Assembly (NCBI GenBank): GCA_945876035.1
Contig: CAMCMU010000001.1
Location: 1 to 64,000 of the forward strand
Direction: 5' to 3'
Source: Schlesneria paludicola DSM 18645
GTDB lineage: Bacteria; Planctomycetota; Planctomycetia; Planctomycetales; Planctomycetaceae
DNA: 64,000 nucleotides
Part shown: positions 1-64,000 of the stretch, one piece after another
Layout: every line of letters begins with the position of its first letter
Position numbering within the stretch: the stretch's first letter is position 1
Program-made: the position numbers and the translations under genes
Notes under the pieces: generated by a model
Databases searched by the model: none
Seen by the model: the letters and a program-made list of their open reading frames with translations, nothing else
Told to the model about the DNA's origin: nothing

Positions 1-124
1 AGCCATGCTCCGCCAACAGGCGGTTCAGCCGTTCATAAAACACGTGACGCGGCGTCTGCGGCAATGCCTCCGCCATCACGAACAACCCCTCCTGACGCTC
101 CTGCTTCCGCCGTCCCATCGCCAT
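1..124 (-). CDS. IS transposase, N-terminal fragment cut by window edge
   Basis: The first 41 codons of a minus-strand gene are visible, starting at an ATG at 124 with a GGAGGT ribosome-binding site about 9 bases upstream. The peptide begins MAMGRRKQERQEGLFV and continues with LPQTPRHVFYERLNRLLAEHG. This matches the usual opening of IS1182-type (DDE, IS5/IS1182 group) transposases, in which a basic GRR start is followed by an LP-x-(S/T)-P-x-H-x-FYE-x-LN motif. Everything else, including the catalytic DDE residues, lies outside the window, so I cannot tell whether the element is intact. An ATG two codons later is an alternative start. The family call rests on pattern memory of the N-terminus only. 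Confidence 0.7.
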   Translation of the reverse strand, partial: MAMGRRKQERQEGLFVMAEALPQTPRHVFYERLNRLLAEHG

Positions 125-620
125 CGAAACCACCTCCGTGAATTCCTAACCAACCACCGCGACGACAGCCTAGCGCCATTCTCCTTCCCGTCAACCGTCA
201 GCAGTGACTTTCACCACGGGCTCCTAGGCGGCGTTGAATTGGTTTCGGATGGCACGAGCGTGAGACTGAGAGACACTCGGTTTTTACTGGAAATCGCAGA
301 GATCGTGAGGGGTCTGAACCGTGCCGCCCGGTCTTGGCCCGGTTGCCGGTTCAGTGGCCTGCAGACAACTCCGGTTATGGTCGGTCAAAAGACTGAGCCA
401 AACCCGCGAGGCTGCCGCTCGAATGCGGCTTCTGGCACAAGCCGACAACTGAGGCTCAAGACCAAGAGTCGACCGCGTTTCGGATGCGGGGGCCGAGTCC
501 GGAGACGGGCACATTCCAGGCCGGATGCGACATCCAAAACACCACACAAATCGACACGCCCGCGACACAACGCAGGACGCTCAAAACAGTCTCGAGAATG
601 AATAGCCAATGTAAAGACGC
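125..620. other. Gene-free stretch next to the IS element
   Basis: About 500 bases between the transposase start and the end of the FGE-like gene. Open frames exist on both strands but none has a recognisable protein or a good start site. The outer end and terminal inverted repeat of the IS must lie here, but I could not locate the repeat because the other end is outside the window. Confidence 0.5.
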
Positions 621-2408
621 TCACAGAAGGACTGGCTGTTGAGTCCTCAAGATACGAAACCCACCGTTGATACCACGAAAATCGGGTGAGCTCCAACCGC
701 GGAAGGCGGAGCGGGAACTAGAAAAAACATCGTTCCACGAACCGCCTCGAAGCACACGAAAGTTGCGCCCCGTCGTGACGTACGGATCCGTACCACCCGG
801 TAGCGTGTCGGCATACACATCCGCGCACCATTCGAACACATTGCCGTGCAGATCATAAAGGCCAAACGGATTCGCCCGCTTCTGACCCACCTGATGCGGA
901 TACGGTTCAGCCTTGGTATTGCCACCGCCAAAACCACCGTACCACCCGTATCGATTTAAGTCCTCGTCTTTCTCTCCAAAGCTCCAACGGCTTGACGTCC
1001 CTGCGCGACAACTCCATTCCCACTCCGCTTCCGTTGGCAAACGGTACGTCACGCCCTCTCGCTGGCTCAACTTCTGCGCAAACTCCTGTGCGGAGTGCCA
1101 ACTCAGGCAACTCGCCGCATAATTAATGCCTTGTTTCACATGTTTTTCACCATGCCATGGCTTCGTTCCCATGACCTGAAACCACTGACCTTGCGTCACC
1201 TGCGTCTTCGACAACCAAAATGCTCGCGTCAACGTCACCGAGACTTGGGTTTCGTTGTCACTCCGATCCTGCTCCGTCGCCGGACTGCCCATCGTGAACT
1301 GACCCGGTGGGATCAGCACCAACTTCATCCCCAATTGGTTCTTCTCCACCAATTGCTTTGCCAACAACATCGCCCACGCCACCTGTGCGGTCTTCGCCTG
1401 CACCCCCGTAAACGGCAGGGCCAAACGCGACAGACAGTCGTTGCAGATACAGTGGCCACTGTGGCCATCGGCAGCCACTTTTGGTAACGCCGCGAGAAGT
1501 TCCCGCATGTCGTTTCGCTGCGGCTGAAGCAAGAGAAACTCCGCCACGCAGGGTCGAAGGAAGTCAAACCGGTCGGCATGGCCTTCCGCGACGATATGAC
1601 GTTCGAGTTCCAGAATCCGATCACGTTTTCTGTACATACTGGCCACGAAGGCGGCGAGCCGCGGGTCACCCTCAGATAAGTGACGCGGTATCATTTCCAG
1701 AAAATGAACGGCGCGGGCATAGTCGTGTTCGAATTCGCTGATGCGTTTTGCTTCTGCAATATGCTGATTGGCTTGTTTGATGAGGCTTTTTCGTTCCTGT
1801 TGCGTTTGCTGTTTCAGTAACTCATCCCGCTTCTGCCGCACTTCCGCAAGCAAGTCGTGATCGGACAGATGCTCGGGGAGACGTCGCAAAATTTGCTCCA
1901 CGCCTAAAACATCCTGATCCTCAGCCAGCAATCGACGAGCCTCCGCGATGATTAATCTGGCTTCGTCGTGTTCTTGCTGTTGCCGAGCCTGCTGATGGCG
2001 CAGGCGTTTGGCCAAATCGAAACCGCTGGATGACACGGGGCCCAACGCCATCGCGACTGCCGCCGATGTTGTCTGCATCGGCGGACAGGCGACCGGGAGT
2101 TTGATCCCCAACGCCGCCGCCCACGTCATCACAGACCACTTGGCCAGAGATGGATCGAGACCGGAAGAGTCCTGCAGCTTGGTCGCCTGCTGAACGATCA
2201 CTGCCGACAATGGAAGGCCACCCGTTGGCCGGCACAGTGCACTCGGCACGCCCGCACGCGCTCCACGGATCAACGCGTCGACCTCCTGTTTGAAGCCGCG
2301 GGGCAACCGATCCCTCAGTAATGCCTCGCACCGCTGAGGATCAGTACTCACTTCGGCTCCGAAGATTTGCACCAAATCGCACAATGTTTGTTGTGGTTGG
2401 TCAGCCAT
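621..2408 (-). CDS. FGE/SUMF1-like domain protein with helical N-terminal half
   Basis: The protein has 595 residues. Residues about 360-590 form a formylglycine-generating-enzyme-like (SUMF1/DUF323) domain: LVLIPPGQFTMGSP, RLPTEAEWEWSCRAG, YDLHGNVFEWC and LRGGSW are all visible. The paired cysteines that true FGE enzymes carry after the RGGS motif are absent (the protein reads RGGSWNDVFSSSRSAFRG), so sulfatase activation is unlikely; such domains often serve as binding modules. The first 340 residues are mostly helical and charged, with two copies of a short motif (LPEHLSD near 178 and IPRHLSEGD near 240), each followed by a KRD-rich helix. A Cys cluster HCICNDC sits at 319-325. No signal peptide is seen, so it is probably cytoplasmic. 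The N-terminal region resembles regions found beside planctomycete kinase or chaperone-like proteins, but I cannot name it. Confidence 0.85.
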   Translation of the reverse strand: MADQPQQTLCDLVQIFGAEVSTDPQRCEALLRDRLPRGFKQEVDALIRGARAGVPSALCRPTGGLPLSAVIVQQATKLQDSSGLDPSLAKWSVMTWAAALGIKLPVACPPMQTTSAAVAMALGPVSSSGFDLAKRLRHQQARQQQEHDEARLIIAEARRLLAEDQDVLGVEQILRRLPEHLSDHDLLAEVRQKRDELLKQQTQQERKSLIKQANQHIAEAKRISEFEHDYARAVHFLEMIPRHLSEGDPRLAAFVASMYRKRDRILELERHIVAEGHADRFDFLRPCVAEFLLLQPQRNDMRELLAALPKVAADGHSGHCICNDCLSRLALPFTGVQAKTAQVAWAMLLAKQLVEKNQLGMKLVLIPPGQFTMGSPATEQDRSDNETQVSVTLTRAFWLSKTQVTQGQWFQVMGTKPWHGEKHVKQGINYAASCLSWHSAQEFAQKLSQREGVTYRLPTEAEWEWSCRAGTSSRWSFGEKDEDLNRYGWYGGFGGGNTKAEPYPHQVGQKRANPFGLYDLHGNVFEWCADVYADTLPGGTDPYVTTGRNFRVLRGGSWNDVFSSSRSAFRGWSSPDFRGINGGFRILRTQQPVLL

Positions 2409-2876
2409 GAACCAGCGCCCCAGTTTTCAAAACAACCTTGTTCGCAAGATCCCGCTGGTGACTCGAAGTCGATTAGCGCGCTATCCCCGTATTCCGAATC
2501 GATGTTCCTCGTACCTCAGATACAGCGACAAAGCATCCATTACAGGTCCACTGATGATTGCGAGCAGAGAGAAAAAATGCCAGTCGCCGGGGGGAGATAA
2601 GGCTATTGGAGAGGCTGCACAACCGCTTCGGCGAGGGCTTCAGGTCTCCAAAAATGTCCCGTCGGAGTCGGCCGGCTTCGATTTGTTGTTTTAGGAGGTC
2701 GGTGTTTGAGCAGCCCACTCCGAGGGAGCGTCCGGTTGTCCTCACGCATTCCAGTCCGTTCAACAACAACACGGCCCGCGCGTGATTCGTCATCCTATAG
2801 GACTCTCTTGGGCCGCCGGCTCGCCTTGCGCCATGAAGCATACGAACAAGCCTGAATCAGATTCCTGAGCGTCCCT
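2409..2876. other. Intergenic region, no supported gene
   Basis: About 470 bases upstream of the FGE-like gene. A 122-codon minus-strand frame (2473-2841) is open, but it has no domain I recognise and no convincing ribosome-binding site. I treat it as non-coding or decayed sequence. Confidence 0.4.
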
Positions 2877-3587
2877 TTACGCCAGGATTTGGATCAGACC
2901 CGTTCGCAGGTCATACGTTGCCCCCACAATTTTCACCGGCCCGGCGGTAGCAGGCCTAGACACGATGGCGTCCAGCCTTTTGAGTCGCTCAACACCGATG
3001 ATAACGTTCTCGCGAATGGCATTTTCGAGCAACACGCCGGGACGCAGTTTTGAACGCTCAACGGCCGGTTTGATCAGCCCAATTAACTCGTTCAGGGCAC
3101 CGGGCGGAACATCATCTTTATCGATGTGATTGACGGCGGCTTTCACCGCGCCACAGTTGCTGTGTCCCAGCACCATGATCAGTGGGACGTTGAGTTCCGT
3201 AATGGCGTATTCGATGCTCCCTTTGACGACAATGCCAGATCCGTCGACGATGTTACCGGCGATGCGGATCACGAACAGATCACCCACTCCTTGATCGAAC
3301 AACAGTTCTGGTGGAACACGGGCATCCGCACAGGTAATGATCAGCGCCTCCGGCTTTTGTGACTCCTCCAGAGCACTGAAGTCCTTTGGTGTCCGACGCG
3401 GGTTGGAAACGGCGCCGCTGGCAAACCGCGCATTGCCATCCAATAAATCCTTTAAGACATCTTCCGGGGTCCGTGATGCCTCTTGGACAGAGTTGGCGGA
3501 GGCTTGTTGTGTTAACGTCCAGCCGAGCCCGAGGGATGCCATTCCTGTAAGACCGACAAAGTCGCGACGAGACAAATCGGGATTCAT
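2877..3587 (-). CDS. Exported beta-class carbonic anhydrase
   Basis: The protein has 236 residues and interconverts CO2 and bicarbonate. Zinc-site residues of the beta class are clear: Cys86, Asp88 and Arg90 in CADARVPPE, then His142 and Cys145 in HSNCGA. The N-terminus (NPDLSRRDFVGLTGMASLGLGW) is a twin-arginine signal peptide, so the enzyme should be exported folded with its zinc. I chose the ATG at 3587 because GGAG lies 8 bases upstream; an ATG two codons earlier (3593) is the alternative. Most bacterial beta-carbonic anhydrases are cytoplasmic, so the Tat signal is the notable feature. Family assignment is firm. Confidence 0.93.
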   Translation of the reverse strand: MNPDLSRRDFVGLTGMASLGLGWTLTQQASANSVQEASRTPEDVLKDLLDGNARFASGAVSNPRRTPKDFSALEESQKPEALIITCADARVPPELLFDQGVGDLFVIRIAGNIVDGSGIVVKGSIEYAITELNVPLIMVLGHSNCGAVKAAVNHIDKDDVPPGALNELIGLIKPAVERSKLRPGVLLENAIRENVIIGVERLKRLDAIVSRPATAGPVKIVGATYDLRTGLIQILA

Positions 3588-4025
3588 TGTCATAGCTCCA
3601 AAGTTAAAGCAACCAGCGGGGAAGCCCTGCGAACGACGAGACGTCACTTCTAGCAAATCACACAGCATTTCTGCAATCCTTCAACCGAACTCCGGTCGGT
3701 ATCGGATACGATCGCAAATTTCGGGGACAGTGCCACCGACGTTCCTGTTCGGGAGCGTCAGCGACTTGCGAAGCCGACGACAGATGCCAAAACGCACGGC
3801 TCGACCCCACCTTGGGTTTCCGCAGCGAACGTGCGAACAACCCCAATTTCCCGCTTGCAAAACGCGACGCCGCAGCCAAGATGAATCGCGTTTTCCGTAT
3901 CGCTTGACACCTCCGCCCGCTGCGTTGATCGCGAGTACGACAGGCCTGAGGTTGGACGAGAAAAGTGAGGCGGAAAACGGTGTTCCAGGATAGAGTCCCG
4001 CGGCACATTCCAATAGAATTGACCG
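3588..4025. other. Divergent intergenic region
   Basis: About 440 bases between the carbonic anhydrase (minus) and the Kef-type antiporter (plus). It should hold both promoters. Open frames here are overlapping, arginine-rich and unrecognisable, so no gene is called. Confidence 0.45.
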
Positions 4026-5309
4026 ATGCACCATCTTGACCTGATTTTGACGCTGACAGCCAGTTTATCGGCTGCGCTTGTGTTCGGTTATATCACCTTC
4101 CGCTTGAAGCTATCGCCTATCGTCGGATACCTCTTGGCGGGGTTCGTGGTGGGACCGGCGACACCCGGTTTTGTGGGTAATCAGGAGATCGCCCAACAGT
4201 TTGCCGAAATCGGAGTCATTCTACTGATGTTTGGAGTCGGATTGCAGTTTCATCTTAAGGAACTGCTCCGCGTCCGCAAAATCGCAATCCCCGGTGGCAT
4301 CGGACAGATTCTGATCGCGACCGGATTGGGTGTCGTTGCCCTGATCACCACAGGAGGATCGTGGTCGACAGGCCTTGTCTTCGGACTGGCGATTTCGGTC
4401 GCCAGCACCGTCGTCTTGTTACGAGTCTTGGCCGACAACAACGACTTACACACACCGGGCGGGCATATCGCCATTGGATGGCTGGTCATCGAAGATCTCT
4501 GCACAGTATTGGTCCTCGTTCTGCTCCCCGTGATCTTCAGTAAGACCGATGCCAGTTCGGTGGGCGTCTTGATTTCACTCGCATGGTCGATCGCGAAACT
4601 AGGATTGCTGATCGTTGTGACCCTGCTCGCCGGACAACGTGTGATCCACGGGATCTTGGCAAAAGTCTCAGCGACGGGCTCGCGCGAACTTTTTACGCTC
4701 GCCGTGCTGGTGCTTCCGTTATGCATCGCGTTGGGTGCCGCATCGTTGTTCGGCGCCTCCATGGCACTCGGCGCGTTCCTCGCCGGGATGGTCGTCGGAC
4801 GCTCGAACTTCAGCCAACGCGCGGCGACCGAGGCGCTGCCGATGCGTGATGCCTTCGCCGTCCTATTCTTCGTTTCGGTGGGGATGCTCTTTGACCCAAA
4901 AATGCTCTTGGAAAATCCTCGACTACTCGCGGCAACATTGGGGGTTGTGTTGATTGGCAAGCCACTGACTGCGTTTGGAATCATTCTGGGAATGAAGTAT
5001 CCCGTACGTATTGGCTTGGTCGTGGCGATTGCACTAGCCCAAATCGGTGAATTCTCGTTCATCGTTGCCAGTTTGGGCGAGCATCTGGGGTTGCTCGATC
5101 ACCAAGCGACAAATGTGCTGGTGGCGACTGCGATTATTAGTATCAGCATCAATCCCCTGCTTTACCGCTTGATCGATCCCTTGGAGCGATGGCTGCTGCG
5201 AGTAGCCCCCTCTTTGCGTCAGAGGGCAGGGCACACCCTCACGGATCACCCTGAAATTCATGCCTCGTCCACAACCGAGGGTGCCCGATCATCGGTGGAA
5301 CAGAGTTGA
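4026..5309 (+). CDS. CPA2/Kef-type cation:proton antiporter lacking RCK domain
   Basis: The 427-residue protein is almost entirely hydrophobic, with about 12 membrane segments typical of the Na_H_Exchanger fold. Diagnostic stretches include KLSPIVGYLLAGFVVGP near residue 28, GVILLMFGVGLQFHLKEL near 68, and the AQIGEFSFIVASLG motif near 338. These match the YbaL/KefB/KefC group that exchanges K+ or other cations for protons at the inner membrane. Family members usually have about 560-600 residues with a C-terminal TrkA-N (RCK) nucleotide-binding domain. Here the protein ends about 40 residues after the last helix (LLYRLIDPLERWLLRV), and no RCK-like sequence follows in any frame. Regulation by NAD(H) or glutathione through RCK is therefore not expected. 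Confidence 0.9.
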   Translation: MHHLDLILTLTASLSAALVFGYITFRLKLSPIVGYLLAGFVVGPATPGFVGNQEIAQQFAEIGVILLMFGVGLQFHLKELLRVRKIAIPGGIGQILIATGLGVVALITTGGSWSTGLVFGLAISVASTVVLLRVLADNNDLHTPGGHIAIGWLVIEDLCTVLVLVLLPVIFSKTDASSVGVLISLAWSIAKLGLLIVVTLLAGQRVIHGILAKVSATGSRELFTLAVLVLPLCIALGAASLFGASMALGAFLAGMVVGRSNFSQRAATEALPMRDAFAVLFFVSVGMLFDPKMLLENPRLLAATLGVVLIGKPLTAFGIILGMKYPVRIGLVVAIALAQIGEFSFIVASLGEHLGLLDHQATNVLVATAIISISINPLLYRLIDPLERWLLRVAPSLRQRAGHTLTDHPEIHASSTTEGARSSVEQS

Positions 5310-5562
5310 CCCATCGTCCGGTGGTCGCCTGCCACGGCAGGACCGGAAGAACGTCCCCCTGAATCGTCTCAACCCGAGTAAGAAAACATCGGAGTCAATT
5401 TGGCCCGTGCCACGCATTGGGCGAGCGGCAGTCCCTGTGAGATCTCTGTTGAGGAGCGACAGAAGTCCGTTTGGCAGCAACCGCAGAACAGATCTTCAGC
5501 GGACCGCTTCCGCGACTGCCAAAGGATTCGCAGGCCTGTGGGCAAAGCCGGGGATTTCGATG

Positions 5563-6318
5563 CTACGGATCGACAGACTGCGGGCCGATGCACAATCTTT
5601 CCAGCGTTGATGCGATGCGTCTGAAGACGTCTATCGGAATGGTGTGACCCCCTCGGAACGAAATAAACTCCACACGCGATCCGGCATCGGTCAGCATGTC
5701 TCGCAGGGCTTCGGCCGTCGAATGAGGAAGTATGGGGTCTTCCGTTCCATGGCTCTGTAGCACCGTTAATCCGCGACGGTGTGACACACGTTGGCGCCAT
5801 TCGGATTCGTTGAGGAGCGTTCCTGAAAGGACAATCAATCCGGCAGGGTTTCCGTCACAATTCAAAGTCACATCTGTGGCCAACATGGCCCCCTGCGAGA
5901 ATCCACCGAGGACAAATCGATCAATCGGCACAGCTGTTTGACGGCTCCACTCCGAAATCATCGAGGAAAGTCGTTGTCTCGACAACTCGAGGCCTTCAGG
6001 CTTGTCTTCGCGAAGATCTCTCAATTGACCGAAGGCAACAGCCATCTGTAGCTTCTGAAGGTCGAGATGCCACCAAGCACGGCCCTCAGGCATTCCGAGA
6101 TCCGACAAGTCGAGCGGCGCTTCTGGAAAAACGAATTGAACGTGTGCAGCCAACGACGGCGTGTATTTGAATAGCTCGGCGCCGAATGGAACGAGATCGG
6201 ATCCAGAAGCACCGTAACCGTGACACAACACCACGATCAAACGGGGCTGCGTCTCCGCAGGAAGAGCATCGATGACTCGGCAATTCAGCTCGCCAAGTTG
6301 TATAGTGTGGTCGTTCAT
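5563..6318 (-). CDS. Alpha/beta-hydrolase, phospholipase/carboxylesterase family
   Basis: A 251-residue cytosolic esterase of the Abhydrolase_2 family (YpfH/YtpA-like carboxylesterases). The Ser-Asp-His triad is visible: Ser141 in GGFSQGAM, Asp194 in HGTEDPILP and His225 in GGHTIP. The oxyanion-loop motif LCHGYGASGSDL is near residue 31. I start at MNDHTIQLGELNC (6318), which has AGGA about 11 bases upstream; upstream codons to 6360 lack family similarity. It is transcribed away from hrpA, sharing a divergent promoter region of about 280 bases. The natural substrate cannot be read from sequence. Confidence 0.88.
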   Translation of the reverse strand: MNDHTIQLGELNCRVIDALPAETQPRLIVVLCHGYGASGSDLVPFGAELFKYTPSLAAHVQFVFPEAPLDLSDLGMPEGRAWWHLDLQKLQMAVAFGQLRDLREDKPEGLELSRQRLSSMISEWSRQTAVPIDRFVLGGFSQGAMLATDVTLNCDGNPAGLIVLSGTLLNESEWRQRVSHRRGLTVLQSHGTEDPILPHSTAEALRDMLTDAGSRVEFISFRGGHTIPIDVFRRIASTLERLCIGPQSVDP

Positions 6319-6600
6319 TGTGGGTGATCCTAGGGATGATGGCCGACTTCGATCAGACAAACTGTTGAGTCTAACGCAAACACGCTCTCAGTGCTTTCCG
6401 CAAGTCGATTTCAGAGATACTCTTGAGGCCCTCAGACAACACAGAACTCGGTCGTTGTCCACGGCAACGTCCGTCAAGTGATTCGAATTGTGCCGCAGTC
6501 TCTGGAGTCACTGTTGTTGACCTGAGAGGACTGGACACGCGTACCGACCATCCGAAAAAGTCGTTCGATTTCGGCAAATCGAACTTTGTGAGAGGCGTGA

Positions 6601-9600
6601 ATGAGCGACCCGTGCGAAATAGAGACCGCTCTTTCAAAGGCGATGATGATTGATCGTCATCGCCTGCGTCGGATGTGGGGTGGAGTCCTAGAAGCTCAAC
6701 GCAACAAGCAGCCATGCGATCGCAATCTGGCCGTGTTGCAGGACGAGCTGGCCAAATCGTGTCAGCGTCGCGAGCAACGAGTGAGCGGCAAGCCGATTCC
6801 GGATTACGATCCGATGCTGCCGGTCTGTCAGCGGCGCGATGAGATCGCAGCAGCAATCCAAAATCATCGCGTCGTTGTGATCTGCGGTGAAACGGGCTCT
6901 GGCAAATCAACGCAGCTTCCGAAGATCTGCTTGGATCTCGGACGAGGTGTCGAGGGGATGATCGGGCATACGCAACCCCGTCGAATTGCAGCGAGATCGG
7001 TCGCCGCGCGCGTTGCAGAGGAATTGCGTGTAACTCTGGGGCGTGAGGTCGGTTTCAAAGTTCGTTTTGCGGACGTAACGTCGCCTCAAACGTATATCAA
7101 GCTGATGACGGATGGGATTCTGTTAGCAGAGAATCAGCATGACCGATGGCTTGACCAGTACGATACGATCATTGTGGATGAAGCCCACGAAAGGTCGCTC
7201 AACATCGACTTTCTTCTTGGCAATCTGCATCGGCTGGTTTTGAAACGTCGCGAACTGAAAGTGATTATCACTTCTGCCACAATCGACGCCAAGCGGTTTG
7301 CCGATCACTTTCGGACGGTCGCGGGTGAAGTTCCCGTCTTGGAAGTCACAGGCCGGACCTTTCCTGTTGATCTCCACTACCGTCCGCTCCAGTCGGACGA
7401 CGATGGAAATGAACCCGATTTGCAACAAGCGGTGGTCGATGCCGTCGCGGAAGTCACCGCATACGGGCCTGGCGATGTCCTCATCTTCATGCCGACAGAG
7501 CGAGAGATTCACGAGACGTCCAAAACATTAAGAGGTCGTACATTCGGTGGCTCAAAGGTCGATCTGCTGCCGCTTTACGCCCGGCTTTCCGCCAGTGAGC
7601 AACAACGTGTCTTTCAGACATCCTCGATGCGACGCATTGTGATTGCCACGAATGTGGCCGAATCCTCACTGACCGTACCGGGCATCCGCTACGTGATTGA
7701 TACCGGCACGGCACGCATCAGCCGGTACTCACCCAAAAGTAAATTGCAGCGGCTTCCCATCGAGGTGGTATCCCGAGCGTCCGCCGATCAGCGGGCCGGC
7801 CGTTGCGGGCGTATTGGGCCGGGGATTTGTATTCGTCTTTATTCAGAAGAGGACTACCGCAGTCGCGAGCGATTCACGCCGCCCGAAATTCTGCGATCGA
7901 ATCTAGCCGATGTCATTTTGCAAACGAAGATGCACGGACTGGGAGCGATCGAGGAATTTCCATTTCTGGAACCGCCAAAGCCCGAGTCCATTCGAGACGG
8001 CTACAAGACGCTGTTTGAATTGGGCGCGGTCAATGACCGTCGCGAGTTGACAGAACTCGGCAGACAATTGGCACGACTGCCGGTTGACCCGCGCATTGCC
8101 CGCATTGTCTGGGCGGCTCGCGAAGAACATTGCCTGCCCGAGATTCTGATCATTGCCTCCGCTTTAGAGATGCAGGATCCCCGCGAGCGACCTCTCGAAA
8201 AACAATCACTAGCCGATCAAGCGCACAAGCGTTTTCTAGACGAAGAGTCCGATTTTCTGAGCTACCTGAAGTTGTGGGATTTCTTTCACGAATTGAAGGG
8301 CAAGCTGTCGCATAGCCAACTTCGAAAGGCTTGCCTGCAAAACTTTCTGTCGTGGAACCGCATGCGTGAGTGGATCGAAGTCCATGCCGAATTGGTCGAA
8401 ATCGTCCGCGAGAGGACGACGGTCGCCATACCTCACAAGCCGAATACACAGCCGCGGAATGTGAGAGTACCGCAGACCCGACCGGCCCTCGTCTCCAACG
8501 AATGGACTCGTCGCAACGACTCTGGCGCCATTCATCGTGCATTGCTGACCGGATTCTTGTCGAGCATCGGCTTGCGGACCGAAACCAGTGAGTATCAGGT
8601 GGCGGGTGGACAGAAGGGATTTCTCTGGCCAGGCTCTGGACTCACCAGCCAGAAAAAAAAGTGGATTGTCGCTGCGGAACTTCTGGAAACGACACGTCGT
8701 TTCCTGCGTACTGCAGCTGGCATCGATCCCAATTGGATCGAACCGCTGGCCGGTCATCTACTGACGCGAAGCTACAGCGAGCCTCATTGGGATCCCGAAT
8801 CACTGGCGGTGATGGCTCATGAAAAGGTCTCCTTATTCGGGCTGTTGATCGTCCCTCGTCGGCAGGTCCGTTATGCCAAGATCGATCCCCTGAAATCACG
8901 TGAACTGTTTGTGTGGCAGGGACTGGTACATGGGGAATGGGGTGACAGACCGGTTGAAAACGAGCCCGTATCACACAGTCAGGGCCGACCGATTGAAAAC
9001 CCGCCTGTCGATCGTGCTCCGCGAAAGCCGACGCCGCCTCGACCTGAGTTTCTCGTCAAAAACCTCGAACTTGTGAAGCGACTTCACGAGCTGGAGTCTC
9101 GCTCTCGTAAAGGGAACTTGTTGCGGGATGTTGATGCCCTCTACGACTTTTATGCCGAACGACTCCCGAACGAGATCCTCGATGGCACTCATTTGACACA
9201 GTGGCTGCGAACGGCATCCGTCGAGCGACGGCAACGGCTGTTGATGACCGAGACCGACGTCCTACAGGAAGGCGCGGTCCCTTCTACGAAAGAGGCGTTT
9301 CCTGATACCGTGCAGATGCGTGGCTTGTCATTACCACTCGAGTACCGTCTCGACCCAGGCGGTGCCGAGGATGGTGTCACAGTCACCGTGCCACAGGAAG
9401 GCTTGAACCAATTGGATGCCGAACGCTTGGGATGGCTGGTCCCGGGGTTGATCGAAGAGAAGATTGTGGCTCTGTTGAAGACACTCCCCAAAGACGTCCG
9501 ACGGTCGCTGGTCCCCATCCCCGAGACAGCAGCTCGCGTATCCGAGGTGATCCGATTCGGCGAAAATTCTGTTGCGGAATCGGTCGCGCGTGCCGTCGAA

Positions 9601-10665
9601 CAAGTGACGGGAGTTGTGATTGCGCGCGACGATCTGCGTGACGACCGACTTCCCTACTTTCTGCGGATGCAGATTCGAGTCACGGACGCCGCCGGAAAAA
9701 CACTCGCTGCCGGACGCGATCTGATCAGCTTGCGAAAAGAGTTTGGTGGTGCTGCATCGAATAGTTTTTCGTCTGTCGATGATGCGCGTTGGAATCGGGA
9801 TCGGATCACCTCGTGGGACTTTAGCACACTCGCATCCGTGGTCGATGTAACGCGTGGCGGTATCGTCCTCAAGGGCTATCCCACACTGATCGACAACGGA
9901 ATCGATACGGTCTCGCTGCGTCTGGTGGATGCCCCCGCACGCGCCAGTCGCGAAATGAGATTTGGCGTGCGACGACTGGTCTGTCTGACCGTGGCCAAGG
10001 AACTCAAGCAACAGGTGGAGCATCTTCCGCAGCTAAACAATTGGATCCTGCTCTCAAAAACGTTTCCACAACCGTTCCCGTTTCGACAACAAGTCAGCGA
10101 ACTAATTGCCGATCGCGCGTACCTTTCCGATCCCCGATTGCCGCGTTCCGAATCGGAGTTTCGAGACTGTTTGCGAGCGGGTAAGCTGAGATTGGGATCG
10201 GCGGTAGCAGAGGTCACGCAACTGATCGCGGCTCTGTTCGTAAACTTTTCCGAGGTCCGCAAGACATGGGAGAAAACGGCGGCTCCCCAGTGGCAGCCGA
10301 CACGACAGGACGTGCATGCACAACTGGAACAACTCTTCCTGCCAGGGTTCCTCGTGCGAACCCCTTGGCCGTGGCTGCAACAATTCCCAAGGTACACCAA
10401 AGGAATCATCCTGCGTCTGCAAAAACTAACGAGCGGTACCGGAGCACGCGATCAACTGCGGATTCCCTCGGTCGTCCCACGATGGCAGCGAGGAATCCAG
10501 AGATTGAAGCAACATCGTGAACGCCAGCTTTATGATCTTGAACTTGAGGCCTACCGATGGATGACCGAGGAACATCGCATTTCGGTCTTCGCCCAAGAAC
10601 TGGGAACCGCGGTCCCCGTCTCCGAAAAGAAACTGGACCAACAGTGGTTGCGAGTCGCTGAATAA
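6601..10665 (+). CDS. hrpA: ATP-dependent RNA helicase HrpA
   Basis: The 1354-residue protein is the full-length bacterial HrpA type of DEAH/RHA helicase, which remodels structured RNA and helps rescue stalled ribosomes in characterised bacteria. Walker A GETGSGKST lies at 96-104, TQPRR follows, and the DEAH box (VDEAHERS) is near 192. SAT is near 222, and the conserved ESSLTVPGIRYVIDTG and RAGRCGR motifs of the second RecA domain follow near 355-400. Winged-helix and ratchet regions come next, and the C-terminal half (about 760-1340) is the DUF3418 region typical of HrpA. No neighbouring gene appears co-transcribed. The start is the first in-frame ATG and gives the normal family length. Confidence 0.95.
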   Translation: MSDPCEIETALSKAMMIDRHRLRRMWGGVLEAQRNKQPCDRNLAVLQDELAKSCQRREQRVSGKPIPDYDPMLPVCQRRDEIAAAIQNHRVVVICGETGSGKSTQLPKICLDLGRGVEGMIGHTQPRRIAARSVAARVAEELRVTLGREVGFKVRFADVTSPQTYIKLMTDGILLAENQHDRWLDQYDTIIVDEAHERSLNIDFLLGNLHRLVLKRRELKVIITSATIDAKRFADHFRTVAGEVPVLEVTGRTFPVDLHYRPLQSDDDGNEPDLQQAVVDAVAEVTAYGPGDVLIFMPTEREIHETSKTLRGRTFGGSKVDLLPLYARLSASEQQRVFQTSSMRRIVIATNVAESSLTVPGIRYVIDTGTARISRYSPKSKLQRLPIEVVSRASADQRAGRCGRIGPGICIRLYSEEDYRSRERFTPPEILRSNLADVILQTKMHGLGAIEEFPFLEPPKPESIRDGYKTLFELGAVNDRRELTELGRQLARLPVDPRIARIVWAAREEHCLPEILIIASALEMQDPRERPLEKQSLADQAHKRFLDEESDFLSYLKLWDFFHELKGKLSHSQLRKACLQNFLSWNRMREWIEVHAELVEIVRERTTVAIPHKPNTQPRNVRVPQTRPALVSNEWTRRNDSGAIHRALLTGFLSSIGLRTETSEYQVAGGQKGFLWPGSGLTSQKKKWIVAAELLETTRRFLRTAAGIDPNWIEPLAGHLLTRSYSEPHWDPESLAVMAHEKVSLFGLLIVPRRQVRYAKIDPLKSRELFVWQGLVHGEWGDRPVENEPVSHSQGRPIENPPVDRAPRKPTPPRPEFLVKNLELVKRLHELESRSRKGNLLRDVDALYDFYAERLPNEILDGTHLTQWLRTASVERRQRLLMTETDVLQEGAVPSTKEAFPDTVQMRGLSLPLEYRLDPGGAEDGVTVTVPQEGLNQLDAERLGWLVPGLIEEKIVALLKTLPKDVRRSLVPIPETAARVSEVIRFGENSVAESVARAVEQVTGVVIARDDLRDDRLPYFLRMQIRVTDAAGKTLAAGRDLISLRKEFGGAASNSFSSVDDARWNRDRITSWDFSTLASVVDVTRGGIVLKGYPTLIDNGIDTVSLRLVDAPARASREMRFGVRRLVCLTVAKELKQQVEHLPQLNNWILLSKTFPQPFPFRQQVSELIADRAYLSDPRLPRSESEFRDCLRAGKLRLGSAVAEVTQLIAALFVNFSEVRKTWEKTAAPQWQPTRQDVHAQLEQLFLPGFLVRTPWPWLQQFPRYTKGIILRLQKLTSGTGARDQLRIPSVVPRWQRGIQRLKQHRERQLYDLELEAYRWMTEEHRISVFAQELGTAVPVSEKKLDQQWLRVAE

Positions 10666-10825
10666 CGGCATGATCCCTTTGAAGACAAATCAAAACGTCT
10701 GCATTCGGCCTTGATCTCTTCGTCCTCGACGGTCGTGTTGCTCGCACGATTTGCTAGCTGCAGAGGCACGCGACAGGCAGTCAAACCGGCCAATCACCCG
10801 CGGCGGAGCGGCCGTTGATTGCCGG

Positions 10826-12445
10826 TCAGGGGGATCGGTTCCACTCATTTAACAGAGCTTGGATCCGAGCCTGGTTGAAGTCTGTGGGAATTGGTTCATC
10901 GTGGTTTTGCAGGAGATCCTCGACGGTGACAGTCCCGGACGGCGTTCCCTCGAGCGGAACATCGAGGCCCGAAGTCCAGACAATGGCATTCAGGATCAGC
11001 TTGCGAAATTCGTTATTTCCCCAATTCCAATGCAGGTGTCCTCCGGAGCAGCCGAAACCTCGGCCCCCACGTGGTCGTTGCCGGGCCCAAGCCATGTGTT
11101 GTGGTTCCTTCTTCTCGAGGACGGCCTTGCGAACGGCGGGATTACCACTGTGAGGTCCATCTGCACGGCTGAGCGATTGAGCAGGAGGTAGGTCTGTGAG
11201 GATTGGCGTCACGCCGTCCATGTTCTCACGAAACCGCATGTGGTAATACCACTCGTCGTCGGTCTTGAAGGGTTTGACTCCGCGAGTTGTCGGATGCTCG
11301 GTCAGCGTCTTGTAATCAGCCACCCAGTGCGGATTGACGGACCAGTTTTTCTCAAAATATCCTCCCGTCCATTCCAAAAATGCATCGCCGGATGGGCCCT
11401 GAGGAACTTCAACACCGTAATGCAGACAAACTATTCCAGTCCCCTGTTGGCTGAGACGTGCCATCTCGTCGAGGTGTGTATTGAATGGATGTCCGCTTCC
11501 TCCGTCCGAATAAATGACAACCGTATTGGCGGCAGCCAGCGTCTCTGTTAAGGGCCAGTCGAGGTTCTTCAGTGAATGAACCTCGGCTTCGATCGGCAAT
11601 CCGCTGTCGTTGAGCAGACGAGCAAGTAACGTGCAACCTGCAAGGTGATCGTGTGCACCGAAACCGTGGCTCGGAATGCCTGCCAACAATAGGGCCTTCT
11701 TTTTACCACTGGTGGAGGAAACTTTGGGGGCGGGTTTGAGATGCTTGATCCTGATATTTCGGAATTGAACTTTCATCGCCGGACCGGCATGAATTTGCAG
11801 GGCTAGGACACCCTTGTCACGACGCTGCTCCGTGTCTTCGTCGGTGACGACCGACGTCAACACGTCGTTGATCCGGTGCTCAAAGGTGAATCCTTTGGCG
11901 GTGATCTGGTAACTATTCCAGTCTTCTTTTTTGATTTTGGTTTGAATCTCCTTCGTGTCACCAAATTTTTCGACAACCTTGGGCTTGTGATCGTCACCGA
12001 TCACCGTTTTCTCACCACGCAACGCCAAAATGCCCCGAAAACGCTCTCCATAGTTGATGCCCGAATAGGTATCCCCCGCCTCAAAGTCGGCTTGGTATCC
12101 ACCGATCACCCATTTGCTGTTCGGGACTTCAAAACTGCGATATTGAATACCGGAATTTCCACCAATGATCTTGTAGTCCAGTTTCAATTCGAAATCGGCG
12201 GTTTCACCACCACGCCAGATGATAAAGGTGTTTCCCGGTGTGACTTTTTCAGGGGTTGTCTGACCGGTGATGGTTTCGTCTTCGACACGCCAAAACGTGG
12301 GATCACCATCCCAGTTGTCGAGTGTCTTTCCATCGAAGATCGTGACCCATGTGTCCTGTTGTGAATAAAGAGGGTGGCTACCCGGACTCAGAATCAGAAT
12401 TATAAACGTCATCAGGCTGACTGCGGCTTCCGTCCTCAATCGCAT
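10826..12445 (-). CDS. Exported DUF1080 (3-keto-disaccharide hydrolase-like)-ThuA fusion
   Basis: The protein has 539 residues. A signal peptide (to about residue 28) is followed by a DUF1080 domain, about 30-240, opening with WVTIFDGKTLDNWDG and including ELKLDYKI, GNSGIQYRS and GGYQADFE. A second domain, about 250-500, is ThuA-like (KKALLLAGIPSHGFGAHDH, YSDGGSGHPFN, CLHYGVEVPQ, DEWYYHMRF). DUF1080 members have been assigned as 3-keto-disaccharide hydrolases, and ThuA acts with ThuB on 3-keto sugars in rhizobial disaccharide use. Having both in one exported chain suggests periplasmic keto-glycoside processing; this is inferred. Start ATG at 12445 has a GAGGGGAGA ribosome-binding site. Confidence 0.9.
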   Translation of the reverse strand: MRLRTEAAVSLMTFIILILSPGSHPLYSQQDTWVTIFDGKTLDNWDGDPTFWRVEDETITGQTTPEKVTPGNTFIIWRGGETADFELKLDYKIIGGNSGIQYRSFEVPNSKWVIGGYQADFEAGDTYSGINYGERFRGILALRGEKTVIGDDHKPKVVEKFGDTKEIQTKIKKEDWNSYQITAKGFTFEHRINDVLTSVVTDEDTEQRRDKGVLALQIHAGPAMKVQFRNIRIKHLKPAPKVSSTSGKKKALLLAGIPSHGFGAHDHLAGCTLLARLLNDSGLPIEAEVHSLKNLDWPLTETLAAANTVVIYSDGGSGHPFNTHLDEMARLSQQGTGIVCLHYGVEVPQGPSGDAFLEWTGGYFEKNWSVNPHWVADYKTLTEHPTTRGVKPFKTDDEWYYHMRFRENMDGVTPILTDLPPAQSLSRADGPHSGNPAVRKAVLEKKEPQHMAWARQRPRGGRGFGCSGGHLHWNWGNNEFRKLILNAIVWTSGLDVPLEGTPSGTVTVEDLLQNHDEPIPTDFNQARIQALLNEWNRSP

Positions 12446-12813
12446 CGTTTTAATCTCCCCTCGAAACTCGTGATGCCAACCGTTCTGACTGAGGACGGAC
12501 CCGGCCCCGTCCCAACTGTCAGGGAAATTCTATTGGAACATATTTACAACGGGCTTGGCAACCGCGCTGACGGATTGTCAAATTTGCACGTGACGGCCAT
12601 TCCTCCGATGCTGCCGCAGACTTTCAGAAACCTTTTCGAAAGACACCTGCTTTCGAGGCGTTGACGCTCTGCTGGAGGCTCGATTGTCTCAAGGGATATT
12701 CGTTCGCCTGTGGGGTAGTTAAAGTCTCCATGAGACGCGGCATCGCTGCCAATCAGCGACAAGCTTTCAAGTGTGTAAAACGGGTCGTCAATGTCACAAG
12801 GATCATTCGGCAC
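12446..12813. other. Divergent promoter region
   Basis: About 370 bases between the DUF1080-ThuA gene (minus) and the sugar isomerase (plus). The isomerase frame is open upstream to 12661, but the residues before 12814 have no family character. No operator or hairpin was recognised. Confidence 0.45.
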
Positions 12814-13617
12814 ATGTCAAAATTCAGCTTTATTCTGTGCGACCCATTAGAGTCGTTTGGCTCTCTTGAGGGATTCGCATCCGTGCTCCGTACGCTGAAG
12901 CAAATCGGCTTTCGGGGTGTGGAGTTCAATATCACAGCCAATGGACTTGCCGATGTCGAAAGCCTCCTACAACTTGTCGAGACGCTCGACTTGCCTGTTG
13001 TGTCGTTGTTAACGGGCGCCAATTATTTCAGCCATGGCCTTTGCCTGAGTTCACCCAACGTTGACATTCGCCGAACTACGGTCGAACGTCTTTGTCAGTT
13101 TACCTCTGTGGCGGCACGTTTCGGAGCCGTACTCGTCGTCGGACAAATGCAGGGATTCGCACGCGACGAACCCATTGCGGAATTAGCAATCGATCGGATC
13201 GAGACGGCTCTGCGACGGGTTGCCGTTGCGGCGGAGGAGAGTGGCACCACAGTGGTTTTGGAGCCTGTCAACCATTTGCAATGTGGGTTCCACAATACAC
13301 TCGATGCGGTGATGAACCTAACCGAACGCATTGGTTCCGAGCGATTGAAGCCGATGTTGGACAGTTTTCACATGAATATCGAAGAAGTGTCGATGCTGGA
13401 ACCCCTTCAACGCGTTGGCAAGAACCTTGGGCATTTTCACCTGTGCGAGTCCAATGGTGGCCCTCTTGGCTCAGGGCATTTGAACGTGGGCTCGATCTTG
13501 ACGACGCTCGATTCCATTGATTACCGCGGTTTCGTCTCCGTAAAAGTCTATCGCTGCGATTGGGAATCGTCTGCTCGATCCACCATGAATCATCTCCGAA
13601 CCCTCGGGTTGGTCTGA
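12814..13617 (+). CDS. Sugar phosphate isomerase/epimerase, TIM barrel
   Basis: The 267-residue protein belongs to the xylose-isomerase-like TIM-barrel (AP endonuclease 2) family, which includes D-psicose/tagatose 3-epimerases, IolE and hydroxypyruvate isomerase. Metal-site motifs are present: the Glu of VLEPVNH near residue 150, DSFHMNIEE near 185, and HLCESNGGPLGSGHLN near 210. I chose the ATG at 12814 (MSKFSFILCDPLESF) because AAGGA lies about 10 bases upstream and the family fold begins there. It is divergent from the DUF1080-ThuA gene and may share its regulation, which would fit handling of sugars released by that enzyme. The exact substrate is not readable. Confidence 0.88.
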   Translation: MSKFSFILCDPLESFGSLEGFASVLRTLKQIGFRGVEFNITANGLADVESLLQLVETLDLPVVSLLTGANYFSHGLCLSSPNVDIRRTTVERLCQFTSVAARFGAVLVVGQMQGFARDEPIAELAIDRIETALRRVAVAAEESGTTVVLEPVNHLQCGFHNTLDAVMNLTERIGSERLKPMLDSFHMNIEEVSMLEPLQRVGKNLGHFHLCESNGGPLGSGHLNVGSILTTLDSIDYRGFVSVKVYRCDWESSARSTMNHLRTLGLV

Positions 13618-13725
13618 CACGGTCTCTTCGACCGTTGTTGATCTGCCAACGCTCCGTGTTTGCAATCACCAAGTCTCCCCGCCGACTTGATGTGCGGCAC
13701 GCAGAAGTGGCGTTTGCCCTGCACC

Positions 13726-13760
13726 AAAGAAAAACAATACCCCTACAGTGCAGGGGTATT
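13726..13760 (-). terminator. Rho-independent terminator of tRNA-Met
   Basis: A perfect 9-bp stem, AATACCCCT / AGGGGTATT, with a 7-base loop lies at 13736-13760. On the minus strand it is followed by a U-rich tract (GTTTTTCTTT, 13726-13735). It sits just downstream of the tRNA gene on the same strand. Confidence 0.85.
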
Positions 13761-13766
13761 ATTGAA

Positions 13767-13840
13767 TAGCAAGAGCGGGACTTGAACCCGCGACCCCAGG
13801 CTTATGAAGCCTGTGCTCTAACCGACTGAGCTACCTTGCC
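13767..13840 (-). tRNA. tRNA-Met (anticodon CAT)
   Basis: A 74-base cloverleaf can be drawn by hand on the minus strand. The acceptor stem is GGCAAGG with UCUUGCU, including two G-U pairs; the D arm contains AGCTCAGTCGGTTAGAGC. The anticodon stem is CAGGC/GCCTG with loop TTCATAA, and the T arm is GCGGG/CCCGC with GTTCAAG. The discriminator base is A; CCA is not encoded. The CAT anticodon and body resemble elongator tRNA-Met, not the initiator. A CAT tRNA could also be the lysidine-modified tRNA-Ile2, but the acceptor and D-arm sequence fit Met better. Confidence 0.93.
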
Positions 13841-14464
13841 ACAGAACAACGCTCAATTTCCAGCCTGCATTCAAACAGGGATGCTGGAAGAAAGCGAGCC
13901 GATTTTAACGAAATTGTGACGCTCGACAAGCGAGCAATTTGAAATGACGGAGTTGGATGAAGGTATTGCTCAGACCGGCGGTTTGAGAAGGCAACGTTTT
14001 ATGATCGGTGTCCGTACTCGCTTCTCGCCGCGGATACGTGTGCGGTCGAGCGGATCGAGTGCACACTCCAGAAGCCGCGTCTTAGCGCGCCCCGATCTCG
14101 TGTGGTGTGACGAACACCGCGGGAGGAGATCAAAGTGGGTGTCCATTCCTCAAACACCGGCGGCGATTGCTGATCCGCCTTGAAACGCGCATTCTCGTGT
14201 CAGCGTCCATGCTGGCGGGGTCATTCGGGGTGTTGCATGGCCAAGATTAATACTCCCTAAAACCCGCCAGACTGTCGGAGGACGATCTGATCACGGAGTA
14301 TCACTCACGACGCGTCGCAGCGACCTCGTCAGCAACAAATCAAGGTCGAATTGACCTTACTGAATGATCTCTGTTATGAGCCTCAGGGCATATTTTCGTT
14401 TCTTGGTCAAAGTTTACCTTTACTCGCCTTGCGGCATTGTTTCTTTTTGACGGATCGGCGCGTT
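13841..14464. other. Long intergenic region between tRNA-Met and glmS
   Basis: About 620 bases. The first part should contain the tRNA promoter (minus) and the last part the glmS promoter and leader (plus). I compared it with the core of the glmS ribozyme as remembered and saw no match. No convincing reading frame is present. Confidence 0.45.
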
Positions 14465-14487
14465 ACCACGTCATCAGATGACGTGGT
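14465..14487 (+). promoter_or_regulatory. Hairpin directly upstream of glmS ribosome-binding site
   Basis: A perfect 10-bp inverted repeat (ACCACGTCAT / ATGACGTGGT, 3-base loop) ends 22 bases before the glmS start and is followed by GTTTTG and then the AAGGAG ribosome-binding site. Stem plus short T tract looks like an attenuator or the terminator of a short leader RNA. It could instead be a protein-binding palindrome. Function is inferred from position only. Confidence 0.55.
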
Positions 14488-14508
14488 GTTTTGTAAGGAG
14501 TTTTGCCG

Positions 14509-16371
14509 ATGTGCGGAATCGTAGGCTACGTCGGTCCGAAGCAAGCATATGACTATTTGATCAAGGGATTGTTCCGACTGGAGTACCGCGGATACGACAG
14601 TGCCGGCATCGCCCTTCAGCGTGGACATGTGATTGATGTCCGTAAGACAACCGGACGTGTCGCCAAGTTGGCTGAACTTGTCGAAAACGAACCAATCTTC
14701 GGGCAAACGGGGATTGGTCACACACGGTGGGCCACACACGGTGAGCCCACCGACATCAATTCGCATCCCCACATCGGCGGAAGTGGCGAGGTTGTAATCG
14801 TTCACAATGGAGTCATCGAAAATTATTCGCCACTTCGCGATCATTTGACCCTTCTGGGCTATGTCTTTCGCTCCGCCACAGACACGGAAGTTGCGGCTCA
14901 TCTTATCGCACACTGTATCGATCAGGAGGTTGAGGCCGGGGCCGATCGAGCTCACATCGACACCTGTGTCAATGCCGTCGAAGCGGCGATCCGCAAGATT
15001 AAGGGGACCTATGGGCTGGCGATCCTGTTCCGAGATGTTCCCGGATTGTTGATCGCAGCTCGCATGGGTAGCCCGTTGGTCGTGGGGATCGGCAAGGGAG
15101 AATATTTTCTGGCGAGCGACGCTAGCCCTCTGGTCGGTCACACGGAGGAGGTGGTTTATCTCAACGACCACGAGGTTGCGGTCATTACCGCTGATCAGTT
15201 TCAATTGCGACACCAAAACGAAGGGACATGCGAGAAGCACATTAAAATCCTCGCGCACGAGGCCAGCGACATCGAACTCGGTGACTACGAACACTTCATG
15301 CTCAAGGAAATTTTCGAGCAACCGACGACGATTGAAAACGCCTTGCGAGGCCGCCTTGATGACAGCGAAGCCACCGCGGTCTTCGGGGGATTGAACATGG
15401 ATCCACAGAAACTGCGTCGCATCGACCGAATCGTTCTGACGGCCTGTGGAACCAGTTGGCATGCCGGACTTGTGGGTGAGTACGTGATCGAAGAATTTGC
15501 ACGGATACCGGTCGAAGTCGAGTACGCCAGCGAATTGCGGTATCGAAATCCGCCGATGTCCGACCAGACGATGGTCTTTGCGATTACTCAAAGCGGCGAG
15601 ACAGCCGATACACTGGCCGCCATGCGGGAGTGCAAGCGGAAAGGCCATCCGACACTCGCCATTTGCAACACCGTCGGTTCGTCAATCGCACGAGAGGCCG
15701 ATGGCGGGATCTATCTGCATGCCGGTCCCGAAATTGGCGTGGCATCGACAAAGGCGTTTACGTCGCAGGTGACGGTGCTGACGTTGCTCGCTCTATTCAT
15801 GGGACGAATGCGTCACCTGTCGTATCCCGCCGGTCAACGAATGATCAACAATCTCCGAGCGATGCCCGACGCCCTTCGTGAAACGCTGAAGTGCTTCGAT
15901 GCGGTTAAAGAAATCGCACGCAAGTACTATACGGCCGAAAACTTTCTGTACATGGGCCGTCTTTACAATTTTCCTGTGGCACTCGAAGGGGCGCTCAAAC
16001 TCAAGGAAATTAGCTATATTCATGCGGAGGGATATCCGGCGGCGGAAATGAAACATGGTCCGATCGCGTTGATCGATGAGAATACCCCCAGTATCTTCAT
16101 TGCGCCACGCGGCGCAATCTATCCGAAAATCATGAGCAACCTCCAAGAAGTCAAATCTCGTCGTGGGCCGGTGATTGCGATTGCCTGCCAGAGCGATGAT
16201 AAGATTGCCGAGTTGGCCGATGACGTGATCTACGTGCCGGACGTCGAAGAATATCTGCAACCACTGGTCACTTCGATACCCCTGCAACTCCTCGCTTATC
16301 AGATTGCCGTGCTTCGAGGTTGCAACGTGGATCGACCGCGAAATCTTGCGAAAAGCGTGACGGTCGAGTGA
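14509..16371 (+). CDS. glmS: Glutamine-fructose-6-phosphate aminotransferase (isomerizing)
   Basis: The 620-residue enzyme makes glucosamine-6-phosphate from fructose-6-phosphate and glutamine, the first step to UDP-GlcNAc. It begins MCGIVGYVG; removal of Met exposes the catalytic Cys1, so the ATG at 14509 is required and the in-frame TTG two codons upstream is rejected. The glutaminase domain (1 to about 240) shows GHTRWATHGEP and HNGVIENY. Two SIS domains follow, with TACGTSWHAG, ITQSGETADT, and the C-terminal tail ending in PRNLAKSVTVE, the usual sugar-binding end. Ribosome-binding site AAGGAG lies 8 bases upstream. Presence of GlmS shows the cell makes amino sugars itself; planctomycetes need them for peptidoglycan and other glycans. 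Confidence 0.97.
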   Translation: MCGIVGYVGPKQAYDYLIKGLFRLEYRGYDSAGIALQRGHVIDVRKTTGRVAKLAELVENEPIFGQTGIGHTRWATHGEPTDINSHPHIGGSGEVVIVHNGVIENYSPLRDHLTLLGYVFRSATDTEVAAHLIAHCIDQEVEAGADRAHIDTCVNAVEAAIRKIKGTYGLAILFRDVPGLLIAARMGSPLVVGIGKGEYFLASDASPLVGHTEEVVYLNDHEVAVITADQFQLRHQNEGTCEKHIKILAHEASDIELGDYEHFMLKEIFEQPTTIENALRGRLDDSEATAVFGGLNMDPQKLRRIDRIVLTACGTSWHAGLVGEYVIEEFARIPVEVEYASELRYRNPPMSDQTMVFAITQSGETADTLAAMRECKRKGHPTLAICNTVGSSIAREADGGIYLHAGPEIGVASTKAFTSQVTVLTLLALFMGRMRHLSYPAGQRMINNLRAMPDALRETLKCFDAVKEIARKYYTAENFLYMGRLYNFPVALEGALKLKEISYIHAEGYPAAEMKHGPIALIDENTPSIFIAPRGAIYPKIMSNLQEVKSRRGPVIAIACQSDDKIAELADDVIYVPDVEEYLQPLVTSIPLQLLAYQIAVLRGCNVDRPRNLAKSVTVE

Positions 16372-16506
16372 GACCGTCACGACCAACGCAATCACCACTT
16401 CCCCGATGCTCCACAAGGGGCCGAAATCGTGTTCACACTGCGTGGCACGAATCTTCCCCCCAATCGTTGGCTGGCGGAAATGTGATTCAGTTGCGGAGGA
16501 CTATTG

Positions 16507-17253
16507 ATGGCTCGGTGTTGCGTACGATGGTCTCTTTTGTCGCTGTTTTTGTTGCTGCTTCTGGGATGCGGTCCGGTGACTACGCAGCCGCCTAGATCGG
16601 CAGACGGGGGTCCTGAGACTTCCGACAAGCCCTTGCCTGAAACTCCGAACTCCAAGCATTCAACCCCACAGATAGACGCTGCTGCGGACGCGATTTTCGA
16701 GGTGGAAGACGACTTTCAAATGCTCACATTTACGGACTTTGATGCCTTTGGAGCGGGGGTATCGACGTGGACGGCAACGGATAACGGCTTGACGTGTTTG
16801 GGCAAGCCCAAGGGTTATTTGTATTCGAAACTCGAATTCCGAAACTTCACGTGGCGTCTTGATTATCGGTTTCCCCGTCCCGAAAATCTCCGAGACGAAA
16901 CCAAGTTCAAGGGAAACACGGGCTTCCTCGTTGGCATCAGCGGTGAACACAAGATTTGGCCGATGTGTCTCGAAGTGCAGGGAAAACACGGGCAGATGGC
17001 TGCAATTAAGGAAAACGGCGGTGCTGTTCCGGTGACTACGGTGGACAACGAAGATGCCAGACAAAAAGCCCGCAAACCGCTCGGTCAGTGGAACAGTATC
17101 GAAATCGTTTCCAACGAAGGGGCGTTAGCGGTCTCACTCAACGGCATCCCTGTCAGTCGAAGCGAACCTGCAATCAATCAAACCGGAATGATCGGTATCC
17201 AGGCGGAGGATCATCCGTTTGAAGTTCGACGGATCCGAGTCCGAAGGGACTGA
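16507..17253 (+). CDS. DUF1080 lipoprotein (3-keto-disaccharide hydrolase-like)
   Basis: A 248-residue protein with a lipoprotein signal peptide (MARCCVRWSLLSLFLLLLLGC), the lipobox LLGC placing the lipidated Cys at residue 21. A proline/threonine-rich linker follows, then a DUF1080 beta-sandwich: FQMLTFTDFDAF near 77, WTATDNGLTCLGKPKGYLY, NFTWRLDYRFPRP, GNTGFLVGISG and WNSIEIVSNEGALAVSLNG. It should be anchored to a membrane facing the periplasm. GGAGGA lies 7 bases before the ATG; an in-frame TTG just upstream is less likely. It follows glmS by about 135 bases on the same strand, but the functions are unrelated and co-transcription is uncertain. Confidence 0.87.
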   Translation: MARCCVRWSLLSLFLLLLLGCGPVTTQPPRSADGGPETSDKPLPETPNSKHSTPQIDAAADAIFEVEDDFQMLTFTDFDAFGAGVSTWTATDNGLTCLGKPKGYLYSKLEFRNFTWRLDYRFPRPENLRDETKFKGNTGFLVGISGEHKIWPMCLEVQGKHGQMAAIKENGGAVPVTTVDNEDARQKARKPLGQWNSIEIVSNEGALAVSLNGIPVSRSEPAINQTGMIGIQAEDHPFEVRRIRVRRD

Positions 17254-17932
17254 GTGTGTCCCAGTGTTTGTCGGTCGATGCCGATGCAGGCGTCTGCGCC
17301 GTACCGCATTAAAACAGACTGCCGAGATCCGGCAGCGAAGAAAATGCAACCACGAAATGCCCCTCGCGGACCGACGATACTGTCACAAGGACTGTTCAAT
17401 CAGCCAATGCTCGACTGCGGGAGGTGACCGCATCCGTAGAGGAGTCGCTCACACCACGTGACGTCATCGAAAGGATCTCTGTTGTCAATGTGACGTTGAT
17501 CATCTGTTCATCAACGGAGATGAAAGGAACGACTATTGGAAAGCGTTCCTGCAGCGACAGCGTGCCGTCTCATTTGACAGCGGTGAAGGATCCTGCTGCG
17601 CTGACCGCGAGAAACCGCTCCCCGGCATCAATCAGGAGTTCAATCGCATGGTGCGTGTTCTCCATCGACAAGGCTGAAACAGTCGTGGGATTTCCGCAAC
17701 AAAGATCGTTCAACAACCGTTTGGACAGCAATCCTCACAAAAGGCCCCAAACCGGCCCGGTGTCAGACAGCAATCTTGGAAAGTCGATTAATGCCGCCGC
17801 GGCTCACCGGAATCCCCATCGTGTCTTCCGCGGATATCGCTCACCCAAGGGGGGCTCTCGGCTGCCGACACAAGGTCAGTCAAAACAGTTCCAAGTCAAT
17901 CGTGCACACAGTCCCTGCTTTAATCTCAGAAC
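17254..17932. other. Intergenic region, convergent genes
   Basis: About 680 bases between the DUF1080 lipoprotein (plus) and the SMP-30 gene (minus), both ending here. A 193-codon plus-strand frame (17424-18005) is open, but it runs into the SMP-30 gene on the opposite strand and has no recognisable content. I see no clear terminator hairpin. Confidence 0.4.
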
Positions 17933-18778
17933 TCACCGACTGAGGCTTCGAGAGAAACGCTTTTGTCCGGAAAACGGCCAACGGGTTGAAAGCAATGCCT
18001 GCTGATCGTCTTCCGTCAGATAAAGCGTTTGAAAGTCATCGCCACCGAAAACACAATTCGTACACTTGGTTCCACCCGTCGGAATTGACGCAAGGAGGTT
18101 TCCTGTGGGGGAGACAACTGCAACCGTTCCACTGCCACTCATCGCCACCAGAAGATTGCCAACGGCATCGAAGGCGATGCCGTCTGGATGATGATCGTCG
18201 AATTGATAAAAAACCTCTGCGGAACCTAAATCTTTTCCATCACCGAGCAACTCATATCGCAATACGCGATGCATCGCACTTTCGGCAACCATTAACGTGC
18301 GGCCATCGTCAGTGAGAGTGATCCCATTGGGCCACTTGAGTCCGTCTGCCAAAACCTTCGTTTGACCGGTGAGCGTGTCGATACGCAGCACGCGACCGTC
18401 CCCGTGAAATACGAGGCCCGGATCGGTCAGGTAAACAATACCCTCGTCCGCGATCACCAAATCGTTGGGACCGAAAAACCGCTCGCCATCCACTGAGTTG
18501 GCGACGTTGCTCAACATGCCCGTTCGGGTGACCTGTTGCAGCGCACGATTTTCGGCATCAGCCAACAGCATTTCGCCTGATTTCAGGAAGGCTATCGATT
18601 GCGGTTTTCCACCTGTAAAAACCAGTTCAGACGTGTGCCCGTTGGCATCCACCCGCATCACTCGTCCTGTCCAACGGCTGACGAGGAAGATTTGGCCCAT
18701 TAGATCGGCCGCCGGACCTTCCGGCGAGACAATGCCAGTGGCTAGGATGTTCCACTGAATACCATCGAATGGCGACAT
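17933..18778 (-). CDS. SMP-30/gluconolactonase-like beta-propeller
   Basis: The 281-residue protein is a six-bladed propeller of the SMP-30/gluconolactonase/LRE family, which opens sugar lactones with one bound divalent metal. Typical pieces are SPEGPAADLMGQIFLVS near 18 (metal-ligand Glu), GPNDLVIADEGIVYLTDPG near 103 (Asn and Asp), WPNGITLTDDGRTLMVAES near 149 and HPDGIAFDAVGNLLVAM near 197, whose Asp is the usual catalytic or metal residue. No signal peptide is seen. It lies about 245 bases downstream of the exported oxidoreductase-like protein on the same strand, which would fit oxidation of a sugar followed by lactone hydrolysis. Confidence 0.88.
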   Translation of the reverse strand: MSPFDGIQWNILATGIVSPEGPAADLMGQIFLVSRWTGRVMRVDANGHTSELVFTGGKPQSIAFLKSGEMLLADAENRALQQVTRTGMLSNVANSVDGERFFGPNDLVIADEGIVYLTDPGLVFHGDGRVLRIDTLTGQTKVLADGLKWPNGITLTDDGRTLMVAESAMHRVLRYELLGDGKDLGSAEVFYQFDDHHPDGIAFDAVGNLLVAMSGSGTVAVVSPTGNLLASIPTGGTKCTNCVFGGDDFQTLYLTEDDQQALLSTRWPFSGQKRFSRSLSR

Positions 18779-19023
18779 AATTTTCCCGGATCGTTTTTTC
18801 CAGATTCCGATACGCTGATCTCACCTTCGCCCGACGGTTAAGAAACCCGGTATCCCGTCGGCATTCAGCAATCATTCGATCCGCCACTGAAAAATTACGG
18901 ATCAGGAGACTTAACCGCAAAAACCTGGCAACTGGCAAGAGCAGGGCAACCATACAGATCGCCGTCTTTCGAGTGGATTTAAAGTGGCCGAGTTTACCGA
19001 TGATGCCAACGGGGAGGCGATGA

Positions 19024-20319
19024 TCAATCACTCGGCAACGCGATGTGCGACTTGGAATGATTCGCAAATGGCCAGTCGGCTCCCTGATAAGAAATCGCGA
19101 GTTCTGGCGTTGGGTACCGTTGACCTGCGTTGGCCAAACTGTGCATCACTCTGTCGAGTATTCCTGTTGTGAGCAACGTACGTTCCACGGGATAAGTGGC
19201 TTTGCCCGTGTGAACCATTTCATCGATGGCATGGACAAGATACGCAAAATTGCCAAACGGTGTGTGGTCCTGAAGCTTGAACCACGTGGCAAGAGGCTTG
19301 TCCTGACCTTTAATTTTGACGGCAAATGCAAAGCCACCGGCAATTCCGTTGGCCATGATCACTGACGAGCGAAGACCATCGCGATGCTCGAGTAGATATG
19401 CAGCCGAGTTGGGGCGTTCGCCATCGAGAAATCGGTATTTCCATTCTCCCGTCGATTGCGACAGACCAGGGAGATGCCGCAAGGCCGCAACGAAGAGATC
19501 ATTAGACCACAAGCCCGCGGATCTCGCCTTCAAAAGTTCATCACCTTCGACGGCTCGAACGGCGGACACTCCTGTTTCACCGCCGAGACGCCGCTCCATC
19601 ATGCATTGGTGTGTTTCCAACGCGTGATACCCATAATCTTCCAGTCCTCCATAACCGATAGATAACGCTTCTTCAATTTCGCAATCGCGAGGCAATTCGA
19701 TTGGCGGCATGCGCCACGTCACGGGTAGCACGGAACCTGCCATCAGTGGAATCTTCATTCGCCGTGCTGTTTCGACCATCGCGAGTGCATCATCGAAGCG
19801 ATAGGACAAATGCTTGTCATTGAAGACGGGTACGACCTTGCCGCAACGCTGAAATGTCGCCGCGATCTCGTCGAAAAAACGCTTACGAGGATACTGCTTT
19901 TGTTTCGTATCGGCTGTCCGAGGATAATCCCCATGCTCCGCGATACTTAAGACACCCGCGACCTGAATTTGATCCGTTCCCAGCGTCAATGCATCGTCGA
20001 TTGAAGAACAAATACGAAAACCATATTTCTTCGCAAGGTCGCGACTGATGTCTGAATTGGGAACTTGATCTGTGTATAACGACACCAGCCGCAAATCCGG
20101 CCCCGGACCGCCGTTTTGCTCAAAGCCATCAAGAATTTTTCCAACAATGACATCCGCATGACTCGCGTTGTAATACGCCGTCACGACGGCAGCAACCGGA
20201 AGTTTTTCGCGGGGTTGTCGTTGCTCACCGGCGACACACACATTCACGATTGGCCATGCCATCCAGAACCCGACACTGAACACTGTCCTTAAAATGTCAC
20301 GCCGCATCTGATGATTCAT
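19024..20319 (-). CDS. Exported protein, DKHLS/PVTWR family (paralogue 1), possible Gfo/Idh-like
   Basis: The protein has 431 residues with an RR-type signal peptide (MRRDILRTVFSVGFW). It is clearly homologous to the two proteins at 51460-54009. Shared blocks are an SHA motif near the mature N-terminus, AEHGDYP (GEHG in the others), FNDKHLSY, LMAGSxLPVTWR, MMERRLGGETGV and YPVERTLLTTGI. I do not know a named family. The order (Rossmann-like start, a DKHL block where Gfo/Idh/MocA enzymes have EKP, then a C-terminal sheet ending in a GK-xx-P motif) suggests a degenerate, exported Gfo/Idh-like oxidoreductase, but no GxGxxG is visible. Alternative start at Met5 (20307). The SMP-30 gene follows on the same strand. 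Confidence 0.75.
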   Translation of the reverse strand: MNHQMRRDILRTVFSVGFWMAWPIVNVCVAGEQRQPREKLPVAAVVTAYYNASHADVIVGKILDGFEQNGGPGPDLRLVSLYTDQVPNSDISRDLAKKYGFRICSSIDDALTLGTDQIQVAGVLSIAEHGDYPRTADTKQKQYPRKRFFDEIAATFQRCGKVVPVFNDKHLSYRFDDALAMVETARRMKIPLMAGSVLPVTWRMPPIELPRDCEIEEALSIGYGGLEDYGYHALETHQCMMERRLGGETGVSAVRAVEGDELLKARSAGLWSNDLFVAALRHLPGLSQSTGEWKYRFLDGERPNSAAYLLEHRDGLRSSVIMANGIAGGFAFAVKIKGQDKPLATWFKLQDHTPFGNFAYLVHAIDEMVHTGKATYPVERTLLTTGILDRVMHSLANAGQRYPTPELAISYQGADWPFANHSKSHIALPSD

Positions 20320-20413
20320 CGAAAATCCGTTTTTTTAATCGTTTTTGTTAGTTCAGAACACAGACCATGCGGGAGCGATGACGTTTTAAGTCGGGGACGA
20401 CTCGTTTGATGAC

Positions 20414-21865
20414 TTACGCGAGGATTGGCAGTAGCACAGACGATCCATGCTGCACTTCCCGAGTCACAATGTGGCCGATTAAGGTGGTGGGCGTCACATC
20501 ATCAACTTCAATTGAGGCCAGTGAGCCAGCAAGTCGAGGATTTCCGTCAAAAACAACGATTCGGTCACAGGACGTCCTTCCAGTCAATTGCGACGGACCC
20601 GACACCGGACCTAAGTCAGCTTTCTTGAGTTGAACCTTGCTGAACCCCTCGACCAGAACCTCCACTTCATCTCCAATAAATCCTGCATTGTCTTCCGCGC
20701 TAATCTGATTTTGGAGCAACAACATTTCGTTGTTACGCTGCTTTTTGACGTCTTCCGGAACGTCGTCTGCATACAGTTCAAACGCCTTTGTCCCCGGTCG
20801 AGGACTGTATTTAAAAATAAAGCTGTTTTTGAAGCGACACTCAGAAATCAGATTGAGACTTTTTTGATGGGCTTCTGCTGTTTCACCGCAGAAACCAACG
20901 ATAAAGTCACTTGAAACGGCGGCGTGAGGCAACGTCGATCGAATTCGCCCAAACATTTCCCGGTAATCCTCCACCGTGTAACCACGCTTCATCCTTTTAA
21001 GCATTTCATTGCAACCCGACTGAGCTGGGACATGGAGGTACTGCGCACATTTGGGAAGATCACGCACAGCCTGAAGCAGATCGTCCGTCATATCCTTAGG
21101 AAAGTTGGTCACAAACTTCAGTCGTAGAATCCCCTTTACACCATGAATGTGTTCGAGGAGATCTGACAGCCGAAACAGTTTTCCATCCTGAGTGTGCTTG
21201 TAACTGTTGACCGTCTGACCCAGCAGCGTCACCTCTTTGACACCCTGATCAGCCAACACTTTGACTTCTTGCAAAATGTCGCGAGGCGGACGACTCTGCT
21301 CTGGGCCTCGGGTCATCGGCACCACGCAATACGTGCAAAACTTGTCACATCCGATCACAATTCGGACAAACGCCTGATGCGGACTCGGACGCATCGCCGG
21401 TTCGCGGAGCGGATCGTAACTTTGAAAGCTGTCGCTGACTGCGGCTCGGCCCGCTTCTTTCCGGTCAAGACTGACAGCCAACGCGCGTTCACGCCGAGAA
21501 CGCGCGGCTTCAATCAACTGCGGAACTTCGGCCAATTGACCTGTACCGACCACCAGATCAACGTGCGGAGCACGCTGAAACACCAGTGCCTGGTCTTTCT
21601 GTGCCATACAACCCAGAACACCAATCACCTGATTCGGACGCGCCTGCTTGCTGTACTTGAGACGTCCGAGTGCGGAGTAAATCTTGTGCTCGGCGTGTTC
21701 TCGAACACTGCAAGTATTGAACAGAATTGTATCGGCATCGCTAGGATCGTCCGTCAACGAGTAACCCTGCTTCCGCAGTGCACCCACGACCAATTCGCTG
21801 TCCAGCATATTCATCTGACAGCCGACCGTCTCGATGAATAATTTTCCGTTGTGTGTATTGGCCAT
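20414..21865 (-). CDS. miaB: tRNA-2-methylthio-N6-dimethylallyladenosine synthase
   Basis: The 483-residue radical-SAM methylthiotransferase modifies i6A37 of tRNAs reading UNN codons to ms2i6A. The N-terminal UPF0004 domain carries Cys16 (VGCQMN), Cys52 (NTCSVRE) and Cys86 (GCMA) for the second iron-sulfur cluster. The radical-SAM motif GCDKFCTYC places Cys173, Cys177 and Cys180. A TRAM domain closes the protein (about 415-480; GDEVEVLVEG). QMN and the SVRE motif fit MiaB better than MtaB or RimO. I use the ATG at 21865; a GTG three codons earlier (21874) is possible. No strong ribosome-binding site helps to decide. Confidence 0.95.
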   Translation of the reverse strand: MANTHNGKLFIETVGCQMNMLDSELVVGALRKQGYSLTDDPSDADTILFNTCSVREHAEHKIYSALGRLKYSKQARPNQVIGVLGCMAQKDQALVFQRAPHVDLVVGTGQLAEVPQLIEAARSRRERALAVSLDRKEAGRAAVSDSFQSYDPLREPAMRPSPHQAFVRIVIGCDKFCTYCVVPMTRGPEQSRPPRDILQEVKVLADQGVKEVTLLGQTVNSYKHTQDGKLFRLSDLLEHIHGVKGILRLKFVTNFPKDMTDDLLQAVRDLPKCAQYLHVPAQSGCNEMLKRMKRGYTVEDYREMFGRIRSTLPHAAVSSDFIVGFCGETAEAHQKSLNLISECRFKNSFIFKYSPRPGTKAFELYADDVPEDVKKQRNNEMLLLQNQISAEDNAGFIGDEVEVLVEGFSKVQLKKADLGPVSGPSQLTGRTSCDRIVVFDGNPRLAGSLASIEVDDVTPTTLIGHIVTREVQHGSSVLLPILA

Positions 21866-22509
21866 GCTGGTCACTGCCGGACTCGCTCAAGGGATTCATC
21901 GATCTGAACAGTGATCCGAATCGATTCGAATCAAATTAACAACGGAGCAGACGCACGCCACTCCTGAGCGGTGTTGGAGGCAAGTCAATTGTTAAATTTC
22001 CGAGACACGCTGCGGCACACTCGTCCGACCGCTAATACTCCGCGCATCTCACAGAACATCATTTTTGCCGCCAAGTGTTTTCAATAAACCGGCTGTTTAT
22101 CGCTCAATTCTCATGACTTATTGTCGCTGCGTCAAGTCGCAGCGCAAAGCCAAGATCGCGTCTCGATCATCGCCGTGGATCATTTCATTTACTCGACCGA
22201 GTGCGTTGACGACATCACTAACCCGAAGCAGCTCTCGACTCAGAAAAGAATCTCCGATCTTGATAATCACTCTGGGTCGCAAAAGGCAAGATCGGTCGAA
22301 TTTCCGCAGGGCTGCCGCAGATCACGAGACGGGGGGAGCAAGACCGCGGGTTCGGAATTATGATTCGATACCGACCGAGCTCGTTGACGACAGCGGCCCA
22401 ATTCTAGAGCATTCACGTCACACGGCATCTCATCTGATCAAGTCCGGTTTTGTTCTGCAGGATTCAGCTGCGCCAGAAGATGAACGACGACAAACTTCAA
22501 GGACACCTG
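21866..22509. other. Intergenic stretch with a possible small minus-strand frame
   Basis: About 640 bases upstream of both miaB (minus) and the DUF1643 gene (plus). Plus-strand frames here look like shadows. On the minus strand 22270-22118 reads as 50 codons from a GTG (start VIIKIGDSFLSRELL, end LALRCDLTQRQ); its composition is protein-like, but there is no ribosome-binding site and a stop lies shortly upstream. It may be the tail of a decayed gene. Confidence 0.35.
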
Positions 22510-23250
22510 ATGGTCCGGTTTATTCCCGCGGAAGAATTGAAACACAGCTACGCCGTATTTGGGCACTTTTATACTGTTGAAATTTCTCGAAACAACGTCG
22601 TTCAATGCCGCAGCGTTCTTGAAATTGTGGAGCAATCTCAGGCACCGGAAACGATGTCGGCACTGTGTCAGCGAACGCCTGACGCGGTTTTCATTATGAT
22701 GAATCCCGGTTCTTCTAAGCCGCTCGTCGAAGTCAACAATCGAGTTGATGTCAAAGACCTCTCTCAATTGCCCATCTCACTGGTACCGACAAAACCCGAT
22801 ACAACGCAATATCAAGTGATGCGGATGATGCACTATTGTCATTGGAGACATGTGAGAGTTCTTAATTTATCGGACCTACGCTGTTCTAAAAGTGGCGAGT
22901 TCTTTAAGCAGTTCCAAGGATTAGAGGCCGCAGCTTCGTTCGATTCGCATTCGGTCTTTTCCCTCAAACGAAAGAAGGAACTTGCGGCAAAGCTCACAAC
23001 CGACAAAACAATGGCCGTCGTCTGCGCTTGGGGAGTGAGTACCGAGTTGGACCCCCTCATTGAACGCTGCACTTCAAGCCTCATCAATGGCAGGACAATC
23101 AAGGGGTTGCTCAAAGAAGGAACAACCAACAAATTCCTGCACCCGTTGCCGTCTTTGCAAAAGCAAAAGATTGCGTGGGTCAATCGAATGGTCGCGCAGT
23201 GCCGAAGAGACACCAAGCCGCCAAGCTTGCTGCTTGCATCTCTGCCATAA
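22510..23250 (+). CDS. DUF1643-like protein
   Basis: A 246-residue protein of unknown function. Resemblance to DUF1643 rests on VFIMMNPGSS near residue 70, the YQVMRMMHYCHWRHVRVLNLSDLR stretch near 105, AVVCAWG near 175 and the end block TNKFLHPLPS. Published DUF1643 proteins are found sporadically in bacteria and phages and have no established role that I can state. I prefer the ATG at 22510 because AAGGA precedes it by about 7 bases; in-frame ATGs at 22480 and 22450 would add 10 or 20 residues. No membrane segment or signal. Patchy distribution and the sparse surroundings suggest an accessory gene. Confidence 0.7.
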   Translation: MVRFIPAEELKHSYAVFGHFYTVEISRNNVVQCRSVLEIVEQSQAPETMSALCQRTPDAVFIMMNPGSSKPLVEVNNRVDVKDLSQLPISLVPTKPDTTQYQVMRMMHYCHWRHVRVLNLSDLRCSKSGEFFKQFQGLEAAASFDSHSVFSLKRKKELAAKLTTDKTMAVVCAWGVSTELDPLIERCTSSLINGRTIKGLLKEGTTNKFLHPLPSLQKQKIAWVNRMVAQCRRDTKPPSLLLASLP

Positions 23251-24151
23251 GATCACCCATCTCCAGTCCCACAGCAGTCTGTCATAGGATTTCTTGGAAG
23301 TCAGCGGATGGTGGCCGTATGGCGTTCAACCCGACAGGTACTTCGCCATCAGCATCTTCCGAAATCGCCTCGAAGTTTCCTCTGTCAGAATCGAGCTCCA
23401 TTGGCGAGTCGGACTGCGCAAAAGTGAGCCCGACGAACCGCCGCAAACCGATTCCTGCTGTGAATCTCCACTGAACTTGGTTCGATGGCGAACAACACGC
23501 GACAAAAAATCTCTTCCAGAATACGATCCCACGCCAGATGACCAGCGATGGTATCCCATTACGGAGGCATCCAACAGCGGATTTGCCAAGGGTCGACAGC
23601 GATCTGCGATGACGATGTTCTTGAACAGGCCGATACAAACAACACCAGGCTCACCGACAAATCACCCACGGGGAGTCGTTTGCGAGGTGTAAACACTCGC
23701 GGATGCCTCCTGACTTCTAAAAGCGGTTACGCGCATCAACATCGCATGTGACTTGAGGATCCAAAAAACGTTGGAGTCGATGAAGGAGCGGCATGCGAGG
23801 GGCATGCGAGGGGCATGCGGTTGAATCTGTTTTTGCCGACGTGTGAACTGAGCTCGGGATCCACGCACGTGCTTGATGATGGTCTCAAAGAGTGGCCGCA
23901 AGACGGTGAGTCTGACACGTGGCTGAAAACGCTTTGCGAGGACTCGTATGTCGAGGGTGGTCCTCCGGCGATTCCGCCGAGCGTCTTCTTTTTGATGCTG
24001 TCGATCTTGTTACGGTTCAATCGAACCGAATTTTATAGAGAAGGATTTTTTTCAATACGGCAGCACCGCCTCGAAAGGTTTGAACAGTCAAAAAATTTCG
24101 ACACTGAAGGTGATTTAGCCTTCGACAGAGCAGGTTGGATGCAGTTGGAAA
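23251..24151. other. 900-base stretch without a supported gene
   Basis: Several short frames overlap on both strands (for example plus 23294-23692 and 23815-24270, minus 23326-23589), but none shows a domain, a good start and a plausible composition together. The plus frame from 23815 has a hydrophobic patch near its middle; I cannot support it as a gene. The stretch contains a short tandem repeat at 23791-23820. It looks like decayed accessory sequence. Confidence 0.4.
23791..23820. repeat. Short tandem repeat, 11-bp unit
   Basis: Unit GCATGCGAGGG occurs twice in full and a third time as GCATGCGG. Each unit contains the palindrome GCATGC. The unit length is not a multiple of three, so it is not a protein repeat in one frame. 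Confidence 0.8.
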
Positions 24152-24433
24152 CTACGCTTCGTCCGTTGACGGGCCATTCAATGGCTTCTCTTGCTGAGTC
24201 AGGGTTCGGCTGGCGTTCAGTCGCACAGTCTCGCATCGGTCGGCAGCCATCGCTGCCAAGCCGAGAATGACGATGCCGACAACTTCAAATATCATCACAG
24301 TGGAACCCTGTGTGTCGAACCAACGATTGACCGGAGCCGAGGGATCCCCCAGTGTCATGGCAACCATCGCCAAAATCGTCACAACGAAGGACGTCGTGAG
24401 CATCGCTGTCGAGCGGAATAAGAATGCTGCCAT
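24152..24433 (-). CDS. Small two-helix membrane protein, unknown function
   Basis: A 93-residue protein with two hydrophobic segments: about 10-28 (TAMLTTSFVVTILAMVAMTL) and about 46-63 (VMIFEVVGIVILGLAAMA). They are joined by a polar loop starting GDPSAPVNRWFD. The C-terminus is polar and charged. No ribosome-binding site is evident at the ATG (24433). The composition is that of a real membrane protein, while the opposite strand reads as a shadow. Function unknown; inner-membrane location is inferred. Confidence 0.55.
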   Translation of the reverse strand: MAAFLFRSTAMLTTSFVVTILAMVAMTLGDPSAPVNRWFDTQGSTVMIFEVVGIVILGLAAMAADRCETVRLNASRTLTQQEKPLNGPSTDEA

Positions 24434-24571
24434 AGATCTGTTTCACATCGATTTAGTTGAGAGGTCGGCCGAGGAAAACGGTTTCCACAAAAGGTTCCAG
24501 AGTCTTGCCTTGGGTGGCACGGTCACGGCTTTGCGTGGTTCTGTGTGCACGGCGGATCGGAGAACAGACGA

Positions 24572-25234
24572 TCACGGACAATTCGTCACCGACAGGGATC
24601 GTTCCTCCATTTCCAGTAAGATCTTTTTCATTGGGATGCCCACAGGAGACGTATAACCACCAAGCCTTCCGCCAGCCGCCAAGACTCGATGGCAGGGGAT
24701 GACGATTGGAAAGCGATTCATCGACATGACGGTCCCGACAGCGCGTGCGGCTCCCGGATGCCCGACATGTCGGGCCAACTCACCGTAACTGGTGGTCGAT
24801 CCGTATCCGATCAACCGAGTTGCGGACAAAACCTTGGCACAGAATGACGTTTTTGAAAAGATCTTCAATTCAACGTCGTTAAACTCCAGAGGAACGCCTT
24901 CGGTGTAGGCCTTGATTTTTTGTTGCAATTGCGTATTCCAGTGGGCCACTTTCATCGTTTCTGGCACGACGTTTTTCTCGCAACATCGAAAGGCGGATTG
25001 AATCACCGAATCAAGCGACGGATGCCCGATCAACACTTGATAAACCACCGCGTCTCGACCGACGAGACCACACCAACCGATTCGCGACCGAAACCCACAA
25101 ACGAAAATCACGGCGTCCTCACCACTGTTTTCGCGTTTCATCGTTATTGGTTTTCCGAACGGCGTTGCGTCAGAGAACAGGTCGAACTTTGATAATTTCA
25201 CGAGACGGTCATGGGATTGCTTTTGGATCGTCAT
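24572..25234 (-). CDS. ogt: Methylated-DNA-protein-cysteine methyltransferase
   Basis: The 220-residue suicide enzyme moves alkyl groups from O6-alkylguanine in DNA to its own cysteine. The active site IPCHRVL places Cys181; the recognition-helix region TTSYGELARHVGHPGAARAVGTVMSMN and the GGYTSP wing precede and follow it. The first 90 residues form the variable N-terminal domain. The start ATG overlaps the stop of the upstream 90-residue gene (ATGA), with a G-rich ribosome-binding site upstream, so the two are probably translationally coupled. Length is slightly above the Ogt norm of about 170 residues. No AraC-like Ada domain is present. Confidence 0.92.
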   Translation of the reverse strand: MTIQKQSHDRLVKLSKFDLFSDATPFGKPITMKRENSGEDAVIFVCGFRSRIGWCGLVGRDAVVYQVLIGHPSLDSVIQSAFRCCEKNVVPETMKVAHWNTQLQQKIKAYTEGVPLEFNDVELKIFSKTSFCAKVLSATRLIGYGSTTSYGELARHVGHPGAARAVGTVMSMNRFPIVIPCHRVLAAGGRLGGYTSPVGIPMKKILLEMEERSLSVTNCP

Positions 25235-25503
25235 GCCTTGCCCCCTCTTTGACCCAGTCGCAGTCCCGTTATAAACTGCTCCCGCAAAGTGGGATCGTCG
25301 ACTGCAGTCTGCGCACTCTGGACGTATCCCGCAATCGAATCGGTGAGGCGTTGTCTAAACGTAATCTTATTCGGGGAACGAGGAAGACCCGGCGTTAGCT
25401 CGATTTCAAGCAATCCGTCAGGCTTGGTTTGCAATGACCGGACCGGAATGGACGGAATCGCTAGCAGGATTTTTTGAGGCTCCGTGAATGAATCCGTATG
25501 CAT
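25231..25503 (-). CDS. Small hypothetical protein upstream of ogt
   Basis: A 90-residue soluble protein, no recognised domain. Its stop codon overlaps the ogt start by four bases (25231-25234), which supports it as a real gene in a two-gene operon. Its first 16 bases overlap the start of the divergent frameshifted gene at 25488, which is unusual and may mean that the true start is further inside. No signal peptide or membrane segment. Confidence 0.5.
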   Translation of the reverse strand: MHTDSFTEPQKILLAIPSIPVRSLQTKPDGLLEIELTPGLPRSPNKITFRQRLTDSIAGYVQSAQTAVDDPTLREQFITGLRLGQRGGKA

Positions 25504-26099
25504 CGTTGTCCGATGACTTCTACATCAACATGAATCTTAATACCGAAATGCAACTCCCCGCAGGTCGGGAAACAATTCTTGGTTTTTTAAAGGGTTCACA
25601 AGACGTAATCCCACGATGCGAAAGTTTCACACTCGCGAGAACCGCGATTTCGTCTTCGATGAGGACAAGGATCAGGGGCATCCGCGTTGGGTCACATTGG
25701 AGCCTCAACGTCTCTGCAGTGGCTATCTCAATCCGAGCGCAGTGGATCAGGTCTTGGAGCAGCATTCCCTGATTTTGGAACTTGTCCCGTACATGCTGTC
25801 GGTCAGTCCGCTCGATTGTGAAACGCTCGACTATATTAACGGAATTTGATTTCGTTTATCGCGGGAATCATGATGAGATCGTGGCAGAGGCGTTGGAGGT
25901 CAGTTCAGCCATGGAGGGAATGTTGGAGATTCCCTCCATGAGAGTCCTGAACTATGAGCCCACGATGACGATCCGTCTCGATGAGTCCTGTCGACGCCAA
26001 GCCCGACTGATGATTGAGACGCGCACAAAAGCCTATCAGGTTCGACATGGCGATTTCCCCGAAGAACAAATCAGTGTCTTTTTTACGGTTCGGCAGTAG
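25488..26099 (+). pseudogene. Conserved-type hypothetical gene with two frameshifts
   Basis: The gene starts at ATG 25488 (MNPYASLSDDFYINMNLNTEM; GAGG about 8 bases upstream) but is spread over two frames. Reading switches by -1 at the T6 run 25583-25588, giving GFLKGFTRRNPTMRKFHTREN, continuing as DEDKDQGHPRWVTLEPQRLC. It switches back by +1 near 25844, giving DYINGFDFVYRGNHDEIVAEA, and ends at 26099 in SVFFTVRQ. The joined product has about 203 residues and resembles a soluble family that I remember from planctomycetes, with no known function. Without shifts the protein stops at 25770. Causes may be mutation, sequencing error, or (first site only) programmed slippage, since T_TTT_TTA lies in the right phase. 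Confidence 0.75.
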
Positions 26100-26408
26100 G
26101 GCAGTCTCGAATCATCAATAGTCCTCTGAAGCGACATTTTTGCAACTCCGATCGACTGCCGAACAACTCATGGAATCGCACATTATCGATCACGTGCTGC
26201 GACCACTCCTGTAGGCGATCTCAGCAAAATGATCGGCCAACCATCAACAGTTGTGTCCGTGGGAATAATCGGTCAGACTGCTTCTAAAACTGCTCTTTGC
26301 CGAGTTCTGCTGACAGAAAAACGTCTGCGGAATATCCTCGGTCTGAAACCAGCAAATAGATCCTAATTCCGCCAAAATCTTTCTTTGTCTAAAAAACGAT
26401 AGGTGACA
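26100..26408. other. Intergenic region before aminotransferase
   Basis: About 310 bases that should carry the promoter of the aminotransferase gene. I see no gene, repeat or obvious regulatory motif. Confidence 0.45.
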
Positions 26409-27677
26409 ATGATGCCCGTGCAACTGAGTGAATTTGCGAAGTCTCTTTCCGTCGAAACCGCGTTCAATGTTCTGGCCATTGCGAAGTCGCTGAAGGCGAC
26501 CGGCAAAGATGTCGTTGAACTTGAAATCGGCGATAGTCCGTTTGACAGTACGGCATCCGCAAAATCTTCCGGAGTGGAGGCAATCCAACAGAACAAGTCA
26601 CATTACTGCCCGTCACCAGGTTTGCCAGAATTCCGTGACGCGGCTGCCCGATTCGTCAAACATGAATTTGGCATCCCCGCGGAAGCGGGCAATATTGTTG
26701 TTGCACCAGGAGCCAAGATTTTTGAACAGTATTTTTGCGAAGCGTTTCTCAATCCTGGCGACGGCGTTCTCGTGTTCAGCCCCTATTTTCCAACATACTT
26801 GCCGAATATTCTACGTCGCAATGCTCGACCTGTTCTCTCACCGCTTCGCCAGGCAACCGGGTTTCGTCCCGAAATGTCAGCCATCGAAAACTTCCTTAAG
26901 ACAGATCCCTCGCCAAAAGCTATTTTTTTTAACTCGCCACATAACCCAACAGGTGGAGTGATGACCCGGCAAGATTTGCGTGACATCGCGGATCTGCTTC
27001 GGGGGACCAATGTCGCCGTATTCAGTGACGAGCCCTATTGTCACATGGTTTGGAAAGGAACTCACGATTCCCTGCTCTCTGAGCCAGGAATGCTTGAGCG
27101 ATCTGTGGGCGCGTACACATTCAGTAAGAGCTATAGCATGAGTGGTTGGCGACTCGGTTTTTCGGTCGCATCCCTCGAAGTCTCGGACGCCATCGGAAAG
27201 ATGATCAATACGACGTTGTCCTGCACCCCGCCTTTAGTACAACTCGCCGGAAAGGCCGCACTTGAAAACGATAAGACCGAACGCGATACGGTGATGCAAA
27301 AGTTCCGTAAGAAGGTCGAATTGCTGACGAATGGCCTAAACCTGCTCGAGGGATTTCGTTCCTTGGATCCAGCAGCCACGTTCTACGTTTTCCCGAACGT
27401 GGCGGAGGTTTGTAACCGACTCGGAATCACCAGCCATGGTCTCGCATTGTACTTTCTCGAGGGCGCCGACGACAAATTTGGTGTTGCCTGCTTGGGTGGC
27501 GAATGCTTTGGCGACGCCGGAGGCGGTTTCCTTCGGTTCAGTTGTGCCGAACCTGACGAACGACTGAGACAGGCACTCGACTTTCTACCCGTTGCCATTT
27601 CACGCTTGGATCGTATCGCCGCATATCTTGAAAAGCATCCGAAATATCGGTTGGCACAAGCGTATTCAGTTGGCTGA
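26409..27677 (+). CDS. PLP-dependent aminotransferase, class I/II (fold type I)
   Basis: The 422-residue enzyme transfers amino groups using pyridoxal phosphate. Lys240 in TFSKSYSMSGWRLGF is the Schiff-base lysine; Asp207 (FSDEPY) and the NSPHNPTGG stretch near 175-183 are the other cofactor contacts. The C-terminal RFSCAEPDERL holds the carboxylate-binding Arg. It is close to aspartate/tyrosine aminotransferase-like enzymes, but the substrate cannot be assigned. Two adjacent ATGs (26409, 26412) and a GTG at 26403 are possible starts; the family begins about here. The VanZ gene follows 110 bases downstream on the same strand. Confidence 0.9.
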   Translation: MMPVQLSEFAKSLSVETAFNVLAIAKSLKATGKDVVELEIGDSPFDSTASAKSSGVEAIQQNKSHYCPSPGLPEFRDAAARFVKHEFGIPAEAGNIVVAPGAKIFEQYFCEAFLNPGDGVLVFSPYFPTYLPNILRRNARPVLSPLRQATGFRPEMSAIENFLKTDPSPKAIFFNSPHNPTGGVMTRQDLRDIADLLRGTNVAVFSDEPYCHMVWKGTHDSLLSEPGMLERSVGAYTFSKSYSMSGWRLGFSVASLEVSDAIGKMINTTLSCTPPLVQLAGKAALENDKTERDTVMQKFRKKVELLTNGLNLLEGFRSLDPAATFYVFPNVAEVCNRLGITSHGLALYFLEGADDKFGVACLGGECFGDAGGGFLRFSCAEPDERLRQALDFLPVAISRLDRIAAYLEKHPKYRLAQAYSVG

Positions 27678-27786
27678 AAAAACGTCCAAAAGACAACGGC
27701 AGGAATATCGTTCCGTACTGCGTTTTGGCATAAATCTGTTGTTTTTTGTCAATCCGTTTCGGCGAATAGAAACCGTACAAAAACAC

Positions 27787-28260
27787 ATGATTTCAGGGAC
27801 GCTATCACAAGTGGAAGGGGACGCGACTGTTAAAACCACGCAACATCGACGCAATCTGACGATGCTGCTCACTATTGCGCTCGTTGTGTATTGGCTGAGT
27901 GCGTTTTTGGGAACACACGTTCCCCTACGAATTCACACAGACCTCTTACCACACAATACGGATAAGGTACTGCACGTTATTGGCTATGCCATTCTTGCGG
28001 CTCTTCTGTTGGGACGACGTGCCAGCCGAGGACCGTTTGGCAGGCGCAGCACGCTTGTTCGATGGGTTTTACTTATGGCTTACGGCGCATTTGATGAGCT
28101 GTCGCAACAGTTGGTCGGACGACACGTCGAATTTGCCGACTGGCTAGCGGATCAAGCCGGAGTGTTGTGCGGACTCGGTTTTGTGATTCTGTTAGTCCGC
28201 ACCCTTGGCTCAAGAACGATGCCGCATATCACAGGGCCACACGTCGAAGAACTGGCCTGA
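27787..28260 (+). CDS. VanZ-like membrane protein
   Basis: A 157-residue membrane protein of the VanZ family. After a polar stretch, four hydrophobic segments follow, with the family motifs NTDKVLHVIGYAILAALLL near 58 and AYGAFDELSQQLVGRHVEFADWLADQ near 97. VanZ gives teicoplanin resistance in some enterococci, but most bacterial homologues are uncharacterised, so a resistance role should not be assumed. The frame is open into the aminotransferase gene; I chose the ATG at 27787, and MLLTIALVV further in is another option. Neither has a strong ribosome-binding site. Confidence 0.82.
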   Translation: MISGTLSQVEGDATVKTTQHRRNLTMLLTIALVVYWLSAFLGTHVPLRIHTDLLPHNTDKVLHVIGYAILAALLLGRRASRGPFGRRSTLVRWVLLMAYGAFDELSQQLVGRHVEFADWLADQAGVLCGLGFVILLVRTLGSRTMPHITGPHVEELA

Positions 28261-28295
28261 CAGGGGAAGCGGACTTCAGAACAAAATGTCCGTTT

Positions 28296-28336
28296 CAACA
28301 AAATACGGTCGACGTTGTGTCGATCGTATTTTGTTG
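28296..28336. terminator. Long hairpin between convergent genes
   Basis: An 18-bp stem with one G-T pair: CAACAAAATACGGTCGAC pairs with GTCGATCGTATTTTGTTG around loop GTTGT. It lies between the stop of the VanZ gene (28260) and the stop of the DUF1598 gene (28355), so a bidirectional terminator is the simplest reading. A/T-rich stem ends could provide the U tract on both strands. Confidence 0.8.
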
Positions 28337-28354
28337 TGTGAAGTCTCGCAATTA

Positions 28355-30079
28355 TCAACGGACATCCCACCACCAACGACGCGATGGCACTTCACGAGGC
28401 ACCGACGATCCTAAAACCTCGTCGAGCTGAGTCGATTGTTTGCGGAGGTCGACATCCCGTACCACGGACATCAAATCCGCCCTGACACCGCCGGCGACTT
28501 GGACAACGATGTCTTTGCCTCGATAAGTACGGTGATTGACGACTGAGTCGATCTCTTTAGGAACGGCATATCGGGCCGGAATGTATTCGCCACTTGGTGC
28601 GAATGAGCCCAAGTTCCAATTCGCTTTTCGGTCGAGCTTTTCGTGATGAATCAACGCTGAGACGAGTGCCAAATCGAAAATATTTTGTGCGTCTGCGAAC
28701 ACCAGATCGCGAGCAGCAAGTTTTCCATAATTCGCAGTAAAAGTTTCGGCAAACAACCGATTGGTCGAACCTGACTGGCCGGTGGAGAGGTGTTTTCCAT
28801 CCGTTGTCAGCATTTGGTTTTCAGACTGGCAGAGGACGGAAGAGCCTTGAATTTCAAATGCATTCTTGCTGGAACTGTGCGTCAAACCATCGTATTTCAT
28901 CGTCAACCACCAGCGAAGAGCATCCACCGTCTGAGCGTTCTTCTGTTGAGCCACCGGGAGTAGGTCGAAGTAACTGGGGATGTCTTTTCCAAGATTCAGC
29001 TTGTCGATTCCGATAAGCTTCATCCGATAGTCCGCTTCGACGATCACGCGGGCGACTCGGCTGTCAGAGGGAACTCCCCAGATTTCGACATCTTGGCGGC
29101 CCAGTTTCTTCTGGAGTTCATTAACCCAGCCTTTGACAGCGGCCGGTTGCATCGACGTTGACTGAGCCACATAATCCGTCAAAGCCCGAATACCTGAATC
29201 TCGAGTATTGATCGAACAGCCAAAGTCCGCATCACCCCGAGCAAAAGTTCTCAAAACGGTGACTAAATCATCCAGCTGGAGAGTCGGGCGACCATTACTG
29301 ATGGTTACGGGTTGCCCCTTGGCGTTGTACTGCCAGCCTTCGGCGGGCCCTGCGATAGCAAGATCGTTTGATTCGGGATGGACGAAGACATACCTGATTT
29401 GCGACAGCCCCGCGAGTTGAGCCATTGTCTCAGGGATCGGCTGCCCACCCTCAAGCCTTGCTGCCACAGCACGCTCCAGACGGCTCAACGAAACGATCCG
29501 CAGATCAGATGGGCGAGCGACATCGAGATTGATGTCTGCAGCCCTAGCAAACATCCCCAAAGACTCCAAAACACGTGACTGTTCTGCATTCGTGAGACAA
29601 CGTAGCACTCCATCGGGAGCAACGCGCACACCGGTCTCAAAAGGCGACATCGAGCCGCCCACACCGTCACCCTCCGACCATGGTCCACTCGTATTTTGTT
29701 GAATCAAATCCATCAGAGAACTGAAATCGGCGCCACTGCCTCCTCCGAACGCTCCACGCCCGGACTGGCTGCCGTTCCCCGCTCCTTTGCCAAATAACCG
29801 AGTCGCTCGTCGCACAGTGGCTGTTGATGACCTCAAATCACCGGCCTCTAATTGTGCGGCAGCGATTTGGCTCAACAGTGCGGCTTTGTCGGTGGGATTC
29901 GTCTCCTCCGCAGCAAGATCCAAGACGAGCCCGAATTCACCCGCGTCCAGATGATCTTTGACCTGCTGCGTACGATCCGTCTTGGGTGGTGCCTCGGAGG
30001 CTGCGAACACTGCCGATAGAATAAAGACGCCGCTCAAGCCCGCGACACGACAAAGAGACAATGATCGGCTACACGACAT
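28355..30079 (-). CDS. Exported DUF1598 protein
   Basis: The 574-residue protein is planctomycete-specific in type. A signal peptide (MSCSRSLSLCRVAGLSGVFILSAVFA) is followed by two or so TPR-like helices (HLDAGEFGLVLDLAAEET, AAAQLEAGDLRSSTATVRRA) and a glycine-rich linker with SGADFSSLMDLIQQN. The large domain from about residue 165 to 540 has the DUF1598 features PDGVLRCLT, SLSRLERAVAARLEGG, IRYVFVHPESNDLAIAGPAEGW and YRMKLIGIDKLNLGKDIPSYFDL. No biochemical role is known. The start at 30079 is chosen because the signal peptide begins there. The 414 bases upstream to mutM hold the promoter and no supported gene. Confidence 0.85.
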   Translation of the reverse strand: MSCSRSLSLCRVAGLSGVFILSAVFAASEAPPKTDRTQQVKDHLDAGEFGLVLDLAAEETNPTDKAALLSQIAAAQLEAGDLRSSTATVRRATRLFGKGAGNGSQSGRGAFGGGSGADFSSLMDLIQQNTSGPWSEGDGVGGSMSPFETGVRVAPDGVLRCLTNAEQSRVLESLGMFARAADINLDVARPSDLRIVSLSRLERAVAARLEGGQPIPETMAQLAGLSQIRYVFVHPESNDLAIAGPAEGWQYNAKGQPVTISNGRPTLQLDDLVTVLRTFARGDADFGCSINTRDSGIRALTDYVAQSTSMQPAAVKGWVNELQKKLGRQDVEIWGVPSDSRVARVIVEADYRMKLIGIDKLNLGKDIPSYFDLLPVAQQKNAQTVDALRWWLTMKYDGLTHSSSKNAFEIQGSSVLCQSENQMLTTDGKHLSTGQSGSTNRLFAETFTANYGKLAARDLVFADAQNIFDLALVSALIHHEKLDRKANWNLGSFAPSGEYIPARYAVPKEIDSVVNHRTYRGKDIVVQVAGGVRADLMSVVRDVDLRKQSTQLDEVLGSSVPREVPSRRWWWDVR

Positions 30080-30493
30080 GATGACACCCGATTTAATCTG
30101 ATTAATCTGAACGCTGAAACATTGGAGGAACCCGCTCGAAAATTCCTCGGTAGAACTTAGAACGAGCCGCACGCAACACGGCGCCGGACACAGTAAGATC
30201 GTCCGTTGATGGTGCAACGTCAAGAAAAAACTGTGATTTTGCTGCTACTCGTAAACTCCGGCCGGCCATCGGCCAACTTTTCGCGCCAGCCGATAGGATG
30301 GCATTTTCGTGCCCTGTGGGCAGACTTTGCAACGCAAACCGAATCCGAAGAGTTTTCCTTAACGAATCCTTTGGCACAATGAGCGTAATCCGACGCCTCT
30401 CGTTCGAGTGTCGCAATTCTCAATCCGAAGCTGCGGCTTGTCTGGCGCGCGTCTCGTGTCCTGTGAAGATTCCGTCTTAAGAAAGACAATCCC

Positions 30494-31333
30494 GTGCCTG
30501 AGCTTCCTGAAGTTGAAACGATGGTCCGCGGAATTCGTCCATTCGTTGAAGGACGACGAGCCATTGACTTCAAGGGTTGTCCCACACATTGCCGTCCCAT
30601 CAGTATTCTGCCGCCATGTGCCGACGTGTTTCACAAAATTCAAAATCAAGTGGTGACTACGGTGGGGCGAATGGGAAAGCGAATTGTCCTCGAATTTTCG
30701 AATCGTTTAAGTCTCGTGATCGAACCGCGGATGACGGGGTTAGTCTTGATGTCTCATCCTCCTGACACGACCCATTTACGATTTGAACTAAAGTTTTCGG
30801 GACGCCGTCAATTCAATTCTATTTGGTTTTGGGATCGACGCGGATTGGGGACAGTCCGGTTGTTTGATCCCGATCAACGTGAAAATGCACTCGGAAAAAC
30901 CCGCCTCGGCCCGGATGCCCTGGAGATCACCGAAGCGCAATGGCGAGAACGACTGGGAAGGACTCGCCGCGCAATCAAAACAGCTTTGCTGGATCAGAAG
31001 CTCGTCGCCGGAATTGGAAATATCTATGCGAGTGAGATCTTGCACCGGGCACGCATCGACCCGCAACGCTGTGCCGACTCGTTGAACTCGAATGAACTGA
31101 AACGACTCGCCGTGGCTGTCCGCTCGGTTCTGGAACTGGCGATTGAATTGGAGGGTTCAACACTGGGGGACGGCACGTACCGCAACGCATTGAACAAACC
31201 CGGCCAATATCAAAATGAACACCGAGTCTACATGCGGGACGGCGAGCAATGCACGACATGCAATCGCGCGACGATACTACGCATGGTCCAGACGCAGCGA
31301 TCAACGTTTCATTGTTCTTATTGCCAAAAGTGA
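30494..31333 (+). CDS. mutM: Formamidopyrimidine-DNA glycosylase
   Basis: The 279-residue base-excision repair enzyme removes 8-oxoguanine and formamidopyrimidines and nicks the strand. It begins PELPEVE after the initiator, with the catalytic N-terminal Pro and adjacent Glu, which fixes the GTG at 30494 as the start. Lys in GRMGKRIVLEF near 57 and the helix-two-turn-helix motif LLDQKLVAGIGNIYASEILHRARI near 158-181 are present. The C-terminal zinc finger has CTTC and CSYC, with RSTFHC supplying the conserved Arg. Length is normal for Fpg. Confidence 0.96.
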   Translation: MPELPEVETMVRGIRPFVEGRRAIDFKGCPTHCRPISILPPCADVFHKIQNQVVTTVGRMGKRIVLEFSNRLSLVIEPRMTGLVLMSHPPDTTHLRFELKFSGRRQFNSIWFWDRRGLGTVRLFDPDQRENALGKTRLGPDALEITEAQWRERLGRTRRAIKTALLDQKLVAGIGNIYASEILHRARIDPQRCADSLNSNELKRLAVAVRSVLELAIELEGSTLGDGTYRNALNKPGQYQNEHRVYMRDGEQCTTCNRATILRMVQTQRSTFHCSYCQK

Positions 31334-31411
31334 TCCGGATGGCTCATTGAATAAAGTCCTGGACTTGCCGTCTGACCGACATTTCTCAAGAGACACGTAA
31401 CGCTGTTGGAC

Positions 31412-32242
31412 TCAGAACTTGTGCCCCGGCTGCGGACCGGCGTTTGTTCGAGTCAAGATTTCTGGTCCGGATTCCGTGATCAGAATGGTGTGCTCGAATT
31501 GAGCTGACAGAGACAGGTCCATGGTCCTGACTGTCCACCGGTCTCGATTGTCGAGCATGGTACGCCATGTCCCCACATTAATCATCGGCTCAACCGTAAA
31601 ACACATTCCGGGTTCGAAGACCACATTGGAGGCTCCGTTTGGAGGCACATAATGGGGAACACCCGGTTCCTGGTGAAAATTACGCCCGAGACCGTGACCT
31701 TGATACTCTTGCACCACGGAATAACCCTGCATTCTCGCGAATCGTTCAATCGCACGGCCGATATCAGTCAACCGGCCGTGCACATGAATGGCTTCGAGAC
31801 CAAGATGTATCGATTCAAACGTCGCTTGAACCAGTTTGCGAGCCTCGTTTGATACTTGACCAATTAAAAATGTCTCCGATGAATCTCCGTGCCAACCATT
31901 GACAATTGTGGTCAGATCCAAGTTAACGATGTCACCTTCTCGGAGCGCTATTCGATTGGGGATGCCATGACAAACCACTTCATTGACGCTGGTACAAATG
32001 CTGTTCGGATAGTTTTTATAACCTAGGCACGCCGGCGTGTGACCGTGGTCCATCGTATATTCGTAGGCCATTCGATCGAGTTCGATGGTCGCCACACCCG
32101 CTTTGACGAATGCGCGTAAGGCATCCATCAACTGTGCGTTAAATCGACCAGCCGCACGCAACCCTTCCTGTTCCTCCGCATTGTGCAAAGGAATTTTCGT
32201 TTTTTCTTTGGCCCTGTGAGCCACTCCCGGCACGATTTTCAA
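31412..32242 (-). CDS. map: Methionine aminopeptidase, type I
   Basis: The 276-residue dinuclear metalloprotease removes the initiator Met from nascent proteins. Metal ligands are visible in order: Asp in NLDLTTIVNGWHGD and the Asp at its end, His in GHGLGRNFHQEP, Glu in FTVEPM and Glu in QFEHTI. The substrate His lies in CHGIPN. Start is a TTG at 32242 (KIVPGVAHRAKEK) with GAGGGC about 8 bases upstream; a GTG at residue 7 is an alternative. An N-terminal zinc-finger extension is absent. It is convergent with mutM; the spacer is 78 bases. Confidence 0.95.
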   Translation of the reverse strand: MKIVPGVAHRAKEKTKIPLHNAEEQEGLRAAGRFNAQLMDALRAFVKAGVATIELDRMAYEYTMDHGHTPACLGYKNYPNSICTSVNEVVCHGIPNRIALREGDIVNLDLTTIVNGWHGDSSETFLIGQVSNEARKLVQATFESIHLGLEAIHVHGRLTDIGRAIERFARMQGYSVVQEYQGHGLGRNFHQEPGVPHYVPPNGASNVVFEPGMCFTVEPMINVGTWRTMLDNRDRWTVRTMDLSLSAQFEHTILITESGPEILTRTNAGPQPGHKF

Positions 32243-32607
32243 TACAAAGCCCTCTTAATAACGCTTCGATTTCCGTGTCTAAACAGCGATCGAAGGGTTT
32301 ATATCGACAAGACATCCGGTCGGGGGATCGTTGTAGTCCCCGACGTATTTCTTCCAAATAAGTGAACTGCCGAACTGTGCTCCAGTGTCGTCTCGGGATA
32401 AACATTTCGCAAGTGAAAACTAGTGCCACGCGTTGCACACTGCCCTACCGTGGATCGGCAATACCTGCCGAATCCATCGGATTTAGAAAATTCAATCTAA
32501 ATTTCTTAAGCAGGAAAGTCGGCGTAGCCGATACAAACTGTGGACAGATCTGTATCAGATCGTTTTCGCTTGAGGGTTGGTACATCTTTCATGATGGAGA
32601 CTGCTCC

Positions 32608-34110
32608 TTGTCTCCCCCTTATTGTCACTCTCAGACGTTTGCCACTTCGCGACTCTTGTTGCTTGGAGCGATCGTTCATGGCGTTTGCGCGGGCGCCGGC
32701 TGCAGCAATACTCGGCAGTCGATGACGCAATTCATTCCGTCCGTACCCAATACGTTATGGAACGCCAATCGCGACGTAAAAAGTGAGGATATTTCAGACA
32801 TCAAACCGTCCGTAAAGGCGAACGTGGCCGCGATAGAGGAACCATCCGAATCAAAAAGCGATCTTGCTTCGGGGTCAGCATCGGTCACCCTCGAGAATCG
32901 GAGCGGCGACCCAAACGCACGGCCATCGTTCAGAAAAGAGCCAAGGACCGCTCGCACTGGTGTCCATGTTTCTTCGTTTTCCCCGGATCACGAAGGCAAT
33001 CTGACACATCATGAATCCGCCAAATCCGCTTTGCCTAGCCAATCCGTGCCCGATGCTGAACAGGACCAAATTGAGCGATTGAAAGCGGCGCTTGCGAAAG
33101 ATGCCCATCGCGATACTGATCCCGATCGAATTGTTGGCGGCGTCAACAACGACGCTCGAGTTCGCGTCGACTCTTTGTTGAGCCGGGCAAAACGATTATT
33201 TGATGGCGGTCAGTTGAATGATGCTCGCCAGAAAGCACAACAAGCCCAAATGGTAGGTGAATTGGCTCGACTCGATTTTTCCCCGAACGAAGAGCGGCCG
33301 ATCGATCTGGTTCATCAGATCGAGGATCATTTGGCGACACAGCGAAATCCTTTGGATCCGGCGGAAACCGATCCGGTCACGGGCGATGTTGTCGAACCGG
33401 TTGAAGCCGATTTCTCTGATCAAATCGTCACGCCAGCAAACGAACAAACGCGGGAAAAAGGTGATACCGTATCCAGTCGCTCGTGGTTGCGTGAACGAAG
33501 CATCGGTACTGTTTTTCGTCGTGGGCTAAAAAACACCTCTCCAGAAACAAATACGGGCACTCCAAACGCAGAGACGACAGACGGTCAAGCCTTACTTCCG
33601 ATCGAGTTGAGCAAGGATACCGATTCGACAGAAGCGATCGTCAACGCCAATCGCGGCGTAACATTAACTGTTAACAGGAAAAAATTCACAACGGAGCCTA
33701 TCCAAAAACAGGGGACTCTGTTGGGCGTTCGCTCTCGTTCTCGGAAATCCGACGAATCAGATCCTTCGAGTATTGATTCCAAGGCATCCGTCGCCGATCC
33801 TTTCGAGGAAAACCGTACTGAAGCGGCGAGCGAAGAAATTCGAGACTTGCTTGACTGGAGTGCGGCGTCTCCGCTCAAAAACGACTCGCAATTGACGGCT
33901 AACGAAATTGCAACGGATGGCCCATCGTTTGAGGATGTTCGACCGGTTTCTCGGCCTCGCAGTATGGACAGAGGAGTGGGATCGCTTAGCCCCGTTCGCC
34001 AAAGAAACGCAGCCGGAACCGCTTCTTATTCGCGTTCTGTGATTGGCGCCGCTGCGATCATTGTCTGCAGCATGCTCGCATTAGCCTGTTATATCCGTGG
34101 AGCCACATAG
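32608..34110 (+). CDS. Lipoprotein-like protein with C-terminal membrane anchor, unknown function
   Basis: About 500 residues. The frame is open from 32362, but a TTG at 32608 with GGAG 8 bases upstream begins a stretch that reads as a lipoprotein signal (RLLLLGAIVHGVCAGAGC, lipobox Cys near residue 34). A long polar, low-complexity region follows, rich in Ser, Asp, Glu and Arg. One helical element near 190-225 (LLSRAKRLFDGGQLNDARQK, then AQQAQMVGELARLDF) matches an ARQKA repeat-like motif frequent in large planctomycete proteins. The last 25 residues form a membrane helix (SVIGAAAIIVCSMLALACYI). Having both a lipobox and a C-terminal anchor is odd, so the start is uncertain. The 365 bases before 32608 hold no other gene. 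Confidence 0.65.
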   Translation: MSPPYCHSQTFATSRLLLLGAIVHGVCAGAGCSNTRQSMTQFIPSVPNTLWNANRDVKSEDISDIKPSVKANVAAIEEPSESKSDLASGSASVTLENRSGDPNARPSFRKEPRTARTGVHVSSFSPDHEGNLTHHESAKSALPSQSVPDAEQDQIERLKAALAKDAHRDTDPDRIVGGVNNDARVRVDSLLSRAKRLFDGGQLNDARQKAQQAQMVGELARLDFSPNEERPIDLVHQIEDHLATQRNPLDPAETDPVTGDVVEPVEADFSDQIVTPANEQTREKGDTVSSRSWLRERSIGTVFRRGLKNTSPETNTGTPNAETTDGQALLPIELSKDTDSTEAIVNANRGVTLTVNRKKFTTEPIQKQGTLLGVRSRSRKSDESDPSSIDSKASVADPFEENRTEAASEEIRDLLDWSAASPLKNDSQLTANEIATDGPSFEDVRPVSRPRSMDRGVGSLSPVRQRNAAGTASYSRSVIGAAAIIVCSMLALACYIRGAT

Positions 34111-34519
34111 TGTGTCGGTCCTCTTGTGCAATTCCGGTCGCCGTCCTTCTCCACCAAGGAGGAAAAGACCATGCCGATTCGGAAGACGATCTCTTCTGGC
34201 TGACGCAGAACGGACCACGCTGATGCGTCTGAGAACGCGTTGGCCTCAATGAAAAAGGCTGGATCCTCGAGCGATATCAACTTCATCAAGAGAAAACTTA
34301 AAAACGGTGAGCGATCCCTTCAAGCGATACTGTGACGAAATCTGTCCGTGTCGCGATTTCGCAACGTGTGGGACCTGACTGCTACAAACCGAGTAGGGGA
34401 GATCCCGGCCATTGACGATTGTCTGGAAATCGATACGACACCAGCACATTCGTGACATAGAGTTTTAGCAACCAATTGATATTGTCTTGTCACCTGCCTT
34501 GAACTCGGAGTTGCTATCC
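34111..34519. other. Intergenic region with a 10-codon frame behind a strong ribosome-binding site
   Basis: About 410 bases. At 34171 an ATG is preceded by a perfect AAGGAGG 8 bases upstream, but the frame ends after ten codons (MPIRKTISSG, stop 34201-34203). It may be a leader peptide, a truncated gene, or chance. Nothing else is recognisable. Confidence 0.4.
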
Positions 34520-34870
34520 ATGTCAAACAATCCTTGGAGTCGCCCTACCGTTCATGATTTGCGTGTTGTCCTCAAAGGCATCGACAAATTCGACGGCACC
34601 GACCTGAGAGTTCAAGAACGGATGGAATTGACTGTCCCTGCGGAAATTGTAACGCAACGCGGAAACTCCATTCCCGCCATTACGCGAGAACTCAACCATT
34701 TGGGAATCGGCCTGCTACACCGTGGCTCAATTTCATTGGAGGAAGTGGCCGTAAAGATTGCGACAGAGTTGCAAGAATATTCCTATCCGGTCTTCATCGA
34801 ATGGTGCGTCCCCTGTGAAAATGGAATGTTCCTGAGCGGCGGAAGATTTATGAGCCAGCCAGATTCCTGA
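34520..34870 (+). CDS. PilZ-like domain protein
   Basis: A 116-residue soluble protein. The RxxxR motif of PilZ c-di-GMP-binding domains is present as RVQERMEL near residue 30; the usual D/NxSxxG motif is degenerate (NHLGIG near 60). Short beta-strands follow, ending FIEWCVPCENGMFLSGGRF, as in the PilZ barrel. If it binds c-di-GMP, affinity may be altered by the missing Ser. Start ATG at 34520 has GGAG 9 bases upstream; an upstream in-frame start (34487) lacks support. It stands alone between two gene-poor stretches. Confidence 0.72.
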   Translation: MSNNPWSRPTVHDLRVVLKGIDKFDGTDLRVQERMELTVPAEIVTQRGNSIPAITRELNHLGIGLLHRGSISLEEVAVKIATELQEYSYPVFIEWCVPCENGMFLSGGRFMSQPDS

Positions 34871-35516
34871 ACCGCCATCGAACACACAAATCCACCGTCT
34901 CGGCCTTTGCTTTCGACCAAACCCAGAAGAACAGACCTTCGGTTTACTTCTTATCCAGTTGAGGGCACGATCGCTTCCCAGAGATCGAGGATCGCGAGGT
35001 ATGACTTCGCGGTCGACCCTGCCGTACCGCAGGAGCGTCTGCGTGTCAGACAAGGCTTTAATTCGGGCTCTCTCAAACACGCTTCGATTTTACGGAGGGG
35101 CCGAATTTTCCGGAAAATTTCCCCCGTAAAGAGCGATGAAGTCATCTCGTCCTTGCCGCCGGTTTCGATTCATCCGGTGTCGTGTTTTTCGATGTCGCCG
35201 CCGTTCATTCTAGGCCACAAAGGGTATCGGATCAGGATGATTTCAAGGCCCAATTCTTCGGCCCTCAAAACAGATCGTGTTCGGGGCGACATTGACAGAT
35301 CCATTCCGCATCTGATGCTTGTTCCACGACCACGGACGTTGTCTACTATCCATGAGATTATTGAAAACAAACGCCCCGAAAAATAGCCGATAAAAAGTTC
35401 CGAAACCTTTCGATCAACTTTGTGTCACCGACAGTCGTGCAACGGGCGATTGAAACCAAACTTCCTCTGGCCATCGATAAACCGACGGCGGATGTCGGGT
35501 TCCTTTCGAGTTGGAC
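34871..35516. other. Intergenic region before PSD1 gene
   Basis: About 650 bases. A plus-strand frame of 159 codons (34907-35386) is open but Arg/Ser-rich and unrecognisable, without ribosome-binding site. The promoter of the PSD1/DUF1501 pair should be in the last part. Nothing else is seen. Confidence 0.4.
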
Positions 35517-38500
35517 ATGATGACGAAGCCATTGACGCTCCTTAACGTTTTGAAGCTTATGGCAATCGCGGTGACCTTGTACCCCAACCTGATCGGGGCG
35601 GAAGAACGTCTCTCGGAACAGCCATTGGCGAATGATTTGGAATTTTTTGAGGGAAAAGTTCGTCCGCTTCTGATTGCGAGATGTCGCGAATGTCATGGCG
35701 AAGAAAAGCCCCAGAGCAATCTCCGATTGGATTCCAGAGAAGCGATCTTGGAGGGAGGTGAAAGCGGTCCTGCAGCGGTGGCGGGAAAACCAAACGAATC
35801 TCTGTTGATCGACGTTCTCCAGTATCGAGGCAACATCCAAATGCCTCCCAAGGCCAAGCTTCCCGAAGCCGAAATCGCGATTTTTACGGAGTGGGTTCGC
35901 CGAGGAATGCCTTGGCCTGAATCTTCCCGCCTCATGGCTAGCAAGGTCGGTTCAAAATCCGGAAGCACGGGATTCACTGACGAACAAAAAGCATTCTGGG
36001 CCTTTCAACAAATTCAACCGGTAACATTGCCAAACGTCGTTCAGGAGGACTGGCTTCGATCTCCGCTCGACAGATTTGTCTTGGCAGGTCTCGAAAGCAG
36101 GATGATGCGGCCCGCGCCTGCCGCCGATAAGCGAACGTTCATTCGGCGGTTAACGCTCGATTTGATCGGCCTGCCACCGACACGGGATGAGGTCGCTGAT
36201 TTTTTGGCTGATACGACTCCCGACACCGTGGAACGGGTGATCGCTTGCTCGCATCTCCTCGCTATGGAGAGCGATGGGCAAGGCATTGGCTTGATGTTGC
36301 GAGGTACGCGGATTCCAATGGTCTCGATGAAAACTTGGCGTATGGGAATGCATTTCGATACCGAGACTATGTGATACGCGTCTTTCAAAATGACACGCCC
36401 TACGACCAATTCTTGACAGAGCAAATTGCCGGAGACCTACTGGAATTACGCTCCCCAGTGACGACGGATTCCAGCAACAGCGTCGCGGCCCCTCCGAATC
36501 CGTGGATTGCCGAGAATTCGTTTGACCGATTGACCGCAACGGGGTTTCTCAGCCTTGGAGCAAAGATGCTGGCGGAAGATGATCCCGTCAAAATGCAAAT
36601 GGATATTATTGACGAGCAGATCGACACGTTGGCTCGTTCGGTCATGGGACTGACTCTGGGTTGTGCTCGATGCCACGACCACAAGTTCGATCCCATTTCC
36701 ATTGAAGATTACTATTCACTCGCAGGAATTTTCAAAAGCACGACGACCATGGAAAACTTTAGCGTGGTCGCGAAATGGCAAGAGCGTCCCTTGGCGACGG
36801 CTGATCAGATCCACAGCCGCGATGAACTCCGACAGGGGGCCAACGAACAAAAAAAATTGCTCGAACAATTCCTGGCCTCGTCTACGGATGAGGTACTGAA
36901 TCCCGCTCGAGCCCTTGTCGGTTCCTACCTGTTGGCTGCGACATTTGAGCAGCAACGATCGATCAGACTCCAAAACGCCCAACCGCGGGGGGCGTTTGGC
37001 ATTGTCCAGCCGCCGCCAGCCGCGATACTCATCGAAGCGGAAGACTATGCTCGCGGAAACGTTTCCAAGGATCGAACGACATACGGAGCAGACATTGGAG
37101 TTCTGGTCGATCGTGGCGAGGCTCCGAACTTCGCCGAATACGATCTCGATTTGGACTCGGCTGCCGTTTATCAAATGGAACTGCGGTACGCCGCAAAGGA
37201 ATCGCGACAGGTTAAGATTTTTCTGAATGGTCAATTGATCCGAATTGATGGTGCATCAAAAGTCACCGGCGCGTGGACCCCCGATGGGCAGGAATGGTTT
37301 GTCGAAGCCATTGTGGGATTAAGAGTCGGGCGAAACGTCATTCGTCTCGAGCAACCAAAAGCGTTTCCGCACATCGACAAGTTGTTACTGACACGAGAAG
37401 ACGAGTCGGCAAACACCCGCTTGGCCGGTTTGACAGTACAACACACAGCCGCCGCCCAAGCGATCGCTACGGCGACCGTTATTCCGTCCGTCGTACAGCA
37501 ATGGATAAAATATCTAGACCAGACAAAGGACGAGCCCGCGTCACTCTTGACTGCATGGCATCAATTCGTCGCCAGCAAGCAATTGACCGTTGAGATTTGC
37601 AACACAACCAATGGCGTGGGGCGATTACTCGGCGACAGTCAACCGGCTTCGCTGATCGAGTTGGCCATTCGCTATCAGGCCTTGTTTGATGACTCTGTTT
37701 CGGCATGGAACACACTCACCAGCCGCGAAGAGGGGCATCGAGCTAAGGCACTGGAAGACCCCCTCGAAGAACGTTCTCGACGGATTCTCATCGACCCTCA
37801 GGGACCGTTTGGGACACCTGTTGATATCGAATCCCTTTTTTCGGATCAAGTCCGGAAGTCACTCGCCGACGGACGTGCCGAACTAACAAGGCGGAACGGA
37901 AGTATTCCGAATTTTCCCGAAGTGATGTCCGTTTCCGATGCCACGCCAGAAAATCTAAGAATTCATTTACGAGGAAGCCATCGGACCTTGGGCAAAGAGG
38001 TACCGCGGCGGTTTCCCCAAATTATTGCTGGAGAGAATCAGAACCCACTGACACAGGGAAGCGGACGCTTGGAATTGGCAGAGTGGTTAACTTCTGCGTC
38101 GCACCCACTCACGGCTCGAGTCATGGCAAATCGAGTTTGGTTGTGGCACTTCGGGCAGGGATTGGTCCGTTCGCCTGATAATTTTGGTTCGCTGGGTGAA
38201 CGTGCTTCACATCCAGAACTTCTCGACTGGATTGCCTGCGAATTTCGGGGAGGAAACGTTCGCTCGCCAAGAACATGGGGACTGAAGAGTTTTCATCGAA
38301 AACTCATTTCGTCTGCGACCTACCGCATGAGCACACAGCACAACGATGTCTACGCGGAGTCAGACCCAGAAAATCGATTGATGTGGCGTTTTCATCGTCG
38401 GAGGATGGAAGTCGAGGTCCTCCGCGACTCAATTCTCGCGGTCAGTGGTGCAATCGACGAAACTCCGGGCGGGACGTCGCTCACAACACCGAATCGAAAC

Positions 38501-38959
38501 TATGTCACGAGCACTGCCAGTATCAACCCGGCTGTCTACAGCAGCCAACGACGGTCGGTTTATCTTCCGGTCGTCCGCAGCGCACTCTACGAATTTTTTT
38601 CGGCTTTCGATTTTGCCGATCCGAGCACGATGAATGGCCAAAGAGACCATACGACAGTGGCTCCCCAAGCGTTGTTCATGATGAATAGCGAATTCGTCTT
38701 AAGACAATGCCAAACACTCTACGAGCAACGACTGGCGACAAGCCCTTCCTCCACTTCTGAACGAATCACGACCCTTTATGAACTTGCGTACAGTCGACCG
38801 CCAACGGCTTCTGAAATTTCTCGGGCGAGTGATTACCTCGCTCACTTTCGAGCGGTCACTTCACAACTCCTTTGGAATCCGAATGAGGTCGATTCCAAGG
38901 CATGGGTCAGCCTCTGCCGTGCGGTTCTGGCAGCCAATGAATTTTTGTACATCGAGTGA
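35517..38959 (+). pseudogene. PSCyt1-PSCyt2-PSD1 protein gene, split by one frameshift
   Basis: Two frames together encode one exported protein of about 1,148 residues. Frame 1 (35517-36374) gives a signal peptide, the PSCyt1 heme motif CRECH near residue 58, and the start of PSCyt2/DUF1549 (FIRRLTLDLIGLPPTRDEV). At GATC 36239-36242 the family sequence ERVIDRLLASPRYGERW is cut; its rest, from RLLASPRYGERWARHW, continues in the next frame to 38959. Restoring one GATC copy (GATCGATC) repairs the frame exactly. The second part shows CARCHDHKFDP (CxxCH), a carbohydrate-binding-like insert (IEAEDYARGNVSKDR, about 510-620) and the PSD1 block LTARVMANRVWLWHFGQGL. It pairs with the DUF1501 gene behind it. 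It may be a real mutation or a sequencing error. Confidence 0.88.
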
Positions 38960-39012
38960 ACCCACGTCTTCAGCGGACGGCGTTCAGCATGTCGCGAAAG
39001 AAGAGTGAAATC

Positions 39013-40437
39013 ATGTTTTGCAATCAACTCTCCTCGGTGGTTTCTCGCCGAGAAATGCTCCAAGTCAGTGCGGCGGGATTCGGCGGCCTAGCCCTCGCAG
39101 GGTTGGCGAACGAAGAAGCGAAGGCCGATACCGCCAAATCATCGGCGGCCGATCCTCTGTCGCTGAAAGAAACGCATTTCCCCGCAAAAGCCAAAAGGGT
39201 CATTTTTCTGTTCATGCATGGTGGGCCTTCACAGGTCGATACATTTGATTATAAGCCTCTACTAGAACGCGATCACGGAAAGCCCTTGCCGTTTGACAAG
39301 CCCCTGATTTTTTCCTCTCCGACCGGCAACTTACTCAAATCTCCGTGGGCGTTTCAGCAATACGGACAGAGCGGTGCCTGGGTGAGTGACCTGTTCCCTC
39401 ACGTCGCACAATGCGTTGATGACCTGTGCATTATCAACGGAATGCACGGATCAAACTCGAGGCACGGTGGTGCACTTTTAGAGCTTCACACAGGGAGTGA
39501 CACTTTCGTCAGACCGAGTATGGGTTCGTGGATCACTTACGGACTAGGGACCGAAAACCAAGATCTGCCGGGTTTCATTACGATGTGTCCCACGCTGTCT
39601 CACGGCGGAGTGAACGCATTCAGTTCCGCGTTTCTACCCGCCGTGTATTCGGGAACGCCGCTCGGAAACGCCAGCATTCCCTCCGATCAAGCGAGGATCC
39701 CGTTTATCGACAACGCGGAAAAGCAGCCTCGCCAACTCCAGCGACTGGAACTCGACCTATTACGCCAGATGAATAGAGAGCGATTGGCGATGGGACCGGA
39801 CAGCGTACTCGAAAGCCGTATTGAATCGTTCGAATTAGCATTTCGTCTTCAGACAACGGCACCACAACTTCAGGACATCAGCGACGAAACGGAAGCCACC
39901 CAGAAGCGTTATGGACTCGACAAGCTGACAACGAAGAACTTTGGCCGGCAATGTCTTATGGCACGCCGATTCATCGAGCGTGGTGTTCGATTCGTGCAGT
40001 GTACGCACAGCTATAAATGGGATCAGCATACGGCGCTGAAAGCTGACCACTCTCGAAATGCACTGGAAGTTGATCAACCAATCGCAGCGCTTCTGACGGA
40101 CCTTAAGGAAAGAGGATTGCTAAATGAGACGCTGCTTTTGTGGGGAGGAGAGTTCGGAAGAACTCCGGTTGCGCAGGGCGACGACGGCCGTGACCACAAT
40201 CCTCAGGGGTATACAATGTGGTTGGCGGGTGCCGGGGTGAAGTCAGGAATTCGATACGGTAAAACGGACGATTACGGCTATTTCGCCGTCGAGAATAAAG
40301 TCCATTTGCATGATCTTCATGCAACCCTGCTGCATCTCATGGGACTCGATCACCATCGATTAACGTTCCCGTACGCGGGTCGAGATTTTCGATTGACCGA
40401 CGTTCATGGCGAGGTTGTTCAGGGAATCCTCTCCTAA
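39013..40437 (+). CDS. Exported DUF1501 protein (sulfatase/phosphatase-like fold)
   Basis: The 474-residue protein carries a twin-arginine signal (VVSRREMLQVSAAGFGGLALAGLA). The DUF1501 body shows FLFMHGGPSQVDTFDYKP near 70, CIINGMHG, GFITMCPTLSHGG, ARRFIERGVRFVQCTHSYKWDQH and LLWGGEFGRTPVAQGDDGRDHNPQGYT near 395. These are alkaline-phosphatase-superfamily-like metal-site motifs. DUF1501 genes very often follow PSCyt/PSD1 genes in planctomycetes, as here, 53 bases downstream. A role in degradation of sulfated or complex polysaccharides is often proposed but not proven. I start at MFCNQLSS; an ATG at 38989 is the alternative. Confidence 0.93.
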   Translation: MFCNQLSSVVSRREMLQVSAAGFGGLALAGLANEEAKADTAKSSAADPLSLKETHFPAKAKRVIFLFMHGGPSQVDTFDYKPLLERDHGKPLPFDKPLIFSSPTGNLLKSPWAFQQYGQSGAWVSDLFPHVAQCVDDLCIINGMHGSNSRHGGALLELHTGSDTFVRPSMGSWITYGLGTENQDLPGFITMCPTLSHGGVNAFSSAFLPAVYSGTPLGNASIPSDQARIPFIDNAEKQPRQLQRLELDLLRQMNRERLAMGPDSVLESRIESFELAFRLQTTAPQLQDISDETEATQKRYGLDKLTTKNFGRQCLMARRFIERGVRFVQCTHSYKWDQHTALKADHSRNALEVDQPIAALLTDLKERGLLNETLLLWGGEFGRTPVAQGDDGRDHNPQGYTMWLAGAGVKSGIRYGKTDDYGYFAVENKVHLHDLHATLLHLMGLDHHRLTFPYAGRDFRLTDVHGEVVQGILS

Positions 40438-40557
40438 TGCGGATAAGAATTTCAGGCCACCACGCTTAGCCATCGATGAATCGAATCCCAAGCATCGAAA
40501 TGAAGACTTCAGCGGTGGCCGGTCTGTCTGTCCACGGACTGATCCCTTGAGGCTATT

Positions 40558-41889
40558 TTATGCAAACAATTCCGAAATCGGTGTGGGATCGCTGACAAGA
40601 TGTGTGGGTCGTCCTTGGGGGGTATAAAGGACTTTATCCGGGAGAATGCCAAGTTTCTTGTAGACGCTCGAAACGAAATTCTCTGGCGACAGAACTCGAT
40701 CTACGGCATTATAGCCAGCGCGATCGGTAGCTCCGATGATTTGACCACCAGGAATTTGAGCTCCAGCCAGCATGACGCTCATGGACTGCGACCAGTGATC
40801 TCGTCCGGCATCGACATTGACCTTCGGTGTGCGGCCAAACTCACCCAAAAGTAGCACCAGGGTGCTATCGAGTAGACCGCGTTCGTTCAGATCCTCGATC
40901 AGTGTTGCCACCGTGTTGTCGATCTGAGGGAGACGTTCATTCAATGCTTTAAAAATCTGGCCGTGATGATCCCAACCACCCTCATTCAACGTAATGAAGG
41001 GGACGCCCGCTTCGACAAGCCTTCGCGCCAGCAGCGCACGTTGACCGAAGGTGTTTCGACCATAACGATCTCGAACCGTATCCGGCTCCTTGTTCAGCGC
41101 AAACGCCGCCTGCGCCTGCTGACTTTGCATCAGGTGTTTGCTTTGCTCATGGTACTCGTCGAGTACCCGCACCGGATCAGCCGCAGCGGCAGCATTGATC
41201 CGCTGCAATCGATCGACGCGAGAACGAATATTTTCCCGCCGGACAAATCGCTCGTCCGTGATGCCGCTAGGTAGGGCCACGTCGCGCACGCGAAAAGACG
41301 ACTGGTTGGGATCGTCCGGAACAACAAACGGTGCGTATTGGGCACCGAGAAAACTGGGGCCACCTGAGCGTGTCATCGACGGAATCGAGAAATAGGCGGG
41401 CAATCCATCCTTATTACCACGCGTATGAGCCGTGACGGAACCGAGTGACGGATGGAAACTGACATAGGCGCCACAACCGACCGGTACTCGTGGAGGAGCA
41501 CCGGTGATCATGTAGTGGTTTCCGCCACCGTGAATGGTTTGGTTATGACAAATCGATCTCACCACAGCCAACTTGTCGGCGATACTCGCCAACCGGGTCA
41601 GATGCTGGGAAAAAAAGATGCCGGTGACCTTGGTCGAAATCGGATCGAATTCGCCACGCACTTCCCTTGGCGCGAGCGGCTTAGGATCAAACGTTTCATA
41701 GTGGGACGGCCCCCCGTCCAACCAAATCAGAATACAGCTCTTCGCCTCCATCTTCGGAGCCGCTCCTGAGTCAGCAGCCAACGCTCTGCGGAGCAGTCCT
41801 TGCGCCATTCCCATACCCATGAAGCCATTCAAACCTAGCTGAATAACATTACGACGGGTGATGCCATTGCAGTTCCGATAAATTGTCAT
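40558..41889 (-). CDS. Exported DUF1501 protein, second copy
   Basis: A 443-residue paralogue of the DUF1501 protein at 39013. The RR signal is GITRRNVIQLGLNGFMGMGMAQ. Conserved blocks are ILIWLDGGPSHYETFDPKP near 53, SICHNQTIHGGGNHYMITG, FGQRALLARRLVEAGVPFITLN, GGWDHHGQ and LLLGEFGRTPKVNVDAGRDHW near 345. It lies downstream of the PSD1-type gene 41996-44557 on the same strand (106-base gap) and ends 120 bases from the end of the other DUF1501 gene, facing it. Sequence divergence between the two copies is large, so this is not a recent duplication. Confidence 0.93.
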   Translation of the reverse strand: MTIYRNCNGITRRNVIQLGLNGFMGMGMAQGLLRRALAADSGAAPKMEAKSCILIWLDGGPSHYETFDPKPLAPREVRGEFDPISTKVTGIFFSQHLTRLASIADKLAVVRSICHNQTIHGGGNHYMITGAPPRVPVGCGAYVSFHPSLGSVTAHTRGNKDGLPAYFSIPSMTRSGGPSFLGAQYAPFVVPDDPNQSSFRVRDVALPSGITDERFVRRENIRSRVDRLQRINAAAAADPVRVLDEYHEQSKHLMQSQQAQAAFALNKEPDTVRDRYGRNTFGQRALLARRLVEAGVPFITLNEGGWDHHGQIFKALNERLPQIDNTVATLIEDLNERGLLDSTLVLLLGEFGRTPKVNVDAGRDHWSQSMSVMLAGAQIPGGQIIGATDRAGYNAVDRVLSPENFVSSVYKKLGILPDKVLYTPQGRPTHLVSDPTPISELFA

Positions 41890-41995
41890 GGTTGATCTCC
41901 AAAAGCGTAAACCAAGAAAGACTCAAAAAACGTCGATGATCCAAGCAACGTGGATCCAAGCGATTCGGTTTTGAGAATTCTGCGGCTTTAATTCC

Positions 41996-44557
41996 TCAGT
42001 CTTTAAACACAAACTCCGGCGTGTTGATCAGGGCCCACATTAGGTCTTCAATCGCTTGCCGACGGCTGGTATCAGGTTCTTGAAAGAGGCCGACTCCTAG
42101 TTGCAGTTCTTCCGGGTTGGGGCGACAGGCATACAGCCCGAGGTAAACGTCTTCAACAATCTGTTCGGGAGTCTTTTCGGATTTCGCCAACTCTTCTGCG
42201 CGGCTGCCGTCGCTGGTCAGTTTCTTGGCGAGAGTGTTTGAATTCATTAAGTGAAGTGATTGGACGATGGTGGTGTCCGCCGTACGCTCACACGGGGGGT
42301 CTTGATTCGGGTCTTGCCGGCCGAACGCGTCCAGAAACAAGGAATCGATCCGTGTAGTCCACAGTTCCTTCGCACGAGATCCCGCCGGCATCGCATCGAA
42401 TGTTTCGCCCACTCCTGTCGCAAGACAGACGGTATCCAGTAGCACTTCCGCTCGTAACCGCTGTCGATAGTGTCGGGAGAAGTTACGGTGATCGATGGCA
42501 TTGTGTTCGTTACAAAGGGAGCTCAGTCCATAGACGTAACTGCTGGCAATACGACGGACTAGTTTTTTGATGTCGTAGCCTTGCAAACGGAAGTCGTCTC
42601 CTAATGCTTCAAGTAATGCCGCATTGGAAGGGGGGTTGGTCATTCTCAGATCATCAACAGGATCAACGAGGCCACGGCCCATCAGGTCGGCCCAGACTCG
42701 ATTTGCCATGACCTGTCCGAAGAACGAATTCTCCTCCGAAGTGATCCAATCCGCGAGGCTCTCACGAGGATCTTTGGTCCCGTCTAACGCAGGGGCCTTG
42801 CCGAAAAGTGGTTTGGGTGTCATCGTCGCCTGTGTGAGCGGATGCTTCACCTCACCCCCTTCCATCCTCGTAAAAATGAACTCCTCATGCGGAGAGATGG
42901 GAGCCGAAATACCGTCTCCTTTGCGAGCGATCTTCGCAAAATATGCTGCAAACGAGTAGAACTCGGTCTGTCCATAAACCTCGAACGGATGATGATGACA
43001 CCGAGCACATTCCAGTCGCACGCCTAGAAACAGCTGGCTAACAATTGTCGTCACGTCTTCCGGCGTACGCCGGTCGCGGAACATGACGACATTGCCGTTA
43101 CGGAAACTGCTGCCCTGTGCGGTAATCAGCTCGCGAACGAACTGGTCGTAAGGCTTGTTCTTTCGGAATGCGTCTCGGATCCACGTGTCATAGGCTAACG
43201 TGCCTTTAATGCCGACGTGATACGGATTCGGACGAAGAAGGTCAGTCCATTTATTGGCCCAGTGCTCCGCGTATTCGGGGTTGGCCAGTAACCGATCAAC
43301 GAGGGCTTCTCGCCACTGTTGTCTGGCCGCGCCGACTCTTGAACGTCGTTCTTCGTCCGCCTCACGGCCCCTGACAGGAAGAACCAGGTTCGATTCCTTG
43401 TGAGAAACCTGATCGTTTGTCGACCGACTTTCAGAGGGACAACCATCCAAAAATTGTCGGGCCTCATCGGATGTGGGACCGCGGCCGATGATATCGAGAT
43501 ACACACGACGCAAGAACGTGTGATCGGCACAGGGGTCTGAAGGGGTCAGATTCAGGGTCTGCAGCTTAGCCCAGACATGCCCGTCGATGAAGTTATACTG
43601 AGGAAGTGCGGTGTAAAACTCACCGGCGATGGAATCGGAATCCGGGACAGCCAATGTGCAAACGGAGATTTGCCCCAGATACCGAGCCATCACAGCCGTG
43701 TCCCCAACGAGCGTTCCCGCGGACAGCAATCCGTTCTGAGTCACACTCACCAAGGCCGGTTCGTTGGAGAGATACGCCGACATTCGAGTCACGTCACGCG
43801 TTGAGCCATCGCTGAATTTAGCAGTCACTCGCAACTGCTGTTTTGATAGTTTCGTCAAAACACGCTCTGACGGCTCGACAGAAATTCCCATCAATGTCAC
43901 GGTTTTTTTTTCTCGGCGTGACATGCCGGCAGTGATCCAATCCAAAAGAATCTGGTACTCAGATGATCCACGCTCAATCCGCTTTCCTCCCCCGTGAGGC
44001 AGTTGAGCAGTCGGCTTCAATAGCAACAGACTTTCCTCGGCCGCGCCAGAGAAGTGACGCCGACCTCGCGAATCTTTCACCAGAGAATCGTAATCAAAGT
44101 CGGAATCGAAGCCGAGAAGACTCAGCTGAAATCCGTTCTGTCCTCGCTGCTTCCCGTGACATGCTCCGGAATTGCACGAAAACCGGCTGAGCACCGCCTG
44201 TACGTCACACTCAAAGTCAACGGGATCTGCAACGGACACGCGTTCGACGACAACGGGAATAGTCGTCTTTTCACCTTGAAATTCGATGAGTAATACCGCA
44301 TGACCATCGGCCAGCGGATCAACGAATCCCGAGGAATCAACGTCGATGACCCCGGTCGGCGTCACGGTGTAATTTGCGTCCCTTGTGACGTCAAACAATC
44401 CAGACGTCACAAGAATCTGACTCGCGGATAGACGACCGCTCAGATGGATCACTTGCGGCGAGACAATCAATTCGCCGACGCATTCCTGAGAATCGACGAT
44501 AACAGAGATGATGGTGATTAGAAACAGATGCGTCAGTAAAAAACGGCCTGTTTTCAT
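41996..44557 (-). CDS. Exported DUF1549/DUF1553 (PSCyt2-PSD1) protein with Ig-like N-terminus
   Basis: The 853-residue protein starts with a signal peptide (FLLTHLFLITIISVIVDS). A bacterial Ig-like region follows, about 30-105 (LIVSPQVIHLSGRLSASQIL and the following strands). A cytochrome-like motif CNSGACHGKQRGQNGFQLSL sits near 132, then a second Ig-like region near 225-310. PSCyt2/DUF1549 starts near 330 (FLRRVYLDIIGRGPTSDEA) and includes a CxxCH motif in LECARCHHHPFEVYGQ near 515. PSD1/DUF1553 (FGQVMANRVWADLMGRGL) extends to the end. Heme c binding is suggested by CxxCH, not shown. It forms a pair with the DUF1501 gene downstream. No frame break is seen in this copy. Confidence 0.92.
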   Translation of the reverse strand: MKTGRFLLTHLFLITIISVIVDSQECVGELIVSPQVIHLSGRLSASQILVTSGLFDVTRDANYTVTPTGVIDVDSSGFVDPLADGHAVLLIEFQGEKTTIPVVVERVSVADPVDFECDVQAVLSRFSCNSGACHGKQRGQNGFQLSLLGFDSDFDYDSLVKDSRGRRHFSGAAEESLLLLKPTAQLPHGGGKRIERGSSEYQILLDWITAGMSRREKKTVTLMGISVEPSERVLTKLSKQQLRVTAKFSDGSTRDVTRMSAYLSNEPALVSVTQNGLLSAGTLVGDTAVMARYLGQISVCTLAVPDSDSIAGEFYTALPQYNFIDGHVWAKLQTLNLTPSDPCADHTFLRRVYLDIIGRGPTSDEARQFLDGCPSESRSTNDQVSHKESNLVLPVRGREADEERRSRVGAARQQWREALVDRLLANPEYAEHWANKWTDLLRPNPYHVGIKGTLAYDTWIRDAFRKNKPYDQFVRELITAQGSSFRNGNVVMFRDRRTPEDVTTIVSQLFLGVRLECARCHHHPFEVYGQTEFYSFAAYFAKIARKGDGISAPISPHEEFIFTRMEGGEVKHPLTQATMTPKPLFGKAPALDGTKDPRESLADWITSEENSFFGQVMANRVWADLMGRGLVDPVDDLRMTNPPSNAALLEALGDDFRLQGYDIKKLVRRIASSYVYGLSSLCNEHNAIDHRNFSRHYRQRLRAEVLLDTVCLATGVGETFDAMPAGSRAKELWTTRIDSLFLDAFGRQDPNQDPPCERTADTTIVQSLHLMNSNTLAKKLTSDGSRAEELAKSEKTPEQIVEDVYLGLYACRPNPEELQLGVGLFQEPDTSRRQAIEDLMWALINTPEFVFKD

Positions 44558-45079
44558 GTTATGGATTCTGAGGAAGGCGTAGAAGGCAGCAGCAACGAGG
44601 CAAGCTAACGGAAATAATTATACCTCATCACCTGCGGCGGCGGCAAGTTGTCATATCTTAATGTTTTCTGTCAGGGATGCTCCGGCCTGATCCGTCTCCC
44701 GACCGTACCTCGCCCTTCAAACATCGGACTCTTTCGAAGGATACGATGGGCGACCGTGACAATCGGGAGCCGTTCGATGACGCTAGTTCCGGCTCTGTCC
44801 ACCATCCATCGCTGTCACAATGGCAGAAGATCCACGCCGTTGTTGTCGAATTGGGTCGGCACATTTTTCAGTGAGGAAGCAATCATTTCTGGATTGAACG
44901 GAAATTAAGCTCGAATGAATCCACGGGATACAGACATTTTCGATATTTAACGTGACGGTTGTTGTTGCTACCTTGGTAGCAAGTCCGGCGGTACGACCTT
45001 TGCAATTGAGGACATCGCAGCGGGGAGACTTCCGACAATGATCACCGCTATTACAACCGTTTTTTTCGAGGGTTATCTC
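44558..45079. other. Control region of the small heat-shock genes
   Basis: About 520 bases between the divergent PSD1 gene (minus) and the first small heat-shock gene. It holds the perfect palindrome at 44965-44982 and no supported gene. The frame of the heat-shock gene is open from 45038 (ATG with GGGGAG upstream), so a 14-residue longer start is possible. Confidence 0.5.
44965..44982. promoter_or_regulatory. Perfect palindrome upstream of small heat-shock genes, candidate operator
   Basis: TTGCTACCTTGGTAGCAA is an 8-bp perfect inverted repeat with a 2-base spacer, 98 bases before the chosen start of the first small heat-shock gene. It is neither CIRCE (TTAGCACTC-N9-GAGTGCTAA) nor the HspR element. 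A dimeric repressor or activator site is the likely reading; a hairpin with a 2-base loop would be strained. Confidence 0.6.
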
Positions 45080-45538
45080 ATGGCCGTCTTTCGCTGGGGA
45101 CCAACTTTTAATCCTCTTCGGGATTTGGAACGAGAAGTGGATCGGCTCTTAGCTGGCGTTTCCATTTCATTTCAGGGGGTTCGCCTTGGAAGACAGTACC
45201 CGCCGGTCAACCTCTATGACGTTGAAGACGAACTGTTATTGACGGCAGAATTGCCGGGAACTCGTCCGGAGGACTTGGAAGTTCTTGTCTCCGAAGGTGT
45301 GTTGACATTGAAGGGAAAACGTTTCGGGGCGGAAGGGGTGATGGATGATTCTTATCGGCGGCAGGAGCGGCCTCGCGGACCTTGGCAACGATCGCTGCCA
45401 CTTCCGGGGCCGATCCAAGAAGACAAGTTGAGTGCGGAATTTACGAACGGTGTTTTGCGAGTTCGACTTCCGAAGTCTCCCGCCACGATACCAAGGCAGA
45501 TCCAAGTCTCCGATGGAAGTTCCCCGGTCATTGTTTGA
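45080..45538 (+). CDS. Small heat-shock protein, Hsp20 family (first of two)
   Basis: A 152-residue ATP-independent chaperone that binds unfolding proteins. The alpha-crystallin domain covers about residues 40-140: PPVNLYDVEDELLLTAELPG, DLEVLVSEGVLTLKGKR, and the conserved end FTNGVLRVRLPKSP (GVLxxxLPK type). N-terminus MAVFRWGPTFNPLRDLEREV is typical. The ATG at 45080 has GAGGG 7 bases upstream. The second Hsp20 gene follows 48 bases later on the same strand, so the two are likely co-transcribed under the control region with the palindrome. Confidence 0.93.
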   Translation: MAVFRWGPTFNPLRDLEREVDRLLAGVSISFQGVRLGRQYPPVNLYDVEDELLLTAELPGTRPEDLEVLVSEGVLTLKGKRFGAEGVMDDSYRRQERPRGPWQRSLPLPGPIQEDKLSAEFTNGVLRVRLPKSPATIPRQIQVSDGSSPVIV

Positions 45539-45586
45539 TGTCAAAACACGTGGTACGCCATATTTTCGAATGGCGAGGAGACAGGC

Positions 45587-45985
45587 ATGTCCCATGAAAT
45601 CGTGAAGGCAGGTGCCACTTCCACGAGCCAAGACCAAGATTCGGCGAATGACCCGGTTGTCTTTACGCCACCCATCGACATCTTTGAAACGCAAACAGGT
45701 TTGGTGTTGATGGCCGACCTGCCAGGAGTAACACTAGATTCTCTGGAACTTCAGGTCCAAGACAACAAGCTGACACTGTACGGCCGTGTGACACACGACA
45801 TCCCCACGAACGCGAGGCTGATTCACCAAGAGTATGCTCTCGGCCACTTCCTGCGATCATTTATTCTCAGCGATGAAGTCGATCATCAGCATGTGACTGC
45901 AAAATTGAATCAGGGTGTGCTCGAAATCGTTCTGCCTCGTGTGCCGAAGGCTGAACCGAGACGCATTCAAGTCACCTCCAGTTAA
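45587..45985 (+). CDS. Small heat-shock protein, Hsp20 family (second of two)
   Basis: A 132-residue Hsp20 protein. The alpha-crystallin domain fills residues about 27-130: PPIDIFETQTGLVLMADLPG, LELQVQDNKLTLYGRV, and LNQGVLEIVLPRVPKAEPR at the C-terminus. The N-terminal arm is polar and different from that of the upstream copy, suggesting the two form mixed or specialised oligomers; this is inferred. Ribosome-binding site GGAGA lies about 8 bases before the ATG. The ABC-transporter operon converges on it, with 260 bases between. Confidence 0.93.
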   Translation: MSHEIVKAGATSTSQDQDSANDPVVFTPPIDIFETQTGLVLMADLPGVTLDSLELQVQDNKLTLYGRVTHDIPTNARLIHQEYALGHFLRSFILSDEVDHQHVTAKLNQGVLEIVLPRVPKAEPRRIQVTSS

Positions 45986-46245
45986 TTCTCAAGACGAGGC
46001 TCAACCGTCTTCACGATTCGAAACTCCAATCGTCCCGAATCAGCCGAAACCATCTCGCCCCTTTCATTAACTCCGATCCGCAGGGGGCGACCAAATTTTG
46101 CGATTGTGTCGGCGGAACGCCGAACGACAAAGGTCACCCATCCGGAACCTGCAGGCTGACGCAGGATGCTACTTGTAAAAAAATCACGTGTGGAAGAACA
46201 CCGCTCCTGCTGAATTCTCGCACTACGCACACGATGTTCTTTACG

Positions 46246-48447
46246 TCAACCTCTGGGCGGGAGCCTCTGCCCCATTTTTTCACACGGCATGAAGTCGTGA
46301 TCAGAGGCCACCTGTCCATTTCCAATGCACAGCAATAACGTCCCCAGAGACGCCGCGAATGCGGCAACCGCGAGACAGACGAAGGGCAGATGCTGATGAG
46401 ATTCGACCCCGATGCCAAGCCCTTTCAGTTCCTCCGTAAAACTCGACAACGACAGCAGAAAACCATTGTGCACGACATGCAGCAGCATTCCCGGCCAAAT
46501 GCTTCCGGATCGGACACAAATCGCAGCAAGAGTCAATCCGAGGAAACATGTCGGAAAGAAACGTTCTGAAAACAATGACTGCTGAACGATGACATGAAAC
46601 AAACCAAACAAACCGCCGGAACAGGCGACGGCCAGCGGTATCGACATTTTTGTGCGACAGGAAGACAGGAGGAACCCGCGAAAGAACAGTTCTTCACAAA
46701 TGCCGGGAATAACAGCAAGGCACAGGAGTTTCATCCACAATCCCACCGAGTCCAGTTGCGTCTTAAAGGGGGCAAAAAGTTTTTCGAGCATTTCGAGGCG
46801 TTCCGTGGAGAGCATCAGCACTTGCATCTCATACGCGAAAGGCCAGAGGGAGAGACCGAGGATGGCACAGGCGACCACGTTCCGAAAGGAGGCCCTGCGT
46901 AACGACAGTCCCGCCGTCCATGAGACCCCTGTGCTCCAAGTCAGCGTCAGTGGAAGAATGGCGAACAGCAGCACCGTGATCATCGCATTAGCGGTTAATC
47001 TTCCGCCAATCGACAGCGACTCCCATCGTGCAGGAATGCTGCTCAAAATAAGAAACGAAGGGAACAGGACCGCCAGCCCGAACAGAGCCTCACCCAACGA
47101 TGGCGACGAGCGTGGCTGATCCGGCCGCCGAAACAGGTCTGCCCAACCGCCATCGCTCCCGTACAGCACGGCATCTGTTCCGAAAATTCTCGCGGCCGCA
47201 GCAAGGGCCACCGCAGCGTAAAGAACGGTTGAAAACAGCGTTGCCACGGCCCAGATCGGCACCACTCGCTCATCGAAGACATCGCGGGCGAGAAGCACAA
47301 TGTTGACTAAGGGCGTGACGGCATAAGTCGCGTTAAACTCAATCCCCGGAAGCAGACATAAGACTCCGGGAGCAAGCGAGACGAGCATGACGGGAATCAG
47401 GTAAGCCTGTGCCTCTTTGAAACTGCGTGCGAAGCTCGTTAAGACCAGAATGATCGCCGAGAAAAATGCCGCGAAGACGCACAGAAGTCCCAGCGTTGAA
47501 ACGATGACTGAAAGGGTGATCCCACCCGCCCCAAACAGAAGACCCTCTAATCCACTGGCGTAGGAGGTCACCACCATCGACAACAGATTTGCCAAGGCGG
47601 TCAACATCGCCACGCACAAGACAGCTAGATATTTTGCAAACAAGAGTTCGTGCCTAGGAACCGGTGCGGCGACGAGCGCCTCGAGCGTCCCGCGTTCGCG
47701 TTCTCCGGCCGTCAGGTCAATCGCAGGATAAACGGCACCCGTGACGGTCATCAGAATCAGGATCAGCGGAACCAAAGTCGCCAATGAAAACGGGGAGTCA
47801 CCGGGACCGGTTTGCTTCGGCAGGGGGATCGATTTGACAAAGAATGGGGATTGCGGTTTCGTGATATCTCGCGAGAAGACCTCGCCGGCGTGTGCCTCGT
47901 TCACCGCTCGAAAGCGTTCCTCGACAAAACTCCGAACGGAGCGACTATGGATAGAGTCCGGCCGGTAAACGACTTCACACGTCAGCGACATCTCCTCCGC
48001 CTGACGAACCAAACGAACGCCCACATCGCTCGTCCGATCTTGGACCAACTGTGTGACATCGGCCACAACGTCTGGATTTTCGGGCGCCAGCAATTGAATC
48101 AACGGGTCCTCGAGAGTGCCGGCTGGCGGCACGCCTGGATCGAATGTCCCCGTTTCCCGAATGCCAACAAAACGGTGGCCTATTCTAAACAGTTTTTGAA
48201 AGTCGACTTGGTCGGATTGTCGTTCCAGGGCGATGCGATATTCAACTTTTGATTGAGACTGCAGTTGGGAAACGAGCAGCTTTTGCATCGTCACTCCCAA
48301 CAGCGGATAGATCAGTAGCGGCATGCCAATCAGCGTAATGATCGTCCGCCGATCACGCAGTGTTTCCCGCAGTTCTTTCGATGTCATTCTCCACCAACGT
48401 GGCGACCGCCAACCGAACAACGATAAACCGCGATTGTCATTCGACAT
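46246..48447 (-). CDS. ABC-2 permease (NatB-like) fused to CPBP intramembrane protease
   Basis: The 733-residue membrane protein has two parts. Residues 1 to about 450 are an ABC-2/NatB-like export permease: one N-terminal helix ([16 protein letters not shown]), a large extracytoplasmic loop, then five or so helices after [32 protein letters not shown], a typical NatB signature. Residues about 500-733 form a CPBP (Abi/CAAX protease-like) domain with EELFFRG near 584, FGLFHVI and HVVHNGF, the three glutamate/histidine motifs. The start ATG (48447) overlaps the end of the ATPase gene by 11 bases, so the two are translationally coupled. The exported substrate (Na+ or other) is unknown. Confidence 0.9.
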
Positions 48448-49213
48448 GTGGCAACACCTCCGGCACGGCACGAGATTCTGGGGGCGGCGTACTGAGTAAT
48501 TGAAGAAACATGTCATACAAAGTTGTCTGACCGGTGATTTGTTGCAGACTGGGAAACGTTCCCTCGTGACGCAATTCGCCGTAATGCAACAACCCCATCC
48601 GATCACAGACGTGAGAAGCCTCATCCAAACGGTGCGTGGAGATCACAATCGCCTTCCCCAGTGACCGTAGTTGCTCGATGTACTGAAAAACGATGTGCGT
48701 TCCGACGACGTCAAGACCGCGTGTCGGTTCATCAAGCAGCATCACGGGGGGATCATGAATCAAGGCCCGCGCCAATGTCACCCGCTGCTTTTGTCCGGTA
48801 CTCAGCGTCGCACATCGCTGATCAAGAAATCGGCTGAGATCCAGCAGTTTGGAAATTTCTGACAGCCGCTTTGCCGCCTTTTGCGGATCGACTCCATAAA
48901 GGTCTGCGAAGAAGAACAACATCTCGCGTGGAGTGAGCCACTGGTACAAACCGGCGCTAGCCGAGACCAGTCCGATGCGTCGTTTGACCTCATCGGAATC
49001 ACGGGTGACGCGAAATCCATCCACGACCGCATCGCCACAGGTCGGCTGGAGAAGTCCAAGAATCATACGCAGTGTCGTCGTCTTACCGGCTCCGTTGGGG
49101 CCGAGTAATCCGTAGACTTCTCCCGCTTTGACCTCAAACGACAAATTGCTCACAGCGGTCAGCAACTTGCCATTGGAACGAAACTGCCGAGTCAGACCAG
49201 TCACGGAGATCAT
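48437..49213 (-). CDS. ABC transporter ATP-binding protein, NatA-like
   Basis: A 258-residue ATPase that drives the permease encoded next to it. Walker A is GPNGAGKTT (37-45), the ABC signature LSTGQKQR is near 137, Walker B is [12 protein letters not shown] near 158, and the switch His is in ISTHRLDEA near 192. The pair resembles NatAB sodium exporters and CPBP-fused relatives. The start [11 protein letters not shown] at 49213 fits the family. It is the first gene of the operon; no promoter motif was recognised. Confidence 0.93.
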
Positions 49214-49631
49214 CAGGCGAAGTCCTCAAAACACGTCGGTTGAGACGAGCTTCAGTGTCAGACCTTAAATTACACACGCCGTAGACTGTGTCAGGAATCA
49301 TCCTCCAAGACGATGCATTTCTAACTTTTACGGACTCGCCAATCGTTCCACCGGTTTCGTCAACCGATTGGTTCCGTCAACCGATTTTGATCCTCCTGGT
49401 TCTGCGTTGAGTCCTGTGCGCAATTTCAGGGAAAGGCACTCAGATGGACATCGTCAAAAATGGACCTCGCAAGCTCGTGGTCATGATCTGTGACACCTAC
49501 TCGCAGCGGAATGACTTCATGGCGTCTCACGCAGAATTCAGAGGACCACTCGCCCTCTCCCAATCGAATCCGGAGTCTGTCTCGACGATCCCGGACGATT
49601 TCTCTGCATCTGAAACCGTCAATCATCCGCA
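49214..49631. other. Intergenic region with short repeats
   Basis: About 420 bases between the end of the GH-like gene and the start of the NatA-like gene, both minus strand. The 12-base direct repeat CGTCAACCGATT occurs at 49358-49369 and 49375-49386, and CCAATCG (49339-49345) is inverted with CGATTGG (49365-49371). This may be a terminator-like structure of the upstream operon or a binding site. No gene is supported. Confidence 0.45.
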
Positions 49632-51347
49632 TTAACGCTGCTTCAGAGCCTTTCTTGGCACGTGCGCCTCCAAATCTTCGACTCTCACGATCAAACTGGC
49701 GTCTCCCAAGTTTTTTGCCAAACGCACTCCAAAACGATTGTCACCAAATTTGGCCAACTTTGATGCGGCCATATCAAGAATATAAAGGTGAAAAGGTGGA
49801 AGTGGAATCCCTTCCCTTGCTGTTTGGCCATCACTGTCAAACACGCGACGAATATGCGATGCACGAACCGTCTTTCCGTTGAGAGAGAATTCCAATTCGT
49901 CATTGTCTGCCAGGCCCGTGACCTTAAATCTCAACGTTGCGACGAGATTCGCATCGTTCCAATCCTCAGCAATGCGGAAATCTAGTGACGCGGAAGGATC
50001 TTTCGCGAGTCGATCTAACTGGATGTCTTCCTTTTTGGCGATTCCTGTGGGACGCATTCCCTGCTGACCCACGGCCAGGGCCCGACCGATCGCCGACACA
50101 CTTTCGCGTGGCCCACACCAAAGCGGATGGTACAGATAGTGTCTTGTATCCCGGGCCACGTCTTGGGGATCACGCAAACCCGTCAGATCACCCATCGCTC
50201 GAGGCCATGCGTCCGCCGATCCCATGTCTTCACGCCAGTGGTATTGGTAATTGTAAACCGAAATACCGTGGGCACCAAATTGATAGTAGTTGTGCGCGGC
50301 GGCCCGATAACTCTCAGGCGTATGACATTGATGATCATTTCCTCGACCGATTCGTGGATGAATTGAGGGATAAACCCGGCAAGCTGTTCCCTCAACCAGT
50401 TTGAGGTAATCCTCCGTCCGGATGTTGCTGTCCGTATGAAAAAAGTCTGTCGGACAAATAAAATCTACAGAGCCGCTCCGAACCCAAGCCGCCACGTCAA
50501 AACCGAGCGAACGACATTCCTCAAGTGTCTGGGGAATCCGAACGCCGAGAGCCAGACGAGCACGTCCCCGCTTGTGCGCAGCTTGATCCAGCAATAGTCG
50601 CACCTTTGCGACGAAGTCTGTCAAGAGAGGCGCATTCTTCTCTGCTTCTAAACTTTGAAACATGTGACACCAACGCATCCAATCCAATTCCAAGCCGTCC
50701 ACGTCGTACCGCTCCAAAAACTCTCCCACGAAATCGAGAATCATCTGGCGGACACCATCGTTCTTATAATCCATTCCACCCGGATACTCCGTCAATTGCC
50801 ACTCGGGATGTTGACCGGACAGCGGCGAGGATGTCCCATGACGATCATTCATCCGCAATCCACCCAAGAACTCCATCCCTTTCTCGTGGGCGCGATCGAT
50901 CATCACTTTCAATCGATCGTAACCGGCATCTTCAAGCGGCTTCAATCCCATCGGTCGCCCCTTGTGGTAAACATCACGAAGTTCGTCCCGATAGAAACTC
51001 TTGAAGTTGGCTGAAACCGTCCCGTTAGGCAGAGCGAAAACGGTTTGAACGATGCAGTCAATCTTCGCTTTTGCGTGTTCGTCAATAATGTCTTCAATCT
51101 TGGCTTTGACCTCTTCTGCCTGGGGGTCATTGTCCATGTGCGCATACGTCAACTGAAGAGACGAGATCGCCGCTTGATCCCAATTGATCAGCAGTCGGCG
51201 TTCACGAACCGATTTTTGGGGAGCAGAATCGGCCGCAGGACTGTTAGTTTCGAGGATCCGTATGCCACCGACAGTCAGCAGAAATCCACACAATATTCGA
51301 AAAACTGCGGAACGTCGTTGGCTAGGGTCAACATAGTCCAGTTGCAT
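49632..51347 (-). CDS. Exported glycoside-hydrolase-like TIM-barrel protein
   Basis: The 571-residue protein has an N-terminal hydrophobic signal (VFRILCGFLLTVGGIRIL). From about residue 50 to 400 it reads as a GHL10/alpha-amylase-like TIM barrel: LLINWDQAAISSLQL near 52, DRAHEKGMEFLGGLRMNDRHG near 151-171, and VDGLELDWMRW at 216-226, whose Glu/Asp are candidate catalytic or structural acids, then ARLALGVRIPQTLEEC and GISVYNYQYHW. The last 150 residues form a beta-sandwich-like tail (DASLIVRVEDLEAHVP). Ribosome-binding site AAGGA is 9 bases upstream. It is the last gene behind two exported paralogues (113-base gap), suggesting a shared substrate. Confidence 0.78.
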   Translation of the reverse strand: MQLDYVDPSQRRSAVFRILCGFLLTVGGIRILETNSPAADSAPQKSVRERRLLINWDQAAISSLQLTYAHMDNDPQAEEVKAKIEDIIDEHAKAKIDCIVQTVFALPNGTVSANFKSFYRDELRDVYHKGRPMGLKPLEDAGYDRLKVMIDRAHEKGMEFLGGLRMNDRHGTSSPLSGQHPEWQLTEYPGGMDYKNDGVRQMILDFVGEFLERYDVDGLELDWMRWCHMFQSLEAEKNAPLLTDFVAKVRLLLDQAAHKRGRARLALGVRIPQTLEECRSLGFDVAAWVRSGSVDFICPTDFFHTDSNIRTEDYLKLVEGTACRVYPSIHPRIGRGNDHQCHTPESYRAAAHNYYQFGAHGISVYNYQYHWREDMGSADAWPRAMGDLTGLRDPQDVARDTRHYLYHPLWCGPRESVSAIGRALAVGQQGMRPTGIAKKEDIQLDRLAKDPSASLDFRIAEDWNDANLVATLRFKVTGLADNDELEFSLNGKTVRASHIRRVFDSDGQTAREGIPLPPFHLYILDMAASKLAKFGDNRFGVRLAKNLGDASLIVRVEDLEAHVPRKALKQR

Positions 51348-51459
51348 CTGATGTGATCCTTAGTTGAAATTTCTTGTTAGGCCGTTGATAACATCGACCC
51401 GTATTTCAAAGCATCGAGAGGAGGGATGGTCCCGCGGCGATAGGACATCCGTGTCCCTG

Positions 51460-52722
51460 TCATCCACCGAAGTGCGACGCTTCTGAAGCCCGATAGGAAA
51501 TATTTAGTTCCGGCGTCTGGATCCGTTGAAAACCGCTGACACGCGAGTCGAGGGCTCGTTCAATAACTGAGCTCGTGAGTTGCGTTCGTTCCACGGGATA
51601 GGGAGCTTTACCGGTCACGATCATTTCCTCAACCTGTGCCATGAGGCAGGCGGAATAGGCGACGTTCGGCTCGGGTGGTGCGTAAAATTGGGTGGAGATA
51701 ATCTCGTCGTTCGCCAATCTGACAGCACCGTTGAAGTCTGACATCACTCCATTGAGCATCATCACTGTGGCGCGCAGCCCATCGTTGTACTCAATGAGCA
51801 ATGCCGTCACAGGCCGATCTTTTCGAATCATACCTGGCAATTTGCCGTTGCGGACCAAATCTTGTGGGCGAGAATCGAGATCAGAGTCCCCCGAGATGGA
51901 GTCTGATCGCGAAAGAGCGGCCTCCAACAGACGCTTCGACCACTGACCCTCCTCACCGGCGCGCCAGACAGCATCTCCTTCGAGTAGCTGTACGGACTTC
52001 ACGCCGGTTTCACCACCACGGCGCCGCTCGACCATACTTTGCAGTGCTTCGTAGACGTGAAATGCGGTGTGATCGACAGCACCCATGCCGATCGCCAATG
52101 CCTCTTTCACCTCCGCTCCATAAGGAACGTCCACAGCGGGCAGTCGCCAAGTGACAGGGACCGAGGATCCCGCCAAGAAAGGAAAACCAAGGCGTTTAGA
52201 ATCCTGAACCATTTTTGCGGCATGCTGCCAACTGTAGGACAAGTGCTTGTCGTTGTAGATCGGTACCGATCTACCATCCTGCTCGAAAACCTTGACCGCT
52301 TGTTGAAAAAAATCGAAGCGAGGATACAGCTTTTGCCCTTTTTCGTTGTCAGGATATTCCCCGTGCTCACCAATGATCACGACGCCATCCACGGCAAGTT
52401 TGTCGCCTCCACATCGCAGAGCCTGCGCAATTGTTGGCTGGACCGTAAAGCCGTATTCCTCAGCACGTTTTACGCTCAGGTCGGCATCATTCTTTTGGTC
52501 CACGTACGCCGAGACCACTTGAAGTTGTGATTTGTGCCATCGACCATGTCGGGGATAACCGACGAGGAATCGGTCTCCCATGTGACCGCAATGAGACAGG
52601 TAGGACCAGATTGTGGCGACAATTGCAATTTTTTTGGGCGTTGGGTCGGCAGCGTCTAATCGATTCAACCCCGCAAAACTTGCCGCTCCCAATGCACCTA
52701 GAAATGTACGTCGATCAAACAT
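51460..52722 (-). CDS. Exported protein, DKHLS/PVTWR family (paralogue 2)
   Basis: A 420-residue protein with a Tat-like signal (MFDRRTFLGALGAASFAGL). It shares with the paralogues at 19024 and 52723 the blocks SHCGH, DGVVIIGEHGEYP, YNDKHLSY, LAGSSVPVTWR, MVERRRGGETGV and YPVERTQLTSSV. The layout suggests a degenerate Gfo/Idh-like enzyme exported after folding, but no nucleotide-binding GxGxxG is seen, so the function is open. Its ATG directly follows the stop of the upstream paralogue (TGAATG), with GGAG upstream, meaning tight translational coupling. A GH-like gene follows 113 bases downstream. Confidence 0.78.
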   Translation of the reverse strand: MFDRRTFLGALGAASFAGLNRLDAADPTPKKIAIVATIWSYLSHCGHMGDRFLVGYPRHGRWHKSQLQVVSAYVDQKNDADLSVKRAEEYGFTVQPTIAQALRCGGDKLAVDGVVIIGEHGEYPDNEKGQKLYPRFDFFQQAVKVFEQDGRSVPIYNDKHLSYSWQHAAKMVQDSKRLGFPFLAGSSVPVTWRLPAVDVPYGAEVKEALAIGMGAVDHTAFHVYEALQSMVERRRGGETGVKSVQLLEGDAVWRAGEEGQWSKRLLEAALSRSDSISGDSDLDSRPQDLVRNGKLPGMIRKDRPVTALLIEYNDGLRATVMMLNGVMSDFNGAVRLANDEIISTQFYAPPEPNVAYSACLMAQVEEMIVTGKAPYPVERTQLTSSVIERALDSRVSGFQRIQTPELNISYRASEASHFGG

Positions 52723-54009
52723 TCAGGATCTCCAAAACATGGATTCTTGGACGGGTTCGTATTGAACGGCCAAATGAGGGGTCTCAAGACGTTTTTGTTT
52801 CTGATACGACGACTCAATCCCCGCCGCGGTCATTCCAGTGGTCAGTAGTGTACGTTCCACGGGATACGGCGATTTTCCGGTTGTGAAGAGAGATTCAATG
52901 TGGTGCACCTGCGGGCTGAAAAAATTCCGCAAGGTTCGATAAGGAAGATGGAATAAAAGCGAAAAGACATCGCCGTTTTTCAGCCGTGCGGCAACATTGA
53001 CGTCTTGTACCACCCCTCCCCCGTCGAACTGAATGATCGTAGCCTTGAGTCCATCCCTGTATTCAAACCGATAGGCGTAGGAATCCGGCGCCATGCGGCG
53101 GATATCTTCTGGGGTCGGAAAGTCGTGGTTGTAACTGGGTCGCGATGGAGTCAATTGATGGCTCCGCGACAAGGCCGAATTCAACAATTCGGGATCCCAA
53201 CCCCCTTTGTCCCAGGAACCGGCTTCCATGGCTTTCCAAAACCGATCTCCTCGAAAAGCTTCCACGGAGCGAACACCGGTTTCACCACCCTGACGCCGCT
53301 CCACAATAGCCTGCATTGCCTCAATCACATGAATGTCTGCGCCATCGACTCCGCCACGCCAGATGCCAACAGCTTCCTTGACGTCCGCACGCCACGGCAA
53401 ATCCTCAGACGGAATACGCCAAGTGACGGGAAGTGAGGATCCAGCCATCAGGCCAAAATTCATCTCCCGAGATGTTTTGACCATCTCCAACGCGTAGTCC
53501 CAATTCCACGAGAGGTGCTTGTCGACGAAAATCGGTGCCGTACGACCGCTCTGCCGATACACGTCCACCGCTTGCTGAAAGTACTCGTAACGCGGGTAAA
53601 GAGCCTGTCCCTTCTCATTTGTCGGATATTTTCCGTGTTCGCCGATCAGCAAAACTCCGTCAACATCGAGTTTGCTTCCACCTTGAGTCAACGCTTCGGC
53701 AATGGTCGGATAGATCTTCATTTCGGAATGGCGACTGGCACGCTCACGGCTCAGATCGTCGCTGCCGACCTGTTCCACATACAGAGAGACCACGTCCATC
53801 GCCGGCCGGTGATGTTTCCCTTCCCAACCGTACCCCTCAAGGAAGCGGTCCACGATGTGTTGTGCATGCGAATATTTGTGATAGATCGTTGCCAACGCTG
53901 CGATGCGTGGCCGTCGTTCGGCAGCGCGCGCGGGCGTTGTGAATAATGCGGGACCCAGCGCAAGAGACGTCGCCATTCCCGCGAGAAAATCTCGTCGTGT
54001 GCCATGCAT
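52723..54009 (-). CDS. Exported protein, DKHLS/PVTWR family (paralogue 3)
   Basis: The 428-residue protein starts at ATG 54009 (MHGTRRDFLAGMATSLALG, a classic Tat signal with TRRDFL) because GGAG lies 9 bases upstream; the frame is open further, to 54273, without family character. Conserved blocks match its two paralogues: HKYSHAQHIV, DGVLLIGEHGKYPTNEKGQ, FVDKHLSWN, LMAGSSLPVTWR, IVERRQGGETGVRSV and YPVERTLLTTGM. The mature N-terminal region (RIAALATIYHKYSH) has a beta-strand where a Rossmann fold would begin, but no glycine-rich loop. It is the first gene of the minus-strand operon ending at 49632. Function unknown; an exported oxidoreductase-like role is inferred. Confidence 0.8.
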   Translation of the reverse strand: MHGTRRDFLAGMATSLALGPALFTTPARAAERRPRIAALATIYHKYSHAQHIVDRFLEGYGWEGKHHRPAMDVVSLYVEQVGSDDLSRERASRHSEMKIYPTIAEALTQGGSKLDVDGVLLIGEHGKYPTNEKGQALYPRYEYFQQAVDVYRQSGRTAPIFVDKHLSWNWDYALEMVKTSREMNFGLMAGSSLPVTWRIPSEDLPWRADVKEAVGIWRGGVDGADIHVIEAMQAIVERRQGGETGVRSVEAFRGDRFWKAMEAGSWDKGGWDPELLNSALSRSHQLTPSRPSYNHDFPTPEDIRRMAPDSYAYRFEYRDGLKATIIQFDGGGVVQDVNVAARLKNGDVFSLLFHLPYRTLRNFFSPQVHHIESLFTTGKSPYPVERTLLTTGMTAAGIESSYQKQKRLETPHLAVQYEPVQESMFWRS

Positions 54010-54752
54010 GCCCATTGACTCCTGTTGACTGAACAAAACCCGTCGTGGCGTCACCAAATCGCTCTCGCAGATCGAACACAAGACTCCACAAACGAATGCC
54101 TCATGATGCTGCCCACTGAACTCTAGCGGAAGCAGTAGATCTAGATGCATCGCAAATATCAACCCATCATTCGGGACCAATACCTGAACAACGATGCGAC
54201 ACCTTGAGGCGACAAAAACTTCGGCCGTCCAAATTCTTACCGCGGAAACACGGTTCATCCGTACGGTTCTCACCTCAGCCGTGCGTTCGCCAAGGAAGCC
54301 GACATTTTTTTCTCGGCGGGATGACGCAGGATGGATTGACGGAGGAAAATCTATCGGACGGACCTTTTGCCAAATTAAACCGGCACCTCTCCCGCGTGGT
54401 GGCTGCTCATTCCGAACACGGATCCATTGTCGGAATTCGAGTGAGAGCGTTGAGATTGGATCAACGCCATGGCTCTCTTCGCCAAGTCGTGTGATTGGAA
54501 TGCTACTACGATCGGCTCGGGCAACTGGGTGGCCTGATCACTTATCGGTTAACGCCAAGTTCGCTGCAATTCTTGATGCGTCTTCTGTGTCATTCTGCCG
54601 GCGGTGCTTGTTTCGGTGACAGAGCGCGGAGCCCATCGCGTGCCGCTTCAATCAGGCGATCGCTCGACTGACTGACTCGACAATTCCTGTCGTATCCCAT
54701 TGAATAGTCACCATCCACTAAGGCCTGACCCAGAAGGACGCCCTCCCCCACG
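54010..54752. other. Divergent intergenic region
   Basis: About 740 bases upstream of both the exported-paralogue operon (minus) and the NhaD-like gene (plus). Several frames are open, including the extension of the paralogue 3 frame to 54273, but none reads as protein. Both promoters should lie here; no operator-like repeat was recognised. Confidence 0.4.
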
Positions 54753-56249
54753 ATGAGCCGATCATTGCCTCCGCTGACGTTGTCCCTCGTTTCAATCGTG
54801 CTATTTTGGAGCGTTGTTGACGCTGCCCATGCCGGGCCGCCAAATCTTCAAACACCAGAGCTTAAACACGACATCGATGGCGATTCCCGTCCAACCACTC
54901 CCAATCACGGCCCGAAATTAGGGGAGCTGATTTCCCCCCTCTCACTGACGCCGTTTGTCGCGTTGCTTTTGTGTATTGCGATCTTTCCGCTGGCCAACCC
55001 AGACTGGTGGGAACACAATCGAAACAAGACATTGATCGCGTCCATCCTGGGCCTTCCCACGGCAGCTTATCTGCTCACATATGGCCCCCCCGGCATGCAC
55101 TCGCTGGAGCACGTGGCGAAGGAGTATGTCTCGTTTATTGTGCTGCTCGGTTCGCTGTTCATCATCAGCGGGGGAGTCTACGTGCGCGGGGCGTTTCATG
55201 GTTCGCCCGTGATCAATACCACGTTCCTCGCATTGGGAGCGTGCTTGGCCAGTTTCATCGGCACCACCGGAGCGTCGATGCTTCTCCTGCGTCCTTTGTT
55301 ACGTGCCAATCAACGACGGCGTTCCATGGGGCATGTGGTCGTCTTTTTCATCTTCATCGTCTCGAACTGCGGCGGATTGCTGACCCCCCTCGGAGACCCT
55401 CCACTGTACATCGGATTTCTCAAAGGTGTCCCCTTCGAATGGACACTGCAACTGTGGAAGCAGTGGGCCTTTGTGAACGGCTCGCTGCTGATCACGTTTT
55501 TCGCTTGGGACACGCTTGCGAGTCATCGAGAATCTCGCACGGCTGCCGAAAAGGAGCCATTGGAAACACTTCTCTCCCCAGAGACGTTTGGCATAAATGG
55601 TCAGCACAATTTTTGGGGACTGGCCGGAATTATTGCGGTGATTTACTGCTCGGGACAGGGAATCGGCAACGGCGGTCAGGTGTATTCGTGGGGCGTGCAG
55701 GATGGATTGATGGTCGCCATCACAGCGATTTGTTATTGGTGGACTTCTGCAGCAATCCGGGCCAACAACCGCTTCTCATTCGGACCGATCATCGAAGTGG
55801 CGATTTTGTTTTCGGGTATCTTCGTAACGATGATTCCGGCATTAGCCCTCCTGAGTGTGCATGGCCGTGGCTTAGGAATCGAGACTCCGGCGCAGTTTTT
55901 CTGGGTCTCTGGAATGTTGTCGAGCTTTCTCGACAATGCACCGACATACTTGACGTTCGCGGTCACCGCGTGCGGAATCCACGGAGTCAATACCGAGGAG
56001 GGCCGCTATCTCGCCGAGTTTCTCAAACTCCCCGTTGCCGTCGAGGCCGCTCGAATTCTGGCTGCCATCAGTTGCGGTTCGGTCTTTATGGGAGCCAATA
56101 CTTACATCGGCAACGGCCCGAATTTGATGGTCAAAGCGATTGCCGAAGAAAACAACGTTCGCATGCCCGGATTCTTTGGCTACATGGCCTACTCCGGAGG
56201 CGTCCTGATCCCGATCTTGATTGCGACAACGTTCCTCTTCTTCGTCTAA
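54753..56249 (+). CDS. NhaD-like Na+:H+ antiporter / CitMHS_2 family transporter
   Basis: A 498-residue protein with a cleavable-looking signal (LVSIVLFWSVVDAAHA), a polar segment, then about 12 membrane helices. IT-superfamily features are FIGTTGASMLLLRPLLR near 169, SNCGGLLTPLGDPPLYIGFLKG near 206 (the conserved helical-hairpin motif), FLDNAPTYLTF near 389 and the second hairpin CGSVFMGANTYIGNGPNLM near 437. The combination fits the putative Na+/H+ antiporter family related to NhaD. It would expel sodium using the proton gradient. AAGGAC lies about 12 bases upstream. It converges on the membrane protein gene at 56265 with only 15 bases between stops. Confidence 0.9.
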   Translation: MSRSLPPLTLSLVSIVLFWSVVDAAHAGPPNLQTPELKHDIDGDSRPTTPNHGPKLGELISPLSLTPFVALLLCIAIFPLANPDWWEHNRNKTLIASILGLPTAAYLLTYGPPGMHSLEHVAKEYVSFIVLLGSLFIISGGVYVRGAFHGSPVINTTFLALGACLASFIGTTGASMLLLRPLLRANQRRRSMGHVVVFFIFIVSNCGGLLTPLGDPPLYIGFLKGVPFEWTLQLWKQWAFVNGSLLITFFAWDTLASHRESRTAAEKEPLETLLSPETFGINGQHNFWGLAGIIAVIYCSGQGIGNGGQVYSWGVQDGLMVAITAICYWWTSAAIRANNRFSFGPIIEVAILFSGIFVTMIPALALLSVHGRGLGIETPAQFFWVSGMLSSFLDNAPTYLTFAVTACGIHGVNTEEGRYLAEFLKLPVAVEAARILAAISCGSVFMGANTYIGNGPNLMVKAIAEENNVRMPGFFGYMAYSGGVLIPILIATTFLFFV

Positions 56250-56264
56250 AAATGTCCGTCACAG

Positions 56265-56975
56265 TCACTTTTCGTCTCGGACGGAAACTTGTAACGCACC
56301 GAGCATTTTTGTGATGGCCGCCTCTTTGACATTGATGTTCAGCACGTTATCAAGAACGAAAGCACGTGGTTCATTGCTCGGATGAATGATCAGACGTCCA
56401 CTCCTCAACAGGAGGTATTCGAAAACGTCATCAATCTCTTTGCTGATTCTGAGATTAGGGGCCGAATAGCGTTCGAGATTGCTCAGAAATCCGTGATGAT
56501 GCAGCAGTTCGTTTTGGCGGACCTCCCAATAATCAAACCGAACATTGATTAATACCGCGACATAAATGACCGCCAGCATGGCTGCGAAACAGAAATAGAA
56601 TGTCGCATTGGCGCGAGGATCGATCTTCTGGATGAGTCCGGTCACCACGGGCAGAAGGGATGGCGAATAGATGGATGCCAAAACCGTTCCGAGTACCAAA
56701 ACGACTCCCATAAAGAACAGGTTGAGTGATGTCGTGCGCGGAAAATCGAACGCCAAAACCACGATGTTCACTGTCAGCAAACCGAGGAACAGCACGCCGA
56801 TCGTCTGGCTGTGCTCCGTCTCGATACGAAAAAATAGCGATGCAACTCCGGCCAGAATAGCTGCAATAAAGGTAGGATATAGCAGCACGATTTTGGGGTA
56901 CGAAATCAAAATGATTGGCTTCGCAGATTCGTTCTTAGCAATCGATCCGGGAGGAACGGTGGGGGATGCGGACAC
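56265..56975 (-). CDS. Four-helix membrane protein with cytoplasmic C-terminal domain, unknown function
   Basis: A 236-residue protein. I choose a GTG at 56975 because AAGGAGATA lies about 6 bases upstream; the frame extends to 57146 but that part overlaps the spacing from the upstream gene. Four hydrophobic helices lie at about 25-47, 57-77, 82-102 and 122-142. The C-terminal 90 residues are soluble (EVRQNELLHHHGFLSNLERY, SKEIDDVFEYLLLRSGRLI, NVLNINVKEAAITKMLGAL) and look like a PH-type or SPFH-free beta domain; I cannot name it. The ketoacyl-synthase gene ends 178 bases upstream on the same strand. Confidence 0.75.
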   Translation of the reverse strand: MSASPTVPPGSIAKNESAKPIILISYPKIVLLYPTFIAAILAGVASLFFRIETEHSQTIGVLFLGLLTVNIVVLAFDFPRTTSLNLFFMGVVLVLGTVLASIYSPSLLPVVTGLIQKIDPRANATFYFCFAAMLAVIYVAVLINVRFDYWEVRQNELLHHHGFLSNLERYSAPNLRISKEIDDVFEYLLLRSGRLIIHPSNEPRAFVLDNVLNINVKEAAITKMLGALQVSVRDEK

Positions 56976-57153
56976 GCAGATATCTCCTTGCAGGTCGAGA
57001 TTGGTTCTCAGTTTGACGAGGTGAGTGGAAGCCGGAGGTCGATCCAATCTAACGGGGGAATCAGAATCATTCCAGAGCGAGCGTCGATCGGCCTCGATTA
57101 ATCCAAGGGCTGCGGAGGCCGATGATTCAAAGGCCCATTCAAACAACAGAACG

Positions 57154-58452
57154 TCAATCAGGCAAATGAATGCTGTCCGTTCTATCCCCCTCGCCCCTTA
57201 ATCGGCCGAGACAAGCGGCCATCAAGTGACCTCCAAATCCCAGTGACAATTTCCATGCCTGCTCGATGATCTTGGGACGAGGTTCACGAGGAGTAAAATC
57301 GAGATCAAACTCGGAATCGACGTTATCCAGATTGACGGTCGGCGGCGCAATCTGATCGCGAATCGCCAACAATGTCGCCGCCAATTCGACACTTCCGGCC
57401 GCTCCCAACAAATGGCCCAATCCCCCTTTCAGACTGGAACAGGAGATCAACCCCGCTTCTGTTCCGAAGTGATCGCGCACGGCAAAACTCTCTACACGAT
57501 CGTTGAGAATAGTGGCCGTACCGTGCAAATTGATATATTCCGGACGGTAGTGGACATCGCGGCCGACATCTCGCAAAAGGCGGCACAAAGACTGGGCTGA
57601 TGGATCGAGCGTGGTCAACCCGGAAGGATCGGTCAGCATTCGCCCGGTTAACCACTCGCCGTACCAATGCGCGTGCCGTTTTCGAGCGTGGATTAAGGAC
57701 TCAAAGACCAGGCATGCGGCTCCCTCGCCGATGGCAAAACCACTTCGATTCTGATCAAAAGGACGGCAGACGTTGGCCGAGTCGGCCGCAGACGAATCTG
57801 CCAAGACGCCCAAACGCCGAAAGGATCCGAGTATGGCGGGTTGCAACGAGGCGTCGGAGCTTCCCGCGAAAACAATGTCGCAGACTCCTTCCCGAATCAA
57901 TTCGGCTGCACGCTGACACGCGGCAAGTCCGGTAGCACACGCGAGAACGGGACAGAGCGACGGGCCATGACAACCGATGTGGCCAGCGACAACGCGCGCG
58001 GCCGAATTGGCCCAGAGGTCGGACCAACACGCACCCTCTCTTGTCGTGTTATCCCAATGACCGATCTGCCGCATCGATTGGGTCAGTCGTGATGCGGTCT
58101 CTTGCCCCCCCTTGCTTGTTCCAAACACTACGCCCGTCCGGTCACCGGTGAGACACCCGTGATCGAGTTCGGCATCAGCAATCGCTTCGTTTGCCGTCCG
58201 CAGAGCCAGCGACACCACGGGATCCCGATCACCGTTCATGGCAAACGCGACTGATGCGCACAAGGCGCCTGCCAGTGGCTCTTTTCCGGTCCAATGCGGT
58301 GCGGTCAACCAACGTGTTGCGGATCGGCCGGCGAGGAGTCCACGCCATGTGGACTCGCGATCCAAACCGAGTGGAGTCACGAGGCCGATCCCTGTCACTA
58401 CCACCTGTGGGCAGGACGTGGAGCTCAATGGTAATCGCTGGGGAATGGACAT
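57154..58452 (-). CDS. Beta-ketoacyl synthase (KAS II-like, FabF family)
   Basis: The 432-residue condensing enzyme has the complete catalytic set: Cys172 in [11 protein letters not shown], His310 in [11 protein letters not shown], Lys342 in SLKGGLGH and His347 in GHLLGAAG. Elongation of acyl-ACP by two carbons is the family reaction. Compared with housekeeping FabF it is divergent (GTSKGG near 112), lacks neighbouring fabD, fabG or acpP genes, and follows a tiny membrane protein gene (15-base gap). It may belong to specialised lipid or polyketide synthesis, or planctomycete-specific acyl chains. Start MSIPQRLP at 58452 has a weak ribosome-binding site; coupling to the upstream gene may help. 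Confidence 0.92.
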
Positions 58453-58467
58453 TGCTACAGAAACAAA

Positions 58468-58722
58468 TCAGGTGCGGCGACTGGTACGGCAGACAGCGTA
58501 GATTGCACCGCCAAACAGGGCCCCCACAACCACGCTTTCCAGTACGTACAGCCGTCCAACTTTCTTCACATTCGAGGGTAACTGAGCCGCTTCTGCCTGA
58601 GCCAAAACGACGCCAAACCATTCTCCCGCAACCAACTGTGCGCGGACGCCGAGTCCGCAAAACAGCAACACGAAAATCAATGTTGGAAAAAACTGTCGCA
58701 TCAGGAATCGTCTGAGTCTCAC
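58468..58722 (-). CDS. Small exported or membrane protein upstream of ketoacyl synthase
   Basis: An 84-residue protein starting at a GTG (58722) with GGAG 8 bases upstream. Two hydrophobic segments are visible: an N-terminal one (FFPTLIFVLLFCGLGVRA), which could be a signal peptide, and one near residues 61-78 (LESVVVGALFGGAIYAVC). The short polar middle contains AEAAQLPSNVKKVGR. No known family. An ATG seven codons later (58701) is possible. Its position, ending 15 bases before the ketoacyl synthase, suggests a joint operon. Confidence 0.65.
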   Translation of the reverse strand: MRLRRFLMRQFFPTLIFVLLFCGLGVRAQLVAGEWFGVVLAQAEAAQLPSNVKKVGRLYVLESVVVGALFGGAIYAVCRTSRRT

Positions 58723-58961
58723 TATCGGAACTCCAGTGTCAGGGGGCCGAATCGCCACCGTATCTTGACCCCGGGAATCCCGTACTGCAAGTCGCTGCGA
58801 TTCAAGCCACGAGATTATTTAAGATCTTGCGACGTTTCAACGGGCTCGGCTTCGGCGGTTGCGAATATGGACGTTGGTGCCATCTTGCACACCGGAGTCA
58901 TTTCAAGCGAGGCCACAGGTTAAGAGGCAATCCTTCTTAATTCTGGCTCCGCGATCGAAGA

Positions 58962-61900
58962 TTATGGGAGCTTCGGCGCGGCCGACGTATTTTTTTGAGG
59001 GCGCACTTTTGCCGCCATGAATCCCACCGACGGATCCGCATCATTCTGGGAGGTTTCTGGATTGAAAAGCACACCTGATGGCATCGTCGAGCCGAAGGAC
59101 TTCCGTTTCGGATTGGACCGTAACAGAGCCCATGTGACCCACACCAAGCCGCCAACACAGATCACGGCAACAACCATCAGGAGCCATTGTCCGGCAGATT
59201 TTCTCTGGGTCTCGGCAGTCCGTGGGGATGCGTCGTCGTGTTCGATAACCAGAGCATTCGTGACTTGACCGGACGCAGAAATCTCCGCGTCACGAGCTAG
59301 GTTGATCGAGGGCCGGCCAGACTCTTGAAGGATCTCTCGAAACAGGGGGTTGAATTTATTGTACCATTCCGCGGCCATGTCTTTGGTAACAGTTGCGGTG
59401 GCGATGATTTCCGTGAGGCATCGTTCCAGCTCTTTTTGTTTTTCCAACGGCGGCAGACGACCGGCGTAAATCCGCCGAGTTTGAGTTCCCTTGAATCTGG
59501 CATCAAGAAACGTTTCGAGATACGCCGGATCGATTCCGAACGCTTTCGATCTTTGGACCCTCAGACTGATTTGTCCCCATCCCCACGCGCCCACTCTGTC
59601 CTCGCCACGAATCGCGGCGAGCAACTGCGTGGAACCGTCCGCCCCACGGCTTGTGCCCCAATCGCGATACAATTCACTGGCGACACACTGGATCTTAATA
59701 TCATTCGGGCGGGCCTTGAGGATTTCGCCCATCAACGATTCGGCAGCTTCGAACTCTTTCATCGACTGATAAACGCGAACCTGTCGAAGCTTGATACGTA
59801 ACAACTGGTCGGGTGATACGAAGTCTGTTCTGAGTGTTGATTGCGTCACAATTTGGCGAAAGGCCATCCCTGCCATCCGGTAAAAAGAGGCTGATTTGTC
59901 GACATTGTTCGCCACACTTTCGCCAAGTGCGCAATACGTCTCCCCAATCCAACTCAACGTCATGAAGGTCTGGCCCTCGGTGCGTTCGGACAAATCATTG
60001 AGAAAAGTCTCAAAAGAGACTAAGAGCTTTTGGAATCGATCCACTTCACCGTTGTTCCGAAAGCGTTCCAATTCTTCCTTGAGAAGCCGACCCAGCCCGA
60101 CATAGAGATCGGTGACATCGGCCACAGTTTGAGAACTCCCCGCTTCGGAAATGGCCTCCAACCGACTCATTGTTTCTCGAGCCTGCTGGAGATTCCGGGT
60201 GCCGACGCAGGCACGAAGCAACAGTTTGTAGGTTTCGATCGCAAACGGACGGCCGGTGATTCCGTAGTCGGGACGCTCCGATTCCTGTTCCACGGAAACC
60301 GCTTTGGTGATCGAATGAGGATCTTCCGTAAGCACAGTCAAGGCCTCCGCATCCCGACTCTGGCGAATGAGTATTTGGGCAAGCGACAACTTGGCGGAAA
60401 TCAACTCTGGTGTTGCCGGACCCTCCTTCGGCAGAAGTGCTTCCTGTTGGGTCAGCCCTGTTCTGAGGTATCTCGCGGCCCGCTCAAGCCAATCATTCAA
60501 TTCCTGTGCGGCACCTGTACCGACGTCGAGGGAGTCCTCATAGACATTCAAGTAAGCCTGCCCTGCGGCGATTTGAGCGTGGCCGAATCGCGAATCCGAT
60601 TCGGGAATTTTCCCATACCATTCGGCGGCTTGAAGCGGTTGCTTCGCGCGACTGAATATTTCGCCGAGCGTCATCTGTGCTTCATAGCCTCTGTCACTCG
60701 AAGGCCAGCGGTCTGTGATCAAATTGCACGCTTGAATCACCAGTCGAATGTCCTCTGCTTTTTCCTCAAACGGCAACTTATTGTCATGGAACGCCTTGAC
60801 GAATGCGGCGAACCCCATGAATGCGGCATCCAAACCGACGGTCCCGTTGCTTCGGTCAGCAGTCCGAGCCACGAATTGGGCCAGCACGGCGGATTCGTAA
60901 TTCTTACCCTGCCAATAATTGACATACGCAGACCAGAGCCGCGCCTCGGTCGTGCGTTTTGGATCGCTTCGTTTTGTGGCCAGACTCAAAACATTGTCGA
61001 GGTTCTGCGCCGCCTCCTCCAACGCGTTTTGCCAGTCTTTGTCACGTGTCTCCGTTGCCTGAGTGGATTGCAGGGGCCTTGCCGCACCATCGATTTCTTT
61101 TTGGAGTTCTAGGGCCGCTCGAAAGGATTGCCCGGCAGAGATAAATGCCGAATCAAAATCGCGAGGAACCGGCGACTTGCCGCCTAATTTGACCTGCAAT
61201 CGCTCAAGCATCGATTGCGAGTCCTCTTTAAACTCACTGGGATACTTGTTGATTTGGGTGGCCATGGAGCGTGCCTGACGCCAGACCCGTTCGGCCTCTG
61301 ACTTTGACTTTTTTCCGAAGGCATCGCCCACCAATTCCAAGGCTCTGGCCTGCTCCCATTGGATTCCAAGGCCCGTTTCCGTACGCCGATTGGACGGGTT
61401 CTTCTTGAGCCATTCCTCGGCCAGCTCGATGACCTGCTGTGAGTTGTTCTGTTCTTTGCCGTTGAGACAAATCATCTTAAAGTAGAGCGTCTGCGTCTTG
61501 AGTTTTTCTAATTCCGGATTCTCGCCCGGATGGTCGAGCAGTTCCGTGTAAATTCCCATGGCCTGTTGTCTGTCATGACACTCATCGTAACATTTCCCCT
61601 GCCATGCGCGGGCGTAAAGTCCACCCACTTGACTGCGGTAACGCTGGCTCATTGTCTGAAATTCCGACGCAGCGTCGTACAAGAGTTGTTGAAATGTCGG
61701 AGTTCCTGTGTCATAGGTTTGCGCCTCGTAATACCGACACAGCGCGAGATTCAACATCGCGTTGACTAAATTTTCTTCGGAACTGACTCTCGCCAGAAAT
61801 TGATCCGGCTCCTTCTGTTGATCAATAAATTGCGGATACGTTTTTAATGCCGCCTCGTGTTGATCAAAAACCGTCCGAAACAACGCTCGGGCCTCGATCA

Positions 61901-62489
61901 ACTGCTTTCGAGCAGCGGCCTGCAAGTCACGTCTCGTCCCCTGATTCGCAGGGGACCGTGATTGAACAATTGCGATCCGCGCTTGACTGAAGTGGATCAG
62001 GGCACGCTGCCAATAAGCGTCCGCCACTTCGCGTTGATTCGGATTATCTGTTGCAAACTGCTCGAATAATGCCAGTGACTGAAGGAGCAGCTCCGTTTGT
62101 TTTTCAGGAGTGCGTGACTTGCGTGACGTGTCTTTGAGGATCATCGCCTTGTAATAGGGGATGCCCCGTTTTACCTCGGCGGGAACAGAGGCTCGTTCAC
62201 GAATCAAATCCAGATAAAACAGGGCCTCGTCATAATACTGACGGTCACGCAAACCGTCGACGAATTCAAAAAACCGTTCGCGACCGAGGGCATTCGCTGC
62301 TGGACTCAGCAACAAAACGAAGGCGCAAACGAAACTCCACCGTAACCAACCCGATGCCGACCAGATCCTCGCTCTGCGGGGACAGGATCGACCGAGGAAC
62401 GGTACACCAACAACCGGTCGAATCAACGAAAATAGGAGTCCTCGCAAACACGATTTGACGACGATCTGTTTTGATAACCGGACAGACAT
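58962..62489 (-). CDS. Large exported TPR-like repeat protein with C-terminal membrane anchor
   Basis: The 1175-residue protein begins with a basic stretch and a hydrophobic segment near 50-68 (WSFVCAFVLLLSPAANALG), a signal peptide or anchor. Nearly all of the rest is helical tandem-repeat sequence of TPR type, for example RQYYDEALFYLDLIRERA near 83, DAYWQRALIHFSQARIAI, and AAEWYGKIPESDSRFGHAQI, through to about residue 1080. A membrane helix (WLLMVVAVICVGGLVWVTWAL) lies near 1115, followed by a short positively charged tail. It should sit in the periplasm anchored to the membrane and act as a scaffold; the partner is unknown. GGAAG lies about 9 bases before the ATG. It may head an operon with the ketoacyl synthase. 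Confidence 0.82.
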   Translation of the reverse strand: MSVRLSKQIVVKSCLRGLLFSLIRPVVGVPFLGRSCPRRARIWSASGWLRWSFVCAFVLLLSPAANALGRERFFEFVDGLRDRQYYDEALFYLDLIRERASVPAEVKRGIPYYKAMILKDTSRKSRTPEKQTELLLQSLALFEQFATDNPNQREVADAYWQRALIHFSQARIAIVQSRSPANQGTRRDLQAAARKQLIEARALFRTVFDQHEAALKTYPQFIDQQKEPDQFLARVSSEENLVNAMLNLALCRYYEAQTYDTGTPTFQQLLYDAASEFQTMSQRYRSQVGGLYARAWQGKCYDECHDRQQAMGIYTELLDHPGENPELEKLKTQTLYFKMICLNGKEQNNSQQVIELAEEWLKKNPSNRRTETGLGIQWEQARALELVGDAFGKKSKSEAERVWRQARSMATQINKYPSEFKEDSQSMLERLQVKLGGKSPVPRDFDSAFISAGQSFRAALELQKEIDGAARPLQSTQATETRDKDWQNALEEAAQNLDNVLSLATKRSDPKRTTEARLWSAYVNYWQGKNYESAVLAQFVARTADRSNGTVGLDAAFMGFAAFVKAFHDNKLPFEEKAEDIRLVIQACNLITDRWPSSDRGYEAQMTLGEIFSRAKQPLQAAEWYGKIPESDSRFGHAQIAAGQAYLNVYEDSLDVGTGAAQELNDWLERAARYLRTGLTQQEALLPKEGPATPELISAKLSLAQILIRQSRDAEALTVLTEDPHSITKAVSVEQESERPDYGITGRPFAIETYKLLLRACVGTRNLQQARETMSRLEAISEAGSSQTVADVTDLYVGLGRLLKEELERFRNNGEVDRFQKLLVSFETFLNDLSERTEGQTFMTLSWIGETYCALGESVANNVDKSASFYRMAGMAFRQIVTQSTLRTDFVSPDQLLRIKLRQVRVYQSMKEFEAAESLMGEILKARPNDIKIQCVASELYRDWGTSRGADGSTQLLAAIRGEDRVGAWGWGQISLRVQRSKAFGIDPAYLETFLDARFKGTQTRRIYAGRLPPLEKQKELERCLTEIIATATVTKDMAAEWYNKFNPLFREILQESGRPSINLARDAEISASGQVTNALVIEHDDASPRTAETQRKSAGQWLLMVVAVICVGGLVWVTWALLRSNPKRKSFGSTMPSGVLFNPETSQNDADPSVGFMAAKVRPQKNTSAAPKLP

Positions 62490-62752
62490 CGGTCGGCTTC
62501 CGTCGGACGTTGTTTCAAGGGGAACCCGCGGAGACGAAAGTCACGCGGTCAGTCTCAGAACTCTCGCTCACCTATTCGCCTGATGATAATCGCTCACCTA
62601 ACGATAGCGAAACAAGAAGTCGCTGACGATGGAATGACTTGGCAAACCACTGTTGACGAGTGAGCTCGTCTCATGGACAACCTCGTCACAAGAGATCCGC
62701 AGACACCTGAGATTTGGAACGAAGATTCTCACGGCACGCAAGGAACGAAACA

Positions 62753-64000
62753 ATGAATACTCCGGGTGACAATGATCCGCGTCCGTTACTTTTTCACGAT
62801 TGGGGGTTTTGGGGACTCAACATCACTCAATTTTTAGGCGCCTTCAACGACAATCTGTTCAAGCAACTGGTGCTGTTGCTGTGCCTCGACAACGTACAGA
62901 GTGGCCGACGCGATCTGCAGGGACTCGCCATGTTCTTGTTTGCGTGGCCGTTCATCGCATTTTCAGGCTACGCGGGCTTCCTCTCGGATCGGTTTAGCAA
63001 ACGAACGATCATCGTGACCTGTAAGGTTGCGGAAATGGGAATCGTCCTTCTTGGTTTTGTTGGGTTCGCCACGGAAAGCCTCTCCCTGCTACTGGCCGTT
63101 CTCTGCCTAATGGGGGTTCATAGCGCCTTTTTCGGCCCCTCTAAATACGGCATTCTTCCTGAATTGGTCCGCTCAACAGATCTGCCGCGAGCGAATGGCT
63201 TTATCTTAATGGCCACGTTTCTGGCAATCATTTTCGGACTGTCGGCCGCCGGTGCGGTCAAGCAGATATTTTCCGGATCTCTCTGGCTGGCAAGTCTCCC
63301 CTGTCTGTTGGTTTCGGCCATCGGCCTAGGAACATCGCTGATCATCCGATCAACTCCGGTAGCCGAGCCGAATCTGAAATTTCATTGGTCTTGTTTGGGA
63401 ATTGCTGCAGAGACCCGCCAAACGTTGGTCACCAATCGGAAAATGCTCGGGGCATTGTTGATGTCGTCCATTTTCTGGTTTGTCGGCGGAACTGTCTATC
63501 CGCCGTCGATTAATTCCTTCGGGAAGGAACAGCTGCAGCTCAGCGATCTTGCCACCGGTATCATGGCCGCGAGTACGGGTTTAGGCATCGCCGTTGGTTG
63601 TGTTCTAGCGGGCCTGTTGTCGAAGGATCGAGTCCGCGGCTGGCTCGTGAAAGTCGGCGCCTGGGGCCTGACTCTCAGCCTCGGCATGCTTTGTATTCCA
63701 GGTCCGGGTTTCCACGTGATTCGAGACGAGATTCACCAACAGAAAATCGCCCGTTTGCAGGAGAGTGCCGATCTAAAGGCTCCCCTATTCGCTAAGCCTC
63801 ATGAGCGAGCGATCTCCAATGGCGGAAATGTTGTTGACGGTAAGAACTCTGTCCAAACGGCGAACAACCCGCTGGACAGAGGCTCACTTCTTGGTCTCTA
63901 CGGAAGTGGACTCGCCCTCGTGGCAGTCGGACTGTTTGCGGGGCTTTTCAGTGTCCCTCTGCAAGTCTTTCTGCAAGCGACGGCCCCAACGGATCAAAAG
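62753..64000 (+). CDS. MFS transporter, LplT-like, truncated by window edge
   Basis: The first 416 residues of a major facilitator protein are present, reading in frame to the last base. WGLNITQFLGAFNDNLFKQLV near residue 21 carries GAFNDN, typical of the lysophospholipid transporter LplT and of MFS domains joined to acyl-ACP-phospholipid acyltransferases (Aas type). GFLSDRFSKRTIIV near 80 is the MFS loop motif and HSAFFGPSKYGILPELV near 122 is another group signature. A polar insertion of about 60 residues (323-385) separates helices. Ribosome-binding site AAGGA precedes the ATG. Whether an acyltransferase domain follows cannot be seen. Confidence 0.9.
   Translation, partial: MNTPGDNDPRPLLFHDWGFWGLNITQFLGAFNDNLFKQLVLLLCLDNVQSGRRDLQGLAMFLFAWPFIAFSGYAGFLSDRFSKRTIIVTCKVAEMGIVLLGFVGFATESLSLLLAVLCLMGVHSAFFGPSKYGILPELVRSTDLPRANGFILMATFLAIIFGLSAAGAVKQIFSGSLWLASLPCLLVSAIGLGTSLIIRSTPVAEPNLKFHWSCLGIAAETRQTLVTNRKMLGALLMSSIFWFVGGTVYPPSINSFGKEQLQLSDLATGIMAASTGLGIAVGCVLAGLLSKDRVRGWLVKVGAWGLTLSLGMLCIPGPGFHVIRDEIHQQKIARLQESADLKAPLFAKPHERAISNGGNVVDGKNSVQTANNPLDRGSLLGLYGSGLALVAVGLFAGLFSVPLQVFLQATAPTDQK

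Follow-up and report, generated by a model that had tools for sequence, protein, structure and literature searches.

A tightly coupled pair of Gfo/Idh/MocA-like Tat-leader paralogues in Schlesneria paludicola, and its occasional glycosidase neighbour

The window analysed here is a stretch of 64,000 nucleotides from Schlesneria paludicola DSM 18645. It carries three successive minus-strand genes, which the original prediction had picked out and which we recovered as open reading frames at 52723..54009 (subunit A, the "paralogue 3" of that prediction; 428 aa), 51460..52722 (subunit B, its "paralogue 2"; 420 aa) and 49632..51347 (a GH156-like barrel glycosidase whose N-terminus has a hydrophobic stretch; 571 aa). 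A and B are Tat-leader proteins of a single unnamed Gfo/Idh/MocA-like family. An alignment of 430 columns gives 45% identity between them (E 2e-118), and each begins with an RRxFL-type leader, i.e. they are indeed tandem paralogues with export-type leaders. Their junction is gapless, as predicted: the sequence TGAATG is read directly on the minus strand at 52720..52725, the stop of A abutting the start of B in the same frame. From B to the glycosidase gene there are 112 bases (51348..51459, minus strand), not the 113 stated; no terminator-like site was reported among them. The start of A is the ATG at 54009, with a second in-frame ATG two codons upstream, and its open frame extends upstream to a GTG at 54273.

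The claim that no transporter lies beside these genes was wrong. An ABC ATPase gene (48437-49213, minus strand) is found 418 bases downstream of the glycosidase gene, followed by an ABC-2 permease/CAAX gene on the same strand (46246-48624), and a divergent citrate-type transporter gene lies upstream of A (54753-56249). A more distant paralogue of A and B, 39% identical to B, occupies 19024..20319 of the minus strand in the same window; it is one of nine family copies in this genome.

The family is present in 228 of the 397 sampled genomes of the class (E<=1e-88 to B), yet neither A nor B reaches the cut-off of any Pfam or NCBIfam model. In the tree A and B fall into separate groups, of 33 rows (SH-aLRT 92) and 30 rows (SH-aLRT 99) respectively; seven rows of the A group and two of the B group lie outside adjacent pairs. 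In one genome (G731) A and B are on different contigs with B at the contig start, so that this pair may have been split by assembly. We propose that A and B arose by an old duplication within this Tat-leader family and have since been passed on together, coupled in translation.

The AlphaFold2 model of B (pLDDT 83.4, pTM 0.84) predicts a two-domain Rossmann plus alpha/beta Gfo/Idh/MocA fold; the best Foldseek E value to structures of this fold is 4.2e-13. The model superimposes on GenD2 with a VIA Z of 25.6 (283 residues, 3.3 A rmsd) and on RgNanOx and YjhC with values of 22.9 and 22.8, which many other sugar dehydrogenases equal or exceed. A would share this fold, judging from its 45% identity to B. 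Searched against PDB sequences, the A/B profile retrieves RgNanOx (6z3b, E 0.041) and YjhC (6o15, E 0.27), weak matches confined to 40-43 residues around DKHLS/EKP. K159, invariant in 38 rows, is aligned with the EKP-motif lysine by HMMER and also by hhalign (probability 29.5%). K159, H222, EHG and DKH are present in A as well as in B; the family has a motif of its own, EHGxYP...LYPR, and keeps a set of invariant polar residues besides the EKP-motif lysine. We also considered H222 as the catalytic histidine. The full-length hhalign alignment (E 4.9e-6, probability 70.5%) is unconvincing in its C-terminal half, and this role is therefore not claimed.

The nucleotide-binding signature of the fold was not found in this family. 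PF01408 is absent among the matches of A and B at E<=1 and, at E<=5, in all 38 members examined; the 33 PF01408 matches of the own genome at E<=0.01 include none of its nine family copies. The GxGxxG motif is absent from the turn between beta-1 and helix A, with 0/113 family rows positive for it, one row being truncated before the turn (L155) and one A being short in its row, with no motif in its N-terminal sequence (L189); all 11 canonical Gfo/Idh/MocA rows have GxGxxG somewhere. An unrestricted search for the looser GxGxx[GAS] was positive in 23 of the 113 rows, but the five matches listed are GYGWxG sequences after helix A, and restriction to the turn gives the 0/113 above.

Of the 27 pair loci that we read, 26 have A and B as separate genes and one has them naturally fused. 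When one pair with a truncated A is counted with the 26, the start of B lies between -4 and +9 nt from the stop of A in 24 of 27, and the remaining three pairs have gaps of 129-876 nt. The fusion (G587:C14, L191:7701-10220) is a protein of 839 aa with a single leader. Among the 25 pairs in which both N-termini are readable, twin-arginine leaders, called by a simple RR rule, are present on both proteins in 11, on A only in nine, on B only in three and on neither in two (L149 and L150). A single RR leader per pair is thus seen in 12 of the 25; for the other family rows a leader is present in 52 of 59. The distances between As and those between Bs correlate over 26 loci (r 0.78; 0/2000 permutations as high), a correlation that shared ancestry alone could also give. 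A co-fold of the in-frame A-B read-through was poor (pTM 0.37) and was discarded: in its alignment MAFFT had placed the B-type sequences against the A half, which left the B half without aligned relatives.

The genes surrounding the pair vary. We clustered all neighbouring open frames of at least 120 aa after removal of A, B and the frames overlapping them. Nine clusters span at least two families and none occurs in more than four of the 27 loci: DUF1501 in four, PSCyt-type genes, ABC ATPases and a cluster of unnamed function (L215, L217, L219) in three each, the rest in two each. Canonical Gfo/Idh/MocA genes are present in the surveyed stretch of eight of the 27 loci (L088, L089, L149, L212, L213, L218, L221 and L222); seven of these loci belong to a single family (f2). 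A sulfatase as common partner was considered and rejected, since among the pair loci surveyed only L016 and L018 have a sulfatase-type gene next to the pair. A sulfatase-type gene also lies near a glycosidase homologue at L092; it and that of L016 match NCBIfam models below cut-off. Weak hints come from DHDPS-family genes near the pair of G037 (best score as DapA) and near an A/B paralogue on contig C3 of the own genome (best score as N-acetylneuraminate lyase), both below cut-off.

The glycosidase scores 39.8 bits against Pfam GHL10 (cut-off 27.9). It matches the exo-sialidase EnvSia156 (6rzd) over residues 96-371 of the latter, with E 2.3e-23 as a single sequence and 6.7e-42 as a profile; the alignments cover residues 96-381 at most. 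In EnvSia156, His134 is reported as the acid, Arg129, Arg202 and Asn346 as carboxylate binders and Asp14 as the base, while Y135 and Q351 touch the glycerol chain and C5 (PMC6811678). The two enzymes are alike in six aligned residues: R165, D168, H170, R225, R270 and N366 correspond to R129, D132, H134, R202, R246 and N346 of EnvSia156, and the positions of the acid (H170) and of the carboxylate binders (R165, R225, N366) are thus retained. All 12 aligned homologues have these six residues and D57; D57 is near the start of the barrel, and the alignments to 6rzd do not reach the base at residue 14. The two enzymes differ in the two glycerol-chain/C5 contacts, which are changed where alignable (Y135 to G171, Q351 to W371). 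The glycosidase probably takes off a 2-keto sugar acid in terminal position: sialic acid, Kdo or one related to them.

The three genes had been taken for one compact module. They are adjacent here, but the neighbourhood survey does not support a conserved trio: among the 27 pair loci, such a glycosidase was found in the surveyed stretch only in the window and, in a divergent version as a GHL10-BNR fusion, in G622; the other 25 have no glycosidase of this kind there. Relatives thus almost never keep the three genes together, while they do keep A with B. The G622 pair (contig C104) is the nearest to ours (A 81%, second B 79%, first B about 70%), and its neighbours are the GHL10-BNR fusion and genes for a BNR protein, a 3-keto-disaccharide-hydrolase-domain protein and an aldo/keto reductase. 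The glycosidase is therefore only an occasional partner of the pair.

It is quite possible, at somewhat less than even chances, that the glycosidase came to lie beside the pair by chance, through a local rearrangement, and has no role in common with it. The lack of conserved adjacency in the 27 loci agrees with this, as does the fact that in the eight glycosidase-positive genomes the matches to the glycosidase (P0003) are never on a contig with a pair. Against it speak the common strand, the 112-base gap with no terminator-like site reported, the GHL10-type glycosidase beside the nearest pair and the co-occurrence at genome level. With the own genome excluded, a verified pair is present in 5/8 glycosidase-positive genomes against 17/388 glycosidase-negative ones (Fisher 1.7e-5), where the limits for glycosidase-positive (1e-60) and for pair-positive were both chosen after earlier results had been seen, and where pairs in glycosidase-negative genomes of the class were sought only with a B match down to about 2e-139 (G752 came up by chance through L018), a limit within which all five glycosidase-positive pairs lie. 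Six of the eight glycosidase-positive genomes have 8 to 11 family copies and, given these numbers, the co-occurrence may reflect lifestyle.

The "glycan-processing unit" of the original prediction remains plausible from the GH156-like third gene and from the predicted fold of B, that of sugar oxidoreductases, but not as a conserved trio. A narrower version, in which the trio would be a dedicated Neu5Ac scavenging unit, the glycosidase releasing Neu5Ac and A-B converting it as RgNanOx and YjhC do, appears unlikely. It draws on the similarity to GH156 with its dyad histidine and carboxylate anchors kept, on the two best, though weak, hits of the A/B profile among PDB sequences, each of them an oxidoreductase of sialic acid, and on G518, where BNR_2, MFS and DHDPS-family genes are upstream of the pair; the best-scoring model for the last of these is N-acetylneuraminate lyase, below cut-off (149.8 of 281 bits). 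However, the two glycerol-chain/C5 contacts are not kept, no NanE match (PF04131) was found in the own genome (96.85% completeness), 25 of 27 pair loci are without such a glycosidase in the surveyed stretch, and RgNanOx and YjhC are structurally no closer to B than many other sugar dehydrogenases.

For the pair itself, the most likely reading is that A and B together make up one exported enzyme complex acting on sugars. That they are subunits of one complex had been suggested from the gapless junction, and is now well supported, indirectly, by the recurrent order and coupling, the natural fusion and the leader missing from either partner. They would form a heterodimer, or another A-B heteromer, of the two-domain Gfo/Idh/MocA fold, assembled in the cytoplasm and exported by Tat in the folded state. 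One leader is enough for folded Tat export, so either partner could do without its own, and a leaderless A or B would hitchhike on the leader of the other. The alternative already raised in the original prediction, two separate exported homo-oligomeric enzymes for sequential steps, with coupling serving only to equalise dosage, we regard as rather unlikely. In its favour, RgNanOx shares the fold and dimerises with itself, some A-group genes have no B beside them, and both proteins keep K159, H222, EHG and DKH, so that both could be active; but the one-leader fusion and the one-sided leaders (12/25) would hardly be expected if A and B did not bind each other. The missing leader could also mean a division of labour, one paralogue being periplasmic and the other cytoplasmic. 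The loci with a leader on A only (nine) or on B only (three) fit such an arrangement, which is nevertheless very unlikely: the leaderless partner can be A or B, 11 loci have both leaders, and a fused A-B cannot occupy two compartments.

Returning to a single A-B complex, its subunits have no canonical dinucleotide loop but still have the EKP-motif lysine and the invariant polar residues, from which we infer a redox-neutral or nucleotide-independent sugar reaction in the periplasm (of the elimination, epimerisation or hydration type), or recognition. In the own genome the pair would have picked up the GH156-like exo-glycosidase. We consider this explanation as a whole (A-B heteromer, folded Tat export, loop-independent sugar chemistry or recognition, glycosidase partner here) fairly probable. 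Only tentatively can it be sharpened into a new kind of enzyme, i.e. a loop-less, obligate two-subunit, nucleotide-independent periplasmic enzyme, either subunit of which hitchhikes and which is sometimes found beside GH156-type ulosonic-acid glycosidases. Among the titles and abstract openings listed on related oxidoreductases, sialidases and planctomycetes, none appears to describe the A-B pair, in a body of literature in which subscription journals are mostly uncovered. If A-B is a heterodimer without nucleotide loop, it would represent a new extracytoplasmic use of a very large sugar-oxidoreductase fold.

No Tat hitchhiker known to us consists of two Gfo/Idh/MocA paralogues of which either one can lack the leader, and this natural absence of leaders offers a clean test case for hitchhiking. 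In the Tat hitchhiker complexes described, such as PaoABC and one-signal heterodimers, one leader serves a folded complex (PMC4273604, PMC10924467); the A-B pair resembles them in the 12 of 25 pairs that carry exactly one. With the Gfo/Idh/MocA oxidoreductases GenD2, BsIDH and RgNanOx/YjhC, A and B share the predicted two-domain fold and a DKHLS motif aligned with EKP; they differ in having no PF01408 match, no GxGxxG turn and their own EHGxYP...LYPR motif, and in being encoded as coupled paralogues. The glucose-fructose oxidoreductase of Zymomonas (1ofg/1h6d) also has the Gfo fold and is exported by Tat, with NADP tightly bound. It is the product of a single gene and has a canonical nucleotide loop, whereas A-B has two subunits and no canonical loop.

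All three genes of the original prediction are in place on the minus strand, each as an open frame: A (52723-54009), B (51460-52722) and P0003 (49632-51347), the last starting 112 bases after B. A and B are 45% identical and meet at TGAATG in a single reading frame. Neither promoter-like matches (3, vs 3.3 in shuffles) nor terminator-like matches (4 vs 6.1) are in excess in the region, and none of the terminator-like sites falls inside the 112-base gap. The trio had also been described as having no transporter beside it, which is not the case: genes for an ABC ATPase and an ABC-2 permease are found downstream in the same orientation, with a divergent CitMHS-type gene upstream. The downstream genes (46246-49213, minus strand) directly follow the trio; they overlap, and the permease is fused to a CAAX-protease (Rce1-like) domain. 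Elsewhere in the window there are two successive small open frames of one similarity cluster, the first matching HSP20 (45038-45985, plus strand), PSCyt2/PSD1 and DUF1501 gene pairs on both strands (36245-44557), and an open frame of 1175 aa (58962-62489, minus strand) for which neither Pfam nor NCBIfam gives a hit at E<=0.001. The PSCyt and DUF1501 genes point to a planctomycete.

Searches of Pfam and NCBIfam gave no match above cut-off for A or B. Against Pfam, 38 members of their family gave weak matches only (best E 0.0021), i.e. TAT_signal for 12, DUF2849 for 4, the UCR_Fe-S_N leader for 3, GXWXG for 2 and two others for 1 each; PF01408 is absent at a limit of E<=5. The AlphaFold2 model of B (nine sequences; pLDDT 83.4, pTM 0.84) nevertheless resembles Gfo/Idh/MocA structures (Foldseek E 4.2e-13), and GenD2 6nor aligns with it over 283 residues at 3.3 A with a Z of 25.6 (VIA-align 2 within Foldseek's top 1000). 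The best PDB sequences for the 38-member profile are RgNanOx (E 0.041) and YjhC (E 0.27), in whose alignment the family's DKHLS stands opposite the EKP motif. Comparison by hhalign with 11 canonical proteins encoded in this genome yields the same register, at E 5.7e-4 and a probability of only 29.5%; forced global alignment gives E 4.9e-6 and 70.5%. In this genome PF01408 matches 33 times at E<=0.01, never on one of the nine copies of the A/B family. The GxGxxG of the beta-1/helix-A turn is found in 0 of 113 aligned rows (one is truncated before the turn). Invariant in 38/38 rows are K159, H222, E119-H120-G121, D158-K159-H160 and R193; since both A and B keep these residues, both may be active. 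The family is unnamed; the fold predicted for it is a known one.

The survey covered 59 genomes of relatives (own included), 392 of the phylum, 397 of the class (counts resting on the matches listed, down to about 1e-115), eight GH-positive genomes and one GTDB contig scan. The family is present in 45 of the 59 relatives' genomes, own included. A-type and B-type genes are neighbours or fused at 27 loci in 26 genomes examined, all of the same class except three same-phylum genomes outside it (L148-L150) and one Verrucomicrobiales MAG (L017); at an additional locus, L018, the A gene is truncated. A maximum-likelihood tree of 113 rows (quick mode, midpoint root) has an A group of 33 rows (SH-aLRT 92), which takes in all 26 A rows, and a B group of 30 (SH-aLRT 99) with all 28 B rows; 36 unpaired relatives (SH-aLRT 91) and 14 distant rows stand apart. 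Nine members of these groups, seven in the A group and two in the B group, are not part of such a pair; two of these nine are non-adjacent genes on contig C35 of the own genome and two belong to G731, whose pair may be split by assembly because its B begins at a contig end. Canonical Gfo/Idh/MocA genes occur several kilobases at most from the pair at eight of the 27 loci (L088, L089, L149, L212, L213, L218, L221 and L222), seven of which come from one family.

In 24 of 27 cases (26 separate pairs and L018) the interval between A stop and B start is -4 to +9 nt, the exceptions being 129, 160 and 876 nt; this was counted by hand, with starts picked to fit leader or domain (at L190, -85, -4 and -1 are possible). 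The distances of A and B correlate over 26 loci (r 0.78, 0/2000 permutations), a result that common inheritance alone would also yield. At one locus (L191:7701-10220, minus strand, in G587:C14) A and B form one open frame of 839 aa with a single RR (Tat-type) leader and a linker without stop. We scored a leader where RR precedes a stretch of 12 residues with a mean hydropathy >=1. Both N-termini can be read in 25 separate pairs (L148 was excluded because its A is truncated): 11 have both leaders, 9 that of A only, 3 that of B only and 2 neither. Of the remaining 59 rows 52 satisfy the rule, the two of G731 being among the seven failures. Of the nine A-only loci, six group together in the B tree (family f2, support 100). 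Another, L087, sits in a 14-row group (support 97) otherwise made up of rows with a B leader, and this placement apart from f2 implies at least two independent losses of the B leader, if the leader is ancestral. Passages of PMC4273604 and PMC10924467 describe Tat export of folded complexes that bear a leader on one partner. The simplest reading of the leader pattern is that a complex forms before export, and A and B are probably subunits of one complex, one of the two possibilities first proposed.

The closest PDB match of P0003 is the GH156 exo-sialidase 6rzd (E 2.3e-23; 8e-36 and 6.7e-42 with four-row and 12-row profiles), followed by Cwp19 (E 1.7e-15). For the 6rzd enzyme, passages of PMC6811678 give Asp14/His134 as catalytic pair and Arg129, Arg202 and Asn346 as holding the carboxylate. 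His134 and these three residues align with H170, R165, R225 and N366 of P0003, and D132 and R246 with D168 and R270; all six are invariant in 12/12 homologues. So is D57, which lies outside the reach of every 6rzd alignment and is likely the counterpart of Asp14. Tyr135 and Gln351 are replaced by G171 and W371, so that the glycerol chain and C5 would be contacted differently; another 2-keto sugar acid may serve as substrate. A passage in PMC11929135, citing other work, names plant glycans as the likely target of environmental Planctomycetota GH156 enzymes, and one in the founding GH156 paper (PMC6254351) assigns most of its 38 homologues to Bacteroidetes or to the PVC superphylum.

P0003 homologues are rare (2/392 phylum genomes at E<=1e-70 and 9/397 class genomes at E<=1e-60, own included in both). 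In the eight other GH-positive class genomes no P0003 match shares a contig with a pair. The three genes do not form a conserved module in the surveyed relatives. Neighbour clusters are shared across families by at most 4/27 loci. The pair is verified in five of these eight genomes (G587, G754, G023, G622 and G403; not in G684 or G618, and possibly split in G731) vs 17/388 GH-negative ones (Fisher 1.7e-5, thresholds post hoc and relatedness ignored); over the 58 relatives without the own genome, with one GH-positive genome, p is 0.086. Lifestyle may explain this co-occurrence, because most GH-positive genomes hold many family copies (11, 10, 11, 8, 5, 8, 1 and 11). We regard the glycosidase as a partner that joins the pair only occasionally. 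In G618 a GH156-like gene overlaps a downstream BNR_2 gene on the same strand (L187:6484-9256).

The nearest relative of the window's pair is in another family (G622:C104; A 81%, second B 79%). There, at 131-12930 of L189 (G622:C104:3000-21000), lactonase, GHL10-BNR_2 fusion, BNR_2, A, B, second B, 3keto-disac_hyd and aldo/keto reductase genes follow one another on one strand and may be an operon for glycan processing, fuller than that of the window. The GHL10 part of the fusion is distantly related to P0003 (30% over 279 residues) and has RMNAED in place of the RMNDRH of P0003, hence it is not the same gene. In G518:C4 (L214, 1077-4474) BNR_2, MFS transporter and DHDPS/NanA-like genes stand in a row upstream of the pair, with a reverse-strand gene in between. 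The match of the BNR_2 protein to a neuraminidase model is weak (43.7 of 900 bits), and N-acetylneuraminate lyase is the best model, below cut-off, for the DHDPS protein; the row is possibly a sialic-acid catabolic set. A glycan context is likely.

Most likely, A and B would reach their folded, paired state in the cytoplasm and be exported by Tat as a single particle. Their target would be a sugar beyond the cytoplasm, which in this organism the glycosidase would supply or expose. The same fold can serve a redox-neutral elimination/hydration, as RgNanOx shows: it acts in this way on sialic acid, and its NAD is tightly bound (passages of PMC7535918). In A and B, however, the missing nucleotide loop makes ordinary NAD binding less likely.
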